Assembly: GCA_031459855.1 (NCBI GenBank) | Contig: JAVKHP010000001.1 | Location: 165,960-229,959 of the forward strand | From: Armatimonadota bacterium | GTDB taxonomy: Bacteria; Sysuimicrobiota; Sysuimicrobiia; Sysuimicrobiales; Humicultoraceae | Direction of reading: 5' to 3' | DNA: 64,000 nt | Part shown: in pieces, positions 1-64,000 of the stretch | Layout: every line of letters begins with the position of its first letter | Numbering within the stretch: position 1 is the stretch's first letter | Notes under the pieces: generated by a model | What the model was told of the DNA's origin: nothing | The model's database searches: none | What the model saw: the letters and a program-made list of their open reading frames with translations, nothing else | Program-made: the position numbers and the translations under genes

Positions 1-240
1 CTCCTGGGCGTGCGCGCGCACTTTCGCCAGCCCCTGGCGGATCGTGTGCGCGCGCTCGTCGGGGTCGGTCTTCGCCCAAGCGTCGAAGGCACGCCGGGCG
101 GCGGCCACCGCGGCGTCTACGTCGTCGGGCCCGGCCCTGGGGACGGTGTCCACGACCTCTTCGGTGGCCGGGTTGCGCACCGGCATCTCTGCGCCGCTCC
201 TGGCCGGCACGGCCTCACCGTCGATCACCAGCAGCGCCAT
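1..240 (-). CDS. Aldehyde dehydrogenase, N-terminal 80 residues (runs off the window)
   Basis: The N-terminus of an NAD(P)-dependent aldehyde dehydrogenase; the rest lies beyond the left edge. Visible are MALLVIDGEAVPA and the usual early block NPATEEVVDTVPRAG, nearly identical to the start of the complete aldehyde dehydrogenase at 23287-24720. A GGAGG-type ribosome site lies just upstream of the ATG at 240. The catalytic Cys and Glu would be outside the window. It is the last visible gene of the paa block on this strand, so oxidation of an aldehyde from aromatic breakdown is a reasonable inference; the substrate is unknown. Confidence 0.85.
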   Translation of the reverse strand, partial: MALLVIDGEAVPARSGAEMPVRNPATEEVVDTVPRAGPDDVDAAVAAARRAFDAWAKTDPDERAHTIRQGLAKVRAHAQE

Positions 241-318
241 GCTCCCCCCTCCGTTCCGTATCGGCGTGCCACCGGGCGACGCTGGGCACCGGCCCGCGTC
301 GATCACCAGCAGCGCCAT
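219..318. repeat. 22-bp direct repeat duplicating the start of the aldehyde dehydrogenase gene
   Basis: The 22 bases at 219-240, which encode the first seven codons (MALLVID), recur exactly at 297-318. The offset is 78 bp, exactly 26 codons, and the frame between the copies is open on the minus strand. Only the copy at 240 has a good ribosome site, so the outer copy is read as a duplication remnant. Confidence 0.8.
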
Positions 319-450
319 ACGCTGTAATGGTAATGCTCGTCGCCCGTGGGGCTCGTCCTGCGTGTCCGGCAGGCGCGAGTGCCCGTGGTGTTCCTCGACG
401 CCGCGCTGCCCGCCCTGCACCCCCGGCGGGCGCACACGACGCCCCTGGGG

Positions 451-681
451 CTACTTGCGTACGCGCTCGAACGGACTCCTGCACGCCCGGCACAGGTACT
501 GCTCCGACATGAGCTGGGCACCGAACGCCCCGATGCGCTCGACGTCGTCCGCCCCACACCAGGGGCACCGCAGACCGTCGCTCGGGTCCCGGGAGCCCCC
601 CGCCGCCCGCCCCTGTGCCGCGTCCGCCCCGCCGCTGCGCGCGTGGGCCGCATCGGCCTCGCGCGCCGGGCGCTCGTTCAC
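451..681 (-). CDS. PaaD C-terminal zinc-ribbon domain as a separate 76-aa protein
   Basis: The C-terminal half contains CPWCG, about 20 residues, then CRAC, followed by SPFERVRK. This matches the zinc-binding C-terminal part of PaaD, the maturation factor of the phenylacetyl-CoA epoxidase. In the usual PaaD this domain is fused to a DUF59/MIP18 domain; here the DUF59 part is a separate gene at 1862-2275. The GTG start overlaps the paaC stop (GTGA), indicating translational coupling. The first ~35 residues are Ala/Arg/Gly-rich and probably disordered. The role, iron-centre assembly or maturation of the Paa oxygenase, is inferred from the family. Confidence 0.75.
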   Translation of the reverse strand: MNERPAREADAAHARSGGADAAQGRAAGGSRDPSDGLRCPWCGADDVERIGAFGAQLMSEQYLCRACRSPFERVRK

Positions 682-1442
682 GGGTCCAGCCGGCGCTGGA
701 TCGGGTTCCACCGCTCCCATGGCAGCGGCCCCACCTCCCAGACGCCGTCCTCCATGTTCCACCGCACCGGTAGACGCACGCCCACTTCCAGCAACAGCGG
801 CGCCACGCGCTGGAGGTAGGCCTGGCGCAGGCCGTCGTTGGTCGCGCCCAGGTAGCCCGCCGCGCGCAGCGCCTCGACGCCCGCCTCGCCCGCCGGCCCA
901 AACCAGCACAGCATCTCGGGCAGCGCTTCGTCCACCCGCGCCTGCAGCGCAACACGCCCCTGGGCCGTGGCGGCGAGGCGGCGGACCAGGCTCTCGGCGT
1001 AGCCCAGGTGTGCCCGCTCCTCGTCCAGCGCGCGCCGCACCCGGCTGGCCAGCGCCTCGTAGCGCGACCCGACCAGAGCGGCGAACATGGTCGTCACCGC
1101 GGTGTCGACCAGCGCGCACGTGGCGACCACGTGCGCCCACGTGGGGTGCGGCGCGTCCAGGTAGCGCACGCAGTAGCGCCGGTCACGGTCGGTCTCGCGC
1201 TCGAGCGGCTGCGGCCGGTTGGGGTAGGGCAGGTCCTCCAGCAGCGGGTAGAGGGCGCGCGAGTGGCCCAGGTCCTCCTGGGCGATGGCCGCGCACGCCA
1301 CCGACGCTTCCAGGAACGGCGCGCCCGGCGCCCACTCGGAGATCCGCCGGCCCAGGAAGTACTTGGTATCGGCGAGGACCACGATCAGGTTGACCAGCGC
1401 CGGCAGCGCGCGCTCGTCGCTGGCGGTGACGGTGTGGCTCAT
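678..1442 (-). CDS. paaC: Phenylacetyl-CoA epoxidase structural subunit PaaC
   Basis: A 254-residue ferritin-like protein of the PaaA/PaaC family, close to the usual PaaC length. It keeps helical motifs such as QEDLGHSRALYP and DEERAHLGYAE. In the known complex PaaC pairs with PaaA and is thought to be structural rather than catalytic; the complex puts an epoxide on the ring of phenylacetyl-CoA using O2. The start overlaps the stop of the upstream PaaB-like gene (ATGA), and the stop overlaps the zinc-ribbon gene downstream. No PaaE reductase is visible in the window. Confidence 0.92.
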   Translation of the reverse strand: MSHTVTASDERALPALVNLIVVLADTKYFLGRRISEWAPGAPFLEASVACAAIAQEDLGHSRALYPLLEDLPYPNRPQPLERETDRDRRYCVRYLDAPHPTWAHVVATCALVDTAVTTMFAALVGSRYEALASRVRRALDEERAHLGYAESLVRRLAATAQGRVALQARVDEALPEMLCWFGPAGEAGVEALRAAGYLGATNDGLRQAYLQRVAPLLLEVGVRLPVRWNMEDGVWEVGPLPWERWNPIQRRLDP

Positions 1443-1660
1443 GCCGTCGGCTCCAGGGTCGGCTCCAGGGCGTCGGACCCCACGACCCAGTGCACCGCGG
1501 CCACCGGCGCCAGCACCAGCTCGAGCCAGTCGGCCCCGAAGCGGGCCGTGGCCGCCGCGGCCGGATCCTCCCCCGCCGTCACGTCCAGCGTGCCCTGGTA
1601 GGTCAGCGCCTCGGGATACGCGCGGCGCGCGAGCACCAGGAAGCGGGCCGGTGCCGTCAT
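1439..1660 (-). CDS. Second small PaaB-like protein
   Basis: A 73-residue protein (MTAPARFLVLARRAYPEAL...) lying between paaB and paaC and overlapping both by ATGA. By eye it follows the pattern of the PaaB at 1657-1854: F/Y-x-V-x-A-R-R, E-x-L, GT, a TA..AA segment, then W and V-P-x-A. It is therefore probably a paralogue of the small epoxidase subunit. One possibility is that two PaaB-like chains fill the place of one longer canonical PaaB. That is inference, and the similarity is short. Confidence 0.6.
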   Translation of the reverse strand: MTAPARFLVLARRAYPEALTYQGTLDVTAGEDPAAAATARFGADWLELVLAPVAAVHWVVGSDALEPTLEPTA

Positions 1661-1854
1661 TGCGGGTGGATCACTGCCACCAGCGCCTGGCGGGGCACGA
1701 CGAACATCGCCCGCCAGCGCCACTCGTCGTAGAGCTTGTGGGCGAAGATGGCGGCCTCGCGGGCCGAGGTGGCCCGCACGGTGCCCACGTGCCGGAGCGG
1801 CTCGCCTCCCTCGGCGCGGGCGGCGAAGACCTCGTAGTACTCTTCCTCCATCAT
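1657..1854 (-). CDS. paaB: Phenylacetyl-CoA epoxidase small subunit PaaB
   Basis: A 65-residue protein starting MMEEEYYEVFAARAEGGEP and carrying the PaaB pattern YEVF..R....LRHVGTV.A...REA..FA...Y. and a VVP segment. Canonical PaaB is about 95 residues, so this one is short and lacks the usual C-terminal tail. The ATG at 1854 follows a GAGGGTGGG ribosome site 8 bases after the upstream stop. In known complexes PaaB bridges PaaAC pairs and is needed for activity. It sits between the DUF59 PaaD piece and a second PaaB-like gene. Confidence 0.82.
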   Translation of the reverse strand: MMEEEYYEVFAARAEGGEPLRHVGTVRATSAREAAIFAHKLYDEWRWRAMFVVPRQALVAVIHPQ

Positions 1855-1861
1855 CCCACCC

Positions 1862-2275
1862 TCACACCACGCCGACGGCGCGCAGCCGGCGCCAGCCTTC
1901 CTCGGTGATGTGCGCGCGGCTCCACGGCTCCCAGGTGACCTCCAGCGCGACCCGCTCCACACCCGGTACCTGCCGCAGCCGCGCGACGATGTCGTCCTGG
2001 ATCAGCTCCATGCAGGGACAGCCCATCGACGTGAAGGTCAGCCGCACGCGCACCTCGCAGCCCTTCACCTCCACGCCGCGGATCAGGCCCAGGTCCACCA
2101 CGCTCACGGGGTACTCGGGGTCCAGCACCTCGCGCAGCGCAGCGGTCACCTGCTCCGGCGAGGGGGCGCCACCCGTGGTCGCCTCGGGTGCCGGCGGGGC
2201 AGGCGGCGCCGCGGTCCGTGCACCGGGCGGCGTGACAGCGTCGGCGCCGTGCGCGCGGGACACCGCGGGCCTCAC
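1862..2275 (-). CDS. paaD: PaaD-type DUF59/MIP18 protein lacking the zinc domain
   Basis: A 137-residue protein. After a ~45-residue Pro/Ala-rich leader it has a DUF59/MIP18 domain: V..ALREVLDPEYPVSVVDLG, then LTFTSMGCPCMELI with the conserved Cys pair. It ends in the PaaD-like TWEPWSRAHITEEGWRRLR, with no zinc ribbon; that part is a separate gene at 451-681. The GTG start overlaps the paaA stop (GTGA). PaaD-type proteins help mature the metal centre of the PaaABC oxygenase. The short C-terminus and the detached zinc domain are the unusual points. Confidence 0.85.
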   Translation of the reverse strand: MRPAVSRAHGADAVTPPGARTAAPPAPPAPEATTGGAPSPEQVTAALREVLDPEYPVSVVDLGLIRGVEVKGCEVRVRLTFTSMGCPCMELIQDDIVARLRQVPGVERVALEVTWEPWSRAHITEEGWRRLRAVGVV

Positions 2276-3207
2276 GCGTCCAGCCGGCGCAGCTGCCGGT
2301 AGCCGCGCTGGATCTCGCCGACCAGCTCGCGGTTGGCGGGGCCCCGCTGGCGCCAGCGCGCCAGGACTTCGTCCCAGGTGATGGGCCCCTCCTCCAGCAG
2401 CCAGCGCTTGGCCGCGGCGTCGAAGCGGGCGGGGAACGGACAGGTGATCACCCACCGCCCCGCCGCCGCATCGTAGCGGGCGGGCACCTCCAGCCCCAGC
2501 TCCTGGCACAGCGGCACCGCCGTCGACAGCCACTGCTGGCGCAGCTGGTCGTTGGTGTACCCCTTGAGCCCGTAGCCGATCTGGTCCTTGTGGCGCTTGA
2601 GGTCGTCGGGCAGCCCGAACCACTCCACGGTCAGCAGGAACATCCAGTCCACGGCCCGCTGCAGCTCGGCCTTCGTCTGCGGCGTCGCGGCCAGCGTGCG
2701 CATCCACTTCTCGCCGTGGCGCAGGTGGAAGTTCTCCTCGCGGTCCACCTTGGCCAGCGCCCGCTTCCACGGCCCGTAGGTGGTGTGGCGGTAGATGTCG
2801 CCCAGCAGCACGAACCCCGCGCGGTCGTAGAACGCGTTGGCCACCACCAGCTCCGTCCACGTCTCCAGCGGTACGTCGAAGGCATAGGGGTGCTTGAACT
2901 GCGCCGGGTCGCGCTCGTAGACCAGCGCGTCGACGTCCACCCCCAGGTCGCGCAGCATCCGGTAGGCGATGTGGGCATGGCCCAGCTCGTCCTGGATGAT
3001 GCCCACCGCCGAGATGTACGAGTTGATGCTGGGGGCGTCGCGCGCCGCCCGCAGGTAGGCCGGCGCGCTGATCAGCTCGGTGTCGGCCGAGACGATGAGC
3101 GTGCGCGCCAGCGCCTCGACGTACGCGGGGGTGGCGTAGGCCGGCCCCTCCACCAGCGCGCCGCGCTCCAGGCGCGCGCGCAGCGTCTCCTCGGTGACCG
3201 GGGTCAT
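2272..3207 (-). CDS. paaA: Phenylacetyl-CoA epoxidase catalytic subunit PaaA
   Basis: A 311-residue ferritin-fold di-iron oxygenase subunit. The iron-ligand motifs are visible: DTELISAP in helix 1, QDELGHAHIAYR (ExxH) near residue 74, and REENFHLRHGEKW (ExxH) near residue 160. The length fits the family. It catalyses O2-dependent epoxidation of phenylacetyl-CoA to the ring 1,2-epoxide. The ATG follows AGAGGAGGAG and overlaps the end of the livM frame by ATGA. A promoter with an overlapping perfect palindrome lies about 60-90 bases upstream (3268-3296). Confidence 0.95.
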   Translation of the reverse strand: MTPVTEETLRARLERGALVEGPAYATPAYVEALARTLIVSADTELISAPAYLRAARDAPSINSYISAVGIIQDELGHAHIAYRMLRDLGVDVDALVYERDPAQFKHPYAFDVPLETWTELVVANAFYDRAGFVLLGDIYRHTTYGPWKRALAKVDREENFHLRHGEKWMRTLAATPQTKAELQRAVDWMFLLTVEWFGLPDDLKRHKDQIGYGLKGYTNDQLRQQWLSTAVPLCQELGLEVPARYDAAAGRWVITCPFPARFDAAAKRWLLEEGPITWDEVLARWRQRGPANRELVGEIQRGYRQLRRLDA

Positions 3208-4352
3208 GACTCCTCCTCTCCCCTGGCGGCGTGCGCGCCGCCCGGCCGACTGTGGCTATCTCCCTCTTCTCTAGCAGTCTTTGACCGATCGGTCAATCCG
3301 GGTGCCGCCGCTCGATCGCCCGCAGGATCCGGGAAGGCCGCGCCGACGGGCGCGCCACCGGACGCCGACCGTACGCCCTGGGCTGCGCGCTCCCGTCGCC
3401 CGCCGTGGCCAGCGGTCCGCCCCCGCCAGGCGCCGATCGCGCGCCGCGCCCGCGCCGCCGCCTCGACCAGACCGCCCGGCAGCACCAGCACCACCACGAC
3501 GAACAGCAGGCCGAAGATGAGCAGGTGCACGTCGACCAACGCCTGGGCCAGCACTTCGCGGACCAGCACGTAGAACACCGCGCCCACCAGCGGGCCTGCG
3601 AGCGTACCCACGCCGCCGACGAAGGCGATGAGCAACGCGTCGAAGGTCCAGCCCGGGCCGAACGGCATCTGGTGGTAGTAGCTGGTGTGGTAGAAGGCGA
3701 AGACGGCCCCCGCCATGCCGCCCAGGCCGGTGCTGACCACGAGGGCGAGCAGCTTGTGACGCACGACGTCGACGCCGGTCGCCGCAGCCGCGTCCTCGTC
3801 CTCGCGCAGCGCGACCAGGCCCAGCCCCAGCGGTGAGCGGACCAGCCAGGCCACCGTCGCCACCGTGACGACCAGCAGGGCCAGCGCCAGGTAGTAGCGG
3901 TGCACGAGGGAGTAGCCCGTGATGAACGGCGCGGGCAGCGTCGAGACCACCGGCAGCACGTTTCCCACGGTGATGCGCAGGATCTCGGCGAGGCCCAGCG
4001 TGCCGATCGCGAAGTAGGCGCCACGCAGCCGGAAGGCGGGCAGGCCGATCACCAGGCTGAAGGCGCTGGCGGCCAGCCCGCCCGCCAGCAGACCGAGGTA
4101 CGGGTGCACGCCTGCAACCCACAGGTGGCGCATCACGAACGCGCCGGTGCCGAAGAACGCGGCGTGCCCGAGGTTGACCTGGCCCGCGAACCCCGCCAGC
4201 AGGTTCCAGCTCTCGGCCAGCGCCGCGTAGAGGAAGACCAGGAACGCCAGGTTGAGCACGTCGGCGCGCTGTGTCACCAGCGGCAGGCCGGCCAGCGCGG
4301 CCAGCACGCCGGCGACCCCCGGGCCGGTCAGGCGCCATGCCCCGGCCCTCAT
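3204..4352 (-). CDS. livM: Liv-type ABC transporter permease (LivM) with a long C-terminal tail
   Basis: A branched-chain-amino-acid-type permease. The core (about residues 1-300) has the LivM features: AESWNLLAGFAGQVNLGHAA, GLPAFRLRGAYFAIGTLGLA, a cytoplasmic REDEDAAAATGVD segment, and several hydrophobic helices ending in LVLPGGLVEAA. The last ~85 residues are Arg/Gly/Ala-rich and unlike the family. The frame stays open to an exact ATGA overlap with paaA and passes through the palindrome at 3281-3296. This tail may be coding or only a chance open frame. Beside paaK and paa genes, the substrate is probably an aromatic acid. Confidence 0.88.
   Translation of the reverse strand: MRAGAWRLTGPGVAGVLAALAGLPLVTQRADVLNLAFLVFLYAALAESWNLLAGFAGQVNLGHAAFFGTGAFVMRHLWVAGVHPYLGLLAGGLAASAFSLVIGLPAFRLRGAYFAIGTLGLAEILRITVGNVLPVVSTLPAPFITGYSLVHRYYLALALLVVTVATVAWLVRSPLGLGLVALREDEDAAAATGVDVVRHKLLALVVSTGLGGMAGAVFAFYHTSYYHQMPFGPGWTFDALLIAFVGGVGTLAGPLVGAVFYVLVREVLAQALVDVHLLIFGLLFVVVVLVLPGGLVEAAARARRAIGAWRGRTAGHGGRRERAAQGVRSASGGAPVGAAFPDPAGDRAAAPGLTDRSKTAREEGDSHSRPGGAHAARGEEES
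3268..3296 (-). promoter_or_regulatory. paaA promoter with overlapping perfect 16-bp palindrome
   Basis: On the minus strand TTGACC (3296-3291) is followed after exactly 17 bases by TAGAGA (3273-3268), a plausible sigma-70 -35/-10 pair. The -35 is the left end of a perfect 16-bp palindrome, TTGACCGATCGGTCAA, at 3281-3296. The ACCGATCGGT core resembles operators of TetR-family regulators such as PaaR (family knowledge). Repression by occluding the -35 is inferred. No TetR gene is in the window. Confidence 0.65.
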
Positions 4353-5227
4353 CGCCGGCCGAACAGCCCCTGCGGGCGCACCAGGAGCACCACCACGAAG
4401 AGCACCAGCGCCACCACCTCGCGGTAGGCGCCGCCGATCACGAGGGCGCTCGCCGACTCCGCCGCGCCCAGCAGCAGGCCGCCGGCGAGCGTGCCCGGCA
4501 TGCTGCCCAGGCCTGCCAGCACCACCACGATCAGGGCCTTGAGCGTCCACTCCAGCCCGATGCCGGGGTTGATGGAGTAGCCCACGCTCACCAGGGTCCC
4601 GGCCGCGCCCGCCAGGGCGCTGCCCAGCGCGAACGCCAGCAGGTAGGTCCGGCGCAGGTCGATGCCGACCAGCAGCGCCGCCTCCCAGTCCTCGGCCACC
4701 GCCCGGACGGCGCGGCCGGGATCGGTACGCGTGAGGAACAGGTGCATGGCGGCGATCAGGATCACCGCCACCAGGAGCGTCCCCAGCCGCACCGCGGGCA
4801 CCACCAGGCCGCCGGCATGGAGCACGACGCCGGTATACGCGGCCGCGATGGTGCGGTCGTCGGCGGTCCACAGGCGGATCGCCAGGTTGTGGAAGGCGAG
4901 GGCGAGCCCGAAGCCGATCAGCAGCGAGTTCTTGACCCGCGTCTCCTCGGGCAGGGTCTCGACCCGGGCGAAGAGCGCCTGGTGCAGGCCCAGGCCCACG
5001 ACGAACAGCAACGGCATGCTCACCGCCAGCGAGGCGAACGGGTCGAGGCCCACCAGCGCGAACAACCAGAAGCTGGCGTAGCCGCCCAGCATGATCAGCT
5101 CGCCGTGCGCCACGTTGAGCACGCGCAGGACGCCGAAGACCAGCGACAGCCCCGCTGCGGCCAGGCCGTAGAGCGCCCCCGCCAGCAGCCCGAAGACCAG
5201 CGACTGGGCCAGCACCGCCGCGCTCAC
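4349..5227 (-). CDS. livH: Liv-type ABC transporter permease (LivH)
   Basis: A 292-residue hydrophobic inner-membrane permease. It has the LivH signature: a first helix GLLAGALYGLAAAGLSLVFG, then RVLNVAHGELIMLGGYA, and near the C-terminus LAGLGSMPGTLAGGLLLG with a final LLVRPQGLFGRR. The start is GTG overlapping the livF stop (GTGA), and the stop overlaps the livM ATG. It should form the translocation channel with LivM. Context points to uptake of an aromatic acid rather than Leu/Ile/Val, but specificity cannot be read from the permease. Confidence 0.92.
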   Translation of the reverse strand: MSAAVLAQSLVFGLLAGALYGLAAAGLSLVFGVLRVLNVAHGELIMLGGYASFWLFALVGLDPFASLAVSMPLLFVVGLGLHQALFARVETLPEETRVKNSLLIGFGLALAFHNLAIRLWTADDRTIAAAYTGVVLHAGGLVVPAVRLGTLLVAVILIAAMHLFLTRTDPGRAVRAVAEDWEAALLVGIDLRRTYLLAFALGSALAGAAGTLVSVGYSINPGIGLEWTLKALIVVVLAGLGSMPGTLAGGLLLGAAESASALVIGGAYREVVALVLFVVVLLVRPQGLFGRR

Positions 5228-5955
5228 GGGCCGCCTGCCCCCACGTCGAGGAAGGCGCGGCGTACCTGCGCGTCGCGCGCCAGGGCGGCCGGCGTGCCCT
5301 CGCCCACGATGCGGCCGGCCTGCATCAGGTAGGCGCGCGTGGCCAGGGCGAGGGCGCCCGAGACGTTCTGCTCCACCAGCAGCACGGTGACGCCGTGGCG
5401 CGCGTTGATCTCGCGGATCACCTCGAACATGCGGCGCACCACCAGCGGCGCCAGCCCCAGGGACGGCTCGTCGAGCAGCAGCAGGCGCGGGCGGGCCATC
5501 AGCGCCCGCGCGATCGCCACCATCTGCTGCTCGCCGCCCGACAGCGTGCCAGCCGGCTGCCGGCGCCGCACGGCCAGGGCCGGGAAGATCTCGAGCACCT
5601 CGCGCAGCGTCTCCTGGCGCCGGGCGCGCACGGCCCGCGCAAAGCCGCCGAGCAGCAGGTTCTCCTCGACGGTCATGCTGGCGAACAGGCGTCGACCTTC
5701 CGGCACCAGGGCGATGCCATACTCGACGGTGCGGTGCGCGGGCTCCCGGTGGAGCGGCCGGCCCTCGAAGACGACCTCCCCGGCTGCCGGTCGCAGCAGG
5801 CCCGCGATGGTGCGCAGCAGCGTCGTCTTGCCGGCGCCGTTGTGCCCCAGCAGCGCGACGACCTCGCCGGCGGTCACCCGCAGGGACACGCCCCACAGCG
5901 CCTGGAGGTCGCCGTAGCGCACCGCGAGGTCGCGGACCTCAAGCACCGCCCGCAT
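5224..5955 (-). CDS. livF: Liv-type ABC transporter ATPase (LivF)
   Basis: A 243-residue ABC ATPase with Walker A GHNGAGKTT (about residue 35), the LivF-type signature LSGGEQQMVAIARALM, Walker B LLLLDEPSLGLAPL and switch His in LLVEQN. The ATG at 5955 lies inside the end of livG (17-base overlap) and begins MRAVLEVRDLAVRYGDL. It energises the LivHM channel together with LivG. Confidence 0.93.
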   Translation of the reverse strand: MRAVLEVRDLAVRYGDLQALWGVSLRVTAGEVVALLGHNGAGKTTLLRTIAGLLRPAAGEVVFEGRPLHREPAHRTVEYGIALVPEGRRLFASMTVEENLLLGGFARAVRARRQETLREVLEIFPALAVRRRQPAGTLSGGEQQMVAIARALMARPRLLLLDEPSLGLAPLVVRRMFEVIREINARHGVTVLLVEQNVSGALALATRAYLMQAGRIVGEGTPAALARDAQVRRAFLDVGAGGP

Positions 5956-6673
5956 CCCCCAGGTAGGCTTCCAGTACCTTGGGATCACGCGCCACGGCCT
6001 CCGGCGGCCCTTCGGCGATCGCCTGGCCGGCGTTGAGCACCACCACGCGGTCGGACGTGCCCAGCACCGCATGCACCAGGTGCTCGATCATGACGATGGC
6101 GACCCCGCCGTCGCGGATGCGCCGGACCATGGCCATGGCCGCCGCCACCTCCTGCGGCGTCAGCCCCGCCATGAACTCGTCCAGCAGGAGGACGCGCGGC
6201 CGCGTGGCCAGCGCCCGCGCCAGTTCCACGCGCTTGCGGTCCACCAGGGTCAGGTGGCGGGCGGCCACGTGCTCCTTGCCCGCCAGGCCCACGAACGCCA
6301 GGAGGGCCGCGGCCTCGTCGATGGCGGTGGACAGGCGCCGCTGGGGGGCGCGGCCGTAGACGCGTCCGACGAGCACGTTCTCCAGCGCGGTGAGGTGCGG
6401 AAACGGCCGCACCAGCTGGAACGTGCGGGCGATCCCCCGCGCGCAGACGGCGTGCGGCGGCAGGCCCGTGATCTCCGCGCCGTCGAGCCACACGCGGCCC
6501 GCGTCCGGCGCCAGCAGCCCGGTGACGAGGTTGAAGGCCGTGGTCTTCCCCGAGCCGTTCGGCCCGATCAGCCCCAGGATCTCGCCGTCGCCAACGGCAA
6601 AGCTCAGATCGCGGACGGCCCGCACCCCTCCGAACGTCTTGGAGAGGCGCTCGGCGACCAGCAGGTGGCGCAC
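5939..6673 (-). CDS. livG: Liv-type ABC transporter ATPase (LivG)
   Basis: A 244-residue ABC ATPase with Walker A GPNGSGKTT, the LivG-type GIARTFQLVRPFPHLTALENV block, Walker B VLLLDEFMAGLTPQE and EHLVHAVLGTSDRVVVLNAG. The signature region reads TLVDRKRVELARALA instead of the common LSGGQ, as often in LivG (T.GE.KRLE type). The GTG start at 6673 is 22 bases after the livK stop. It partners LivF. Confidence 0.92.
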   Translation of the reverse strand: MRHLLVAERLSKTFGGVRAVRDLSFAVGDGEILGLIGPNGSGKTTAFNLVTGLLAPDAGRVWLDGAEITGLPPHAVCARGIARTFQLVRPFPHLTALENVLVGRVYGRAPQRRLSTAIDEAAALLAFVGLAGKEHVAARHLTLVDRKRVELARALATRPRVLLLDEFMAGLTPQEVAAAMAMVRRIRDGGVAIVMIEHLVHAVLGTSDRVVVLNAGQAIAEGPPEAVARDPKVLEAYLGDAGGA

Positions 6674-6695
6674 GCGATGGCGCGACCCGGCGGCC

Positions 6696-7913
6696 TTAGC
6701 GCTGGCCCCACGGCGGAGCCGGGTACTGCAGCGGCGCCGTGGCGAACTCCTTGGGCCAGACCAGCTCCTGTCGGCCGTTCTGCCACTGGAGGAAGACCGT
6801 GACCACCACGCCCGTCCCGTCGGGGCGGAACCGCACAGGGCCCATGACCGTCGTGGTCTGCGTAGCCGCGATGGCGTCGCGCACCCTGGACCGCTCGAGG
6901 GTGCCGGCCCGCGCGATGGCATCGGCCAGGATCTGGACGGTGGCGTAGGCCGGGCCCGTGATCACGTCGGCCGGCCGCCCGAACGCGCGGCTGTGCTTCT
7001 CGTTGAGCTCGCGCACCCCGGGGTACTTGACGGCGTGGTGCCAGCCGGGCGCCAGGCTGAAGTAGTCGCCGTCCTTGCCCAGGTTGCGGCCCCAGACCAC
7101 GGCGTCGGCCGCACGGATGAACATGTAGAACTTGGCGTTGAAGCCCAGCTCCTTCATCTGCCGCACCAGCGTGAACCCGTCGGGCGGCGTGGGAATGGCG
7201 AGCACCGCCTCGGCACCGGCGGCCCGGGCGCGGAGGATGATGTCCGAGAAGTCGCGGCTGCCCACCGCGTACTCTTCCTGCACCACCGCCTGGTAGCCGA
7301 ACTCGGGCGCCCGCGTCGCCCACAGCCCGCCCATCTCGTCCCCCCAGTCGGTCTTCTCCTTGAAGACGGCGACCCGGCGGGGGCGCTGCGCCTCGGGGAT
7401 CGACGCGTTCAGGAACCGGTAGGTCTCGCGGGCGAGATCCGGCGACTTGGGAAACGGGCTGAACAGGTACTTGAACCCCTGCTGGTGGATCTTGTGCAGC
7501 GCGAACGCGACGCCCAGATAGGGCACCCGGTTCTTCTCGGCGATCGACGCCGCGGCCGCGTGCAGGTCGCTGCCGAAGCCCCCCAGGTACGCCACGACCT
7601 GGTGCCCGGCGAAGAGCGTCTCCAGGCGCCCAACGGTCTTGGTGGGATCCGACTCGTCGTCGAGCAGCACGAGTTCCAGCGGGATCCGCCGGCCGACCTC
7701 GCGCACCATGACGCCACCCGCGCGGTTGACGTCCTCCACCGCGAACTCGTAGCCGGCCCGCACCTGCGCGCCCCCGGCGGCGTAGCGGCCGGTGAGCGGC
7801 ACCACGGCACCCACCTTGATCGTCGGCGGTGCCTGGGCCGCTGTCGGCACCCCCGCGGCGGTGAGCCCCGCCCCCACCAGCACGACCCCGAGCAGCAGTC
7901 CCGTCCAGCGCAT
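6696..7913 (-). CDS. livK: Liv-type periplasmic substrate-binding protein (LivK)
   Basis: A 405-residue periplasmic-binding-fold type I protein. Residues 1-~27 form a signal peptide (MRWTGLLLGVVLVGAGLTAA, cleavage near TAAQA). The mature part starts PPTIKVGAVVPLTGRYAAGG, typical of the LivK/AmiC family, and includes LELVLLDDESDPTKTV and a GPAYATVQILADAI segment. The ATG at 7913 is preceded by GAGGGGGGG. It delivers ligand to LivHM. Between paaK and paaA, an aromatic carboxylate such as phenylacetate or hydroxybenzoate is the likely ligand (inference). Confidence 0.92.
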   Translation of the reverse strand: MRWTGLLLGVVLVGAGLTAAGVPTAAQAPPTIKVGAVVPLTGRYAAGGAQVRAGYEFAVEDVNRAGGVMVREVGRRIPLELVLLDDESDPTKTVGRLETLFAGHQVVAYLGGFGSDLHAAAASIAEKNRVPYLGVAFALHKIHQQGFKYLFSPFPKSPDLARETYRFLNASIPEAQRPRRVAVFKEKTDWGDEMGGLWATRAPEFGYQAVVQEEYAVGSRDFSDIILRARAAGAEAVLAIPTPPDGFTLVRQMKELGFNAKFYMFIRAADAVVWGRNLGKDGDYFSLAPGWHHAVKYPGVRELNEKHSRAFGRPADVITGPAYATVQILADAIARAGTLERSRVRDAIAATQTTTVMGPVRFRPDGTGVVVTVFLQWQNGRQELVWPKEFATAPLQYPAPPWGQR

Positions 7914-7987
7914 CGCGCTCCCCCCCTCGTGGATGTCTGTGGCGCGCGTCGCCCGTCCAGGTCCCTCGCCTGCCGGGGCGTCCCGCC

Positions 7988-9325
7988 TCAGGCGCCGACG
8001 CGCACCACGCGCTTGGCCTTCAGCTCGAACCGCGGCAGGCTGCCGGCCGGCACCGCACGCGTCTCGACCCGCAGGCCCAGGGTCTGCCTGAGCCCGTCGG
8101 CGACGGCCGCGACGATCCGGCCGCAGGCGTCGGGCCCATGGCGCCGCTCGTCGAGCTCCAGCAGCACCCGCAGCTGGTCCATCTCGTCCTGCCGGTAGAC
8201 CTCGATGCGGAACTCGTCCACCTCGGCGTGGCGCCGTACCACCGCCTCGATGGCGCTGGGGAAGACGTTGACGCCGCGGATCACCAGCATGTCGTCGACC
8301 CGGCCGAGCACGCCCCCGTCGAGCCGCGCAAACGTCCGGCCGCAGGCGCAGGGCGCGGCGACCAGGCGCACGCGGTCGCCGGTGCGGTAGCGGATCACCG
8401 GCGACCCCACGCGGCCCAGGTTGGTGAGGACCAGCTCCCCCTCGCCCTCCGCGGCCACGGCACCGGTCCGCGGATCGAGCACCTCGGCGACGAACTCGCT
8501 CTCGTTGACGTGCAGCCCGCCGCCTGGCGCGTCGCACTCGAAGCCCACGGCTCCGACTTCGGTCATCCCGTAGTGGTCGACGCAGCGCGCGCCCCACGCC
8601 TGGGCGATGCGCGCCTTGGTGGCCGGGATGCTGGCGCCGGGCTCGCCGGCGTGGATCGTGACGCGCACCGACAGCGTCGCCGGGTCCCAGCCCTGCTCCC
8701 GGGCTACCTGCGCCAGGCGCAGGGCGTACGAGGGCGTACACACCAGCGCGGTCGCGCCCACCTCGCGCATCGTCCGCAGGCGCAGCGCCGAGTCCTGCCC
8801 GCCGCCCGGGATGGCCAGGGCGCCCAGACGCACGGCGGCGTCGAAGCCGGCCCAGAACCCGATGAACGGCCCGAACGAGAAGGGGAAGAAGATGCTGTCG
8901 GCCGGCCCGATGCCCGCGGCGCGGTAGACGAAGCCCCAGCAGCGGCACCACCACTCCCACGACTCCGGCGTATCCACCCATCGCAGCGGCCGCCCCGTCG
9001 TCCCCGAGGTCATGTGGAAGCGGGTGTAGCGTTCCAGGGGATACGTGAGGATCGTGCCAAACGGCGGGTGGGCCTCCTGGTCGGCGAGCAGCTCCTGCTT
9101 GGTGGTGAAGGGGAGCCGCCGCAGGTCGGCCAGCGCGCGCAGGCCGGCCACGTCGCCGACACCGGCGGCCTGCCACTTGCGCCGGTAGAAGGGGTTGGCC
9201 GCCGCCACCTCGGCCAGCACCCGGCGCAGGCGCTCCAGCTGCAGGGCCTCGAGCGCCTCCCGCGCCAGCGTCTCCACGTCCCGCTGGAAGAACATCGTCT
9301 CTGCGGGGACCCCGCGCGCGACCAT
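7988..9325 (-). CDS. paaK: PaaK-type aryl-CoA ligase (phenylacetate-CoA ligase family)
   Basis: A 445-residue ATP-dependent acyl-CoA ligase of the PaaK branch. Residues ~107-114 form the P-loop TSGTTGRP, followed by DHYGMTEVGAVGFEC, RYRTGDRVRL and the C-terminal GRVDDMLVIRGVNVFPSAIE segment typical of PaaK. The family makes phenylacetyl-CoA (or a related aryl-CoA) from acid, ATP and CoA, the substrate for PaaABC. Two starts are possible, 9325 and the ATG ten codons later at 9295; neither has a strong ribosome site. Because hcr genes sit upstream, a hydroxy-aryl acid substrate cannot be excluded. Confidence 0.88.
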   Translation of the reverse strand: MVARGVPAETMFFQRDVETLAREALEALQLERLRRVLAEVAAANPFYRRKWQAAGVGDVAGLRALADLRRLPFTTKQELLADQEAHPPFGTILTYPLERYTRFHMTSGTTGRPLRWVDTPESWEWWCRCWGFVYRAAGIGPADSIFFPFSFGPFIGFWAGFDAAVRLGALAIPGGGQDSALRLRTMREVGATALVCTPSYALRLAQVAREQGWDPATLSVRVTIHAGEPGASIPATKARIAQAWGARCVDHYGMTEVGAVGFECDAPGGGLHVNESEFVAEVLDPRTGAVAAEGEGELVLTNLGRVGSPVIRYRTGDRVRLVAAPCACGRTFARLDGGVLGRVDDMLVIRGVNVFPSAIEAVVRRHAEVDEFRIEVYRQDEMDQLRVLLELDERRHGPDACGRIVAAVADGLRQTLGLRVETRAVPAGSLPRFELKAKRVVRVGA

Positions 9326-9373
9326 GGCGCGGGCTAGATGGAACGGGCGCGTCGGGCAGGACGCGTCGGAACT

Positions 9374-9387
9374 GCCCGCATGCGGGC
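9374..9387. promoter_or_regulatory. Perfect 14-bp palindrome upstream of paaK
   Basis: GCCCGCATGCGGGC reads identically on both strands and lies in the 109-bp gap between the MetE-like gene and paaK, one of the larger gaps in this long gene string. It could be an operator, an RNA hairpin or chance in GC-rich DNA. Confidence 0.3.
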
Positions 9388-9434
9388 CTCCGGCCCCTCG
9401 TCGCCTCGCCGACCCGGCCGTGCGCGGCCGTGCA

Positions 9435-10529
9435 CTAGCCCCACACCTCCCGCGCGGTCTCCACCACCAGGCGCAGCTTGGCCCACTGGTCGTCCTCGGT
9501 GAGCAGGTTGCCCTCCATCACCGAGGCGAAGCCGCACTGCGGGCTCAGGGCCAGGCGCTCCAGCGGCACGTAGCGGGCCGCGTCCTCGATGCGCCGGAGC
9601 AGGGTGGCCTTGGCCTCCAGCTGCGGCCGCTTGCTGCTCACCAGCCCGAGCACCACGGTCTTGTCGGCCGGGACGAACCGCAGCGGCGCGAACGTGCCCG
9701 ACCGCTCGTCGTCGTACTCGAGGAGGAAGCGGTCGACCTGCAGCTCGCCGAAGAGGCGCTCGGCGATGGCGTCGTAGCCGCCTTCGGCGTACCACTGGCT
9801 CCGGTTGTTGCCGCGACATAGGTGGAAGCCGATCACCGCGCCCCGGCCGCGCGCGCCCTCCAGGCAGGCGTTGTCGGCACGGATGGCCTCGGCCAGCGCG
9901 GCGTCGGGGTCCATCCCCATCTCGGTCTGAATGTACGTCCGCCACCGCGGGTCGATGTAGTAGCTGTAGCGCGGTGCGTCGACCTGGATGTACTGGACGC
10001 CGTCGGCCAGCAGGGCCTGGACCTCCCGCCGCACGATGGGCACGATGTCCCACAGCAGTGCCGAGTGGTCGCGGTAGACGCGGTCCGTCACCCCGCGCTT
10101 GAACGCGATGGCGGGGAACTGGTTGGCGCTGGGCAGCGTGATCTTGATCGCCCCCGGGCAGTGCGCCTTCATGAACGCTACCTCGTGGGCGGTCAGGCGC
10201 CGCACCTGACGCAGCCTGGCCGTGACGATGCCGGTGACGCTGGCGGGCGCCACGCTGGTCCCGGCACCGGTCCAGGCGCGCCCGACCTCGTCGCGGAGGT
10301 CGAAGCCCTCGACGGCGTCGAGCAGGTCGCTCATGAAGTTGCGACGGCGCAACTCCCCGTCGGTGAACACCTCGAACCCCAGCTCCTGCTGTCGGGCGAG
10401 CACGCGCAGGATGTGGCGGTCCTCGAGCTCGCGCAGGCGCTCCGGGTCGACGCCCTGCGCCCGGGCGTCCAGGAGCTCGGCGGGACGCAGGAGGCTGCCG
10501 ACGTGATCGGCGCGGTACGCCCCGGCCAT
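9435..10529 (-). CDS. MetE C-terminal-like (YxjG/YxjH-type) zinc enzyme
   Basis: A 364-residue protein of the cobalamin-independent methionine synthase superfamily, catalytic domain only. Zinc-ligand motifs are visible: GFHLCRGNN (His, Cys) and near the C-terminus LSPQCGF (second Cys). The block FLLEYDDERSGTFAPLRFV matches the YxjG/YxjH subgroup. The ATG at 10529 follows GGGGGGTGAGG; an upstream GTG at 10538 is possible. Superfamily members transfer methyl groups to thiols, and one member (epoxyalkane:CoM transferase) opens epoxides with a thiol. The job here, between hcrB and paaK, is unknown. Confidence 0.8.
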   Translation of the reverse strand: MAGAYRADHVGSLLRPAELLDARAQGVDPERLRELEDRHILRVLARQQELGFEVFTDGELRRRNFMSDLLDAVEGFDLRDEVGRAWTGAGTSVAPASVTGIVTARLRQVRRLTAHEVAFMKAHCPGAIKITLPSANQFPAIAFKRGVTDRVYRDHSALLWDIVPIVRREVQALLADGVQYIQVDAPRYSYYIDPRWRTYIQTEMGMDPDAALAEAIRADNACLEGARGRGAVIGFHLCRGNNRSQWYAEGGYDAIAERLFGELQVDRFLLEYDDERSGTFAPLRFVPADKTVVLGLVSSKRPQLEAKATLLRRIEDAARYVPLERLALSPQCGFASVMEGNLLTEDDQWAKLRLVVETAREVWG

Positions 10530-10566
10530 GGCCCTCACCCCCCTTGTGGACCGGCAACCGACGACG

Positions 10567-11613
10567 TCACCAGTGTTCTGTGCGCCGCACCGCCATCCTC
10601 TCGGCGCTCGGTGCGACGTCGGCCACGGGCAACCCCGCCACCTCGCGCAACGCCCGCCGCACGTACACCCGTACCATCGCCTTCCGGTAGCCCAGCGTCA
10701 GGTCGGCGTTGTCCAGGGGTTTCGCCGGTTTCCAGGCCGCCTCGGCCGCTGCGTCGATCACCGCAGGGCCCAGCTGCTGGCCCAGCAGGACCCGCTCGGC
10801 CGCCTCGCAGCGTACCGGCTGCGACGCCACGGCCCCGAGCACGATGCGCGCGGCCGTGCACGTGCCGTCGGGGGCCATGCGCACGGCCGCGGCGACGCCG
10901 AGGATGGGGAAGTCGATGGCGCCACGGCGGCGCAACTTCCAGTAGGTGGCGCGCAGGCCGTCCGCGGGTGGCACGCGCACCTCGACCAGCACCTCGTCGG
11001 GCGCCTTGCCCAGGTAGACGATGCCGTCGTCGCGGTAGAGGTCGGCGACCGGAATGGTGCGCTCGCCGCGGGCGCCCGCCAGCCGGACCTGCGCCTCCAG
11101 GGCCACCAGCACGGGCGCCAGGTCCGAGGAGGAGATGGCCCAGCACCGGTGTCCGCCCGGTGCCACCCAGCACGTGTCGCCGTCCTTCTTCATGCAGAAG
11201 TCGATGGCCCGCCGCCACCAGTAGGGCATGTTGTAGTAGTTGCACCGCGTGTCGACCAGCAGGTTGCCACCGACGGTGCCCATGCAGCGGATCTGGGGGT
11301 TCGAGATCGTCGCCGCGGCCCGGGCGAGCACCGGGACGCGCTGCACCACCGCGGGGTGCTCGACGATGCGGCGCAGTACCACCCCGGCACCGATCCGCAG
11401 CCCCCCGTCGGCCTCGGCGGTGATCCCCTGCAGCTCGCGCAGGCCACGCAGGCCGACCAGCACCTTCGGCTCGACCTGCCGGCGCTTCATGTTGGGGAAG
11501 AGGTCGGTGCCACCGGCGACGGGCATCGCCTCGGGCCCGTGGTCGGCCAGCAGGCGCACGGCCTCGTCCAGCTCTCGCGGGGCCAGGTACACGAACGGGG
11601 GAAGGCGCATCAT
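10567..11613 (-). CDS. hcrB: 4-hydroxybenzoyl-CoA reductase beta subunit (FAD, extra 4Fe-4S)
   Basis: A 348-residue FAD-binding subunit of a xanthine-dehydrogenase-family enzyme. PVAGGTDLFPNMKRR and GTVGGNLLVDTRCNYYN are FAD-binding signatures. A ~40-residue insert carries four cysteines: RCNYYN, DFCMKK, DTCWVA and HRCWAI. That insert with four Cys is what separates 4-hydroxybenzoyl-CoA reductase beta from ordinary family members; it holds a 4Fe-4S cluster. The enzyme reductively removes the ring hydroxyl of 4-hydroxybenzoyl-CoA to give benzoyl-CoA. The ATG at 11613 is 10 bases after the hcrA stop; a second ATG follows directly. Confidence 0.88.
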   Translation of the reverse strand: MMRLPPFVYLAPRELDEAVRLLADHGPEAMPVAGGTDLFPNMKRRQVEPKVLVGLRGLRELQGITAEADGGLRIGAGVVLRRIVEHPAVVQRVPVLARAAATISNPQIRCMGTVGGNLLVDTRCNYYNMPYWWRRAIDFCMKKDGDTCWVAPGGHRCWAISSSDLAPVLVALEAQVRLAGARGERTIPVADLYRDDGIVYLGKAPDEVLVEVRVPPADGLRATYWKLRRRGAIDFPILGVAAAVRMAPDGTCTAARIVLGAVASQPVRCEAAERVLLGQQLGPAVIDAAAEAAWKPAKPLDNADLTLGYRKAMVRVYVRRALREVAGLPVADVAPSAERMAVRRTEHW

Positions 11614-11623
11614 GACCGCGTCG

Positions 11624-14008
11624 TCACACGGACACCCGTTGCCAGCCCGGGGGCGGCTCCACGCGAATGGGATCTTTGAACCGCACCGCCGGCACCCCCG
11701 CAGGGCCCACCCGGCCCGGCCCACCCCGACGCCGATCGGCCAGCGCCGCCAGCACCTTGTCGGGCGTGATCGGCACCTCGTCGATCCGCACGCCCAGCGC
11801 ATCGGCCACGGCATTGGCCACGGCGGGGATGACGGGCAGCAGCGGCCCCTGCCCCGCCTCCTTGGCGCCGAAGGGGCCCTCGGGGTCGACCGTCTCGATC
11901 AGGAACGTGTGGATCTGCGGCGTCTCCAGCGTCGTAGGGCTCTTGTACTCCAGCATCGAGGGGAACTTGTGCACGCCGCGGCGGAAGACCTGTTCCTCCA
12001 TCAGCGCCTCGCCCAGGGCCATGTAGACGCTGCCTTCCACCTGTCCCTCGACCAGCAGCGGGTTGATGGCGCGGCCGATGTCGTGGGCGATCCACACGCG
12101 GTCGACGGTCACCCAGCCGGTCTCGGCATCGCAGGTCACCTCGGCCACGCACGCGGTGTACGAGTACGCGGGCGAGGGGCCCACGCCCGATCCCTTGTAC
12201 GGGCCGGCCAGCTTGGGCGGCCGGTACGAGCCCGAGGTGAGCAGCAGCCCGACGCGCGCCTCGGCCAGGCGCACAGCCTCGGGCCAGTCGACGCCCATCT
12301 CGGGCTTCTCGCGGTTGAAGATGCGCCGCCCCCGCGCCGCCAGCAGCTCGACCGGCACCTCCAACGCCTCGGCCACCGCGGCGAAGATCAGGTCGCGCAT
12401 CTTCTGGGCCGCTTCCAGCGCCGCGTTGCCGGCCATGAACGTCACCCGGCTGGAGTACGAGCCCAGGTCGATGGGCGTCAGGTCGGTGTCGGCCGTCACC
12501 AGCGCCACGTCCGCCGGCTCGATGCCCAGCACCTCCGCCACCGTGTAGGCCAGCACCGAGTCCGAGCCCTGGCCGATGTCGATGGCCATGGAGTAGACGG
12601 TGACCCCGCCGCCGCGGTCGATCTTGATCTGCACCTCCGACTGCGGCATCTCGTTCCAGTAGATGGGCAGCCCGGCCCCGCAGAGGTAGGCGCTGCAGGC
12701 AAACCCCAGCCCCTTGCCCGCCGGCAGCCGTCCGCGGCGCTGGAGGTACCCCGAGGCCTCGACCACCCGGTCGATGCACTCGCGCAGGCCGCAGCTGGTG
12801 ATGCGCAGGTGGTTGACCGTCATCGAGTGGGGCTCGACCAGGTTGCGCCGGCGCAGCTCCACGGGGTCGAGCCCCAGGGCGACAGCCGCCTTGTCGAGGT
12901 GGCACTCCAGCGCAAACCGCGGCTGGGGCGTTCCGTGGCCGCGCTTGGGGCCACACGGCGGCTTGTTGGTGAAGACGCGCAGCCCCTCGAACTTGTAGCG
13001 TGGGATGCGGTAGGTGGTGGTCTGCAGCGCACCCGTGTAGTAGGTGGTCGCCACCCCGTACGACCCGTACGCGCCCCCGTCGAGGAACGCCTTGAAGTGC
13101 ATGGCCGTGATGCGGCCGTCGCGGGTGAAGCCGGTCTTCACCCACATCAGCACCGGATGCCGCCCCCGGTGCAGGTAGAAGACCTCCTCGCGGGTGCAGG
13201 TGATCTTGACCGGTCGGCCGGTGACCATCGCCAGCTTCGCGGCCACGATCTCGTGCGCGAAGGGATCCGACTTGCCCCCGAACCCGCCGCCCACGGGCGT
13301 GGCGATGACGCGGATCCGGCTGGCCGGGTACTCCAGCACCTTCGCCAGCGCCCGGTGGACGTAGTGCGGCGTCTGCGTCGCCGACCAGACCGTGAGCTTG
13401 CCGTCGGCGTCGTACGTCGCTACCGCCGCGTGCTGCTCCATGGGCAGGTGCGTGCTGCCCTCGAAGTAGAACACGTCCTCCCGCACGTAGTCGGCTGCGC
13501 GGAAGCCTTCCTCCACGTCGCCGAACTCGAGGGCCACCATCTTGTGGACGTTGGCGGGCCCGTCGCCGTAGTCGTGGATGCGCACGTCCTCGCGGCGCAG
13601 GGCGTCCTCGATGGTCATGATGGCCGGGAGCGGCTCGTACACCACGTCGATCAACTCCAGGGCGCGCTCCGCGGTCTCCTCGTCGACCGCGGCCACGGCC
13701 GCCACCGGGTCGCCGACGAAGCGCACCTTGTCGACGCACAGCGCGTGCTCGTCCTGGCTGACGGGCAGGATGCCGTACTGCACCGGCAGGTCGGCGCCGG
13801 TGAGCACCGCGTGCACGCCGGGGAGCGCCCGCGCGCGGCTGGTGTCGATGCGCACGATGCGGGCATGGGCGTGCACGCTGCGCAGGAGCCGGCCGTAGAG
13901 CATGCGGGGCAGGTGCAGGTCGTCGGCGAACCGGGTCTGCCCGGTGGCCTTGGCCAGCCCGTCCACCCGCCGCAGCGGTCTGCCGATGATGGAGAAGTCG
14001 TGGGCCAT
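11624..14008 (-). CDS. hcrA: 4-hydroxybenzoyl-CoA reductase alpha (molybdopterin) subunit
   Basis: A 794-residue molybdenum hydroxylase large subunit. Family motifs include GRPLRRVDGLAKATGQTRFADD at the N-terminus (given in part), VGGGFGGKSDPFAHE, NKPPCGPKRGHGTPQPRFA, DIGQGSDSVLAYTVAEVLG and the C-terminal GPFGAKEAGQGPLLPVIPA with the catalytic-type Glu. The length fits HcrA. Together with HcrB and HcrC it forms the heterotrimer unit. The assignment to 4-hydroxybenzoyl-CoA rests mainly on the beta-subunit cluster loop and the CoA ligases nearby; a related aryl-CoA substrate remains possible. Confidence 0.87.
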   Translation of the reverse strand: MAHDFSIIGRPLRRVDGLAKATGQTRFADDLHLPRMLYGRLLRSVHAHARIVRIDTSRARALPGVHAVLTGADLPVQYGILPVSQDEHALCVDKVRFVGDPVAAVAAVDEETAERALELIDVVYEPLPAIMTIEDALRREDVRIHDYGDGPANVHKMVALEFGDVEEGFRAADYVREDVFYFEGSTHLPMEQHAAVATYDADGKLTVWSATQTPHYVHRALAKVLEYPASRIRVIATPVGGGFGGKSDPFAHEIVAAKLAMVTGRPVKITCTREEVFYLHRGRHPVLMWVKTGFTRDGRITAMHFKAFLDGGAYGSYGVATTYYTGALQTTTYRIPRYKFEGLRVFTNKPPCGPKRGHGTPQPRFALECHLDKAAVALGLDPVELRRRNLVEPHSMTVNHLRITSCGLRECIDRVVEASGYLQRRGRLPAGKGLGFACSAYLCGAGLPIYWNEMPQSEVQIKIDRGGGVTVYSMAIDIGQGSDSVLAYTVAEVLGIEPADVALVTADTDLTPIDLGSYSSRVTFMAGNAALEAAQKMRDLIFAAVAEALEVPVELLAARGRRIFNREKPEMGVDWPEAVRLAEARVGLLLTSGSYRPPKLAGPYKGSGVGPSPAYSYTACVAEVTCDAETGWVTVDRVWIAHDIGRAINPLLVEGQVEGSVYMALGEALMEEQVFRRGVHKFPSMLEYKSPTTLETPQIHTFLIETVDPEGPFGAKEAGQGPLLPVIPAVANAVADALGVRIDEVPITPDKVLAALADRRRGGPGRVGPAGVPAVRFKDPIRVEPPPGWQRVSV

Positions 14009-14014
14009 GATGCG

Positions 14015-14557
14015 TTACGTGCCTCCCCCGCCAGCACCGGAGGCAGGCGGGTTGCCCACCTGCACCGTCACGGGCGCCACCGGCTCGTCGGTCATGCGCC
14101 GGGCCGCGAGCTCCACCGCCTCGAAGATCTTCACGTAGCCCGTACACCGGCAGAGGTTGCCCGCCAGCGCCTGGGCGATCTCCTCGCGGGTGGGGCGGGG
14201 CGTGGCGTCCAGCAGCGCCTTCGCCGTCAGCAGGATGCCCGGCGTGCAGTACCCGCACTGGGCCGCGCCCAGGTCGGCGAACGCCGTCTGCAGCGGGTGG
14301 GGCCGGCCGTCCTGCGCCAGCCCCTCCACGGTGACGATCTCGCGCCCCTGCACCTCGATCGGGAGCACCAGGCACGAGAGCCAGGGCTCGCCGTCGATCA
14401 GCACGGTGCAGGTGCCGCACTCGCCAAGCTCGCAGCCGTGCTTGGTGCCCGTCAGCCCCAGGTCCTCCCGCAGCACCTCCAGCAGCGTCTTGTGCACGGG
14501 CACGGCGACCTCGTAGACCTCGCCGTTGACGCGCAGCGTGAGCAGGACCCTAGGCAT
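14015..14557 (-). CDS. hcrC: 4-hydroxybenzoyl-CoA reductase gamma (2x 2Fe-2S) subunit
   Basis: A 180-residue small iron-sulphur subunit. The plant-type 2Fe-2S motif is GCELGECGTCTVLIDG with a further Cys in WLSCLVLP; the second cluster motif is CGYCTPG and CRCTGY. It passes electrons between HcrB flavin and the molybdenum site in HcrA. The ATG at 14557 follows GGAGG and overlaps the end of the IclR gene by eight bases. The C-terminus extends ~20 residues past the family core in a Gly-rich tail. Confidence 0.9.
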   Translation of the reverse strand: MPRVLLTLRVNGEVYEVAVPVHKTLLEVLREDLGLTGTKHGCELGECGTCTVLIDGEPWLSCLVLPIEVQGREIVTVEGLAQDGRPHPLQTAFADLGAAQCGYCTPGILLTAKALLDATPRPTREEIAQALAGNLCRCTGYVKIFEAVELAARRMTDEPVAPVTVQVGNPPASGAGGGGT

Positions 14558-15515
14558 CTCCGGCCTCCACGGCCTCGGTCTTCGAGGCGGCGTCGCCCCG
14601 ATGCCTGCTCCGAGCACGCCCCCCGGTGCCGGCCCTCACACGTCCGCGCCCACCGGGCAGTGCGCCGCGCGTCCGGTGCGGGGCGTCGCGCTTCGACGAC
14701 CGCACACCCGCACGTCCGCCCGCACCGGATGGCACGCCGGCGTCTAGGGCCCCAAGTCGCCGGGAGAGCTCCCGGGCCTCGGCTACCACGGCGCGCACCG
14801 CTTCCGCCAGCCGCTTCCGGGTCACCCGGGCGCTCGAGCCGACGACCGTCAGCGTGGCCACCACCCGACCCCGCGCGTCGCGCACCGGGGCCGAGACCGC
14901 CCGCACACCCGGCAGGTACTCCTCGTCGTCGACGGCGTAGCCCAGGCGGTGCACTCGCCGCAGTTCCTGCAGGTAGCGCCGCGGCGCGGTGATGCTGCGG
15001 GGGGTGAACGCCGGCAGGCGGCCAGACAGGCGTGTTGCCAGCTCGGCGTCGGGCCGCTGGGCCAGCAGCACCTTGGCCACGGCACCGGCGAAGGGCGGCA
15101 GGCGATGGCCCAGCGGCGCCACCACCTTGAGGTCGTGGTGCGACTCGGCCCGGGCCACGATGATCGCCTCGTCGCCGGCCGGCACGTGCAGCACCGCGGT
15201 CTCGCCGAGCCGCTCACGCAGCCGCGCCAGGTGGGGCCGGGCAAGCTGGGCCACGTCCAGATGGCGGAGCGCCGCGCTGCCCAGCGCCAGCAGCGCCGCG
15301 CCCAACCGGTAGCCCCGGGAGTCGCCATCGCGCTCGACGAGGCCGTGGTGCTCCAGGGTGGCCAGCAGCCCGGAGAGCGAGCTCTTGCTCACCCCCAGCT
15401 GTCGCCCCAGGTCGGACAGGCGCGGGGCGGCGCCGTCGGCGGCCAGGGCGCGCAGCACCCGCACGGCGCGGTCCACCGCGGGAACCGTCCGAGGCCGCTG
15501 CGCGCGCTTCCCCAT
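14550..15515 (-). CDS. IclR-family transcriptional regulator
   Basis: A 321-residue IclR-type regulator. The N-terminal winged helix is PAVDRAVRVLRALAADG, LSDLGRQLGVSKSSLSGLLA and LVERDGDSRGYRLG; the C-terminal effector domain has DEAIIVARAES, PPFAGAVAKVLLA and VDDEEYLPGVRAVSAPVRD. The last ~60 residues are an Arg/Gly-rich tail beyond the family core. The ATG at 15515 is preferred over a GTG at 15554 because the long inverted repeat at 15523-15564 would otherwise be inside the gene. Its stop overlaps hcrC, so it probably heads and controls the hcr-paa string, with an aromatic acid or its CoA ester as effector (inference). Confidence 0.88.
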   Translation of the reverse strand: MGKRAQRPRTVPAVDRAVRVLRALAADGAAPRLSDLGRQLGVSKSSLSGLLATLEHHGLVERDGDSRGYRLGAALLALGSAALRHLDVAQLARPHLARLRERLGETAVLHVPAGDEAIIVARAESHHDLKVVAPLGHRLPPFAGAVAKVLLAQRPDAELATRLSGRLPAFTPRSITAPRRYLQELRRVHRLGYAVDDEEYLPGVRAVSAPVRDARGRVVATLTVVGSSARVTRKRLAEAVRAVVAEARELSRRLGALDAGVPSGAGGRAGVRSSKRDAPHRTRGALPGGRGRVRAGTGGRARSRHRGDAASKTEAVEAGDA

Positions 15516-15522
15516 GCGACCG

Positions 15523-15564
15523 ATATCGTCCGTGTTGTTCACCCTACCGAACACGGTTCGATAT
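15523..15564. promoter_or_regulatory. Long inverted repeat upstream of the IclR gene (probable operator)
   Basis: Left arm ATATCG-t-CCGTGTT (15523-15536), 13-base centre, right arm AACACGG-tt-CGATAT (15550-15564): 13 matched pairs with a one-base offset. An inner shorter symmetry, CGAAC-N3-GTTCG, lies at 15548-15560. It is 8-49 bases upstream of the regulator's ATG, where an autoregulatory IclR site would be expected. Confidence 0.6.
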
Positions 15565-15688
15565 GACGCACGTACTTCCTGCAGCAGCCGCGCACGGGCC
15601 GCCGGGCACGTGCGCGCACGGGACCGCGGGTGCCCAGTGTGACGTTCGCCGCTCCCGTGACGGGCGGGGCTCGGCGCTCAGCCCGCAA

Positions 15689-16342
15689 TTACGTCTGTTG
15701 CCCGGGGCCCAGCGCGGGAAAGTGCGTGAACAGGACCTGATGGTGCATTAGGATCTGTGAGGCGACGTCCGTCGACGCCGCACGCAATGGTCGCAACGCC
15801 CCAGGCGCGCGTACACCAGGTACCGTGCAGCCAGCCACCCACGTCGGTGCTTCCCGAGCAAACTCCCCCAGGCAGCGCCGACGGATGGTCAACGCCCCCG
15901 AGGTGACGCGAACGCACCGCTCCAGGTTTGCCACCCACCATGGCAACGACGGATCACTGTACACGATGCCGATATCGCCTACCACGAAGAGCGTCGCGGT
16001 TCTCCAGCGGTCTAGGCTTGGGGACTGTCCGAGAACATTGACCAGGTTGGTGGTGGGGCTTTTGAACAGCGCCTTGACGGAGTAGCCGCCATCTGTGTCC
16101 TCGAACCGCAAGTCCAGCTCGGTCTGCATCAGCCCACGATGACGCACAGGGATGCCGCACGCGCGAAGGGCGCAACCCACGATGAGCTCGACGACCCCTC
16201 CTACCACGAAACGGTTCTCCCGCAAGCCCGTGTCGTACTCCTCATAGATCTGGCGAATCGCCAGTTCGGTCGCAGTTCGTACCTGGCCGGCAAAGCGCTG
16301 GCGGAACTGCCGGAACCGATCTCTTTCAAGTGAGAAGGTCAT
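15689..16342 (-). CDS. Candidate type II restriction endonuclease
   Basis: A 217-residue protein of no family I can name with confidence. Its position 44 bases downstream of a DNA methyltransferase and its size fit a type II endonuclease. A possible PD-(D/E)xK core is TELDLRFEDTDGGYSVKAL (residues ~73-91): acidic residues in one strand and V-K in the next, with Ser where Glu/Asp is common. A hydrophobic strand, TATLFVVGDIGIVYSD, follows. Codon composition is less GC-biased than in the flanking operons, suggesting transfer. An R-M partner is the main reading; an unrelated hypothetical protein is possible. Confidence 0.55.
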   Translation of the reverse strand: MTFSLERDRFRQFRQRFAGQVRTATELAIRQIYEEYDTGLRENRFVVGGVVELIVGCALRACGIPVRHRGLMQTELDLRFEDTDGGYSVKALFKSPTTNLVNVLGQSPSLDRWRTATLFVVGDIGIVYSDPSLPWWVANLERCVRVTSGALTIRRRCLGEFAREAPTWVAGCTVPGVRAPGALRPLRAASTDVASQILMHHQVLFTHFPALGPGQQT

Positions 16343-16386
16343 CTCGAAGTCGCGTGCGACCGCATTGGTCGATGCAACGCTGGAAC

Positions 16387-17403
16387 CTACCTCCTCCCAG
16401 CGAAGAGGTCCTCCAACAACGCGCCGCGCGTGGTGGCCAGACCGGACCCGTGGCGTGTGCGCGCGGCCTTCCGCGTCCTTCCCAACGCTCCTTGGGGAGC
16501 GTCAAGGGCCACTTTCGTGAACTGGGCGACGAGTTGCTGTGAACGCACCCGCAGCGGCTCGCTGAGGCGGTGGTGGGCATACTGGACATATTGTGGCTCG
16601 ATGTCGTAGCCGATGGCGCACCGCCCCAGTGCGACGGCGACCTTGGACGTCTGCCCGGACCCGACGAACGGGTCGAGCACCACGTCCCCCGGGTAGGAGT
16701 AAAGCTGTACCAGGCGATAGGGGATTTCCTCCGGAAAGGGGCAAGGGTGACGCAGCTGGCCCGGAGGCACCGGGGCAATGTGCCACACGTTGTTGGCGAT
16801 TTCGTGGGTGAACAGGGCGCCCAACGGTACCGGCGCGTGCGACCTAGCGGCCCGTCGTCGGTAGATCGGCGGGCCAGGCTTCCGGAAGATCACGATGTAC
16901 TCCGTCATGATGTTGGGGTGGAAGTATCCAGGATACGGCCGCTGGATGAACACACCGGCGCGCTTGACGCCGGCAGTGGTCTTGTGCCACACGATGTCCT
17001 GGTGGAACTCCCACCCGTCCCGGACAAGACAGGCGACGAGGTCGAACGGCACCGGGTAGTGGGTGCCGTGGTAGAGCACGGTGCCGACGACAACCGCGAG
17101 AAAGCCACCGGGGCGCGTCACCCGCCGCGTCTCTCGGAACACGCCAGCGACCCATGCCAAGTACGACGCGTAGTCATCGAACCCGCTGGCGTACGACCGC
17201 GTCCGGTACGACGTTCCGGGGGTCGCGATGTGCCTGTCGTAGTCAATCGCGTTCCAATACGGGGGCGACGTGACGGTGAGCGTCACGGCATCGTCGGCCA
17301 CCTCCGTCATCGAAGCGCTATCACCCGCGTACAGCCGCGCCCAGATGCCGTCGGGACGTCTGTACTCCAGACATGCTCGCGACGCAGCCCTCTCCGACAC
17401 CAT
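16387..17403 (-). CDS. Type II DNA methyltransferase (N4-cytosine/N6-adenine, beta class)
   Basis: A 338-residue DNA methyltransferase. Motif IV, TSPPYWNAIDYD, comes first (residue ~45) and the SAM-binding motif I, VLDPFVGSGQT, near residue 240, the order of the beta class. SPPY favours N4-cytosine methylation, though N6-adenine enzymes of this class exist. Other family features are RVTRPGGFLAVVVG and KPGPPIYRRR. The ATG at 17403 follows GAGGAGG, and the upstream HTH gene ends inside that ribosome site, so the two are coupled. It should protect host DNA from the endonuclease at 15689-16342. Confidence 0.88.
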   Translation of the reverse strand: MVSERAASRACLEYRRPDGIWARLYAGDSASMTEVADDAVTLTVTSPPYWNAIDYDRHIATPGTSYRTRSYASGFDDYASYLAWVAGVFRETRRVTRPGGFLAVVVGTVLYHGTHYPVPFDLVACLVRDGWEFHQDIVWHKTTAGVKRAGVFIQRPYPGYFHPNIMTEYIVIFRKPGPPIYRRRAARSHAPVPLGALFTHEIANNVWHIAPVPPGQLRHPCPFPEEIPYRLVQLYSYPGDVVLDPFVGSGQTSKVAVALGRCAIGYDIEPQYVQYAHHRLSEPLRVRSQQLVAQFTKVALDAPQGALGRTRKAARTRHGSGLATTRGALLEDLFAGRR

Positions 17404-17416
17404 TGCCCGCACCTCC

Positions 17417-17614
17417 TCAGCGACCGCGCCGCGGAAAGAGCGGCACGAGGGCCGTTCGAGACCGAAAGCTGTCGACCCCGGCCTGCGGTACGGCCCACAC
17501 CCGACCAACGCGTACCCCCGGCATGGCACCGCGACGAAGGAGACGACGAACGTACTGCACACTTACCCCCAAGCGCCGTGCGGCTTCCTGGGCTGTCAAC
17601 AGTTCCTCGTTCAT
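17417..17614 (-). CDS. Small excisionase-like HTH protein, possible R-M controller
   Basis: A 65-residue DNA-binding protein: MNEELLTAQEAARRLGVSVQ then YVRRLLRRGAMPGVRVGRVW, the MerR/excisionase-type (HTH_17) fold. It lies directly upstream of the methyltransferase and its stop is within that gene's ribosome site. Classical R-M controller (C) proteins are Xre-type, so an excisionase-type protein here is unusual. An inverted repeat 24-41 bases before its ATG (17638-17655) could be its binding site. An alternative is a leftover recombination directionality factor. Confidence 0.7.
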   Translation of the reverse strand: MNEELLTAQEAARRLGVSVQYVRRLLRRGAMPGVRVGRVWAVPQAGVDSFRSRTALVPLFPRRGR

Positions 17615-17637
17615 GATCGCATACCGTATATCTGTTC

Positions 17638-17655
17638 GGTTTCCTGAACGAAACC
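17638..17655. promoter_or_regulatory. Inverted repeat upstream of the R-M HTH gene
   Basis: GGTTTC-N6-GAAACC, 6-bp perfect arms with a 6-bp spacer, just upstream of the HTH protein start. The ~325-bp gap 17615-17939 contains no gene I can support. It also holds a second symmetry, TTCCCCC-T-GGGGGAA at 17682-17696. Either may be an operator for the R-M module. Confidence 0.45.
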
Positions 17656-17939
17656 TTCGCTGCCCTCTTCCCACTTCCTCCTTCCCCCTGGGGGAACGCT
17701 CTCCCTGGAAAACGCTGCACCGACGTGCGCGTGTTTGCATGGTCGTATATGCGGGCTGCACAGGAACCGGTTGATCGCTCGTGACCGCCGCGGCATCCCG
17801 ACGTGCTCCGACCGTACCCCGCACCGTGCCACACTCCTCTAAGAGACTCATCGTCGCCCGTGCGTCGTGCGTTCGGTGCCTGTACGCCGGGCCGAGCAGG
17901 CCGCTGTGGCGTTGCCCCCATGCCCGACCCCGCGAGCCA

Positions 17940-19322
17940 TCAGGGCGCCGTGCGCCCCACGAGCGCCGGCCACCAGCCGCCGGCCTCGACGTCCGAGAGG
18001 TCGAAGATCATCAGGCCGTCGCTGTGGCGCGCCGCCGTGCGGATCGCCGCCACGCCCCGCGCGCGGTCGGTGCGGTAGAGGTTGAGCCACAGGCTGCCCA
18101 CCACGGGCAGCGACCCCGCCAGGCGGCGCGCCAGCAGCGCGCCCCCGGCCACGTTGCCCCACCATACCCCGCCGCCCGCCAGCGCCTCGGCCGGCGTGAG
18201 CGAGCGGTAGTACAACCCCACCATGAGGTAGTCGAGGAAGGGCACCAGGCTCGCCTCGGCCCACGCGGGGCTCCACGCCGCGAACAGCACGGGCGCCTCG
18301 GGTACGGCCCAGTTCTGCCCCAGCTGGTAGATCGTGGGGTACCAGCCGCCGACGTACATCCCCAGCGGCAGCCCGGGCCGGAGCCGCTGCGTCAGCTGGC
18401 GTGCCGCGCGCACGTATGCGGTGATCACGCGCGCGCGCCAGGCGATCCACGGCCGGAACAGCGGCCCGGGCTCGAGCCGCCGTCCGGCCAGCTGCACGAC
18501 GTCGTCCGGCCAGCGCGCCACCGGCCGGCCGAGGAACGCCTCGAAGCCTGCGCGGCTGGCGTCGGAGAAGTCGGCGTCGAGGCCGGCGAACCGCGCGCGG
18601 TCCAGCACGATCCCGTCGACCGGGTAGCGGGTGAGGACCTCCCAGAGCACCGCCAGCTGGTAGAGCACCACCTCGGGATGGGCTGCGCTGGCGAAGGCGA
18701 TGTCGAGCGCCCGGCTGGAGGGCACGAGGGTGGCACCTCCCGCACCCTGGCGCAGGTGCATGCTCTCCCACGCCGGGCGCTCGTGCAGCAGCCCGACGGC
18801 CGGGAGCCCGCCGCCGGGCTGCAGGCCCTCGCCAAAGGCGTTCAGCGCCGCATGCACGCGCAGGCCGGCGGCGTGCGCCTCCTCGATGAGCACGGCCAGC
18901 GGGTCGTGATCGTGGGGAAACCACTCGCGGGGCGCCGGGTAGGCTGCGCGCGGAATCGGCGAGGTGCGGATGTGGGGCGCGAAGGCCGACTCGTAGATCA
19001 CGTAGCCCCACGCGTTCTTCGCCTCGGGGATCAGCGTGTCGAACCCGGCCGTGCGCGCGCGGGCCACCAGCCCGCGGATCGCGTCACGGCTGGCCAGCGT
19101 GCGCAGGTTGGCCGAGGTCTCGATCCACAGGGCCCGGCGGGGCACTGGCCCTCCGCTGGTGGCGCCATGGACCGGTGCGCGGAACGCGTGCCCCGCGCGG
19201 AATGCCAACTCGGCGTCGCGCCCCGGTCCCCCCGCTGCCCCCGCAGGGCCCTCCGTCGCCCGCGCAGCGCCCGTTGCGACCAGCAGCAGCGCCGCCGCCA
19301 GGGCCGGTGCCGTCCGCCTCAT
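17940..19322 (-). CDS. Secreted glycosyl-hydrolase-like family 10 (DUF187/GHL10) protein
   Basis: A 460-residue secreted protein with an N-terminal signal peptide (MRRTAPALAAALLLVATGAA). The core fits the GHL10/YngK family: ALWIETSANLRTLASRDAI, ARTAGFDTLIPEAKNAWGYV, LRVHAALNAFGEG, VDGIVLDRARF and DYLMVGLYYRS, a TIM-barrel related to family 10 glycosidases. It probably acts on an envelope or extracellular polysaccharide. The ATG overlaps the MaoC stop (ATGA), so it is the last gene of a CoA-metabolism operon, an odd place for such a protein. Confidence 0.75.
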   Translation of the reverse strand: MRRTAPALAAALLLVATGAARATEGPAGAAGGPGRDAELAFRAGHAFRAPVHGATSGGPVPRRALWIETSANLRTLASRDAIRGLVARARTAGFDTLIPEAKNAWGYVIYESAFAPHIRTSPIPRAAYPAPREWFPHDHDPLAVLIEEAHAAGLRVHAALNAFGEGLQPGGGLPAVGLLHERPAWESMHLRQGAGGATLVPSSRALDIAFASAAHPEVVLYQLAVLWEVLTRYPVDGIVLDRARFAGLDADFSDASRAGFEAFLGRPVARWPDDVVQLAGRRLEPGPLFRPWIAWRARVITAYVRAARQLTQRLRPGLPLGMYVGGWYPTIYQLGQNWAVPEAPVLFAAWSPAWAEASLVPFLDYLMVGLYYRSLTPAEALAGGGVWWGNVAGGALLARRLAGSLPVVGSLWLNLYRTDRARGVAAIRTAARHSDGLMIFDLSDVEAGGWWPALVGRTAP

Positions 19323-19783
19323 CCGGCACCACGCCGGCGCACCATGTTCACGAACTCGCCCTCGGCGACCACCTCGTCGCGTTGGTTCAGCACGCGCACC
19401 ACCTGCTCCATGATCCCGCGGTCGGGGTGGGAGGTGGGGCGCAACCCGGTGATCTCCGTCACCACCCGCAGGGTGTCACCGATCACGACGGGCCGTAGAA
19501 ACCGCCAGCGGCGGATCTCCAAAAAGGCCATCATGGTGCCCTCGAACAGGCCCGTGCGCTGGCGCAGGCCGGTGGCCAGCGCCAGCACCAGGGTCCCGTG
19601 GGCGACGCGCTGGCCGAAGATCGTCTGCTTCGCGAACTCCGCGTCGGTGTGCAGCGGGTTGAAGTCGCCGGTGATGCCGCTGAAGGCGACGAGGTCCGCC
19701 TCGGTGACGGTGCGGCCGGCCGTGGTGAAGGTCATGCCCACCGCCAGGTCGTCGAAGTACAGCCGGGGCCGCGGGATCTCCAT
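19319..19783 (-). CDS. MaoC-like enoyl-CoA hydratase
   Basis: A 154-residue single hot-dog-fold protein. The hydratase motif is AFSGITGDFNPLHTDAEFA with the catalytic Asp and His, followed by IFGQRVAHGTLVLALATGL. The ATG at 19783 has a GAGGAGG site. It should hydrate a trans-2-enoyl-CoA. With the CoA-transferase pair and aryl-CoA ligase upstream, a role in the lower part of aromatic-acid degradation is likely; the exact substrate is unknown. Confidence 0.85.
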   Translation of the reverse strand: MEIPRPRLYFDDLAVGMTFTTAGRTVTEADLVAFSGITGDFNPLHTDAEFAKQTIFGQRVAHGTLVLALATGLRQRTGLFEGTMMAFLEIRRWRFLRPVVIGDTLRVVTEITGLRPTSHPDRGIMEQVVRVLNQRDEVVAEGEFVNMVRRRGAG

Positions 19784-19862
19784 CGTCCTCCTCGTCTCCT
19801 GCGCGAGCGCACCACCAGCACCGCGCCCCACCGCCATCCGACGGCCTACGGGGCATCGGGCC

Positions 19863-20651
19863 CTACCCGGTGCCCCGCGTCCAGAACCCCTGCGGATCCA
19901 ACCGGCGGATCAGGCGCAGCTCCTCGGGCGTGGGCGGTGGCGTCTCGGCCAGGTCGGGCGCGACGCGCAACGCCCACCCGGTCTGCGCGCGCACGTCCTC
20001 CACGCTGACCCCGGGATGGCACGACCGCAGCACCGCCTCGCCGGTCGCCGGGTCGAAGCCAAAGACCCCCAGCGTCGTGATGAGCGCCGCCGGCCCGCCC
20101 GGCAGGCCCAGGGCGCGGCGCTGTGCCGCGCCCCGCAGGTAGCCCGGCGAGGTGACGAAGTCGACGGCCTCGCGGAAGCGGTGCCGCTCGTGCGCCATGA
20201 TGATGAGCAGGCGGCGGGCGAGGGAGGCGATGTCGCAGGCGCCCCCGCTGCCCGGTAGCTTGACGCGAGGCCGGTCCCGCGGGCCGATGTACGACGAGTT
20301 GACGTTGCCGAAGCGGTCGACCTCGGCGCCGCCGATGAACCCCACGTCGACGCGGCCGCGGCCCAGCAGGCTCATCACCAGCGAGAGCCGGGTGCACATG
20401 CTGGCGCCCACGATGTTGGGCGGATCGCCCATGGTGTAGAGGAACTGGTCGCTGGGGGTCTGGCGGACGACACCGTTCTCGAAGACCCCCACGGCCCGCG
20501 GCGCGTGGGTGAGCTTCGCCAGCTGGAAGGCGATGAGCGGCAGCCGCATCCCCACGAAGACCACGTCGCCGTCGCGGATCTCGCGGGCCGCTGCGGTCAC
20601 CATGAGCTCGCCAGCGGTGAACGGCGCGTCCCTCATGCCTGCGTCCCTCAT
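19863..20651 (-). CDS. CoA-transferase subunit B (glutaconate CoA-transferase/IpdB type)
   Basis: A 262-residue beta subunit of a family I CoA-transferase. FENGVVRQ near residue 60 matches the SENG-type catalytic Glu signature; FIGGAEVDRFGNVNSS and KLPGSGGACDIASLARR are typical of GctB/IpdB. The start is ambiguous: in-frame ATGs at 20651 and 20636 both come from a tandem repeat (MRDAGMRDA). It forms a heteromer with subunit A (20662-21654). It could be a CoA-transferase or, as for IpdAB, a ring-opening hydrolase-like enzyme. Confidence 0.85.
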   Translation of the reverse strand: MRDAGMRDAPFTAGELMVTAAAREIRDGDVVFVGMRLPLIAFQLAKLTHAPRAVGVFENGVVRQTPSDQFLYTMGDPPNIVGASMCTRLSLVMSLLGRGRVDVGFIGGAEVDRFGNVNSSYIGPRDRPRVKLPGSGGACDIASLARRLLIIMAHERHRFREAVDFVTSPGYLRGAAQRRALGLPGGPAALITTLGVFGFDPATGEAVLRSCHPGVSVEDVRAQTGWALRVAPDLAETPPPTPEELRLIRRLDPQGFWTRGTG

Positions 20652-20669
20652 GCTGCGTCCCTCATGCCT
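20626..20669. repeat. Short tandem repeat at the junction of the two CoA-transferase genes
   Basis: Three near-identical copies of a 14-15-bp unit (GCGTCCCTCATGCCT type) span the end of subunit A and the start of subunit B. One copy has lost a base, so one of the three ATGs is out of frame. It alters only the extreme N-terminus of subunit B. Confidence 0.8.
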
Positions 20670-21654
20670 GCGCCCCTCGCTCGTGGTCGACCCGGGACGC
20701 GGCGGGCTCGACCGCCGGCTGGCCCTGCTCCTGCCACCCGTAGTCGACGGGCGCGGCGGGCGCCGGGTGCAGACGGCGCAGCGCCTGCCAGCGCGCCTCG
20801 CCCAGGCGCGCGAGGTACGCCGCCCGGTCGGGCACCTCGTAGACCCACCGCGCCAGCCATGCCTCCATGCCCTCGACCGTGCGCGTCTCGCGGTGGTAGT
20901 CGGCGTAGAACGCGTGGTCCCGGCCGTAGTAGCCCTGCACCGGCGACGGATGACACCCGCCCGGACAGTGGACCACGGCGCTCACCAGAAACGGCGGGAA
21001 GAGCACGCGGTTGGGGTCGCTGGTCAACACCGCCTCGTCGACGATCTCCTCGGCCAGCAGCACGATGTGCTCGGCGGCCAGGCCGGCTTCCTCGGTGATG
21101 CCCAGGTTCCCCCAGGCGTGGGCGTGCCCTGCCGGGTCGGCACGCTGCACCGCCAGGATGGCCACGTCGGGCCGCAGCGCCCGCACCACCATCACCGGCT
21201 GGCCGTCGAAGGGCGACGGCACCTGGGCGAACCCGGGATGCCCGCGGGTGATGTCGCTGCCCGGCCCGGACCGCACCGGCACGAAGGGCAGCCCGTGCGC
21301 GCCAGCCCACAAAGCCAGCGCCACGGTGTAGTTCGAGTAGTCTTCGACGGTGAGCGGGCGGGGGATGCCGGCTTCGACCGCGCGGCGGTAGGCGTGGCCC
21401 AGCCCGGCGCTCACGTTGCCCACCCAGGCGGCCTGCACCTTCGCCACGCACCCCGCGCCGATGAGCTGGTCGACGACGATGTCGAAGATGGGGCCGATCA
21501 CCGTGAGGTTGCGCCGGCGCTGGCGGATGATCTCGTGACCGGCCGCAAAGGGGATCAGCGACTCCAGGCACGCGCCGATGGCGACCGCCGCGCCGTCGGG
21601 CACGAAGCGGCCGATGGCCTCGGGAAGGCTCATGAGCTTGCCGGTGGCGGTCAC
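20662..21654 (-). CDS. CoA-transferase subunit A (glutaconate CoA-transferase/IpdA type)
   Basis: A 330-residue alpha subunit of a family I CoA-transferase: MSLPEAIGRFVPDGAAVAIG, RRNLTVIGPIFDIVVDQLIG, GLPFVPVRSGPGSDI, RADPAGHAHAWGNLG and a CPGGCHPSPVQGYYGRD block. The GTG at 21654 has an AGGAGA ribosome site. The C-terminal ~30 residues are Pro/Ala-rich. With subunit B it probably moves CoA between a dicarboxylate and another acyl group in aromatic-acid breakdown, or acts like IpdAB. Confidence 0.85.
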   Translation of the reverse strand: MTATGKLMSLPEAIGRFVPDGAAVAIGACLESLIPFAAGHEIIRQRRRNLTVIGPIFDIVVDQLIGAGCVAKVQAAWVGNVSAGLGHAYRRAVEAGIPRPLTVEDYSNYTVALALWAGAHGLPFVPVRSGPGSDITRGHPGFAQVPSPFDGQPVMVVRALRPDVAILAVQRADPAGHAHAWGNLGITEEAGLAAEHIVLLAEEIVDEAVLTSDPNRVLFPPFLVSAVVHCPGGCHPSPVQGYYGRDHAFYADYHRETRTVEGMEAWLARWVYEVPDRAAYLARLGEARWQALRRLHPAPAAPVDYGWQEQGQPAVEPAASRVDHERGAQA

Positions 21655-21718
21655 GGGGTCTCCTGCTGCGCCTGCAGGCCGGCGCGTCCGTCGCCACCCC
21701 GTGTAGCGCGCCGGGCCC

Positions 21719-23272
<1,554 letters not shown>

Positions 23273-23286
23273 CGTCGTTCCCTCCT

Positions 23287-24720
23287 TCACGAGGACCGCC
23301 GGACCACCACCGACTTCGTCTCCATGTAGTAGTCGAGGGCTTCGATGCCGTGCTCCTTGCCCACGCCGCTCTGCTTGACCCCCCCGAAGGGGAGCTCGTC
23401 GTAGATCTTCTGGGGGGAGTTGATCCACGTGTAGCCCGCCTCGAGCCGCTCGGCCGCGTAGGAGGCGCGGTCGAGGTCCCGGGTCCAGATGGACGAGCCC
23501 AGCCCGTAGACCGACCGGTTGGCGAGCGCGATGGCCTCGTCGAGGTCGCGCACCCGCCAGACGGGCAGCACCGGCCCGAACACCTCTTCGCGTGCCACGC
23601 GGGCGTCGTGGCTGGGCTCGAGCAGCAGCGTGGGCTCGTAGAAGAAGCCGCGGGAGGGCTCCGCCGGCCGCCGTGCGCCCGCCAGGACCCGGGCGCCCGC
23701 GGCGAGCGCGTCGGCCACCTGCGCCTCGATCACCTCGCGGCCCCGGGCCGTGTGCAGCGGGCCGAGCTGCACGCCGTCGGCGTCGCCCGGCCCCACCCGC
23801 AACCGCAGGACCCGCGCGCGCAACCGCTCGAGGAACGCGTCGGCCACCTGCGCGAACACGTAGAGCCGTTTCACCGCCAGGCACGCCTGCCCGCAGTTGA
23901 AGAAGCGCCCGACGCTGGCCGCGCTGGCGGCGGCGTCCAGGTCGGCGTCGTCGCAGACGATCATCGGATCGGAACCGCCCAGCTCCAGCGTGACACGCTT
24001 GAGGTCGGCGGCGGCGGCCGCCATGATCTCCTTGCCCACCGGCGTCGAGCCCGTGAACGCCACCTTGCGCACGCCCGGGTGGACCACGAGCGCGCGGCCG
24101 ACCTCGGGGCCCAGCCCGGTGACCACGTTGACCACCCCGGGGGGCACGCCGGCCGCGTGCAGGACGGCGGCGACGCGCAACGTGGTCAGCGGGGTCGTCT
24201 CGGCCGGCTTGGCCACCACGGTGTTGCCGGCCACCAGCGCCGGCCCCAGCTTGTTGCCCAGCAGCGACAGGGGGAAGTTCCAGGGCACGATGGCGGCCAC
24301 CACGCCCAGCGGCTGCTTGAGGATCAGACCGTAGGCGCCCTCGTCCAGGGCTGGCACGTACCCACCGCGAAGATTCTTGGCGAGGCCGGCGTAGTGTTCC
24401 AGCGTGTGCACGAACCGGCGGACCTCGAGCCGGGCCTCGCGCAGCGGCTTGCCCTGTTCGGTGGTGAGCAGCCGTGCCAGCTCGTCCAGGTGCGCGGCGA
24501 CCGCGCGCGCCGCGGCGGCCACGATCTCGCCGCGGCGCGCGGCCGGCAGGTCGCGCCAGGCACGCTGCGCCGCCGCGGCGGCCGTCACCGCGTCGTCGAC
24601 CGCGTCGGCACCGCCGCGCGGGACCGTGTCGACGACCTCTTCGGTCGCCGGGTTGAGGACGGGCAGGCGTTCGCAGGCCGGGTACGGCACGCTGCGACCG
24701 TCGATGAACATCTCTGCCAT
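23287..24720 (-). CDS. Aldehyde dehydrogenase
   Basis: A complete 477-residue NAD(P)-dependent aldehyde dehydrogenase. Visible: VNVVTGLGPEVG, AFTGSTPVGKEI, VTLELGGSDPMIV with the catalytic Glu (~residue 247), FFNCGQACLAVKR with the catalytic Cys (~280), and EEVFGPVLPVWR. It heads the operon with the benzoate-CoA-ligase-type gene 14 bases downstream, so an aromatic aldehyde such as benzaldehyde, oxidised to the acid for ligation, is a good guess. The N-terminal segment is close to the partial aldehyde dehydrogenase at 1-240. Confidence 0.92.
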   Translation of the reverse strand: MAEMFIDGRSVPYPACERLPVLNPATEEVVDTVPRGGADAVDDAVTAAAAAQRAWRDLPAARRGEIVAAAARAVAAHLDELARLLTTEQGKPLREARLEVRRFVHTLEHYAGLAKNLRGGYVPALDEGAYGLILKQPLGVVAAIVPWNFPLSLLGNKLGPALVAGNTVVAKPAETTPLTTLRVAAVLHAAGVPPGVVNVVTGLGPEVGRALVVHPGVRKVAFTGSTPVGKEIMAAAAADLKRVTLELGGSDPMIVCDDADLDAAASAASVGRFFNCGQACLAVKRLYVFAQVADAFLERLRARVLRLRVGPGDADGVQLGPLHTARGREVIEAQVADALAAGARVLAGARRPAEPSRGFFYEPTLLLEPSHDARVAREEVFGPVLPVWRVRDLDEAIALANRSVYGLGSSIWTRDLDRASYAAERLEAGYTWINSPQKIYDELPFGGVKQSGVGKEHGIEALDYYMETKSVVVRRSS

Positions 24721-24803
24721 CGCGGATCTCCGCGTGCGGGTTTCGCCCCGGCAGGCCGGCGACTCCTGCCGGAGCCGGGATGCTACACGGGAGGAGCAGG
24801 GGC

Positions 24804-25250
24804 ATGGACGTACAGGTTGTCTGGACGGCACCCAGGCGGTTCGACGGACGGTCACTGGAGACCGGCGCCCGCCTGACCATGGACGCGCGCCCCGACGCGG
24901 GCGGCACCGGCGCGGGGCCCTCGCCCATGGAGACCGTGCTCATGGCGCTGGCCGGGTGCACCGGGATCGACGTGGTCGGCATCCTGACCAAGATGCGGGC
25001 GCCGCTGGAGGGCCTGGTGATCGACGTCTCGGCCGACCGCGCGACCGACCACCCGAGGGTGTTCACGGCGATCCGGCTGCGCTACGTGGCCTGGGGCCGC
25101 GGTCTGCAGCGCGAGCAGGTCGAGCGGGCGGTGCGGCTGTCGGAGGAGAAGTACTGCTCGGTCTCGGCGATGCTGCGCAAGACCGCCACGATCACCGTGG
25201 AGATCGTGACCGGTGACCGGCCCCCGCAGGCCGCAGCTGCCGCACCGTGA
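24804..25250 (+). CDS. OsmC/YhfA-family protein
   Basis: A 148-residue OsmC-fold protein with the two conserved redox Cys: LAGCTGIDVVGIL (~residue 47) and EEKYCSVSAML (~113). Family members reduce organic hydroperoxides, although the YhfA branch is less defined. The ATG follows GAGGAG. It is divergent from the aldehyde dehydrogenase with only 83 bp between starts, and its stop overlaps the MFS start by GTGA. Confidence 0.87.
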   Translation: MDVQVVWTAPRRFDGRSLETGARLTMDARPDAGGTGAGPSPMETVLMALAGCTGIDVVGILTKMRAPLEGLVIDVSADRATDHPRVFTAIRLRYVAWGRGLQREQVERAVRLSEEKYCSVSAMLRKTATITVEIVTGDRPPQAAAAAP

Positions 25251-26479
25251 CCGCCCCGGCGCCGGAGAGTCCGGAGCGTACGCGTCCTCTGCGCGACGCG
25301 CTGTCGCTGCTCGCCCTGCTGAGCGTCGGCCGGTACCTTGCCTTCCTCGGGCGGCTCAACATCGTGCCCTTCTACCCCGAGCTCATGCACCGCTTCGGCA
25401 CGAGCTACGCTGGCGCCGGCACGCTTTTCTCGGCCTTCTTCGTCGGCTACGCGCTGATGCTCGTCCCCGCCGGCGCGGCCGCCGACCGCCGTCATCCGCG
25501 TCGCCAGATGGCCGTGGGGCTGGCGCTGCTGGGCCTCGCCGGAGCCGTCGTGGCGCTCGCCCCCACCTACCCGGTGGCGTTCGCCGCCCGTGTCGCCGTC
25601 GGCGTCGCCGTCGCGCTGACCTACACCACCACGTTGAAACTCGTGGCCGTCGTCTTCTCCCGCGCCAACCGCGGCAGGGCCGTGGGCATCATGGAGTGGG
25701 CCACGAGCCTGGGCATGCTGACGGCGCTGAGCCTGCTCCCGGTGCTCAGCCAGTGGATCTCCTACCAGGCGCTGCTGCTGGCCCTGCCGGTGCTGTGCGC
25801 GGCCACGCTCGTGGCCTTCCCCCGCGTGCCGCTGGGCCCCACGCCATCCCCCGACCGGCCCGCCCGCCCGGCGCCGGAGTTCCGCAGCGTGGTGGGGCGC
25901 GACTTCGTGCTGATCGCCGTCTCGGCGCTGCTGGGCCTGTTCACCATCAGCGGGATCCTCAGCTGGCTGCCCTCGCACCTGACCGACGCCCTCGGGTACT
26001 CGAAGCCCCAGGCTGGCGCGGTGATGGCCGTGGTGCTCCTCGCGCAGATGCTCGGGGTCTATCCTGCGGGCAGCCTGTCTGACCGGCTGCGCCGGCGGCT
26101 CCCGCTGGTCTGGGGCGCCACCGCCGCCCTGGCGGTCTGCGCGCTCGCGCTGGCGGTCGCTCCCGCGGGCGTGTGGATCTACGTCCTGGCGTGCGTGCTG
26201 GGCCTTGGCATGTCGGCCAGCGTCACGCCCCTCACGGTGCTCAGCATGGAGCGGTTCGGGCCGGAACGCGCGGGTCTCGTAGGGGCGGTGACAGTCGCCT
26301 CGGGCCAGGCGGGCTCGGGGCTCTCCGGTGCCGTGTTCGGGTGGATCCTCGATCGGACCGGCAGCTTCACGGCCATCTGGCTCGTGGCCTCGGTGCTGGC
26401 CGCGCTGCGGCTGGTCACGACGATGCAGATTCGGGAGGAGCCGGCGGTCCCGCGGCAACCGGCGGATGCCCGCGCCTGA
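25247..26479 (+). CDS. Major facilitator superfamily transporter
   Basis: A 410-residue membrane protein with about 12 hydrophobic segments. The MFS loop 2-3 motif appears as GAAADRRHPRRQMAVG and again between helices 8 and 9 as GSLSDRLRRRLPLVWG. The pattern fits the NNP/oxalate-formate or sugar-phosphate-type MFS. The GTG start overlaps the OsmC stop. Substrate unknown; an organic-acid or drug transporter are both possible. Confidence 0.85.
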   Translation: MTAPAPESPERTRPLRDALSLLALLSVGRYLAFLGRLNIVPFYPELMHRFGTSYAGAGTLFSAFFVGYALMLVPAGAAADRRHPRRQMAVGLALLGLAGAVVALAPTYPVAFAARVAVGVAVALTYTTTLKLVAVVFSRANRGRAVGIMEWATSLGMLTALSLLPVLSQWISYQALLLALPVLCAATLVAFPRVPLGPTPSPDRPARPAPEFRSVVGRDFVLIAVSALLGLFTISGILSWLPSHLTDALGYSKPQAGAVMAVVLLAQMLGVYPAGSLSDRLRRRLPLVWGATAALAVCALALAVAPAGVWIYVLACVLGLGMSASVTPLTVLSMERFGPERAGLVGAVTVASGQAGSGLSGAVFGWILDRTGSFTAIWLVASVLAALRLVTTMQIREEPAVPRQPADARA

Positions 26480-26570
26480 AGCCGTCCACGCCCCGTGCTC
26501 CGTCCCTCATCCTGCTCGTAGTGTATTGCACTCCAGGTCACAACGCCTCGGATGCCTCTGCGGGCACGAG

Positions 26571-26677
26571 GCGACGCCGTCTGCCTCGGCGCGTGCGGCC
26601 ACGGCCCGGGCCAGCGGGTGCTCGGACGAGCGCTCCGCCCTGGCCGCGAGCCGCACCAGGGCCTCCGCGTCTCCACC
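26571..26677 (-). pseudogene. Remnant of a heavy-metal P-type ATPase
   Basis: The minus strand encodes GDAEALVRLAARAERSSEHP followed by LARAVAARAEADGV, which matches the conserved SEHPLA nucleotide-binding region of CopA/ZntA-type ATPases. No other part of such a gene is present. It is read as a fragment of a metal-resistance locus together with the merA remnant beside it. Confidence 0.65.
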
Positions 26678-26710
26678 GTGCCGCGTCGCCGTGGTGGCGT
26701 CCGTAGCCGG

Positions 26711-26812
26711 TCAGTACACGCAGCAGCTCATGCGTGAGATGTCCCGCCGGAACGCCTGCGCCGCGAGCTTGATCCCCTCACTCAGCGTCGGGAACACGTC
26801 AGCCCTGTTCAT
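26711..26812 (-). pseudogene. Remnant of mercuric reductase (C-terminal tail of MerA)
   Basis: A 33-residue open frame encodes [20 protein letters not shown] then [10 protein letters not shown] and a stop. MerA proteins end this way: a P-x-L-x-x-x-E-G-x-K-L-A-A-Q helix and a vicinal Cys-Cys that hands Hg(II) to the active site. The FAD and NADPH domains are missing, so this is a 3' fragment. Confidence 0.75.
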
Positions 26813-26856
26813 CTAGCGCAGTCTGTGCTCGTATAGCTCAGCCGTGCTCATGCAGG

Positions 26857-27087
26857 TCAGCTGGTGGCACGCGTGCTGACGTCGTCGGGCTCCGCCGGCG
26901 TGAATCCCTCCTCCTTGGTGTAGTGCACCACCCGACCCTGTTCGATGCGAATGATGAGGCGCCCGTACCGCATGCGTAGCGCCAGGGCCTGGAGATGTAC
27001 CAGGACGTCCACCGTAATGGGCTGGTCCACTCCCGCAGGCGACCAGCCCGGACGCGTCGCGTCCATGGACGACCGTGTTGCCGCCAT
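26857..27087 (-). CDS. Small protein, possibly DUF2292 (YezD)-like
   Basis: A 76-residue frame whose C-terminal half, VHLQALALRMRYGRLIIRIE then QGRVVHYTKEEGFTPAE, resembles the short DUF2292 family (I..I.YG...I.I..G.VV.I...E). No clear ribosome site is seen; a second ATG lies at 27063. It is beside the merA fragment, in a region of gene remnants, and may itself be a leftover. Function unknown. Confidence 0.4.
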   Translation of the reverse strand: MAATRSSMDATRPGWSPAGVDQPITVDVLVHLQALALRMRYGRLIIRIEQGRVVHYTKEEGFTPAEPDDVSTRATS

Positions 27088-27337
27088 ACACCACCCGCCT
27101 CGTCGCAGCCGCCACCGCGGTCGTCGTGCCTACGGCGTAGCCCGGCACCGCGTTGCAGGAAGTACGGTAAGAGGCGCCCGGGTGTCCGCACAACGGCCGC
27201 GCGTACTCACGGCGGCGGTACCGGTACGGACGTACCAAGCGCCGACCGGTGCGTGGCAGGCGTCGTGCCCATGTCCCTACGGGCCGCGCGTGTTTCCGTT
27301 GCGATGGTCCGCGGCGCAGGTGAGACGATCAGTCGGG

Positions 27338-27413
27338 TGGTGCCGGGGGACGGAATCGAACCGCCGACGCGCGGATCTTCAGTCCGCCGCTCTACCAACT
27401 GAGCTACCCCGGC
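27338..27413 (-). tRNA. tRNA-Phe (GAA), CCA encoded
   Basis: On the minus strand the 76-base sequence has a 7-bp acceptor stem GCCGGGG/CCCCGGC, D-arm AGCTCAGTTGGTAGAGC, anticodon loop CTGAAGA with anticodon GAA, T-arm GGTTCGATTCC and an encoded CCA. It flanks a stretch of gene fragments and could be an integration target, but no duplicate of its 3' end was noticed. Confidence 0.97.
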
Positions 27414-27457
27414 GTCTGCAAACGCTAGTCTAACAACGGAGCCTCGAATCGGTCAAC

Positions 27458-27496
27458 GACCCGGGGTAGTTGGGAAATGACTCGGGGCAGTTGGCG
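27458..27496. promoter_or_regulatory. Imperfect direct repeats upstream of the LuxR/STAND gene
   Basis: Two ~17-bp copies, GACCCGGGGTAGTTGGG and GACTCGGGGCAGTTGGC, lie exactly 21 bp apart (two helical turns) in the 267-bp gap between tRNA-Phe and the regulator gene. The rest of this gap (27414-27680) holds nothing else I can support. Helical phasing suggests a regulator site, but a chance local duplication is possible. Confidence 0.35.
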
Positions 27497-27680
27497 ATCT
27501 TCTCAACACGTCCAGCAGGTCCTCCCGCGTGCACCAGACCGGCAACCCGAATACGGCGCCACATCATCGCGCATCTCGCCCCGCCGAAGCAGGAGGCGGG
27601 GGCAGAGAGCGAGAACGGCACCCCCCAATCAGGCCGATAGGGCCAGATAGGCGCAGGCTGGAGGGAGTACCGCCCTGCAG

Positions 27681-30236
27681 GTGGATCTGCCGGCCACCGC
27701 CACCCCGCTCATCGGGCGCGAGACGGAACTGGCCGCTGTCAAGGCGGCGCTGCTGCGCGACGATGTGCGGCTGGTGACGCTCACCGGCGCCCCCGGGATC
27801 GGGAAGACGCGCCTGGCGGTGGAGGTGGCCTCCGCCGTAGCGGGGGCATTTGCCCACGGCGTGACTTTCGTGGACCTGGCCCCGCTTGGCGATCCCGCAC
27901 AGGTCAGCTGGGCCATTGCGCAGCGGCTGGGCATCCCCCTGCGCGCCAAGCCGCCCCCAGTGGAGGCGCTCGCCCAGGCGCTGCGGGACCGGCGGCTTCT
28001 GCTGCTCCTGGACAACTTCGAACACGTCGTGGAGGCGGCGCCTGAGGTGGCCGCCATGGTGGCGGCGACGCTACACCTCAAGGTGCTGGTCACCAGCCGC
28101 GAGCCGCTGCGCCTCAGCTGGGAGCATCAGATCGCCATCCCGCCCCTGCGGGTTCCCGACCTGAGCCGCCCGCTGGATCCGGCGGCGGTAGCGGCATCAC
28201 CTGCCGCCATGCTCTTCGTGGCCCGGGCTCAGGCGGTTGATAGCGCGTTCGCCCTGACCCCTACAAACGCGCGGGCCGTCGCCGAGATCTGCGTGGGTCT
28301 GGACGGCCTGCCCCTGGCACTGGAGCTGGCCGCCGCGCAGGTGAAGGCGCTCCCCCCGGAGGCGATCCGCGACCGCCTGGACCACCGGCTCACCCTGCTC
28401 CAACGGGCGGCCCGGGACCTGCCGGCCCGGCACCAGTCGCTGCGGGCGGCCGTGGGGTGGAGCTACTCCCGGCTGGAACCAGGTCATCAAGCGCTCTTCC
28501 GCCGCCTGGCCGTGTTCGTGGGCGGGTTTCCTCTGGAGGGAGCCGAGGCCGTGTGCGCGGACCTCGACGTGGACGTGCTCGACGGACTGGCCTCTCTGGT
28601 CGACAAGAGCCTGCTACAGCGGGACGAGCACCCCGAGGGCAACCCACGCTTTCGGATGCTGGAAACCTTCCGTGCATTCGCCCTGGAGCAGCTGGCGGCG
28701 AGCGGTGAAGCCGAGCTCGCCCGTCACCGCCATGCCGACTTCTACCTCGCCCTGGTGGAGCGGGCCGAACCCGCACTTACCGGGCCGCAGCAGGCTCAGT
28801 GGCTCGACCGGTTGGAACGCGACTATCCCAACATCCGTGCTGTGCTGGATCGAGCACGAGCAGGTGACGTGGACGCCGCCATCCTCCCACGGTTGGCCGC
28901 CGCAGCATGGCGCTTCTGGAACGTGCGCGGCTACTGGGTGGAAGGACGCGCTTGGACCGCGGCCGCCCTGCCCCTCGTCCCGGCGGAAGCCGTCGCCCTG
29001 CGCCTGCGGGTGCTGTACGGCGCGGCCGTGCTTGCCTGGCGCGTCCGTGAGCATGCCGCAGCGACTGCTCTGGCCGAGGACGCCGTCGCCCAGGCCAGGC
29101 ATCTGGGAGACAGCCAGACCCAGGCGCACGCCCTCCGCACACTGGCCCTGATCGCCAGGGACCGGCGTGAACTGGCGCGGGCGCGGGAGCTGGCTGCGCA
29201 GAGCCTGGCGCTCTTCGAAGAGCGGCAGGACAGGCAGGGGATGGCCACCGCGGCGCGGCTCCTGGGGCTGGTGTTCATCGAGGCGGATGACTTCCGGCAC
29301 GCAAGGAAACCATTTGAACGGAGTCTTGCCCTCTCCCGGGAACTCGGCGACGACCGCGGCGCGGCCTGGTCCACGTACGGCATAGCCGCCGTCGCGCTGG
29401 CCGAGGGCGACCTGGTCCAGGCCGCGGCCCTGGGAGAGGCGTGCCTGCGCGCGTTCGAGGCGCGGGCGGAACGGGACGGCGTGGCTCAGACCCTGGTCCA
29501 CCTGGGGCGCATCGCGCTGGCGCGCGGCAGCCACGAGGAGGCCGACCGACTCCTGACTCAGGCGCTGCACCTGCGCCGGCAGCTCGCAGATCCTGTCATG
29601 ATCGCGTCCTCCCAGCGGGAACTGGCCGTCATCGCCCAGGATGCGGGGGCCGACGGGCGGGCGGCCGCCCTCTACCGGGAATCCCTGGAGCTGTTAGAGC
29701 GGGCCGGCGACCGGCTGGGGGTCGCGCGCTGCCTGGAGGGGGTGGCGGTGCTGGCCGCAGAGAGCGGGCAGGCAGACCAGGCGGCCAGGCTCTTCGGCGC
29801 CGCCGATGCGCTGCTGGATCGGATTGGTGTTGGCAGGTGGCCCGGCTGGCATCCTGCGGAGGTGCGGCCCGAGCGTCTGGCACGCGCGCGTTCTAGTGCG
29901 GAGGACCGGCTTGGCTCCGAAGCCTTCCGGCGTGCGGTGGCCGCCGGGGCAAGGCTCTCCTTCAGCGTGGCGGTGGCCGAGGCCTTGGGGGTGCGCGCCG
30001 GCAAAGCCGCGCCGCAGGCCCGGCCGGCACGGGCTGGGTCGCTGACGCCGCGGGAACTGGAAGTCGCCGGCCTGGTGGCTTTAGGTCTGTCGAACCGCGA
30101 GATCGCCCGCCGACTGTTCATCAGCGAGAACACCGCGGCTACCCACGTCCAGCACATCCTGGGCAAACTGGAGTTCTCTTCTCGCGCGCAGATCGCCACC
30201 TGGGCCGTCGAGCAGGGCCTCAAGCCGCAGGCCTGA
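27681..30236 (+). CDS. STAND-type LuxR-family transcriptional regulator
   Basis: An 851-residue regulator. N-terminal NTPase (~1-320): Walker A TGAPGIGKTRLA (~35), Walker B LLLLLDNFEHV (~108), LVTSREPL and GLPLALELAAA. The middle (~380-750) is a helical-repeat (TPR-like) array with A-A-x-L periodicity. The C-terminal LuxR HTH (~790-851) is LTPRELEVAGLVALGLSNRE then IARRLFISENTAATHVQHIL. Such proteins bind an unknown ligand, hydrolyse ATP and activate transcription. The GTG start is chosen because the ORF begins there after GGAGGGAG 13 bases upstream. The operator-like inverted repeats at 30262, 31890 and 34256 are obvious target candidates. Confidence 0.9.
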   Translation: MDLPATATPLIGRETELAAVKAALLRDDVRLVTLTGAPGIGKTRLAVEVASAVAGAFAHGVTFVDLAPLGDPAQVSWAIAQRLGIPLRAKPPPVEALAQALRDRRLLLLLDNFEHVVEAAPEVAAMVAATLHLKVLVTSREPLRLSWEHQIAIPPLRVPDLSRPLDPAAVAASPAAMLFVARAQAVDSAFALTPTNARAVAEICVGLDGLPLALELAAAQVKALPPEAIRDRLDHRLTLLQRAARDLPARHQSLRAAVGWSYSRLEPGHQALFRRLAVFVGGFPLEGAEAVCADLDVDVLDGLASLVDKSLLQRDEHPEGNPRFRMLETFRAFALEQLAASGEAELARHRHADFYLALVERAEPALTGPQQAQWLDRLERDYPNIRAVLDRARAGDVDAAILPRLAAAAWRFWNVRGYWVEGRAWTAAALPLVPAEAVALRLRVLYGAAVLAWRVREHAAATALAEDAVAQARHLGDSQTQAHALRTLALIARDRRELARARELAAQSLALFEERQDRQGMATAARLLGLVFIEADDFRHARKPFERSLALSRELGDDRGAAWSTYGIAAVALAEGDLVQAAALGEACLRAFEARAERDGVAQTLVHLGRIALARGSHEEADRLLTQALHLRRQLADPVMIASSQRELAVIAQDAGADGRAAALYRESLELLERAGDRLGVARCLEGVAVLAAESGQADQAARLFGAADALLDRIGVGRWPGWHPAEVRPERLARARSSAEDRLGSEAFRRAVAAGARLSFSVAVAEALGVRAGKAAPQARPARAGSLTPRELEVAGLVALGLSNREIARRLFISENTAATHVQHILGKLEFSSRAQIATWAVEQGLKPQA

Positions 30237-30261
30237 CCGACGGCGGGCCGGCCTTCCCAAA

Positions 30262-30291
30262 ATCACCAACCTCTTACTGACTTGTGGTGAT
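30262..30291. promoter_or_regulatory. Operator-like inverted repeat, copy 1
   Basis: ATCACCA-N16-TGGTGAT, perfect 7-bp arms, 26 bp after the LuxR gene and upstream of the frameshifted secreted protein. Two related copies with the same 16-base spacer occur at 31890-31919 and 34256-34285 (ATCATTA-N16-TGGTGAC), each upstream of another gene of the region; the spacers share a TACTGA core. Confidence 0.6.
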
Positions 30292-30421
30292 GCCGTGCGT
30301 TCCCCTGGCCGTCAGACTCTTGGGGGACGGCTGGAATGCTTATGACAAGGTGGCACATGCAGACAGTGCACGGCGGACCAGAACACCGAACGTGCCCCAG
30401 AGGAGTGCGGGAGGTGGCATC

Positions 30422-30831
30422 GTGACACGGTCCCTGCTCCTCGCGGTGTCGATGGTGCTGGCGGCGCCGGGGAGGGCGCTCGCGGCCCCGACCGCTCCCG
30501 CCTCCCTCCTGGGGACGTGGGTGCAGGATGATGCAGGACCGGTTCTCACTCCCGACGGGTGTACCGGTTCAACCGCGACGGGACGTATGAGTTCCTCTTC
30601 ACGGTCCGGAACACCGGATCAACCGCACAGCGAGTGCTGGTTCAGGAACGCGGCCGCTACGCGCTGCGGGGGGATCTCCTGGTGATCACTCCGCAGCCCG
30701 GCCAGGCCCGGTGGCAGCCCGGGGTGGCCAGAGCGTTTCCCTGGCGGGTGGAACGACATCCCGGCGTGGGGGAACTCTGGTTGGTCCTGGTCCTCCCCGA
30801 CGGCATCCTGGACGTCTACTACCGCCCCTGA
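30422..30831 (+). pseudogene. Frameshifted small secreted protein
   Basis: A GTG at 30422 after GGGAGGTGG starts a signal peptide (MTRSLLLAVSMVLAAPGRAL) and LLGTWVQDD. The natural continuation, YRFNRDGTYEFLFTVRNTG to GILDVYYRP, is in another frame that opens after 30531 and ends at 30831. One frameshift between 30531 and 30560 joins them. The LxGTW...F..DGTY pattern suggests a small lipocalin-like or DUF secreted protein. Either a real lesion or a sequencing error would explain it. Confidence 0.6.
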
Positions 30832-31040
30832 TATGGCAGGGACCGGTCAAGCCCTGCCCGTTGCGTGCCGTTTCATGATCACCTCCGAGCCGGGCGGCGG
30901 ACCGACGCGGAAGGCCACGAGCGAAGAGGCATCGTCGACGGTTGATCATCCTGATGTACGCGGATCTGCGCCGCATGACTGTGAGCCGTCGGGAGCTGCC
31001 TCACTCTAGCCACGCGCGTTCGGGCCGAAGCCGTGAGCGC

Positions 31041-31172
31041 ATAGGGGGACGTCGAGGATTCTCCGTACCGCGGCCATCCTCGCTCGCGCCCTCTCGCGCC
31101 GATCTGTGCCCGGCTCATGTGATGCGTCTCCTTGTGGACGTCCAACCCCACGTACGTGCTATCCTTATCCAT
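31041..31172 (-). pseudogene. IS110-family transposase remnant (5' end)
   Basis: The minus strand from the ATG at 31172 encodes STYVGLDVHKETH, the typical N-terminus of IS110 DEDD transposases with the first catalytic Asp. Similarity stops after about 15 residues and no further transposase domains or ends are seen. It marks past mobile-element activity in this decaying region. Confidence 0.6.
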
Positions 31173-31276
31173 GGACCGGACCTCCTCGCATGTAGCTCTG
31201 CGCTGTGCGCAGGCGTGCTCACCGCGTAACCTACGACGCTGCGAGCCGAGAGTCCGGTCCCTGCCATAATGTCTAG

Positions 31277-31640
31277 CTGGTCGAGCCCGGCGACTACCTC
31301 GTGCGCCTCGTCGAGCCGCCCATCTCCACCGTGCTCGCCTTCGACACGAGCGGCAGCATGGGCGGCGCCATCCAGGACCTGAAGGCGGCGGCCACCGCCT
31401 ACGTGGACGCGATCCAGCCCCGGAGCAAGTGGCGCTCATCCGCTTCGGCGCTGACAGCCCGAACCGAGATCGTCGTCCTGACCGAGCGATTCACCAATGA
31501 CCGGGCCATGCTGCACACCACGCCTGCTGTGACGCCGACGAGGAGGTCGGTGAGCGCCTCCGGGGGCACGACCCGGCGAGCATCGCCCGAGTCATCTCCG
31601 CCTGTGCCGACCGTCGTCACGAAGGACCAGCGAGATTAGG
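31277..31640 (+). pseudogene. Von Willebrand factor A domain protein remnant
   Basis: The frame from 31277 reads LVEPGDYLVRLVEPPISTVL, AFDTSGSMGGAIQDLKAAAT and AYVDAIQP, with the MIDAS motif DTSGS. The expected next part, EQVALIRFGADS, is in another frame (about 31425-31460), and TEIVVLTERFTNDRAML returns to the first. At least two frameshifts and a missing 5' end make this a pseudogene. Confidence 0.7.
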
Positions 31641-31787
31641 AAGCCGGTCGGGGCGATCTAGCGGTAGCGCTGCAGGGCAAGAGAGCGCTCTCGACCTCCT
31701 CCGGGCGCGCCAAAGAGACGCCCTGGCTCAGGGGAGGAGGCCGCCTCGCCCCCGGCGGTGATGCGGGAGATCCGCGCCTTGCTGCCC

Positions 31788-31849
31788 CTGGCGTAACCGG
31801 CTTCCCCGGGGCGGCCGGCGGGCATCACCCCACGTGGATTGCGGGAGGC
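31788..31849. repeat. Intergenic repeat 2, copy A
   Basis: About 62 bp, starting at a CTGGCGTAA stop region, that match 34800-34861, where the same element joins the cupin stop to the DUF4242-like gene. Upstream of copy A the frame ends ...MREIRALLPLA-stop, possibly the 3' tail of a lost second cupin gene. It lies 7 bp before repeat 1 copy A. Confidence 0.7.
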
Positions 31850-31856
31850 GGGCGTG

Positions 31857-31971
31857 CCTGCCCGAAACGTCCGGTCGGCGCTGCTCAGAATCATTACCCG
31901 CGTACTGATTCCTGGTGACGCCGCCGGCGCCCGGCGGCCTTACCCTGTGGGAAAGGCATTCGCCCTCAGGG
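31857..31971. repeat. Intergenic repeat 1, copy A (regulatory region of the binding-protein gene)
   Basis: About 115 bp nearly identical to 34223-34337. It contains the operator-like inverted repeat (31890-31919), then a 7-8-bp GC hairpin with CGC loop (31920-31938) and ends in CGCCCTCAGGG, which supplies the ribosome site of the next gene. The two copies differ at scattered bases and a 1-bp gap. Confidence 0.8.
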
Positions 31972-31981
31972 GGTGGTGGCC

Positions 31982-33001
31982 GTGTTGACACGGCGGGAGA
32001 TCCTCCGCGGGTCCGCTGTGATCGCCGGGACGGTCGCGAGCGGGAGGTTCCTGGTGCCCTATCTGACTTCGCCGTTTGGCGTGCAGGCCGCGCCGGCCCC
32101 GCCACCCGAGACCAGCACCATCCGGCTCGGCTCGTTGCCCTGCGATCACCCTATCATGGCCTCCGAACCGTTCCTCCGGGAGGAAGGCTTCACCAATGTG
32201 GAGATTCTCGCCGGCGGCCAGCTGGCCAGCGGGCGGACCGACATCGAGGCAGGCTTCGGGGTCTGGAGCATCACATCGCTCCTGCAAGCCGGCCAGCGCC
32301 CGGTGGTGCTCGCTCCTTTGCACCCGGGCTGCATCGAGATCTGGGCGCAGCCGGGCATCCGGTCGCTGCAGGATCTGCGCGGCCGGAGGGTGGTAGTCAC
32401 GGCCAGGACGTTCGAGAACTTGGCCTACAGTGGCTTCGCCATCGTCCTCAAGCAGGCCGGTCTCGATCCGGCCGAGGTCAACTGGGTCATCCAGCCTGAC
32501 GCCAATCTTGTCGCCCTGTACCTCGCCGGACAGAACGACGCCGTCTGGAGCGCCTCGGTGGGCGCCGCCGCCCTGCGCCGGAACCCCGCCAACCCGGGTC
32601 ACGTCATTCACAACCAGCTCATGGACCGGCCCTGGTCCCTGACGGCCTGTTGTCTTCTGCTCGCCCGGCAGGAGTGGTACCGCGCGCACCCCGTCGCGGC
32701 AAAGCGAGCCGTACGGGCTATCCTCCGGGCGGCGGACGCCCAGACGGCGAGCCGGGCCGACGCCGTGAAGCGGGCGACCGACCGTGGCCTGTTCGGCGGC
32801 CCGGCCAACTTCGACAACGTCCTCTACACCGCCAGCATGGTACCGGCGAACTGGCGCGATCTCGACATGGAACGCAGCCTCCGCTTCTACGCCCGACTCG
32901 TGGCGGATGTGGGCCTGCTGACGGTCGGCGTGGACGAGGTCGTCCGCACCGTCGAGCCCCGGATCTTTGACGAGCTCCGTGCCGAGCTGCGGCCGCGCTA
33001 G
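31982..33001 (+). CDS. Tat-exported ABC substrate-binding protein (NMT1/SsuA-like)
   Basis: A 339-residue binding protein with a twin-arginine signal (LTRREILRGSAVIAGTVASG). The mature part has the pattern of nitrate/sulfonate/taurine-type binding proteins: IRLGSLPCDHPIMASEPFLR, GRTDIEAGFGVWSITSLLQA and DLRGRRVVVTARTFENLAYS. Several GTGs (31973, 31976, 31982) could start it; 31982 is chosen because AGGGGG lies 8 bases before. Its regulatory region is a repeat shared with the cupin gene. No permease or ATPase is adjacent, so it may be an orphan sensor or a transporter leftover. Confidence 0.8.
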   Translation: MLTRREILRGSAVIAGTVASGRFLVPYLTSPFGVQAAPAPPPETSTIRLGSLPCDHPIMASEPFLREEGFTNVEILAGGQLASGRTDIEAGFGVWSITSLLQAGQRPVVLAPLHPGCIEIWAQPGIRSLQDLRGRRVVVTARTFENLAYSGFAIVLKQAGLDPAEVNWVIQPDANLVALYLAGQNDAVWSASVGAAALRRNPANPGHVIHNQLMDRPWSLTACCLLLARQEWYRAHPVAAKRAVRAILRAADAQTASRADAVKRATDRGLFGGPANFDNVLYTASMVPANWRDLDMERSLRFYARLVADVGLLTVGVDEVVRTVEPRIFDELRAELRPR

Positions 33002-33022
33002 ACGCGGCTCCGCGTCGCGCAC

Positions 33023-33226
33023 GTGCTGGAGGTGGACGCCCGGGAACTGGTGGGGATGGACGGCGAGCAGCCGTGTGTGATCGACAACCCGACGGTGTGG
33101 GCGGGTGTCCCGCAGCTCCTGCGCCAGGCGCAGGCCGGACGGATTCGCTACCAGGACGTCTGGGGGTTCGAGGCCGGCGGGGCCAACAGCTTCATCGCGG
33201 AGTTCCGCTATGAATTACATGCATAA
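33023..33226 (+). CDS. Hypothetical 67-residue protein
   Basis: An open frame (MLEVDARELVGMDGEQPCVI then DNPTVWAGVPQLLRQAQAGR) in the same frame as, and directly after, the stop of the binding protein. Nothing recognisable. It could be a small gene or the separated C-terminal piece of a longer protein. No clear ribosome site. Confidence 0.35.
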   Translation: MLEVDARELVGMDGEQPCVIDNPTVWAGVPQLLRQAQAGRIRYQDVWGFEAGGANSFIAEFRYELHA

Positions 33227-33263
33227 GGAGGGCGCGATGAGAGTCGCAGGGTGAATTGTAACG

Positions 33264-34274
33264 GTGCTCGTCGCAGCCGCCACCGCCTGGATCGCGGTCC
33301 CGGCTCCGGGATCCACGCAGGACGTGCGATACGAGGTGTGGACGATCGATCAGGCCGATGCGGCCCGCGGCGGGGCGAAGCTGCACATCTACAATGGGCA
33401 GCAACTGGAAACCGGCGCGGCGCAGCCGGAGGTCGTCGATCTCAACGCGGCGGCGTCCGGCGTCGGCGACGGCCCGGGTGTGCGCCCGCACATGCTCGGG
33501 TTCACGGCCGATCACCGCCATGCGGTCATCGCCAACGTCGCCAGCGGTCACGTGTACGTCATGCGGGCGTCCGACCGGAAGATCACTGCCAGCATCGATG
33601 TCGGCGAGCAGGCGCACCACGCCGAGGTCTCGCCCGACGGTGCTTGGATCTTGGTCGCCAACCAGAACGGCAAGCGGTCTGCGCGCATCCGGGCTGACTT
33701 TGCCGCCGAGCGCTTCTCCTACAATCGCGCCGACGACCTGGACCTGGGCAGGCTGGAGGGCGCGGGGACGCCGGACAACGCGCCGATCTGCCCGGTGATC
33801 ACCGGCGGGAAGGCCTATGTGACGCTGCGCGGCGGCGGCCTCTACGTCGTCGACTACCGCAGCACGCCGATGCGCGTGCTGCGGTCGTACGCGCGCTCGG
33901 AGGTCGCGCCTACGGGCTGCGGCGGTGCCGTGGTCGGCTCGAAGGTGTACATCAACTCGGGGACGGCGGAGAGCTCCGACCTGTACGTGTTCGACGCCGC
34001 GTCCGACGCCCTCCGGAACAGCCTGCGGCTGTCCTGGACGGGAGAAGACGGGCACGGCATGGTCCTGGTGGGCACCTATCTGTGGATGGGCAACCGCGGC
34101 AGCGGCAACATCGTCACCATCAGCACGACAGTGGAGGCGCTGGCGGGATTCATCACCGACGTCGGGGCGGCGCCCGACATCATGGGGGTCTCGCCAAACG
34201 GCCGCTTTGTCTACGTGGCCTACCTGCCCGAGACGTCCGGTCGGCACCGCGCAGAATCATTACCCGCATACTGA
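33264..34274 (+). CDS. Secreted beta-propeller (YVTN-like) protein, probably damaged at both ends
   Basis: A 336-residue frame with repeated propeller strands: HMLGFTADHRHAVIANVASG, HHAEVSPDGAWILVANQNGK and PDIMGVSPNGRFVYVAYLPE. The best ribosome site (AAGGAGG) and an ATG lie upstream at 33237 in the same frame, but codon 6 is TGA; reading through would complete a signal peptide (IVTVLVAAATAWIAV). The last ~15 residues come from repeat 1 copy B, so the native C-terminus seems lost. Translation could restart at GTG 33264; otherwise this is a pseudogene. Confidence 0.6.
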   Translation: MLVAAATAWIAVPAPGSTQDVRYEVWTIDQADAARGGAKLHIYNGQQLETGAAQPEVVDLNAAASGVGDGPGVRPHMLGFTADHRHAVIANVASGHVYVMRASDRKITASIDVGEQAHHAEVSPDGAWILVANQNGKRSARIRADFAAERFSYNRADDLDLGRLEGAGTPDNAPICPVITGGKAYVTLRGGGLYVVDYRSTPMRVLRSYARSEVAPTGCGGAVVGSKVYINSGTAESSDLYVFDAASDALRNSLRLSWTGEDGHGMVLVGTYLWMGNRGSGNIVTISTTVEALAGFITDVGAAPDIMGVSPNGRFVYVAYLPETSGRHRAESLPAY

Positions 34275-34337
34275 CTCCTGGTGACGCCGCCGGCGCCCGG
34301 CGGGCCTTACCCTGCAGAGGAGAATTCGCCCTCAGGG
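34223..34337. repeat. Intergenic repeat 1, copy B (regulatory region of the cupin gene)
   Basis: Second copy of the ~115-bp element at 31857-31971, with the operator-like inverted repeat at 34256-34285 and the GC hairpin at 34287-34303. Its left part forms the 3' end of the propeller frame. The junction suggests that recombination between repeats or an insertion here truncated the propeller gene. Confidence 0.8.
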
Positions 34338-34349
34338 AGTGCATAGGCC

Positions 34350-34808
34350 ATGGCGACAGAGTCTATGTGGTTCCTGGACACACTGGTCTCTGTGCGGGTC
34401 GCCTGGGCGGAGAACACCGACCACATCTCGGTCCTGGAGCACCGGGCGCCCGCAGGAGACTCCCCGCCCCTGCACGTCCACCACACCGAGGACGAGGTCT
34501 TCTGCGTCCTGGAGGGGGCACTTCGCCTGCGGGTGGGCGGGGAGGACCGCACCGTCGGCCCCGGGCAGGTCCTGGTGGCGCCCAAGGGTGTGGCCCACAC
34601 CTACCGGGTCACCTCGCCGGAAGGCGCGCGGTGGCTCACCATCACCACGCAGCGCGACTTCGAGAACTTCGTGCGGGCCATGGCGCGGCCCGCCCTCCGT
34701 CCCGACCTGCCGCCTGTGTCCGGGCCTCCCACACCCGAGGCCGCGGCGGCGCTCGTGGAGACGGCACGCCGGTTCGGGATCGAGATCGTGGGGCCACCGC
34801 TGGCGTAG
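34350..34808 (+). CDS. Cupin-domain protein
   Basis: A 152-residue single-domain cupin. Motif 1 is PPLHVHHTEDEVFCVLEGAL (metal ligands HxH, E) and motif 2 GPGQVLVAPKGVAHTYRV (His), so the four metal ligands are present. Members are small dioxygenases, isomerases or sugar-binding proteins; function unknown. Preceded by AGGGAG from repeat 1 copy B, which also supplies its operator-like site. The last three codons form the start of repeat 2 copy B. Confidence 0.85.
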   Translation: MATESMWFLDTLVSVRVAWAENTDHISVLEHRAPAGDSPPLHVHHTEDEVFCVLEGALRLRVGGEDRTVGPGQVLVAPKGVAHTYRVTSPEGARWLTITTQRDFENFVRAMARPALRPDLPPVSGPPTPEAAAALVETARRFGIEIVGPPLA

Positions 34809-34861
34809 CCGGCGTTCCCTGGGCGGCCGGCGGGCGTCACCCACATCGGGTTACGGGAGGC
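34800..34861. repeat. Intergenic repeat 2, copy B
   Basis: About 62 bp matching 31788-31849. It runs from the end of the cupin gene to the start of the DUF4242-like gene and ends in GGGAGG, providing that gene's ribosome site. Confidence 0.7.
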
Positions 34862-35143
34862 ATGACCGTGGCGCTCCTCCGCACGTACATGGCCGACTGC
34901 GATCTCCCTGGCATGACTGCTCAGCAGCTGGCGGGCACCGAGGCGCGCGCCCGTCGGGCATGCGAGCAGGCGGCCGCGGCCGGCGCTGTCGTCCGGTACC
35001 TGCGCGCCATCTGGGTGCCGGGAGACTGGCGCGTCATGTACCTGTTCCAGGCCCACGATGCCGCCGTCGTGGAAACCGTCTGCCAGGCGGCGCAGATCCC
35101 GTTCCTGCGCGTCGTCGACGTCGTCGACATGAGCGTGCGGTGA
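34862..35143 (+). CDS. DUF4242-like (SCO4226-type) small protein
   Basis: A 93-residue protein: RTYMADCDLPGMTAQQLAG, VVRYLRAIWVPGDWRVMYLF and IPFLRVVDVVDM. The layout (short ferredoxin-like fold with a V.YL.S...PGD..Y..F.A pattern) resembles DUF4242 proteins, of which SCO4226 binds nickel. Preceded by GGGAGG from repeat 2. It ends six bases before the converging ornithine-cyclodeaminase-like gene. Confidence 0.65.
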   Translation: MTVALLRTYMADCDLPGMTAQQLAGTEARARRACEQAAAAGAVVRYLRAIWVPGDWRVMYLFQAHDAAVVETVCQAAQIPFLRVVDVVDMSVR

Positions 35144-35149
35144 AGGCCA

Positions 35150-36136
35150 TCACGCGAACGGCTTGAGCTGGGGGATCTCGCCGACCTCCGTGCCCAGCCG
35201 CCGGGCCCGGGCGCGGGCGTAGACGCGCCCGGCCACCACCAGGTCCTGCATCGCCGTGCCCACGGTCTTCAGCACGAGCACGTCGTCCGGATGGGTGCGC
35301 AGCCGCCGACCGTCACGCAGGACGTCGGCGAGCGGCACGAGGCGGTCCGGGGCCAGCACCCCCGCGTCCAGCGCGGCCCGCACGTCGCCCGACTCGGCGT
35401 GCACGCCGCGCACGGAGTCGACGAGCACCCAGCGGGCTCGCCGCAGCGACTCGACGTCGAGTTCCCGCAGGTCGAGCCGGGTCGACCCGATGGACAGCAC
35501 CGTGGCGCCCGGGAGCACCCGCCGGCCGTCGAGCACCGGCTCGGCGCTCTTGGTGGCGAGCACGAGCACGGGCGCGCGGGCGACCACGGCATCGGCGGAG
35601 TCGACCGCGACGACCGGCCGTCCGATGCGCGCGCGCATCTCGGCAGCGAACGCCTCGCGGCTGGCGCGTCGCGGGCTGTAGACGACCGCCTCCGCAAACG
35701 GCAACGCCTCGGCCATGGCGGCCAGCAGGCCGCGCGCCTCGTAGCCGCTGCCCAGCACGCCCAGGACACCCACCGGGCCGTCGAGCATGTGTTGCGCGGC
35801 GAGCACCGCGACGCCCGCTGTGCGCATCTGCGTGATCTGGGCGGCGTCCATGACCGCCAGCAGCTCGCCGCTCCCGGCGTCGTAGAGGAGGATCAGGTAG
35901 CGGACGCCGGCGCCCCGCACCAGGTTCATCACCTTGCAACCCATGTAGCCCGCGCCGTCGATCCCCACCACCGCCGGCATGATCCGCAACCAGCCGGAGG
36001 GCACGTCGGTGGTCAGGCGGTCGGGTTGCACCACGCGTCCCTCGGCCTCGGCGCGAAACCCGGCCCGCAGGGCCTCCAGGACCTCGGCGGCTGTGAGGCA
36101 GGCCGCGACCTGCTCGGCGGTCAGCACCAGGGCCAT
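35150..36136 (-). CDS. Ornithine cyclodeaminase/mu-crystallin family protein
   Basis: A 328-residue Rossmann-fold protein: VPSGWLRIMPAVVG, GYMGCKVMNLV, YDAGSGELLAVMDAAQITQM with the catalytic-type Asp, GVLGSGYEARGLLAAMAEAL (NAD-binding, ~residue 125) and VLSIGSTRLDLREL. Members include ornithine cyclodeaminase, alanine dehydrogenase (Archaeoglobus type) and ketimine reductase; the substrate cannot be chosen here. The ATG at 36136 and a GTG at 36139 overlap the upstream ThiE/TenI stop, so it is the last gene of the thiamin operon. Confidence 0.87.
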   Translation of the reverse strand: MALVLTAEQVAACLTAAEVLEALRAGFRAEAEGRVVQPDRLTTDVPSGWLRIMPAVVGIDGAGYMGCKVMNLVRGAGVRYLILLYDAGSGELLAVMDAAQITQMRTAGVAVLAAQHMLDGPVGVLGVLGSGYEARGLLAAMAEALPFAEAVVYSPRRASREAFAAEMRARIGRPVVAVDSADAVVARAPVLVLATKSAEPVLDGRRVLPGATVLSIGSTRLDLRELDVESLRRARWVLVDSVRGVHAESGDVRAALDAGVLAPDRLVPLADVLRDGRRLRTHPDDVLVLKTVGTAMQDLVVAGRVYARARARRLGTEVGEIPQLKPFA

Positions 36137-36816
36137 CACAGCATCCCGGGCCGCGGCGCAGGCCCTCCGACCTCCTCAAGCGCTCGAACCGGGTCCCCAG
36201 CGCGAAGCACCGCCGAGACCACCGCGACCCCCGCAGCACCGGCCTGCAAGCACACCGCCACCGTGTCCCGGGTAACGCCTCCGATCGCCAGTACCGGCAC
36301 CCGTGCCTCCCGGCAAAACTCGCGCAGCGCCTCCACCCCCACCCCCAAACCCGCTTTGGAGCCCGGAGCGAACACCGGGCCGAACACGACGTAGTGGGCC
36401 ACTCGCTCAGCGGCCCGCAGGGCTGCCAGGTTGTGGACACTGGCGGATCTCATCAGTTGCGCCGCTTCCGGCGGAACTGCGTGGGGGATCTGAGACTCCG
36501 GCCAGTGCACTCCCGCGAACCCCAGCTCCCGCGCCATGCCCGCAGGTCCGTTGAGGGTCAGGGGAAAGCTCCGCCCGAGGATCTCCGCCGCCTCCCGGGC
36601 CAGCTTCTCGAGGGATCCGCTGGGCCTGTCTTTGGCCCTGACCTGTACGGCCGCGGGCACCGCGGGCTTTGCAAACCTGAGGCGCTCCAGCACCCGTCGC
36701 CACGAGGCCTCCCCGCCCGCAGCGTCCACGTCCGCCACCACCACCAACCGCGGAATCGGAAGACCACCCCGAGAATCGCTGGCACGATCGTTGGAAGCCC
36801 CGGGCTCCCTGTCCAA
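36136..36816 (-). CDS. ThiE/TenI-family thiamin-pathway protein
   Basis: A 226-residue TIM-barrel of the thiamine phosphate synthase/TenI family: VQVRAKDR (QxRxK), FAGVHWPES, MRSASVHNLAALRAAERVAH, YVVFGPVFAPGSKAGLGVG and VPVLAIGGV. ThiE normally has LND, VHLGQ.D and FPT.TK; here these read LNG, VHWPES and FAPGSK. The loss of pyrophosphate-binding residues makes the thiazole tautomerase TenI at least as likely as thiamine phosphate synthase. The start is TTG at 36816 after AGGAGA. It follows thiG by 15 bases. Confidence 0.8.
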   Translation of the reverse strand: MDREPGASNDRASDSRGGLPIPRLVVVADVDAAGGEASWRRVLERLRFAKPAVPAAVQVRAKDRPSGSLEKLAREAAEILGRSFPLTLNGPAGMARELGFAGVHWPESQIPHAVPPEAAQLMRSASVHNLAALRAAERVAHYVVFGPVFAPGSKAGLGVGVEALREFCREARVPVLAIGGVTRDTVAVCLQAGAAGVAVVSAVLRAGDPVRALEEVGGPAPRPGML

Positions 36817-36831
36817 AACAGTTTCTCCTCG

Positions 36832-37846
<1,015 letters not shown>

Positions 37847-37849
37847 GGC

Positions 37850-38959
37850 TCACCCCCCCTGGAACCGCCGGGGGTCCACAGAGGCCAGCATGTGGTGGTC
37901 GGTCCCCTCCACCACGTGCCGGACCAACACGGCGCTCAGCGGCGCCAGCTCCACGCCTTTGCGGTAGTGGCCGGTGGCCACCAGGAGGCTGGCTCTCTCG
38001 TCCAAGGGCCCGACCGCGGGCACGTTGTCCCGGATGGCAGGCCGAAAGCCCACTGCCACCTCCCGCAAAGGCATCTCGTCCACACAGGGAAGCGGCCGCC
38101 GGCCTTCCCGCAAGAGCTCGTACACGCCCCCGGCCAGCGCCTCGCGCGCCCAGCCCCGTTCCTCCACCGTCGCCCCCAGCACCGTCTCCTGCCATGCTCG
38201 CGGGACCACGTAGACCCGCGGCGTCCTGACAACCCTCAGGGAGTCCAACCCCGCGCCCAACCGCAGCACGATCCCGCGCACAGGCCGCACAGGCAACGGG
38301 TACACGTCCTGCGGCAGCAGGGAAGCGCTCCAGGCACCCGCGGCCACGGCCACCTTTTCGGCCACCACCTCTTCTCCGCCCCGCAACCGCACGGCCCATC
38401 CGCCGTTCCGCCTGCGCACTTCCTCCGCGGGCGAGTGCTCCAGGATCCGCCCGCGGTGTACCTCCACACTGCGCCGGAGGGCCTGCAAGAGCCGCCGCGG
38501 GTCCACCTGCCAGTCGTGCTCCAACAGCAGCCCGCCCACCACCGACGGACCTAAAGACGGCTGCAGCTCCCGGGCTTGCTCCGTGGAAAGCCTCTGGGTC
38601 TGCAGCCCGAACCGCTTCTGCGCCTGCTCCAGGTGGGCCAGCTCCCGCAGGTCGTCCGCGTCCAGGGCCACCACCACCGTCCCCGACCGGTCGAAGCCCA
38701 CGGAGACGCCAGACTCCGCCTCCAACCGCGCCACCCACTCCGGGTACATGCGGTGGCTCTCCAGGGCCAGATGAGTGGTGACCTCGGGAGTGGTGTCCGC
38801 CTCCGCCGCCGGGGCCAGCATCCCCGCGGCTGCAGAAGCAGCACAGCTATCCCCTACCCGGTCCCGCTCCAGGACCACCACGTCGTGGCCGTGGCGGGCA
38901 AGCTCTTCTGCGACTGCCAGGCCGATGATCCCTCCGCCCACGACCACGATTTCTGTCAC
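37850..38959 (-). CDS. thiO: Glycine oxidase ThiO
   Basis: A 369-residue FAD-dependent DAO-family enzyme. VVGGGIIGLAVAEELARHG is the dinucleotide fold; AASAAAGMLAPAAEAD, VDPRRLLQALRR, VPRAWQETVLGATVEERGW and LLVATGHYRKGVELAP follow the ThiO/DAO pattern. It oxidises glycine to dehydroglycine for ThiG. First gene after the TPP riboswitch; GTG start at 38959. Confidence 0.92.
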   Translation of the reverse strand: MTEIVVVGGGIIGLAVAEELARHGHDVVVLERDRVGDSCAASAAAGMLAPAAEADTTPEVTTHLALESHRMYPEWVARLEAESGVSVGFDRSGTVVVALDADDLRELAHLEQAQKRFGLQTQRLSTEQARELQPSLGPSVVGGLLLEHDWQVDPRRLLQALRRSVEVHRGRILEHSPAEEVRRRNGGWAVRLRGGEEVVAEKVAVAAGAWSASLLPQDVYPLPVRPVRGIVLRLGAGLDSLRVVRTPRVYVVPRAWQETVLGATVEERGWAREALAGGVYELLREGRRPLPCVDEMPLREVAVGFRPAIRDNVPAVGPLDERASLLVATGHYRKGVELAPLSAVLVRHVVEGTDHHMLASVDPRRFQGG

Positions 38960-39081
38960 GCCTGCAGCCCCCCGGAGACTTCGGACGCCCGCGTGGGCGG
39001 ATCCGGCGATCCCCGCGAGCCCCGGCCGAAAGCGAGTGGCTTGATCAGGCGGGTGAGGGTCAACTGGAGGAACACGTATTG

Positions 39082-39170
39082 CGCATTCCCTCCGCCGGCA
39101 TTACCCGGATCAGGTTCTACGGGTATCTCTCAGGCGAGCGAGTCCGCCTACCACCCCGTGCGCTCCAACA
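39082..39170 (-). promoter_or_regulatory. TPP riboswitch (THI element)
   Basis: On the minus strand the conserved elements are in order: GGGGTG, CCTGAGAGATACCC, GAACCTGATCCGGGTAATGC, and CGGCGGAGGGAA. This is the thiamin-pyrophosphate aptamer. It lies ~120 bases before the thiO start and should switch off thiO-thiS-thiG and the ThiE/TenI gene when TPP is plentiful. Confidence 0.97.
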
Positions 39171-39173
39171 CCA

Positions 39174-39202
39174 TGGTCCACGAGCCGACGAAGGATTGTC
39201 AA
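39174..39202 (-). promoter_or_regulatory. Probable promoter of the thiamin operon
   Basis: A consensus -35, TTGACA (39202-39197), lies just upstream of the riboswitch. At 18 bases it is followed by GACCAT, a weak -10. Transcription would begin at or just before the aptamer, as expected. Confidence 0.5.
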
Positions 39203-39440
39203 TCTTTGGGACGCGGGGTAACTGCGCCCCGCCCTTGGCCTACCGCAGTGGGCGGGCTCCCACCGCAGACCGAGGCAGCACGACCCTGACCGCTCGAGGC
39301 GGGTATGGCCCTTCGCGCCACGCGGCTCCCGGGCGCTGGCCTCCTTGAGGGCCGCGAGGGCTGCCACGGAGGTGCGCGGAATACTCTCCGGGAGAGCACC
39401 AGGAGGCTTTCGTCCGCGGGAGCGAAAGGGGTGAGTGTCG

Positions 39441-39833
39441 ATGACGGTGCTGGTCCTAATCGCACAGCTTGTCCTCGGCATCTACTTCCTGATGGCGGCC
39501 TGGAACCACCTCGTGGCCAACCGCCAGGCCTTCGTGCAGTACGCCCAGGCCCGCGGCGTGCCGTCGCCATCGGTCACCGTGCCCCTCACCGGCCTCATGC
39601 ACCTCGGGGCCGGGCTCAGCCTCCTTTTGGGCTACCAGGTGAAGATCGGCGCCTGGCTCGCGATCATCTTCCTGGTCCTGGCAGCCTTCCTCGTGCACCA
39701 CTTCTGGACCGACGAGGGCATGGAGAAGATGGCCCAGATGGCCCACTTCACGAAGAACCTGGCGCTGGCGGCCGCGCTGCTCCTGGCGTCGCTGGTGGCG
39801 CCTGAGACGTGGGTGATCCGCCTGGGACCGTAG
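39441..39833 (+). CDS. DoxX-family membrane protein
   Basis: A 130-residue protein with four hydrophobic segments; QLVLGIYFLMAAWNHLVANR, TVPLTGLMHLGAGLSLLLGY and KIGAWLAIIFLVLAAFLVHH fit the DoxX/DoxD family. Roles in this family range from quinone-linked oxidation to oxidative-stress complexes. ATG at 39441 with AAAGGGG upstream. The 237-bp gap before it (39204-39440) and the 283-bp gap after it (39834-40116) hold no gene I can support. Confidence 0.8.
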   Translation: MTVLVLIAQLVLGIYFLMAAWNHLVANRQAFVQYAQARGVPSPSVTVPLTGLMHLGAGLSLLLGYQVKIGAWLAIIFLVLAAFLVHHFWTDEGMEKMAQMAHFTKNLALAAALLLASLVAPETWVIRLGP

Positions 39834-40116
39834 GGGTCGGACGCAGCTCCTCTCCTGTGGTCGAGGTGGCCGACCGCTCGACGCGGGCGGCCCGTGGGCC
39901 GTGCCGCGCCTGTAGGTGCTCGACGTCCGCCCATCGCCCCCGGGACCTTTGGCCGTCTCGTATCTTGGGACATCAGCGAGCGCCGCGTAAGCGCTGCTCG
40001 CCGTTGAGCGCTACTGGACACAGGTGGAGATCACGCAGGGAGCGTCGCCTGCGCGCACGAACTGCGACGGCGACGGAGTTCCCCAAACGGATGGGGTTCG
40101 CCAAAAGGGGGAGACC

Positions 40117-40839
40117 ATGCGCCTGTGCTACCTGGGCGGCGAGGAGCGTCGTCGCTACCTGCAGGACGCCGCGAGTCCGGGGGTGACGGTCGAGACGCTC
40201 GACTTTGCGCCGTCGTGGCCGCGGCCGGACGTCATTGAGTCGCTCTACGACGAGGCGCTGCTGGCGCCGTGGACCGTCGAGATGTGCGTGGAGGCCGAAC
40301 GCCGGGGCTTCGACGCGGTCGTCACGGGCTGCGCCGGCGACCCGGGCGTGGAGGCCGCGCGCGAGCTGGTCCGCATCCCCGTCATCGGGCCGGGACAGGC
40401 GGGCCTGTACGCGGCAGCCATGCTGGGCGACCGGTTCGCGGTGCTCTCACCGCTGGAGAGCACCGTGCGGCCGACACGCGCGCTGGTCCGCCACTACGGC
40501 CTGGCCGAGAAGTGCGCAGCGGTGCGGTCCGTGGACTGCAGCGTGACGGAGTTGCGGGCGGGCCGACACGAGACCTTCGAGAAGGTGCTCGCGGTGGCCC
40601 GCCGCTGCCTCGCCGAGGACGGTGCCGACACGCTGGTGCTGGCGTGCGCGAGCCTGAGCCACCGGTTCGGCGACGCGCTGGCTGCCGCGCTGCCCGTGCC
40701 GGTGGTGAACGTGCTCCGGGCGTCGGTGCGCCTGGCCGAGTTCCTGGTGGGCAGCCGCCTGTCGCACTCGAAGGTCGCCTACCCCACGCCGACCGCACGC
40801 GGGCACGGCGCGGCGGTGCGGGCAGGAGGTGGCGCGTGA
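40117..40839 (+). CDS. Aspartate/glutamate/hydantoin racemase family protein
   Basis: A 240-residue protein with the two-Cys active-site layout: AVVTGCAGDPGVEAAREL (~residue 70) and LVLACASLSHRFGDAL (~176), and IPVIGPGQAGLYAAA between. The spacing fits HyuE-type hydantoin racemases and the Asp/Glu racemase family (PF01177). ATG preceded by AAAAGGGGGAG. Its stop overlaps the start of the M28-fold hydrolase (GTGA), suggesting both act on the same chiral amide or amino-acid derivative. Confidence 0.83.
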   Translation: MRLCYLGGEERRRYLQDAASPGVTVETLDFAPSWPRPDVIESLYDEALLAPWTVEMCVEAERRGFDAVVTGCAGDPGVEAARELVRIPVIGPGQAGLYAAAMLGDRFAVLSPLESTVRPTRALVRHYGLAEKCAAVRSVDCSVTELRAGRHETFEKVLAVARRCLAEDGADTLVLACASLSHRFGDALAAALPVPVVNVLRASVRLAEFLVGSRLSHSKVAYPTPTARGHGAAVRAGGGA

Positions 40840-42626
40840 CGGCCCGATTGCGCGCGCGTCGCCCCGATGCCGCAGGGCACGACCTCCTGGCGCAGGTGTC
40901 GCTGCCCCGCATGTGGCGCGACCTCGAGGTCCTGTGCAGCATCGACCGCACCTCGGGCACCGCGGGCGAGCGGCGGGCCATGGACTACATCGTGCAGCAA
41001 CTGCGCGCCGAGGGCATCCGCGTCGAGGTGCACGAGTTCGATGCGTACCTGAGTTACCCACGGGAGGCCCGCATCGAGGTGCTCGCTGGCGAGGGGCTGC
41101 CGCGCGAGATCGCGGCGAAGACGCGCGCGTTCTCCGGCACGACCCCGCCCGAGGGCATCACCGCCGAGGTCGTGTACGTGCCCGGCGGGGTCGACCTGTT
41201 CCGTGACACCGAGACCCACCGGCGGCTGGAGGCCGGCGCCATCGCCGGCAAGATCGTGCTCTCCGAGGCCGGCAGCCGGCGCAACATGCAGACCGCCCAG
41301 GAGCGCGGGGCGGTGGCCTACCTGCACACCTGGCCCAGCGACGAGGACGCAATCCACGAAGGGATCGTCTCGCCCGTCTGGGGCGCGCCGACGCCCGAGG
41401 TCGTCCACGCGTTCCCCCGCATCCCCATCCTGAGCATCACGAAGGCCAGCGGTGAGGCGCTGCGCGCCGCCCTGGCCCGGGGCCCGGTGCGCCTGCGGGT
41501 GCACAGTCGCGTCGAGACCGGGTGGCGGCCGGTGGTGTTGCCGGTGGCGCACGTGCCGGGCCGCACCGACGAGTTCGTGCTGTTCTCCGGGCACGTCGAC
41601 TCCTGGCACCTGGGTGCGACCGACAACGCCACGGGCAACGTGGTCACCATGGAGGTCGCGCGGATCCTGCACGGCGCCCGGGCGCGGTTGTACCGGGGGG
41701 TGCGCTGGGCGTTCTGGCCGGGGCACTCCACCGGGCGGTACGCGGGCTCGACCTGGTACGCCGACCGCTTCTGGCACGAGCTGGCCGAGCGCTGCGTGTT
41801 GCACATCAACTGCGACTCGCCGGGTGTCGTCGGCGCGACCGTCTACGACCCCATCACTGCCACGGCCGACGTGGCCGGCTTCGGCACCGCGCTGGTCCGG
41901 GAGCTCACCGGGCAGACGGTGGGCTGGGAGCGGCCCGTGCGGGCCGGCGACCAGTCGTTCTGGGGCGCAGGCGTGCCGTCGCTGTTCATGGGCCTGTCGC
42001 TGCGGCCCCCGGGACAGCGCTGGCACGTGGGCGGCTCGGGCCTGGGCTGGTGGTGGCACACCGAGGCCGACACGCTGGACAAGGTCGATCCCGAGGTCCT
42101 GCGCCGCGACGCGCAGATCTACCTGCTGGCGGCCTACCGGTTCGCTGCAGTCCCCCTCCCGCCCCAGGAGGTGGCGCCCGCCGTGGACGAGTTGCGGACC
42201 GTGGTGGCGGCGTTGCAGCGCGACGTGGGCGATCGGTTCGACCTGACGCCGGTGGCCGCGGCCCTGGACGGCCTGGCGCAGCGGGCGCGCCGGTTCGACC
42301 GGATCGCCGCGGCCACCGCGCGCGCAGGCGGCCCGCCGCGCCGTGTCGAAGCGCTGGTGCGTGCGCGGCGGGCCGCCATCCGGGCGCTGGTGCAGGCGGG
42401 CTACGTGGCCGGCAGCCCTTTCGACCACGACCCGGCGGTGCCGCAGCGACCGCTGCCCGCCCTGGCCGATGCGCAAGACCTGAAGCACCTGGACCCGGCG
42501 TCGCACGAGGCGCGGCTGCTGGTCACGCGTCTGGGGCGCCGACGCACCCAGGTCGTCCACACGCTGCAGGCCGCCGCGGCCGCCCTGGACGCGGTGGTGG
42601 GCAGCGACCGATCTCGTCGGAGGTGA
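40836..42626 (+). CDS. M28-fold hydrolase with PA-like insert, atypical active site (paralogue 1)
   Basis: A 596-residue protein of the M28 peptidase/aminopeptidase family. N-terminal part followed by a PA-like insert (~100-230), then the catalytic fold: LFSGHVDSWHLGATDNATGN (His and Asp ligands), HINCDSPG (Asp ligand) and WWWHTEADTLDKVD (final His). Where M28 enzymes have the catalytic/zinc Glu-Glu (W..EE.GLLGS), this one has FWPGHSTGRYAGSTWYADRF, with no Glu. A paralogue at 49680-51452 shares the change. A C-terminal helical region of ~150 residues is extra. Probably an amide hydrolase coupled to the racemase, not a proven peptidase. Confidence 0.82.
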   Translation: MTARLRARRPDAAGHDLLAQVSLPRMWRDLEVLCSIDRTSGTAGERRAMDYIVQQLRAEGIRVEVHEFDAYLSYPREARIEVLAGEGLPREIAAKTRAFSGTTPPEGITAEVVYVPGGVDLFRDTETHRRLEAGAIAGKIVLSEAGSRRNMQTAQERGAVAYLHTWPSDEDAIHEGIVSPVWGAPTPEVVHAFPRIPILSITKASGEALRAALARGPVRLRVHSRVETGWRPVVLPVAHVPGRTDEFVLFSGHVDSWHLGATDNATGNVVTMEVARILHGARARLYRGVRWAFWPGHSTGRYAGSTWYADRFWHELAERCVLHINCDSPGVVGATVYDPITATADVAGFGTALVRELTGQTVGWERPVRAGDQSFWGAGVPSLFMGLSLRPPGQRWHVGGSGLGWWWHTEADTLDKVDPEVLRRDAQIYLLAAYRFAAVPLPPQEVAPAVDELRTVVAALQRDVGDRFDLTPVAAALDGLAQRARRFDRIAAATARAGGPPRRVEALVRARRAAIRALVQAGYVAGSPFDHDPAVPQRPLPALADAQDLKHLDPASHEARLLVTRLGRRRTQVVHTLQAAAAALDAVVGSDRSRRR

Positions 42627-42631
42627 AGCAC

Positions 42632-44227
42632 ATGCATCCGATCCGTCGTGTGACGCTCCGGTTCGCCCCACTGGTGGTGGCGGCTGTCGCCCTGGCCGTG
42701 GCCGGCAGCGGGCTGCCGGGCGCCGCGCAGGCGCGCGGCGGGACGTTCACGCTGCCGATCATCGACAACGCCCGCATGTGGCCCATCGTGGGCGGCCTCC
42801 CCAACATCCTGGTCAACAAGGTGCTCTACAGCACCCTGGTCAAGTACGACCCCAACAACTGGCAGCCGGTGGGCGACCTGGCGGAGCGGTGGACCCTGGG
42901 CGACGACAGGCTGACGTGGACCTTCACCCTGCGCCGCAACGTCACCTGGCACGACGGCCAGCCCTTCACGGCCCGGGACGTGAAGTTCACCATCGAGCGC
43001 CTGTGGCTGAACCCGCAGGTGCCCTTCTTCCAGCGGGGCAACGTGAGCGAGATCAGCCGCGTGGACATCGTCGACGACTACACCGTGCGCATCGTGACCA
43101 AGACGCCGTTCGCCACGCTGCCGGTGATGCTGGGCTACCTGGCCAACATCCTGCCCGAGCACATCCTGGGCCGCTACACCGTCGACCAGCTGCGCAACCC
43201 CGTGGAGTTCCTGCGCAACCCCATCGGCACCGGGCCGTTCCGGTTCGCCGAGGCGGTGCTGGGCTCCCACGTCCGCCTGGTGGCCTACGACCGGTACTTC
43301 GGCGGCCGGCCGCGGCTCGATGCCATCGTCTTCCGCGTGGTGGCCGACCTGGAGCAGCAGCTGGCGCAGCTGCAGACCGGCCAGCTCGACCTGATGATCA
43401 TCGAACCCCACCAGCTGAGCCTGGTGCAGCGGATGCCCAACGTCCAGGTGATCGACGCACCCCAAGTCAACTACACCTTCGTGGCCTTCAACCACAAGCT
43501 CGAGCCGTTCGGCGACCGCAAGGTGCGCCAGGCCCTGACCCACGCGGTGGACCGCAAGGCGATCCTGGACAAGATCTACCAGGGGAAGGGCCGCCTGGCC
43601 ACCGGGCCCATCAACCCGCTGATCAGCTGGGCGTACACCGACAAGGTCCACCAGTTTCCCTACAACCCCGAGCTGGCCAACCGCCTGCTGGAGGAGGCGG
43701 GCTGGACACGGGGGCCCGACGGCATCCGGCGCAAGGGCGGGCAGCCCCTGAAGATCACCATCGACGTCGACCGCGGCAACCCGGTGCGCGAGCAGACCGC
43801 GGTGGTGACGCGGCAGTACTGGCGCGACGTGGGCGTGGACGCCGACGTGCGCGTGAGCGAGTTCAACGCCCTGCTCTCGCGCATCCGGTCGCGGCCCAAC
43901 CCGCTGCAGACCTGGACGCTGTGGTACATCACGCCGCCGGAGGCCGACATCCTGGCCTACTACCACACCCAGGGCACCCTCAACGAGTTCGGCTACGCCA
44001 ACCCCGAGCTCGACCGCCTGCTGGAGGCGGGCCGCGCGACCTTCGACCTCAAGGAGCGGGCGAAGATCTACCACCAGGCCCAGAAGTTCATGGCCTGGGA
44101 CGCGCCGGTGATCTACCTGGTCTACCCCCACGAGCTGCAGGCGATGAACCGCCGCGTGCAGGGGTGGGTGAAGATGGGCTACCGGGACGCCCTGACGCAC
44201 ATGACGAACGTCTCGATCGGACGCTGA
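42632..44227 (+). CDS. Peptide-type ABC transporter substrate-binding protein (family 5)
   Basis: A 531-residue secreted binding protein (SBP_bac_5). A signal peptide (LVVAAVALAVAGSGLPGAAQA) is followed by KVLYSTLVKYDPNNWQPVGD, the family motif LRRNVTWHDGQPFTARDVKF, NPIGTGPFRF and VRQALTHAVDRKAILDKIYQ. ATG with GGAGGTGA, five bases after the M28 stop. It should bind a peptide, amide or other small solute for the permeases downstream. Confidence 0.92.
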   Translation: MHPIRRVTLRFAPLVVAAVALAVAGSGLPGAAQARGGTFTLPIIDNARMWPIVGGLPNILVNKVLYSTLVKYDPNNWQPVGDLAERWTLGDDRLTWTFTLRRNVTWHDGQPFTARDVKFTIERLWLNPQVPFFQRGNVSEISRVDIVDDYTVRIVTKTPFATLPVMLGYLANILPEHILGRYTVDQLRNPVEFLRNPIGTGPFRFAEAVLGSHVRLVAYDRYFGGRPRLDAIVFRVVADLEQQLAQLQTGQLDLMIIEPHQLSLVQRMPNVQVIDAPQVNYTFVAFNHKLEPFGDRKVRQALTHAVDRKAILDKIYQGKGRLATGPINPLISWAYTDKVHQFPYNPELANRLLEEAGWTRGPDGIRRKGGQPLKITIDVDRGNPVREQTAVVTRQYWRDVGVDADVRVSEFNALLSRIRSRPNPLQTWTLWYITPPEADILAYYHTQGTLNEFGYANPELDRLLEAGRATFDLKERAKIYHQAQKFMAWDAPVIYLVYPHELQAMNRRVQGWVKMGYRDALTHMTNVSIGR

Positions 44228-44230
44228 GCC

Positions 44231-44279
44231 GCGCCCCGCGCATGGTGGTTGCGGACATCGACCACGGCGCCCGGGGCGC
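44231..44279 (+). other. Intercistronic hairpin between binding protein and permease
   Basis: Perfect 8-bp arms GCGCCCCG (44231-44238) and CGGGGCGC (44272-44279) enclose an inner GTGGT/ACCAC stem. It begins three bases after the binding-protein stop. Such hairpins can raise binding-protein mRNA over permease mRNA. The second peptide-transporter operon has a comparable hairpin at 54824-54849. Confidence 0.5.
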
Positions 44280-44315
44280 ATGCCTCGATCGGGCGCTGCG
44301 GCACGCCCTCCTGCC

Positions 44316-45263
44316 GTGAGCCGTTACCTCCTGCGCCGGGCGCTCCACACGGTGATTTTGCTGGTGGTGGTCACCGTGGTGGTCTTCGCCATGGTCACCC
44401 AGGCCCCGGGCGGGCCGTCGATCCTGCTCGACCGCAACATGGGCCCCGAGGAGCTGGCGCGGATGCGGGCGCTGCTGGGCCTGGACCAGCCCGTGCACGT
44501 GCAGTACGTGCGGTGGCTGGCCCAGGTGCTGCGCGGCAACCTGGGCGTCTCCTACCAGGCCGGGCTGCCGGTGCTGGAGATCATCCTCCAGATGCTGCCC
44601 AACACGCTGCTGCTGTCGGCGGCGAGCCTGGCCCTGGCGCTGGTGGTGGCGATTCCGGCGGGCGTGCTCTCCGCAGCCCGGCCCTACTCGGCGGTCGACC
44701 ACGCGGTGACGACGCTCTGTTTCTTCGGCATCTCGGTGCCCACGTTCTGGTACGGGCTGATGCTGATCGTGCTGTTCTCCATCGTGCTGGGCTGGTTGCC
44801 GCCGGGCGGCATGCACACCCTGGGCGGCGAGCGCTCGGCGCTGGACGTGGCGCGCCACCTGGTCCTGCCCGCGGTGGTGCTCGGCACGGCCAACATGGCC
44901 CTCTTCGCACGCTACACGCGCTCGGCGACCATGGCCGTGCTGCGCCAGGACTACGTGCGCACCGCCCGCTCGAAGGGGCTGCCCGAGCGCAGCGTGCTCT
45001 ACCGGCACGCGCTGCGCAACGCCCTGCTCACGGTGGTGACGGTGGTGGGCCTGCAGCTGCCGCGTCTGGTGGGAGGCGCGGCGATCACCGAGACCGTCTT
45101 CGCCTGGCCCGGCATGGGCAGCCTGGCCGTGCGGGCCGCGTTCGAGCGCGACTACCCCATGATCATGGGCATCACGCTGGTGATCTCGGCGGTGGTGGCG
45201 GCCAGTACGCTGCTGGTGGACGTGCTCTATGTCTACCTGGACCCGCGCATCCGCTACGACTGA
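44316..45263 (+). CDS. Peptide-type ABC transporter permease (DppB-like)
   Basis: A 315-residue inner-membrane permease: SRYLLRRALHTVILLVVVTV at the start, LDQPVHVQYVRWLAQVLRGN, RYTRSATMAVLRQDYVRTAR and ARSKGLPERSVLYRHALRNA (the EAA-type loop), ending YVYLDPRIRYD as in DppB/OppB. GTG at 44316 is chosen because an ATG at 44280 would sit directly against the hairpin and add 12 residues unlike the family. Confidence 0.88.
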   Translation: MSRYLLRRALHTVILLVVVTVVVFAMVTQAPGGPSILLDRNMGPEELARMRALLGLDQPVHVQYVRWLAQVLRGNLGVSYQAGLPVLEIILQMLPNTLLLSAASLALALVVAIPAGVLSAARPYSAVDHAVTTLCFFGISVPTFWYGLMLIVLFSIVLGWLPPGGMHTLGGERSALDVARHLVLPAVVLGTANMALFARYTRSATMAVLRQDYVRTARSKGLPERSVLYRHALRNALLTVVTVVGLQLPRLVGGAAITETVFAWPGMGSLAVRAAFERDYPMIMGITLVISAVVAASTLLVDVLYVYLDPRIRYD

Positions 45264-45464
45264 CCGCCTGCCGCCGGCGCAGAGGGCGCGGATGGCCCGG
45301 AGGGTCCGTCCGCGCGCCGCCAGCGCGGGCCGTGGCCCGGCGCGCGGTGGCGACGCGTGCAGGGCGGCGCGTGCCCTCCGTGCCACTGGCGGCCCGAGCC
45401 GGTGCGGCGCCGTGCGTCCGGGGCCGCCCGGCGCGGACGCACGGCGTGGGGAGGCGGGCTAGCC

Positions 45465-46358
45465 GTGGAGTGGCGCCTTCCGCGCGCTGCGCCGGTGCCC
45501 GCCCTGCCCCGGACGCGCACGCCCGCCAGCCGCATCGTGGCGCGCTTCCGGCGCAACCGCCTGGCGGTGGCGGCGCTGGGCGTGCTGGTGGTGATCCACC
45601 TGGCCGTGGCCGCGGCACCCTGGCTCGCGCCCGGCGACCCGGAGGCGATCGCACTCGGCGAGCGGCTGCGGCCGCCGGGCCGCCCTTACTGGCTGGGCAC
45701 CGACGAGTACGGCCGCGACGTGCTCACGCGGCTGCTGTACGGGGGCCGGGTCTCGCTGGCCGTGGGGCTGGCGTCGATGCTGGCGTCGATGGTCATCGGC
45801 GTGGCGGTGGGCGCCGCGGCCGGCTACCTCGGCGGGGTCGCCGACGTGGTCCTGATGCGGATCACCGACGGGATGCTGGCGGTGCCGCTGTTCTTCGTGG
45901 CGCTGCTGGCCCTGGCGATGCTGGGGACGACCCTGCTGAACCTGGTGGCGGTGATCGCCCTCACGTCGTGGATGACCGTGGCCCGGGTGGTGCGCGCCGA
46001 GGTGCTGCGCACGCGCACGCTGGAGTTCGTGGTGGCCGCCCGCGCGCTGGGGTGCAGCGGGTGGCGCATCCTCACCCGCCACGTGGTGCCCCAGTCCATC
46101 CCCTCGATCACGGTGGCCGCCACCCTGGGCGTGGCGTACGCGGTGCTGCTGGAGACGTCGCTCTCGTTCCTGGGCCTGGGCGTGCAGCCGCCGGCGCCGT
46201 CGTGGGGCAACATGCTGTCCGGGGCACGGGCCTACCTGCGCACGGTCCCCGGGCTGGCGGTCTTCCCGGGCGTGATGATCTTCATCACGGTGCTGTGCTA
46301 CAACTGGTTCGGCGATGGCCTGCGCGACGCCATCGACCCGACCCTCGCCGAACGGTGA
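45465..46358 (+). CDS. Peptide-type ABC transporter permease (DppC-like)
   Basis: A 297-residue permease with the DppC N-terminus RFRRNRLAVAALGVLVVIHL, HWLGTDEYGRDVLTRLLYGG-type block (here YWLGTDEYGRDVLTRLLYGG), the EAA loop VVAARALGCSGWRILTRHVV and LLETSLSFLGLGVQPPAPSW. GTG at 45465 follows GGGGAGG. The ~200-bp gap before it holds nothing I can support. No ATPase genes (DppD/DppF) follow, so the transporter must borrow them. Confidence 0.88.
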   Translation: MEWRLPRAAPVPALPRTRTPASRIVARFRRNRLAVAALGVLVVIHLAVAAAPWLAPGDPEAIALGERLRPPGRPYWLGTDEYGRDVLTRLLYGGRVSLAVGLASMLASMVIGVAVGAAAGYLGGVADVVLMRITDGMLAVPLFFVALLALAMLGTTLLNLVAVIALTSWMTVARVVRAEVLRTRTLEFVVAARALGCSGWRILTRHVVPQSIPSITVAATLGVAYAVLLETSLSFLGLGVQPPAPSWGNMLSGARAYLRTVPGLAVFPGVMIFITVLCYNWFGDGLRDAIDPTLAER

Positions 46359-46436
46359 GCCCCGCGGGCCGGCGCGACGCGACCGGCACGCCATGGCCTG
46401 GACGCTGGCGACGAGACTGCCGAGACGAGGTGCGCG

Positions 46437-47573
46437 ATGCGTGAACCGATCACCATCGCCCTGACGGGCGACCTGATGCTGGAACGCCCCATCACCCCGG
46501 CGGGCGGCGGCCGCTCGCCGGGCAGCGCCGCGGTGTGGGAGGTCTTCCACCAAGCCGACCTGGTGTTCGTGAACCTGGAGGTGCCGCTGACGACGCGCGG
46601 CGCGCCGGCCGACAAGCACGTGGCGTTCCGCGCCGACCCCCAGCTGGCGGGCGAGCTCCGGGCGGCGGGCATCGACGTGGTGACGCTGGCCAACAACCAC
46701 ATGCTCGACTACGGCCCCGAGGGGTTGTTCGACACGCTGGAGGCGCTGCAGCGCGTGGGCCTGCCGGCGGTCGGGGCCGGGCGCACCCTGGCCGAGGCGC
46801 TGGCCCCGGCCGTGCTGACCGCCCGGGGCGTGCGGGTCGCGTTCCTGGGCCTGGCCTCGACCCTCCCGGTGGGGAGCGCCGCCGCCCCCGACCGGCCGGG
46901 CATCGCGCCGGTGCACGTCACGACGCTGTACGTGGTCGACAGCGCCGGGCTGGACGAGACGCCCGGCAAGGCGCCCTACGTCGAGACGCGGTGCTGGCCC
47001 GGTGACGTGGAGGCGGCGGCCGAGGCGACCGCACAGGCCAAGCGCCAGGCCGACGTCGTGGTGGTCGGTGTGCACTGGGGCGTGCCCCACGGGTTCGTCG
47101 CGGCCTTCCAGAGCCCGGTGGCCGCCTACCAGCGACCGCTGGCCGAAGCGCTCATCGACGCCGGCGCCGACGTCGTGGTCGGCCACCATCCCCATGTGCT
47201 GCACGGCATCGACGCCATCGGGGGGCGGCCCGTCTTCTACAGCCTGGGCAACTTCCTCTTCCACTCGGTGACGCCGGGCCGGTTCCCCGTGTTGCGGCGG
47301 CCCGACCCGCCCTATTCATGGAAGAGCCTGCGCTCGCCGGTCAACCTCGACTCGGTGATCGCCCTGGTCACCTGCGACGCCGGCGGCGTGCGCGACGTCG
47401 AGCTCGTCCCCGTGGTGATGAACGCCGAGGGCGATCCCGAGCTGGCCACCGGCACCGATGCGGCGCGCATCCTGGCCAGCCTGGCGGACCAGTCGGCACC
47501 CTACGGCGTGACGATCACCGTCGTTGGCGACCGCGGGCGGGTGGCCCTGCAGCCGGCCGGGGTGGCGCGGTGA
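46437..47573 (+). CDS. CapA-family metallophosphatase-like protein
   Basis: A 378-residue CapA/PgsA-type protein with the whole motif series: IALTGDLML, DLVFVNLEVPLTTRG, VVTLANNHMLDYGPEGL, VVVVGVHWG, DVVVGHHPHVLHGIDAIGG and FYSLGNFLFHS. Family members take part in poly-gamma-glutamate synthesis or act as phosphatases. There is no transmembrane anchor or signal peptide, so this one is probably cytoplasmic. ATG with GAGGTG. Its context (peptide transport, amide hydrolases) suggests a catabolic rather than capsule role. Confidence 0.85.
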   Translation: MREPITIALTGDLMLERPITPAGGGRSPGSAAVWEVFHQADLVFVNLEVPLTTRGAPADKHVAFRADPQLAGELRAAGIDVVTLANNHMLDYGPEGLFDTLEALQRVGLPAVGAGRTLAEALAPAVLTARGVRVAFLGLASTLPVGSAAAPDRPGIAPVHVTTLYVVDSAGLDETPGKAPYVETRCWPGDVEAAAEATAQAKRQADVVVVGVHWGVPHGFVAAFQSPVAAYQRPLAEALIDAGADVVVGHHPHVLHGIDAIGGRPVFYSLGNFLFHSVTPGRFPVLRRPDPPYSWKSLRSPVNLDSVIALVTCDAGGVRDVELVPVVMNAEGDPELATGTDAARILASLADQSAPYGVTITVVGDRGRVALQPAGVAR

Positions 47574-48766
47574 GCCCCATGGACGTGACCATCGTCGGTG
47601 CGGGCGCCATCGGCGGCACGCTCGGCGCCTACCTGGCGCGGGCCGGGCATGCCGTCACCTTCGTGGATGCGGCCGCCGACCACGTGGCGGCCATCAACGC
47701 CCGCGGGCTCACCATCGAGGGCCAGCGGGAGACGTTCACCGTGCGGGCGCCGGCGCTGCTGCCGGCGCAGCTCCGCGGGCCGCTGGGCATGGTGTTCCTG
47801 GCGGTGAAGACGATGCACACCGAGGTGGCCACGGCGCAGATCGCCCCCCACCTGGCGCCCGACGGTGCCATCGTCTCGATGCAGAACGGCTTCAACGAGG
47901 AGCGCATCGCCGCCATCGTGGGCCCCGCGCGCACCATCGGGGCTTTCGTCAACTTCGGCGCCGACTACCAGGAGCCCGGGCGCATCCTCTACGGGGGCGG
48001 GGGCGCTCTGGTGATCGGGGAGCTGGACGGGCGGATCACCGACCGGGTGCGGGCGCTCGTGGACGCGCTGCGGACGGCGTTCCTCCCCCACACGCAGGCC
48101 ACCGACAACATCTGGGGCTACCTCTGGGGCAAACACGCCTACGCCGCCATGCTCAAGGCCACCGCGCTGGTCGACGCGCCTATCGCGGACGTGCTGGCCG
48201 ATCCCGGCGCGCGGCCGATGCTGGCCAACCTCGCGGCCGAGGTCCTGGCGGTCGCGGCGGCCGAGGGCGTGCGGCCCGAGGGCTTCGACGGCTTCGAGCC
48301 CGACGCGTTCGTGTTCCCGCCGCGCCGCGATCCCGCGCGCCTGGCCGCCAGCCTCGACCGGCTGGTGGCGTTCAACCGCGCGTCGCTCAAGGCCAAGAGC
48401 GGCGTCTGGCGCGACCTGGCGGTGCGCAGGCGCAAGACCGAGGTGGCGTGGGTCGTCGGCGAGCTACGCGCGCGGGCCGGCCGCCACGGGCTGCACATCC
48501 CGCTGGTCGAGGCCGTGGGCCAGATGATCGGCGAGATCGAAGCCGGCACGCGCCAGATGTCGTGGGACAACATCCGCCAGCTCGAGGCCCTCAACGCACG
48601 CGTGTACGGTCCGGACGCCACCGCGGGCGGCCCGGCCCGGGCAGCGGACCCGTCGGAGCGCACCGCCGGTCGTCCGGGGGGCGGTCCGCCGACCGCGCCC
48701 GCGGCAGGCGCAGGCACCGCGACCGCTGAGGCGGCTGCTGCCGGGGAGGCGACCGACGGTGTATGA
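47570..48766 (+). CDS. Ketopantoate reductase (PanE/ApbA) family protein
   Basis: A 398-residue NADP-dependent 2-oxoacid reductase. VTIVGAGAIGGTLGAYLARA is the nucleotide-binding start; GMVFLAVKTMHTEVA, VSMQNGFNEERIAAIVG and IWGYLWGKHAYAAMLKATAL (catalytic-type Lys) fit PanE/ApbA. The last ~45 residues are a Pro/Gly/Ala tail beyond the family length. GTG start overlaps the capA stop (GTGA); an ATG follows three codons later. In this cluster a role in reducing a 2-oxoacid from amide breakdown is as likely as pantothenate synthesis. Confidence 0.85.
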   Translation: MSPMDVTIVGAGAIGGTLGAYLARAGHAVTFVDAAADHVAAINARGLTIEGQRETFTVRAPALLPAQLRGPLGMVFLAVKTMHTEVATAQIAPHLAPDGAIVSMQNGFNEERIAAIVGPARTIGAFVNFGADYQEPGRILYGGGGALVIGELDGRITDRVRALVDALRTAFLPHTQATDNIWGYLWGKHAYAAMLKATALVDAPIADVLADPGARPMLANLAAEVLAVAAAEGVRPEGFDGFEPDAFVFPPRRDPARLAASLDRLVAFNRASLKAKSGVWRDLAVRRRKTEVAWVVGELRARAGRHGLHIPLVEAVGQMIGEIEAGTRQMSWDNIRQLEALNARVYGPDATAGGPARAADPSERTAGRPGGGPPTAPAAGAGTATAEAAAAGEATDGV

Positions 48767-49544
48767 GCCCGGGGCGTTTGCCGAGCGGGTGGTGCTGGTC
48801 TCGGGCGCGGCCCACGGCATCGGCCGCGGCATCTGCGAGGCGTTCGCGCGCCACGGCGCCCAGGTGTGGGCCACCGACGTCCTGGCGGCGGAGCTGGAGG
48901 AGACCGTGCGCCGCTGCCGGGCCGCAAGCGGGCGCGCCGAGGGACGGGTGCTGGACGTGACCGACGCGGCGGCCGTCGAGGCGCTCGTGGCCGACATCGG
49001 TCGCATCGCCGGCGGTGTGGAGATCCTGGTGCACGCTGCAGGCGGCGTGCAGGGCCAGGTGATGCAGCCCGTCGAGCGCGTCACACCCCAGCAGTGGCAT
49101 GCCATCGTGGACGCCAACCTCACCGGGGCCTTCCACCTGGTGCGCGCCGTGGTGCCCCAGATGAAGGCCCGTGGGTTCGGTCGCATCGTCACGATCTCGT
49201 CGGGCGCCGGGCGCTCGTACAGCCAGACCGGCATCCAGGCCTACGCCAGCGCCAAAGCCGGGCTGATCGGCTTCACCCGGCAGATCGCGCGCGAGCTGGG
49301 CGCGTTTGGCATCACCGCCAACTCGGTGGCGCCCGGGTTCGTGCTCTCCAACCCGGCCTCGATCCGCCAGTGGGAGGACCTGGGGCCCGAGGGCCAGCGC
49401 CGGTTCTTCGACGCGCTGGCCGTCAAGCGCCTCGGCGAGCCCGAGGACATCGCCTTCGCCGTGCTGTTCTTCGCGTCGCCGCGCGCAAGCTACGTCACGG
49501 GACAGACCCTGAGCGTCGATGGCGGCCGCTGGATGCTGGGATAG
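48759..49544 (+). CDS. Short-chain dehydrogenase/reductase
   Basis: A 261-residue classical SDR: VLVSGAAHGIGRGICEAFAR (TGxxxGxG-type), LVHAAGG, ANLTGAFHLVRAV, ISSGAGRSYSQTGIQAYASA with the YxxxK pair (YASAK), NSVAPGFV and the C-terminal YVTGQTLSVDGGRW. GTG start with GGGGAGG nine bases before, overlapping the previous gene by eight bases. Substrate unknown. Confidence 0.92.
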   Translation: MYEPGAFAERVVLVSGAAHGIGRGICEAFARHGAQVWATDVLAAELEETVRRCRAASGRAEGRVLDVTDAAAVEALVADIGRIAGGVEILVHAAGGVQGQVMQPVERVTPQQWHAIVDANLTGAFHLVRAVVPQMKARGFGRIVTISSGAGRSYSQTGIQAYASAKAGLIGFTRQIARELGAFGITANSVAPGFVLSNPASIRQWEDLGPEGQRRFFDALAVKRLGEPEDIAFAVLFFASPRASYVTGQTLSVDGGRWMLG

Positions 49545-49576
49545 CGCAAGCCGGCGCCGGGCAGCGCCGGCTGCGC
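49544..49576 (+). terminator. Strong hairpin after the SDR gene (possible terminator)
   Basis: Nine-base perfect arms AGCCGGCGC and GCGCCGGCT around a 6-base loop, extended outward by GCGC/GCGC with one bulged base, starting at the last base of the SDR stop codon. There is no U tract, so it may need Rho or act as an mRNA 3' barrier. Confidence 0.45.
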
Positions 49577-49679
49577 GGGCGGCGTGTAGCGCTGCGGGAG
49601 CGTGTCGGCAGGCGCCCGGCGGCCCGCGAGGACCGCATGGCGCACGGGTACGCGCACAACGTGATCCAGGAGGACGACG

Positions 49680-51452
49680 ATGCCACGGACGAGCACTGCG
49701 AACCAGATCCCCTTCGACCAGGTCCGCGCCGACCGCCTGATGGCCGACACCGAGGCGATCGCGCGGTGGGTGCGGCTGTCGGGCACCCCGGAAGAACTGG
49801 AGGCGGCGCGGTACGTGCAGGCCCAGCTGCGGCGGGCCGGATGCCGCACCCGGCTGCTCATGCACGACGCGTACATCAGTCTGCCGGGGCCGGCGGCCCT
49901 GACCGTCACCGCCGGCGGCGGGGCCACCGACGTGCCGTGCATCACGCACTCCTTCGCCGCGCCCACGGGCCCGGCGGGATTGGAGGCCGAGGCGGTCTAC
50001 GCGGGCGGCGACCCGACGCGCTTCGCAGCGGCCGGGGTGGCGGGGAAGGTCGCCGTGGTCGACGGCCTCGCCAGCCCCGGCGTGATCGCGGCCGCGGAGC
50101 GGGCCGGCGCCGCCGGCGTGGTGTGCCTCAACCACGACCCGCACGTGCACGAGATGATCGTCTCGACGGTCTGGGGCAGTCCGCCGCCAGACGCGCTGGA
50201 CCGGCTGCCGAAGATCCCGGTGGTCTCCGTGGCCGGCCGCGACGCCGGCCCGGTGCGCGAGACGATCCGCCGTGGCGGCGCGCGGGCCCGGCTGGTCACC
50301 GAGGTGCAGACCGGCTGGCGGACCACCCCGCTGGTGCTCGGTGACCTGCCCGGGGCGGTCGAGGACACGTTCGTGCTCTTCTCCGGGCACCTCGACTCGT
50401 GGCACCGCGGCGCCATGGACAACGGCTCGGCCAACGCCACGATGCTGGAGATCGCGCGGATCTTAGGCCGCGTCCGCCGCTATCGGGGCGTGCGCCTGGC
50501 GTTCTGGTCGGGCCACTCGCATGGCCGCTACTCGGGCTCGACCTGGTACGCCGATCACTTCTGGCACGAGCTCGACGCGCGGTGCGTGGCGCACGTGAAC
50601 GTCGACTCGACCGGCGGGCTGGGCGCGGTGGTCAACCGCCACGCCTACGTCATGCCCGAGGCGCGGGCAGTGGTCGAGGCGGCGGTCCGCGCGGTGGCCG
50701 GCGGGCGGTTCGAGGGCGCGCGGGTCACCCGCATGGGCGACCAGTCGTTCCTGGGCATCGGCATCCCGTCGCTGCTGATGGATATCTCCGAGCAGCCCGG
50801 CGACTCGCCCCACGCCAGCCGCGACTTCAGCGTCTTCTCGGGCGGTGACACGGGCGGGCTCGGCTGGTGGTGGCACACGACCGAGGACACCCCCGACAAG
50901 ATCGACCCCGCCCTGCTGGTGCGCGACTGCAAGATCTACCTGGGGGTGGTCTACACGCTGGCGACGGCGCCGGTGCTGCCGTTCGACTACGGCGCGACGG
51001 CCCGCGTGTGGCTGCAGGCGCTGCAGGCCGTCTCCGACGGCGCCCGGCGCTGGGTGGACCTGCGGCCCGCCCTGGCCGAAGCCCGCCGGCTGGCGCGGGC
51101 TGCGGTCGCGCTGCGGCGCCGCGCCGCAGCAGCAGCCCGTGCAGGCGACCGTCGCGCGGTGCGCGCGGTCAACGAGGCGCTGATGGCCATGGGGCGTGCG
51201 CTCATCCCGGTGGACTACACCCAGAGCGGGCGCTTCGACCACGACCCGGCCCTGACCCCCAAGGACCCGCCGCGGCTGGCCGCGCTGCGGGCGCTCGGGC
51301 AGGCGTCGGGCGACCAGGCCAAGCACCTGGCCGTGCGCGCCATCCGCGACCTGAACGCCATCCGCTACGCGCTGGGGCAGGCGGCCACGATCGCCGAACG
51401 GGCAGCCGCGGCGGCCGCGCCTGGCGCCCGGCGTGTCGCCCGGCGGCGCTGA
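49680..51452 (+). CDS. M28-fold hydrolase, atypical active site (paralogue 2)
   Basis: A 590-residue paralogue of the protein at 40836-42626 with the same domain order. LFSGHLDSWHRGAMDNGSAN (His, Asp), AHVNVDSTGG (Asp) and WWWHTTEDTPDKIDP (His) are kept. The expected Glu-Glu site reads FWSGHSHGRYSGSTWYADHF, again without Glu. A C-terminal Ala/Arg-rich helical domain follows. ATG with AGGAGG. Two copies with the same change argue for a distinct functional clade. Confidence 0.82.
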   Translation: MPRTSTANQIPFDQVRADRLMADTEAIARWVRLSGTPEELEAARYVQAQLRRAGCRTRLLMHDAYISLPGPAALTVTAGGGATDVPCITHSFAAPTGPAGLEAEAVYAGGDPTRFAAAGVAGKVAVVDGLASPGVIAAAERAGAAGVVCLNHDPHVHEMIVSTVWGSPPPDALDRLPKIPVVSVAGRDAGPVRETIRRGGARARLVTEVQTGWRTTPLVLGDLPGAVEDTFVLFSGHLDSWHRGAMDNGSANATMLEIARILGRVRRYRGVRLAFWSGHSHGRYSGSTWYADHFWHELDARCVAHVNVDSTGGLGAVVNRHAYVMPEARAVVEAAVRAVAGGRFEGARVTRMGDQSFLGIGIPSLLMDISEQPGDSPHASRDFSVFSGGDTGGLGWWWHTTEDTPDKIDPALLVRDCKIYLGVVYTLATAPVLPFDYGATARVWLQALQAVSDGARRWVDLRPALAEARRLARAAVALRRRAAAAARAGDRRAVRAVNEALMAMGRALIPVDYTQSGRFDHDPALTPKDPPRLAALRALGQASGDQAKHLAVRAIRDLNAIRYALGQAATIAERAAAAAAPGARRVARRR

Positions 51453-51603
51453 CCGCGACGCGGCACCAGGCGCACCGTAGCGTCCACGGCCGCCCCCAGG
51501 CGCACGCGCCGCCCGCGCAGTCAACCGGAGCGGCGTCCCGCAGCCAGGACCGCGTGCCCGCGACGTGGCGGCGACGACCGCGGCGGATTCACTCGGTGGG
51601 CGA

Positions 51604-52557
51604 TCACCCCTCGGGGACCCCCACCGCCAGCAACGGGTCGCCAGGGTTCGTGGCGGGCGTCGTCACCACGAACAGCACCACGCCCGACGCCGGGCTGGTC
51701 ACCTCGGTCAGCGGCCGACCGAACCAGTCGCGGATCTCGCCGACGAGCGCGCCGGCCTCCACGCGGTCACCGACGCGCACCCGGGGGTAGAACAGCCCCG
51801 CGTGCGCCGAGCGGATCCAGGGGAACGCGACGATCCGCACGGGCGGCCGCACCGGCGCGGGCCGGCCCCGCAGCACCCCCAGGTGCTTGAGCACGTTGGC
51901 CACGCCCCGGGTGTGCACGCGCACCATCGCGGGGTCCAGCACGCCCTGGCCGCCGGCTTCGGGCAGGATGGCCGGGATGCCCGCAGCGGTCGCCGCGGCG
52001 TAGGCTGCGCCGTCGACGACGCCGTCCACGATGTGGCGGATGCCGAACGCCTCGGCCATGGCGCGCGCACGTGCCGCGACCTCGGACGCAGCGCCGCCGT
52101 GGTAGAGCGTGAAGGGCAGCAGGGCCTCGTTCAGGTCGCCGCCGTGCAGGTCGATGTAGGCGTCAGCGCGGGCGATGGCGGCGGTGAAGACCGCGTGGGC
52201 GATGCGCTCGGAGGCGGTGCCCTCGGGCGCGCCCGGGAAGACGCGGTTGAGGTTCTTGCCGTCCAGGGGACAGACGTAGATCGCGCGCGCGGCGAACGCC
52301 GGCGGGTTCGTGACGGGCACCACCACCACGGTCCCCCGCAGCCGGTGCGGGTCGAGGGCCTGCACGGTGCGGATCGCGGCCTCGATGCCCACGTACTCGG
52401 CGCCGTGGATGCCCGCGGTGATGCACACCGTCGGCCCCGGCCGGCGGCCGTGCAGCACCGCCACGGGCAGCGCCACGTCCAGCCCGGGGACCGGGATCGT
52501 GCCAAACGCGCGCTGGCCGCGCGGCGCGACGGCGGTACCCACCGTGTAGGTGTCCAT
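51604..52557 (-). CDS. Succinylglutamate desuccinylase/aspartoacylase-family deacylase
   Basis: A 317-residue zinc carboxypeptidase-fold (M14/AstE-AspA) deacylase. Zinc site: ITAGIHGAEYVGIEAAIRT (His, Glu) and AYIDLHGG (His); PLDGKNLNRVFPG provides the substrate Asn-Arg. A C-terminal beta domain (HAGLFYPRVRVGDRVEAGAL) is typical. It removes an acyl group from an N-acyl amino acid. It ends the second peptide-transporter operon and converges on M28 paralogue 2, giving a picture of imported N-acyl peptides or amides being deacylated. Confidence 0.88.
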   Translation of the reverse strand: MDTYTVGTAVAPRGQRAFGTIPVPGLDVALPVAVLHGRRPGPTVCITAGIHGAEYVGIEAAIRTVQALDPHRLRGTVVVVPVTNPPAFAARAIYVCPLDGKNLNRVFPGAPEGTASERIAHAVFTAAIARADAYIDLHGGDLNEALLPFTLYHGGAASEVAARARAMAEAFGIRHIVDGVVDGAAYAAATAAGIPAILPEAGGQGVLDPAMVRVHTRGVANVLKHLGVLRGRPAPVRPPVRIVAFPWIRSAHAGLFYPRVRVGDRVEAGALVGEIRDWFGRPLTEVTSPASGVVLFVVTTPATNPGDPLLAVGVPEG

Positions 52558-52605
52558 GGATGCCTCCGTGCCGTGATGTCGTCTCGCCGCCAGCCCCGGG
52601 CCGCC

Positions 52606-53526
52606 CTACACCCGCAGCCGCGGGTCCAGCGCGTCGCGCAGGCCGTCGCCCAGCAGGTTGAAGCCCAGCACTGCCAGCGCGATGGCCAGGCCCGGGAACG
52701 TGGCGATGTGCGGGGCCAGCAGCAGGAAGTCGCGGCCGGTGCTGACCATCAGCCCCCACGACGGGGTCGGCGGCTGGACGCCCAGCCCCAGGAACGACAG
52801 CGCGGCCTCCAGCAGGATCGCGCTGGCCATGTACAGCGCCGAGTAGACGATCACGATCGAGATGCAGTTGGGCAGGATGTGGCGCACGACGATGCGCAGC
52901 GTCCCGGCGCCCAGCGCCCGCGCGGCCGCCACGTACTCCTGCTCCTTGATGGACAGCACCGACCCGCGGATCACCCGGGCGAAGCCGGGCGTGGCCCAGA
53001 TGCCGACAGCCAGGATCGTGTTCTCCAGGCCCGGCCCCAGGGCGCTGACGATGGCGATGGCCAGCAGCAGGTACGGGAACGCCAGCAGGACGTCCAGCGC
53101 CCGCATCAGCGCCTCGTCGACGCCGCCGCCGAGGTAGCCCGCCAGCGTGCCGAGCAGCGTGCCCAGCGCCAATGCGATCAGCACCGACACCACGCCCACC
53201 AGCAGCGCCACGCGGCTGCCGTAGATCAGGCGGCTGGCGATGTCGCGGCCGAACTCGTCGGCGCCCAGCAGGTACTTCGGGCCGGGCGGCGTGCGCTTGT
53301 CCTCCAGGACCTGACGCGCCGGATCGGCCGGCGCGAGCCAGGGCGCGAAGACCGCCGCGATCACCAGCAGGCTGACGATCACCAGCCCGGCGAGCGCAAG
53401 CCGGTTGCGCCGGAAGCGCCGCCACGCCGCGCCCCCGGCCGAGACGTAGCCCGCCGGTCGGGCCGCCGCTCCCGCCGCCACTGCTTCGGCGACGGCCGCG
53501 TCGTCGGCGCGCGGGCGCAGGCTCAC
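52606..53526 (-). CDS. Peptide-type ABC transporter permease (DppC-like), second system
   Basis: A 306-residue permease: RRFRRNRLALAGLVIVSLLV, KYLLGADEFGRDIASRLIYG, the EAA loop YVAAARALGAGTLRIVVRHI and LLEAALSFLGLGVQPPTPSW. GTG at 53526 starts VSLRPRADD. The frame upstream is open to 53670 but Pro/Arg-rich. Lies 48 bases before the deacylase gene and 148 bases after dppB; no ATPase genes follow. Confidence 0.88.
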   Translation of the reverse strand: MSLRPRADDAAVAEAVAAGAAARPAGYVSAGGAAWRRFRRNRLALAGLVIVSLLVIAAVFAPWLAPADPARQVLEDKRTPPGPKYLLGADEFGRDIASRLIYGSRVALLVGVVSVLIALALGTLLGTLAGYLGGGVDEALMRALDVLLAFPYLLLAIAIVSALGPGLENTILAVGIWATPGFARVIRGSVLSIKEQEYVAAARALGAGTLRIVVRHILPNCISIVIVYSALYMASAILLEAALSFLGLGVQPPTPSWGLMVSTGRDFLLLAPHIATFPGLAIALAVLGFNLLGDGLRDALDPRLRV

Positions 53527-53674
53527 GCCACCCACCCCGGGTGCCGGACGCGCGCACGCGCCGGACGGGCGTGCGCCGGCGTGCAGGCCGCCCCCGCGTC
53601 GACCTGCGGGCCGGCAGTGCGCCGGCGCGCGGCGTCTGTGGCCACGGCCACCCGGCGGTCGCACCCGCACCCGC

Positions 53675-54595
53675 TCATCGGTACGTGATCCTGGGGTCCA
53701 GCGCCGCGTACGAGAGGTCGACCAGCAGGTTGATCACCACGAACGTGACCGCCAGCACCAGGACGCCGCCCTGCAGCAGCACGTAGTCGCGGGCGAAGAT
53801 GGCGCGCACGAGCATGCGGCCGATGCCCGGCCAGGCAAACACCGTCTCGGTCAGCACCGCGCCGCCCAGCAGCTGTCCGGTCTGCAGCCCCATGACCGTC
53901 ACGACGGGGATCAGCGCGTTGCGCAACGCGTGGTGGACCAGCACCCGCCGCTGGCCAGCCCCCTTGGCCCGCGCCGTGCGAATGTAGTCCTCGCGCAACA
54001 CCTCCAGCATCGTCGAGCGGGTCATGCGCGCCAGCATGGCGATCGTCGGGGTCGCCAGGGTGACGGCGGGCAGCACCAGGTGCAGCCACGTGCCGCGCCC
54101 GCCCGCCGGCAGCCAGCCCAGCCACAGGCTGAAGACCACGATGAGCACGATCCCGGTCCAGAAGATCGGCATCGAGAGCCCAAACAGCGAGACCACGCGC
54201 ACCAGGTTGTCGAACAGCGAGTAGGGCCAGCGCGCCGACAGCACGCCGAGCGGAATGCCCACGGCCGTGGCCAGCGCCAGGGCGGCGAGGCCCAGCTGCG
54301 CGGTCGCCGGCCAGACGTCGGCGATCTCCTCGTTCACCCGCCGCCCTTCCCGAATCGACCGGCCCAGGTCGCCCTGCGCCAGGCGCCCCAGGTAGCGGAC
54401 GTAGCGCACGGGCAGGGGCTGGTCGAGGTCCAGCGACTTCCGCAGCCGCTCCACCATCTCCTGGGTCGCGCCTTCCCCCAGCATCAGCGCGGCCGGATCG
54501 CCCGGGATCAGGTCGATGGTGGCCATGATGAGCAGCACCACGCCCAGCACGACCGGCACCGCGGCCAGGAGTCGACGGACGAGGAAGCGGGTCAT
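53675..54595 (-). CDS. Peptide-type ABC transporter permease (DppB-like), second system
   Basis: A 306-residue permease starting MTRFLVRRLLAAVPVVLGVV, with DLIPGDPAALMLGEGATQEM, LDQPLPVRYVRYLGRLAQGD, the EAA loop IRTARAKGAGQRRVLVHHAL and the C-terminal YAALDPRITYR. The ATG at 54595 is ~350 bases after the binding-protein stop. It forms the channel with the DppC-like protein downstream. Confidence 0.9.
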   Translation of the reverse strand: MTRFLVRRLLAAVPVVLGVVLLIMATIDLIPGDPAALMLGEGATQEMVERLRKSLDLDQPLPVRYVRYLGRLAQGDLGRSIREGRRVNEEIADVWPATAQLGLAALALATAVGIPLGVLSARWPYSLFDNLVRVVSLFGLSMPIFWTGIVLIVVFSLWLGWLPAGGRGTWLHLVLPAVTLATPTIAMLARMTRSTMLEVLREDYIRTARAKGAGQRRVLVHHALRNALIPVVTVMGLQTGQLLGGAVLTETVFAWPGIGRMLVRAIFARDYVLLQGGVLVLAVTFVVINLLVDLSYAALDPRITYR

Positions 54596-54823
54596 GGCGG
54601 GCGCAGGACGTGCAGCGGCTCAGGTCACGGCCCGGTGCGGTCGGCCGGCCCACAGCGTGGCCGCGCTGTGCCGTGGCTCCACCCACATCGTGACCACGCC
54701 GTGCGGTGGGCCGATCCACATCGCGGTGACTCCGGTGACCGGCACGGGACGGTCGGAGCGAACCGGGCGCCCGCAGCGCGGGGTACTCGGGGTGCCCGAG
54801 GAATATGGCCGGTAGGCCCCAGG

Positions 54824-54849
54824 GGGGCGGGGCCGGCCGGCCCCGCCCC
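54824..54849. other. Perfect 26-bp GC palindrome between binding protein and permease
   Basis: The 26 bases form one uninterrupted palindrome (GGGGCGGGGCC core mirrored). It lies in the 349-bp gap (54596-54944) between the binding-protein gene and dppB; no gene is supported in that gap. It can form a very stable hairpin in mRNA, a likely differential-expression element, or be a protein-binding site. Confidence 0.55.
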
Positions 54850-54944
54850 GTACGGGCTACCTTCCCCGACCCGCCCCCACGCTGTGCGCGGCCCCGCCCC
54901 GCGCCGTGCGCGCCTCACCCGGCAGGCCGCACCCGGGCATCGCC

Positions 54945-56534
54945 TCAGCGCTGGATCCAGATGTACGCGAACCCCTGGTTGTACTCGATCGGGTGCGGCA
55001 CGAACCCCTGCACCGCCGCCTTCATCACCGCGATCTCCTTGGTGGTGTAGAACGGCACGAACATGATGTCGCGCGCGATCAGGTCCTGCGCCCGCCCGTA
55101 CAGGGCCTGGCGCTCGGCGGGGTCGAGGCTACGGCGCGCGGCGTCCACCAGCCGGTCGAACTCGGGGTTGACGTAGCGCCACGTGTTCCACCCGCGGGGC
55201 GGTGCCTGGTCCGAGCGGAACATGGGCAGCAGGCTGTAGTCGGCGTCGGCCGTGGTCGTCACCCAGCCCAGGGTGAACAGGTGGTAGTCCAGCGTCGCGG
55301 CGCGCACGGTGGTGAAGACCGTCGCCCACTCCAGGAACGAGATCTCCAGCCGCACGCCGATCTGCCGGAGCTGCGCCTGGTAGGCCTCGGAGATCTCGGC
55401 GTCCTTGAAGTAGCGACCGCGCGCCGAGATGAGCGTCAGGACCAGCGGGATGCCCTCGCGCTGCATGATCCCGTCGGGCCCGGGCCGGAAGCCCGCCTCC
55501 TGCAGCAGCGCGCGGGCCCGCTCGGGGTTGTAGGGGTAGAGCGTGTCGAGCCCCATGGGCTTGTAGCCGAAGACGCCGGGGGCGAGGATGCCGTCGGCGG
55601 GGCTCGCCGCGCCCTCGAGGATGTTCTCGAGAATGGCCTTGCGGTTGGCGGCCATGACCAGGGCCCGGCGCACCCGCACGTCGGACAGCGGCGGGCGGGT
55701 CAGGTTCATGCCGATGAACACCACACGCAGCCCGGTCGCCTCGGCCACCGTGAAGTTCGGGTCGCGGCGGAACGCCGGCAGCTGGGCGGGCGCCGGCACC
55801 AGGACCATGTCCACCTCACCGGTGCGCAGCGCGATCATCCGGGCCGACTCCTCCGGGATCACGCGGAACACGATGCGGTCGAGGTAGGGCTTGGGGCCCC
55901 AGTAGTCGTCGTTGCGCACCACCGAGATCCGGTCGTTGGTCCGCCACTCCTCGAACTTGAACGGCCCGGTCCCCACGGGCCGGCGGCTGAACTCGGCGCC
56001 CAGCCGCTGCACGGCCGTGGGGCTGACGATGCCGGCGTAGACCATGGCCACGCTGTAGAGCAGGGGGGCGTAGGGCTCGGTGGTCACGATGTCGACGGTG
56101 TGGTCGTCCACGACCTCGGCCCCCTTGATCGGCCCGGCCAGGCTCGCCCAGCGCGCGGGCGTGCGCGGGTCGAAGGCGCGGTCGAAGGTGAACTTCACGG
56201 CTGCCGCGTTGAACGGCGTGCCGTCGTGGAACCGCACGCCGCGCCGCAGCGTGAAGCGGATGCGCGTGGGCGACATGACCCGGTAGCCCGTGGCCAGCAC
56301 CGGCCGGATCTTCATGTCCGGGCCCATGGTGACCAGCGGCTCCAGGATCATCTGGTAGATCCACGCGCCCGGTGCCGTGGTCTCGAAGTGCGGGTCGAGC
56401 GACACGGCGTCGACGGGGCGCGCGATGGTGAGCGTCCCGCCGCGGGTCGGGCTGGCCGGGCCCGACAGGACCGGAGGGGCACCCACCATCACGGCCAGGG
56501 CCAGGACCAGCAGTCCCACGCGGACTCGTCGCAT
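54945..56534 (-). CDS. Peptide-type ABC transporter substrate-binding protein (family 5), second system
   Basis: A 529-residue SBP_bac_5 protein. Signal peptide VGLLVLALAVMVGAPPVLSG; mature GGTLTIARPVDAVSLDPHFE, the family motif LRRGVRFHDGTPFNAAAVKF, RPVGTGPFKFEEW, VRRALVMAANRKAILENILE and FVPFYTTKEIAVMKAAVQGF. ATG at 56534 with a near-perfect AGGAGGTGA. First gene of the second peptide-type operon. Confidence 0.93.
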   Translation of the reverse strand: MRRVRVGLLVLALAVMVGAPPVLSGPASPTRGGTLTIARPVDAVSLDPHFETTAPGAWIYQMILEPLVTMGPDMKIRPVLATGYRVMSPTRIRFTLRRGVRFHDGTPFNAAAVKFTFDRAFDPRTPARWASLAGPIKGAEVVDDHTVDIVTTEPYAPLLYSVAMVYAGIVSPTAVQRLGAEFSRRPVGTGPFKFEEWRTNDRISVVRNDDYWGPKPYLDRIVFRVIPEESARMIALRTGEVDMVLVPAPAQLPAFRRDPNFTVAEATGLRVVFIGMNLTRPPLSDVRVRRALVMAANRKAILENILEGAASPADGILAPGVFGYKPMGLDTLYPYNPERARALLQEAGFRPGPDGIMQREGIPLVLTLISARGRYFKDAEISEAYQAQLRQIGVRLEISFLEWATVFTTVRAATLDYHLFTLGWVTTTADADYSLLPMFRSDQAPPRGWNTWRYVNPEFDRLVDAARRSLDPAERQALYGRAQDLIARDIMFVPFYTTKEIAVMKAAVQGFVPHPIEYNQGFAYIWIQR

Positions 56535-56866
56535 GCGTACGTCACCTCCTGGGTCGATGCAGTCGGTACCAACGACGCGCCGCACGCTGTCGGCACATAT
56601 CGAGTGCTGCTGAACTTGATCGCGTACGATAGCGCCCCTGCGGCGCGCAACGGACTCTTGTTCGCGCGCGCAGGGCGTTTCCCTGCGGGATGGCGATGGC
56701 ACCGGGGTCACTCGCCGAGCTCGGTCCGCCCCGGCCCGCGGCTGCCCTGCCGCTGCCAGCGTGCACCACCCGCGCAAAGTCGTCGACGGCCTGCGGGCCG
56801 GCCCGCAGGCCACCAAACCACCTGCGCCCGCACCCGGTCGCCGCGACCCGCCGCGATCGGGCGCCG
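56535..56866. other. Intergenic region upstream of the second peptide-binding protein
   Basis: About 330 bp between the Bcp stop and the binding-protein start. It holds the strong ribosome site next to 56534 but no gene, repeat or clear promoter that I can support. Confidence 0.6.
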
Positions 56867-57352
56867 TCATCGGCCTCCGGGCGACGACCGCGCCGGCGCG
56901 CCCAGCGCGGCCAGCACCTCCTCGGTGTGCCCGTCGACCTTGACCTTCGGGAAGATGTGCGCGATCCGGCCCTCTTCGTCGATGATGAACGTCGTGCGCT
57001 CGATGCCAAACCCCAGGCGCCCCGCCAGCGTCTTCTCCTTCCACACGCCGTAGGCGGTCACGATCTTGCGCTCGGGGTCGCTCAGCAGCGGAAACGGCAG
57101 GCCGTACTTCTGCTTGAACCGCCGGTGCGAGGCGACGCTGTCGGTGCTCACGCCCAGCACCACGGCCCCCCGCGCCTGGAGCGCCGCGTAGTGGTCGCGG
57201 AAACTGCAGGCCTCGCGGGTGCACCCGGGCGTGTCGTCCTTGGGGTAGAAGTAGAGCACGACCTTCTTCCCCCGGAAGTCGGCCAGCGAGACGGTCTCGC
57301 CGCTGTCGGTCTGGGCGGTGAACGCCGGTGCGCGATCTCCCACCTTGAGCAT
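56867..57352 (-). CDS. bcp: Thioredoxin-dependent peroxiredoxin (Bcp/PrxQ)
   Basis: A 161-residue peroxiredoxin: LKVGDRAPAF, GKKVVLYFYPKDDTPGCTRE with the peroxidatic Cys (~46) and a resolving Cys five residues later (PGCTREAC), VLGVSTDSVASHRRF and ERTTFIIDEEGRI. It reduces peroxides with thioredoxin. ATG at 57352 with GGGAGGGAGG. Confidence 0.95.
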   Translation of the reverse strand: MLKVGDRAPAFTAQTDSGETVSLADFRGKKVVLYFYPKDDTPGCTREACSFRDHYAALQARGAVVLGVSTDSVASHRRFKQKYGLPFPLLSDPERKIVTAYGVWKEKTLAGRLGFGIERTTFIIDEEGRIAHIFPKVKVDGHTEEVLAALGAPARSSPGGR

Positions 57353-57392
57353 GGTCCTCCCTCCCGTCGAGCGCGCGGCCTTCCGACCGTAC

Positions 57393-58295
57393 CTAGGCCG
57401 CACGCCGGAGCACGTCCTCCAGGGCCGGTCGCAGCTCGGGCCACCGGAACACGAAGCCGACCGCCTCCAGCGTCGCGGGCCGGACGCGCTGGCTCGCCAG
57501 GATCGTCTCGTCGGCCATCGCGCCCAGCACGAGGCGCAGCGCGACCGCCGGGACGGGCAGCACCGCAGGCCGGCGCAGCGCCGCGCCCAGCGCGCGGGCG
57601 AACTCGCGCTGCGTCACCGGCGCCGGACTCACAACGTTCATGGGGCCGTCGAGCGCGGGCACACGCAGCGCCGTCAGCACCGCGCCCACCACGTCGTCCA
57701 GGTGCACCCAGCTCCACCACTGCCGCCCACTGCCCAGCGGGCCACCGAGCCCCAGGCGGAAGGGCAGCAGCAGGGGCGCCAGCACGCCCCCGCGCGGCGC
57801 CACGACCAGCCCGAAGCGGGTGCAAACCACCCGCACGCCGTACGCCCGGGCGCGGCGCGCCTCGGCCTCCCACGCCTGCACGAGGTCGGCCAGGAAGCCC
57901 CGGCCCGGATCCGAGGACTCGGTGAGGACCTCGTCGCCGCGGTCGCCGTAGTAGCCGATGGCCGACGCCGACACGAACACCGACGGGCGCGCGTCCAGGC
58001 GCCCGATGGTCTCCACCAGCAGGCGGGTGGCGCCCACGCGGCTGGCCACCATCTCATCGCGGGCGCGGCGGGTCCAGGGCCAGCGCGCAATGGCCCGTCC
58101 CGCCAGGTTGACCACGGCGTCTGCCCCCGCCAGCGCCGCGGGGTCGAGGCCCCCGCCGGCCGGGTCCCAGGAGACCTCGTCCGGCGCCGCCGGCGCGCGC
58201 CGCACCAGGCGCTGCACCTGGTGGCCCTCCGCCCGCAGCGCCGCCGCGACCGCGCGGCCGATCAACCCCGAGGCACCGGCCATCATCACGCGCAT
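57393..58295 (-). CDS. TIGR01777-family epimerase/SDR (YfcH-like)
   Basis: A 300-residue extended-SDR protein: VMMAGASGLIGRAVAAALRA (GxxGxxG), VVNLAGRAI, SASAIGYYGDRGDEVLTESS and WWSWVHLDDVVGAVLTAL, all hallmarks of the TIGR01777 family. Followed by a C-terminal DUF1731-like region ending VFRWPELRPALEDVLRRA. Cellular role not established for the family. Confidence 0.92.
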   Translation of the reverse strand: MRVMMAGASGLIGRAVAAALRAEGHQVQRLVRRAPAAPDEVSWDPAGGGLDPAALAGADAVVNLAGRAIARWPWTRRARDEMVASRVGATRLLVETIGRLDARPSVFVSASAIGYYGDRGDEVLTESSDPGRGFLADLVQAWEAEARRARAYGVRVVCTRFGLVVAPRGGVLAPLLLPFRLGLGGPLGSGRQWWSWVHLDDVVGAVLTALRVPALDGPMNVVSPAPVTQREFARALGAALRRPAVLPVPAVALRLVLGAMADETILASQRVRPATLEAVGFVFRWPELRPALEDVLRRAA

Positions 58296-58508
58296 GGGTG
58301 CCGCTCCATCGCCAGGTCGTTACGAGAACACGTAGGTACGGGAGTACGTCGGTACGGGCGCCTCGGTGCAGACGCCTGGGCACGAACGCATCGGCACGAA
58401 CACCCCCCACCCGGCGGCCCCGGCGCGCGTCTGCCGGTCAGTGTCCTCTCGCGCTACTGCGTGTGTTCAGCGCTCCCCTCCGGCAGTGCCAGGTCGTGTG
58501 CCGGCCGG

Positions 58509-59777
58509 TCACCGTGCCGTCCACGCGGGCATCGGGTAGATCGGCGTCGCCACCCGCGCCTCGGGCGGCCACACCGCCACGACGCGCTGGTTCTGGATCT
58601 GGATGGGCACCGAGGTGCCCCGGACGTTCTTGCCCTGCTCGTTCCAGCCGATGGGACCCCAGAACGTCCGCGGCGCCAGGGACAGCAACGCCTGCCGGAC
58701 GGCCTCGCCGTCGATCCTGCCCGCGGCCTGCAACGCCAGCTGCAACACGAGGCCCGCCATCGTCCCCGAGGCGGTGTGGTAGCCGGGCGTGTACCCTTTC
58801 CACCGCTCGATCGCCGTCGCGTAGTCCGCCGCGCAGCCAAACGGCGGGTCACCGCAGTACTTCAGGGTGGGCAGCCACCACTCCGACCCGTAGATGTAGT
58901 TGGCGTCGGCGCCCAGCGACCGGACGAAGTCGGGGATGGCTGGACCGGCCGTGAAGCCCATGATCCGCGGCGCAAACTGCAGCTCCTTGGCCTGCTTGGT
59001 GATCAGCAACGCGTCCTGGAACAGCGTCGTCGCCAGGAAGACCTCGGGGTTGAGCGCCTTGACCTGCGTGAGAATCGACGACACGTCGGTGGCGTTGGCC
59101 GGGTACCGCTCCTTGAAGACCACCTGGAACCCCCGCTGCTCGGCGTAGCGCGCCGCGCCCTCCCCTGCCGCGATGCCGAACGGATCGTCGCGGATCATGA
59201 TGGCCATGCGGGTCGGGCGCGGTGTCGCCGCCGCGGCCATGTCGATCAGCCCCCGCAGGTAGGTGCTGGCGGGCGGCAGGATGGAGAAGATGTAGCGGTA
59301 GCCGCGTTCGTAGATCGTGTCGGCGTTGGCCTGGGGCGCGATGGTCACCACCCGGTAGCGCTCGGAGATGGTGCTGGTGGCCTGGAAGATGGCGCTCGAG
59401 AACGGCCCCAGCACGAACGCCACCTTGTCGTCGGTGATGAGCTTCTCGGTCAGGCGCGCCGCCGTCTCCGCCTTGGACTCGTCGTCGTAGTACTTGATCT
59501 CGACCCGGTAGCGCTGGCCACCGATAGTGATGCCGCCGCGCTCGTTCACGGTGCGCACCCAGAAGTCGTAGCCGTCCTTCACGAAGTTCCCTTCCCGCGA
59601 CACCGGCCCGGTGAGCGCGATGGCCGCCCCGAGCCGGAGGACCGGCTCCTGGGCCTGTGCCCGGCCGGCACCCGTGGCTCCCAGGGTGACGAGCGCGGCC
59701 ACAAGGAGCAGCACGCCGCCGGTCGCCACGCGCGCGTGCCATCGCGAAGCCCACCCTGTTGCCCTCGACATCCGCAT
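58509..59777 (-). CDS. Liv-type substrate-binding protein, second system
   Basis: A 422-residue periplasmic-binding-fold type I protein. Signal peptide VATGGVLLLVAALVTLGATG; mature VLRLGAAIALTGPVSREGNF, RVEIKYYDDESKAETAARLT, LGPFSSAIFQATSTISERY and WGPIGWNEQGKNVRGTSVP. ATG at 59777 with AGGAGGGA. It is the last gene of the second Liv operon, an order differing from the first system where livK comes first. Ligand unknown. Confidence 0.92.
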   Translation of the reverse strand: MRMSRATGWASRWHARVATGGVLLLVAALVTLGATGAGRAQAQEPVLRLGAAIALTGPVSREGNFVKDGYDFWVRTVNERGGITIGGQRYRVEIKYYDDESKAETAARLTEKLITDDKVAFVLGPFSSAIFQATSTISERYRVVTIAPQANADTIYERGYRYIFSILPPASTYLRGLIDMAAAATPRPTRMAIMIRDDPFGIAAGEGAARYAEQRGFQVVFKERYPANATDVSSILTQVKALNPEVFLATTLFQDALLITKQAKELQFAPRIMGFTAGPAIPDFVRSLGADANYIYGSEWWLPTLKYCGDPPFGCAADYATAIERWKGYTPGYHTASGTMAGLVLQLALQAAGRIDGEAVRQALLSLAPRTFWGPIGWNEQGKNVRGTSVPIQIQNQRVVAVWPPEARVATPIYPMPAWTAR

Positions 59778-59880
59778 AGGTGTCCCTCCTATCCGTGGGG
59801 TCCCACGTTGTGTACTCTGCCAGGACCTGGTCCATCCTGCCGGCCACGCCTCTCCGCCTTTCCGCCCCCCCTTCCTGCCG

Positions 59881-60603
59881 CTAGATGCCAACGAACGACT
59901 CGCGCACCCGGGCGTCGGCGAGGAGGTCGGCGCTGGGGCCGGTCAGCGTGATCGCGCCCGCCTCCAGCACGTAGCCCCGCGCCGCGATGCCCAGCGCCGT
60001 GGCCACGTCCTGCTCGACCAGCACCACGGCGATGCCCTGACGGTGGATCGCGTCGATGGCCTCGATGAGCCGGTCGACGACGATGGGCGCCAGCCCCAGC
60101 GACAGCTCGTCGATCAGCAGCAGCCGGGGACGCGCCATCAGCGCCCGCCCGATGGCGCACATCTGCTGCTCGCCCCCGCTCAACGTGCCCGCCAGCTGGT
60201 CGCGCCGCTCGCCCAGCACCGGGAAGAGCGCCTCCACCCGCTCCAGGTCGTCCGCGAGCACCGACGGCGGGCTGCGCCGCAGGAACGCTCCCATGAGCAG
60301 GTTCTCACGCACCGTCATGCCGGGAAACAGCTGCCGGCCCTCGGGCACCATGACCAGCCCCGCCGCCACCCGCTGGTGGGCTGGCCGTGTCGTGATCTCC
60401 TGGCCGTCGAACCAGATGCTGCCCATCCGCGCGGGCAGCAGCCCCGCCAGCAGGCGCAGCAGCGTGGTCTTCCCGGCACCGTTGGCCCCAATGAGGGCCA
60501 CCGCCTCGCCCGCGGCCACGTGCATGGTGATGTTCCACAGCACCTGCACGCTCCCGTAGCCGCCACCCAGCCCCCGCACGTCCAGCAGCGTCGGGCCGGT
60601 CAC
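59881..60603 (-). CDS. livF: Liv-type ABC transporter ATPase (LivF), second system
   Basis: A 240-residue ABC ATPase with Walker A GANGAGKTT, VPEGRQLFPGMTVRENLLMG, signature LSGGEQQMCAIGRALMA, Walker B LLLIDELSLGLAPI and LVEQDV. GTG at 60603 with GAGGGTGA. Pairs with LivG at 60674-61528. Confidence 0.93.
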   Translation of the reverse strand: MTGPTLLDVRGLGGGYGSVQVLWNITMHVAAGEAVALIGANGAGKTTLLRLLAGLLPARMGSIWFDGQEITTRPAHQRVAAGLVMVPEGRQLFPGMTVRENLLMGAFLRRSPPSVLADDLERVEALFPVLGERRDQLAGTLSGGEQQMCAIGRALMARPRLLLIDELSLGLAPIVVDRLIEAIDAIHRQGIAVVLVEQDVATALGIAARGYVLEAGAITLTGPSADLLADARVRESFVGI

Positions 60604-60673
60604 GATCCGTCACCCTCTCCGCCCCACCGCCGGTGGACTCCCGCCCCCGGCCACACCAGCGGCGCACAGCCGG

Positions 60674-61528
60674 TCATCGCGCATCGCCCTCCCCACCGTG
60701 GTCGCGCGGCGTCGCTCCGGGCTCCGTGCCGGCGGGGGGCGCGTCGGTAGGCGATGCGCCCGCGCGCGCTACGTCCTCGCGCGGCGCCCCCGCGGCCCGG
60801 CGGGCGTATCGCTCGCCCAGGTAGGCACCGATGACGGCAGGGTCGGCGGCCACCTCGGCTGGCCGCCCCGTGGCAATGGGCTTCCCGTGGTGCAACACCA
60901 GCACCCGGTGGCAGAGGGTCATCACCACCCGCATCATGTGCTCGACGAGGATGACGGTCACCCCCTGGCCGTTGATCCGGCGGACCAGGTCCATCACCTC
61001 GAACACCTCGCGGGGCAGCAGCCCCGACATGACCTCGTCCAGCAGCAGCAGCTGCGGCGCCGCGGCCAGCGCGCGGGCCAGCTCCAGCCGCTTGCGTTCG
61101 CCGGTGGTGAGCGTGCCGATCTCGTCGTCGGCGCGCTGCTGCATGCCCACCCACGCCAGCACCTCGTCGGCCCGGACCAGCGCCTGCGCCATCGACAGGT
61201 GGCGGGCGGGGTTGCCAAACCGCGCGCCGATCGCCACGTTCTCCCGCACCGTCATCCCGACGAAGGGCCGCATGATCTGGAACGTGCGCGCGATGCCCAG
61301 CCGCGCCACGCGGTGGGGCGGCAGGCCGACGAGCGGCCGTCCGCGGAAGGAGAGCGTGCCCGCGGTGGGGGTATCCAGCCCGCTGATGAGGTTCATCAGG
61401 GTCGTCTTGCCCGCCCCGTTCGGGCCGATGACCCCGAAGATCTCGCCCTCGGCCACGGTGAAGTCGACGCGGTCGACGGCCACGACGCCGCCGAACCGCC
61501 GTGTGAGCCCCTGGGCCTGGAGGATCAT
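60674..61528 (-). CDS. livG: Liv-type ABC transporter ATPase (LivG), second system
   Basis: A 284-residue ABC ATPase with GPNGAGKTTLMNLISGLDTP, RLGIARTFQIMRPFVGMTVR, TLTTGERKRLELARALA (LivG-type signature), Walker B LLLLDEVMSGLLPRE and VEHMMRVVMTLCHRVLVLHH. The core ends near residue 242; a ~40-residue Ala/Pro/Gly tail follows. ATG at 61528. Confidence 0.92.
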   Translation of the reverse strand: MILQAQGLTRRFGGVVAVDRVDFTVAEGEIFGVIGPNGAGKTTLMNLISGLDTPTAGTLSFRGRPLVGLPPHRVARLGIARTFQIMRPFVGMTVRENVAIGARFGNPARHLSMAQALVRADEVLAWVGMQQRADDEIGTLTTGERKRLELARALAAAPQLLLLDEVMSGLLPREVFEVMDLVRRINGQGVTVILVEHMMRVVMTLCHRVLVLHHGKPIATGRPAEVAADPAVIGAYLGERYARRAAGAPREDVARAGASPTDAPPAGTEPGATPRDHGGEGDAR

Positions 61529-61639
61529 CGCTCTCGTCCTCCGTGCGTCGGCAGCGACGCCACGCCACCCGATCCCCACCCCCAGGCGCGGGGGATCGGG
61601 CCGATCGCCCTTGCGGCAGGGAGCAGCGGCGTAGCCCCC

Positions 61640-61765
61640 GTCATCCGCAGGCTCCTTCGGTGCCGCGAGCGACGTGGCCGGCCGCAGGCGTGCGGCGGTC
61701 GTGGGCGCTCTTCATCCGCCGCCTCCTTCGGCACCGCGCGCGACGGCCCACGCCGGCGCGCGCCG
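61640..61765. repeat. Imperfect direct duplication of the 3' end of the second livM
   Basis: About 55 bp around 61711-61765 (the 3' end of livM) recur imperfectly at about 61640-61695 in the gap before livG. In both copies the minus strand reads an A-R-G-(A/T)-E-G run before a stop. It looks like an old tandem duplication. Confidence 0.5.
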
Positions 61766-62797
61766 CCAGCGCAACCCGCGCAGCGTCGGCACCACCCCGC
61801 CGGGGAGGAACAGCACGATGAGCACCATGGCCACGCCGAAGACCGCCAGGTGGCCGTGCAGGAACCGGCTCCAGACCAGCACGCTCAGGATGTGGAGGGC
61901 GAACGCGCCGACCAGCGGGCCGGCCACCGTGCCCGGGCCGCCCAGCAACATCATCATGAAGTACTCCGTCCCCATCACGACGTCGAACACGATCCGGGGC
62001 TCGATGAAGCTCTGCCAGATTGCGTAGACGCCGCCGACGAGCGCGGTGCAGGCCGCGCTCAGAGCCCACGCCGCCACCTTGTACAGCATGGTGTTGACGC
62101 CCATGGCGGCGGCGGCTTCCTCGTCGGCCTTGAGCGCCCGTAGGCCGTAGCCCAGGCTGCCGCGCGCGACGAGGGCGGCCACGCCGGTGTAGGCGAGCAT
62201 GAGACCGAACATCACGAAGTACATGACGAGGGAGAAGACGCGGGGCTCGATGCGCACCAGCGGGATGTTCATGCCCGCGCCGCCGCCCAGGGCGGCGACG
62301 TTGGTGACGAGCTCGCGGGTCCCCTCCATCAGGCCGATGGTCGCGATCGCGAAGTAGTGCCCCTTCAGCCGGAGAATCGGCACGCCCACCGTCGCCGCCA
62401 CCACCGCTGCCACCGCCGCCCCGGCGGCCACCGCCAGGGGCAGCGGCACGCCGTGCTGCATGGCAAACCCCGTGGTGTAGGCGCCCAGCCCGAAGTAGAG
62501 CACGTTGCCGAAGTCGGCGCGGCCCCCGAACCCGGCGATGAGGTTCAGGCTTTGGGCCAGCGCCGCGAACATGAACGTGCTGGTGAGGATCCGCAGCCAG
62601 TAGCCGCTCAGCCCCCACGGCACGGCCAGCGCCGCGGCCAGGGCGACGCCGAGGACGAGCCACACGACCACCCGTCCGGCGACACGCCTGTCGTGCCGCC
62701 CGATGACCATCTCGCCGGCGGGATTCCCGCGGCGCAGGCCCGTGGCAGTGCCCGCGGTGCCGTTCCCAGGGCCGCCCGTCGGTGTCCGCGCGGTCAT
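61712..62797 (-). CDS. livM: Liv-type ABC transporter permease (LivM), second system
   Basis: A 361-residue permease. After a ~40-residue polar N-terminus come LIAGFGGRADFGNVLYFGLG, GVPILRLKGHYFAIATIGLM, the loop KADEEAAAAMGVNTMLYKVA and GTEYFMMMLLGGPGTVAGPL, ending VLFLPGGVVPTLRGL. ATG at 62797, 17 bases after the livH stop. GRADFGN replaces the usual Q-x-(N/S)-x-G-H loop seen in the first LivM. Confidence 0.9.
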   Translation of the reverse strand: MTARTPTGGPGNGTAGTATGLRRGNPAGEMVIGRHDRRVAGRVVVWLVLGVALAAALAVPWGLSGYWLRILTSTFMFAALAQSLNLIAGFGGRADFGNVLYFGLGAYTTGFAMQHGVPLPLAVAAGAAVAAVVAATVGVPILRLKGHYFAIATIGLMEGTRELVTNVAALGGGAGMNIPLVRIEPRVFSLVMYFVMFGLMLAYTGVAALVARGSLGYGLRALKADEEAAAAMGVNTMLYKVAAWALSAACTALVGGVYAIWQSFIEPRIVFDVVMGTEYFMMMLLGGPGTVAGPLVGAFALHILSVLVWSRFLHGHLAVFGVAMVLIVLFLPGGVVPTLRGLRWRRAPAWAVARGAEGGGG

Positions 62798-62814
62798 CCG
62801 CACCCGGTGCTCCC

Positions 62815-63687
62815 TCACTTCACCTCGGCGAAGAATTTCTTGCCGAGGATGCCCTCGGGGCGCAGCACGAGCACGAGCAGCAGCAGCGCGAACCCCAGCG
62901 CCTGCTGGTACGAGGGCCCCAGCACCGCCGCCCCCAGCGACTCGGCCAGCCCGAGTAGCAGGCCGCCCACGAGCGCCCCCTGGACGGTTCCCAACCCGCC
63001 CAGCGTGGCGATGACGAACGACTTGCCGATGAAGGTGTTGCCCATGAACGGCGAGATCGTGATCACCATGGCGAGCATCGAGCCCGCCGCGCCCGCGAGG
63101 GCTGCGCCGATGCCGAACGTCACCGCGTAGATCTGGTGGATGTCGACCCCGCACAGCTGCGCCGCCTGGCGGTTGAGCACGGTGGCGCGAATGGCGCGCC
63201 CCATGCGGGTCGCGGTCAGGAACAGGTGCAGGGCGGCGATGAGTGCCAGGGCAATGGCAAGGATCGCCAGCCGCTGGTAGGGGATGACCAGACCGCCGAG
63301 GCTCAGGCCGCGTCCCGCGTAGGGCGGCGTCACCGACCGGTAGTCGGCCGAGAACGCCAGCAGCGCCGTGTCGATGAGGAACAACGAGAGGCCGAACGTC
63401 AGCACCAGCGTCATGAACACGCCGTGGGCGATGACCCGGTTGATGAGCACCCGCTGTATCACGTAGCCCACGACGAACAGGGTGAGCATCGCGATCGGGA
63501 TGGTGAGGAACGGGTCGAGGCCAAAACGCGAGAACAGGAAGAAGGTGACGTAGGCGCCCAGCATGACCGAGGCGCCGTGGGCGATGTTGATGATGTTGAG
63601 CACGCCCCACACCAGGGAGAACCCCGCGCCGACGGCGGCGTAGATGCCGCCCAGCAGGACGCCGTTCACCAGGACTTGGGGAGTCAC
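62815..63687 (-). CDS. livH: Liv-type ABC transporter permease (LivH), second system
   Basis: A 290-residue permease: LVNGVLLGGIYAAVGAGFSL, GVLNIINIAHGASVMLGAYV, RATVLNRQAAQLCGVDIHQI, VIATLGGLGTVQGALVGGLL and the C-terminal LVLRPEGILGKKFF. GTG at 63687 starts VTPQVLVNG. First gene of the second Liv operon. Confidence 0.92.
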   Translation of the reverse strand: MTPQVLVNGVLLGGIYAAVGAGFSLVWGVLNIINIAHGASVMLGAYVTFFLFSRFGLDPFLTIPIAMLTLFVVGYVIQRVLINRVIAHGVFMTLVLTFGLSLFLIDTALLAFSADYRSVTPPYAGRGLSLGGLVIPYQRLAILAIALALIAALHLFLTATRMGRAIRATVLNRQAAQLCGVDIHQIYAVTFGIGAALAGAAGSMLAMVITISPFMGNTFIGKSFVIATLGGLGTVQGALVGGLLLGLAESLGAAVLGPSYQQALGFALLLLVLVLRPEGILGKKFFAEVK

Positions 63688-64000
63688 GGTCCGCCGTCCC
63701 TCCTCCGGAGGACCCACACTCAGGACCCACACGCCCGCCCGACGCCCGGTCCGCGAACCGCGCGCACACGCTGCCGCAACGATGCTGTCCCCGGGGCGTG
63801 CGACGTGTCGCCTTCTCTTCGGCGCGACCCGCTGGCAGCCCTGCGCAAGGATGACGCGCCAGGCCGCCTGCTCCGACATTGGCGCCTTCGGCAGCCCTGC
63901 GCGGCGGTGACAACCATCCGTCCCGTCACCCCACGACGATCATGTCGTCGCCAGCGGCCCTGCCGCGCCTCCACGGGAGGGCGAGGCCGCATGAGGCCAT
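63688..64000. other. Region upstream of the second Liv operon; no supported gene
   Basis: About 313 bp to the right edge. Open frames here are Arg/Gly-rich and unlike proteins. A 13-bp direct repeat, GGCAGCCCTGCGC, is at 63834-63846 and 63890-63902. Promoter signals for livH may lie here, but none is clear. Confidence 0.5.

Follow-up and report, generated by a model that had tools for sequence, protein, structure and literature searches.

The window analysed here is a stretch of 64,000 nucleotides from an Armatimonadota bacterium (assembly GCA_031459855.1, contig JAVKHP010000001.1, positions 165,960 to 229,959, forward strand; GTDB lineage Bacteria; Sysuimicrobiota; Sysuimicrobiia; Sysuimicrobiales; Humicultoraceae). 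It carries two complete genes for proteins of the M28 peptidase fold, P0001 and P0002, in which the canonical active-site Glu-Glu pair is replaced by His-Ser. These genes and their neighbours are as follows.

40117..40839, plus strand: Asp/Glu/hydantoin racemase (PF01177, E 6.5e-38), translationally coupled to P0001
40836..42626, plus strand: P0001, subclade A His-Ser M28-fold protein, 596 aa, complete (Pfam, conservation, AF2)
42647..44227, plus strand: SBP_bac_5 peptide-type solute-binding protein (PF00496, E 3e-93)
44316-45263 and 45456-46358, plus strand: DppB-type and DppC-type permeases (PF00528)
46437..47573, plus strand: PGA_cap protein (PF09587, E 5.6e-69), distantly like the lasso-peptide epimerase MslH (NF038314, well under its cut-off)
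47582..48766, plus strand: ApbA/ketopantoate-reductase-like dehydrogenase (PF02558/PF08546; TIGR00745 over its cut-off)
48759..49544, plus strand: SDR dehydrogenase (PF13561)
49680..51452, plus strand: P0002, subclade B His-Ser M28-fold protein, 590 aa, complete (Pfam, conservation, AF2)
51604..52557, minus strand: AstE/AspA-fold deacylase, DoeB-like (PF24827; TIGR02994 under its cut-off)
52606..56600 (outer end approximate), minus strand: second Dpp-type permease pair and solute-binding protein (ORFs; SBP5/Dpp family clustering)

P0001 begins with a GTG codon that lies within a four-base overlap (GTGA) with the stop of the upstream racemase gene. The racemase contains both catalytic-type cysteines (in TGCAGDPG and LACASLS) and is one of three PF01177 genes in the source genome, which also encodes five His-Ser M28 genes alongside ordinary Glu-Glu M28 genes. 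Both M28 genes in the window are preceded by an RBS-like GGAGG and have a coding-like third-position GC of approximately 0.94. Elsewhere in the window, positions 35150-38959 of the minus strand hold apparent thiamine genes (ThiO-, ThiG- and ThiE-like, from ORF reading), followed by an ornithine-cyclodeaminase-like gene.

Architecture and predicted fold

P0001 and P0002 are 41% identical to one another, and match Peptidase_M28 (PF04389) with E-values of 8e-15 and 9e-18 (55.5 and 65.2 bits, against a curated cut-off of 21.3); P0002 additionally gave a weak Pfam match to the PA domain. The AlphaFold (AF2) model of P0002 (pLDDT 95.4, pTM 0.94) superimposes on PSMA/GCPII with a Z score of 35.6 over 539 of its 590 residues (2.7 Å), on the transferrin receptor with a Z score of 35.5 over 533 residues and on the bacterial aminopeptidase BSAP with a Z score of 36.4 over 384 residues. 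The P0001 model (pLDDT 92.0) matches TfR1 and PSMA with Z scores of 36 and 34, respectively, over 542-550 residues. Since the matches to PSMA and the transferrin receptor run over the full length, the proteins have the whole PA, M28 and helical-domain body, which extends beyond the aminopeptidase domain. This architecture refines the original prediction, as does the stepwise loss of the Glu-Glu pair (Glu-Glu, His-Glu, His-Ser) described below, and it indicates that complete relatives with PSMA/TfR architecture exist in bacteria and archaea.

The closest parallels are GCPII (glutamate carboxypeptidase II, human PSMA) and NAALADL1 (MEROPS M28B), which share the PA domain, the M28 domain, the C-terminal helical body and the H, D, D, H metal ligands; a profile match to residues 352-734 of NAALADL1 was also obtained. 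The N-terminal membrane or signal segment of GCPII, by contrast, is not seen here: no hydrophobic N-terminal segment was observed in the window proteins, and no signal peptide was evident at the N-terminus of P0001. Transferrin receptor 1, a non-enzyme, has the same architecture and likewise lacks the base Glu, but loss or variability of the metal ligands, as expected of a TfR-type pseudoenzyme, was not encountered in the His-Ser clade, where all four are near-invariant. Bacterial M28 aminopeptidases (BSAP/YwaD and the Aneurinibacillus and Aeromonas enzymes) share the catalytic-domain fold and ligand order, but these largely secreted enzymes have the Glu-Glu pair and no C-terminal helical domain. 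The Pfam TFR_dimer family (PF04253) gave no match in the window proteins or in the phylum, in a scan whose controls were silent too. A sequence search of the PDB returned no solved structure from the His-Ser clade, the nearest entry being 2ek8 (E 1e-37).

The altered active site and its conservation

The motif series of P0001 reads FSGHVDSW...TDN...FWPGHSTGRYAGSTWYAD...NCDS...AGDQSF...WWWHT, and that of P0002 reads FSGHLDSW...MDN...FWSGHSHGRYSGSTWYAD...NVDS...MGDQSF...WWWHT. Alignment to M28 proteins places His-Ser in both where the general base and a zinc ligand (Glu-Glu) are normally found, and the remaining four ligands (H, D, D and H) are present. The corresponding positions, all on the plus strand, are as follows.

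41592..41624: P0001 metal ligands H253 and D263 (bridging Asp), at the two ends of the range (M28/GCPII alignment, conservation)
41724..41738: P0001 H297-S298...R301, at the Glu-Glu place (alignment, conservation)
41814..41951: P0001 ligand D327 and invariant D372 (GDQSF), at the two ends (alignment, conservation)
42057..42059: P0001 last His ligand, H408 (alignment, conservation)
50148..50150: P0002 H157, in the PA domain, specific to the His-Ser clade (conservation)
50388..50420: P0002 metal ligands H237 and D247, at the two ends (alignment, conservation)
50514..50528: P0002 H279-S280...R283, at the Glu-Glu place (alignment, conservation)
50604..50741: P0002 ligand D309 and invariant D354 (GDQSF), at the two ends (conservation)
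50874..50876: P0002 last His ligand, H399 (conservation)

The assignment follows unambiguously from counting along the chain: offsets from the strand Trp (+3 and +4) and to the following Gly (+6) superimpose the glutamates on His and Ser, with an extra residue falling after the Gly. An alternative alignment, in which the His is an insertion and a later Glu serves as base, was rejected because counting from the strand Trp gives the same result as counting from the next Gly, and because the His-Glu clade shares with the His-Ser clade the placement of the extra residue after the Gly. Nor does any other conserved Glu obviously fill the site, as judged by sequence. The sole highly conserved glutamates near the catalytic and N-terminal parts are E257, which lies in a core helix and is shared with ordinary M28 proteins, and E39 (at least 90%), which is likewise not new; E158 is variable.

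In GCPII, Glu424 acts as a proton shuttle; one zinc is bound by Glu425 and His553 and the other by His377 and Asp453, with Asp387 as the bridge between them (PMC8538779). By comparison, the His377/Asp453/Asp387 site is complete in the window proteins and His553 is kept, while Glu424 has become His, Glu425 has become Ser and one residue has been added behind the Gly. The place of Tyr552, immediately ahead of the last ligand, is taken by Trp (W398 in P0002), and pairwise alignment over variable loops revealed no obvious counterparts of the carboxylate readers Arg210, Lys699 and Tyr700. The window proteins are homologous to M28B but depart from the Glu-Glu signature that defines the catalytic M28 family.

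A scan of bacterial and archaeal genomes yielded 80 loci, and every homologue from it that covers the site is of the His-Ser type, bar one frameshifted sequence; an apparent 'GR' at locus L092 was an out-of-frame reading in a frameshifted metagenome sequence and was excluded. Conservation was then assessed over a larger alignment of 94 distinct sequences of the His-Ser type (561 columns, P0002 numbering). The base-position His (H297/H279) is present in all 94 and in six of six His-Glu relatives, Ser occupies the zinc-ligand place in 93, and the GDQSF Asp (D372/D354) and W398 are found in every one. The four ligands (H237, D247, D309 and H399) are conserved at 98-100%, which bears out the original prediction that they are retained while Glu-Glu is missing, and together with the new His and Ser they rank within the top 23 columns. 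The His-Ser pair is thus far beyond chance, and near-invariance of ligands and new pair across 94 homologues is not what decay would produce. The conserved block, predicted as GHSxGRYxGSTWYAD, in fact takes the form GHSx[GA][RK][YF], as a quarter of subclade B has GHSHARY. Among 43 genomes of the source phylum, match scores are bimodal, with full-length members far above ordinary M28 proteins (124 bits or less) and several His-Ser paralogues per genome.

A sister clade (L127 and L130-L134) reads A/G-H-E at the same place, so that the base is His and the zinc-ligand Glu is kept. With the motif columns left out, a tree rooted on human NAALADL1 (a long branch, its row taken from the printed alignment) sets all His-bearing proteins apart by a branch with support of 95/96; the His-Glu group forms a clade (100/98), and the His-Ser group has support of 90/95. 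The earlier view of a coherent clade with an altered base and metal site agrees with this support and with the four retained ligands. P0001 and P0002 fall in two old subclades, A and B respectively; as a single clade, A is the less secure (two changes in the tree). Because the His-Glu clade already possesses the His, that residue predates loss of the ligand Glu, and the simplest order of changes is from Glu-Glu to His-Glu (with one residue added after the Gly) and then to His-Ser. The His-Ser branch further acquired a PA-domain His (position 157), a basic residue (Arg or Lys) at position 283 and a Trp at position 398. The three states offer a natural series for studying how a two-metal peptidase may swap its general base and then drop a metal ligand and still work.

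Most His-Glu members have all ligand positions intact. In L127 of that clade the bridging Asp is Cys (TCNATGN), in L130 the final His is Gln (WYQS), and one His-Ser-type member (L137) reads His-Val; some members may therefore be inactive.

Gene partners across genomes

Neighbours were counted within 4.5 kb of 46 subclade-A and 80 subclade-B genes. Dpp-type transporters accompany 25 of the 46 subclade-A genes, and PGA_cap proteins occur at 11 of these loci and at seven of the 80 subclade-B loci. Nine PF01177 racemases, from at least eight genomes, are found around the 46 subclade-A genes; in the comparison of subclades, 8 of 45 subclade-A loci have one, versus none of 80 in subclade B (Fisher p 0.0002, with flanks that differ in length and loci that are only partly independent). 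The coupling to a racemase pointed out in the original prediction for one paralogue is thus recurrent and, among His-Ser proteins, peculiar to subclade A; in the His-Glu clade, a racemase occurs at one of six loci. The racemase-bearing genomes range from Armatimonadota-like bacteria to haloarchaea, and include a haloarchaeon, Nitratireductor, Deinococcota and Acetobacteraceae. A second subclade-A gene of the source genome has M20, amidohydrolase and racemase genes in its vicinity, along with a Dpp transporter of its own.

The 80 subclade-B loci contain SDR (27), ApbA-like (21), M20 (21), DoeB/AstE-like (14) and RidA (11) genes. Elsewhere in the clade, HyuA and HyuB lie between two His-Ser M28 members in Ketogulonicigenium, rhizobial plasmids have an operon of GntR, M20, M28 and amino-acid ABC genes, and dipeptidases are also among the partners. 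These genes fit cytosolic breakdown of small imported amides, and their diversity argues against one single substrate. With racemases, HyuA/HyuB, M20 proteins and dipeptidases nearby, chiral amide or hydantoin-type substrates are reasonable for subclade A. From such operons, undescribed catabolic routes can be suspected in soil bacteria, rhizobia, gut Clostridia and haloarchaea.

In gut and anaerobic Clostridia (L037, L074 and L075), an M20 gene lies directly 5' of the M28 gene, and molybdenum hydroxylase or aldehyde:ferredoxin oxidoreductase genes are found near the pair. A housekeeping neighbourhood, not a catabolic operon, was observed in Thermomicrobia, where the subclade-B gene sits between RidA and GreA-LysS (L021, L026, L029, L034, L054, L056, L058, L059, L063, L066 and L081). 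Tandem His-Ser M28 pairs, often of different subclades, occur in one operon at L076, L078, L015, L048 and L151, with an enolase-superfamily (MR_MLE) gene between the two at L078; it is conceivable that such pairs form hetero-oligomers.

Proposed chemistry and alternatives

A site that is fixed in a widespread branch, and located in uptake-and-breakdown operons, suggests that the His-Ser proteins are probably working enzymes with altered chemistry rather than decayed peptidases. On balance, we favor the proposal that they are cytosolic metal-dependent amide (C-N) hydrolases with the PSMA/TfR body plan, which would use a His general base to break down small imported compounds. The His that replaces the general-base Glu (H297 in P0001, H279 in P0002) would activate the metal-bound water, probably held in place by the invariant GDQSF Asp (D372/D354). 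Replacement of the Glu ligand by Ser points to a single strong metal site in place of two, with the second metal probably weak, absent or bound by another residue, and the new Arg/Lys (R301/R283) and PA-domain His (H174/H157) would reshape that half of the site. The substrate of subclade A (P0001) is probably a chiral amide, taken before or after inversion by the coupled racemase, while subclade B (P0002) probably partners SDR, ApbA-like and DoeB-like enzymes.

Two comparisons bear on the role of the His. An engineered E151H Aeromonas aminopeptidase carries the same replacement of Glu by His at the general-base position, albeit as a laboratory mutant with an intact zinc-ligand Glu, so that its natural parallel is the His-Glu clade and not the window proteins. 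That study was reportedly prompted by the presence of His at the same place in the D-aminopeptidase DppA. The mutant is termed 'functional' in the title of the report (Bzymek 2005, cited in PMC4320195 and PMC3426542), and to the extent that this title can be relied on, a His-base amide hydrolase is the simplest reading. In glutaminyl cyclase, an acyltransferase of the M28 superfamily, a single hydrogen-bond network includes both Asp305 and Glu201, the base (PMC10435661). Although this enzyme keeps its own Glu-Glu, lacks the PA and helical domains and catalyzes another reaction, it has an Asp near the base position, of which D354 appears by motif alignment to be the counterpart. The Asp of SDYAPF in NAALADL1 also matches D354. 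With an invariant Asp matched to the one beside the superfamily base, a His-Asp general base would be the simplest proposal.

A bolder reading, which we regard as rather unlikely, is that the clade gave up two-zinc peptide hydrolysis, and that a single-metal site with the His-Asp base, the Arg and the PA-domain His opens chiral cyclic amides (hydantoin-like) or performs another non-peptidase reaction, which would make these proteins a new class of enzymes with the PSMA body plan. It is also unlikely that the His stands in for the lost zinc-ligand Glu instead of the base, with the metals rebuilt as H/D/D and D/H/H and either D354 or the metal hydroxide alone acting as base. Glu424 and Glu425 are adjacent at the dinuclear center, His is a common zinc ligand and D354 is invariant, all of which would suit such a rearrangement; the His-Glu clade, however, has the His while the ligand Glu is kept, indicating that the His did not arise as its substitute.

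That the fold is retained as a binding or scaffold protein with a dead site, as in the transferrin receptor or nicastrin, seems quite improbable. The base and one ligand are gone, and the transferrin receptor, which shares the architecture, resembles the models in fold as closely as PSMA does. Against this, the four ligands (H, D, D and H), the new His and the new Ser all stand near the top of the 561 columns in conservation (the opposite of decay), the genes are located in catabolic operons of soluble enzymes and there are several paralogues per genome. We consider non-hydrolytic chemistry at the same metal site (ring closure or opening, a lyase reaction or acyl transfer) distinctly improbable: glutaminyl cyclases demonstrate that the fold supports cyclization with one zinc (PMC10435661), and HyuA/HyuB and hydantoin-type racemases are among the partners, yet the partners are for the most part transporters and amide hydrolases, as is usual for simple breakdown. 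Finally, it is very improbable that the literal G-H-S-x-G of most members, with its Ser in 93 of 94, is a serine-hydrolase nucleophile motif arisen within the M28 fold for metal-assisted attack, since Ser280 of the P0002 model lies mid-loop (residues 277-284, between strand 270-276 and helix 285-293), four residues past the strand and five ahead of the helix without forming a nucleophile elbow, the second Gly is Ala in a quarter of subclade B and the metal ligands are retained.

No description of the clade, of a bacterial pseudo-M28 protein or of these operon combinations was found in the literature searched, which was covered in part, and MEROPS or CDD may have unnamed entries. Public annotation designates members of the clade plainly as 'M28 family peptidase', and peptidase counts that include His-Ser genes are probably wrong.
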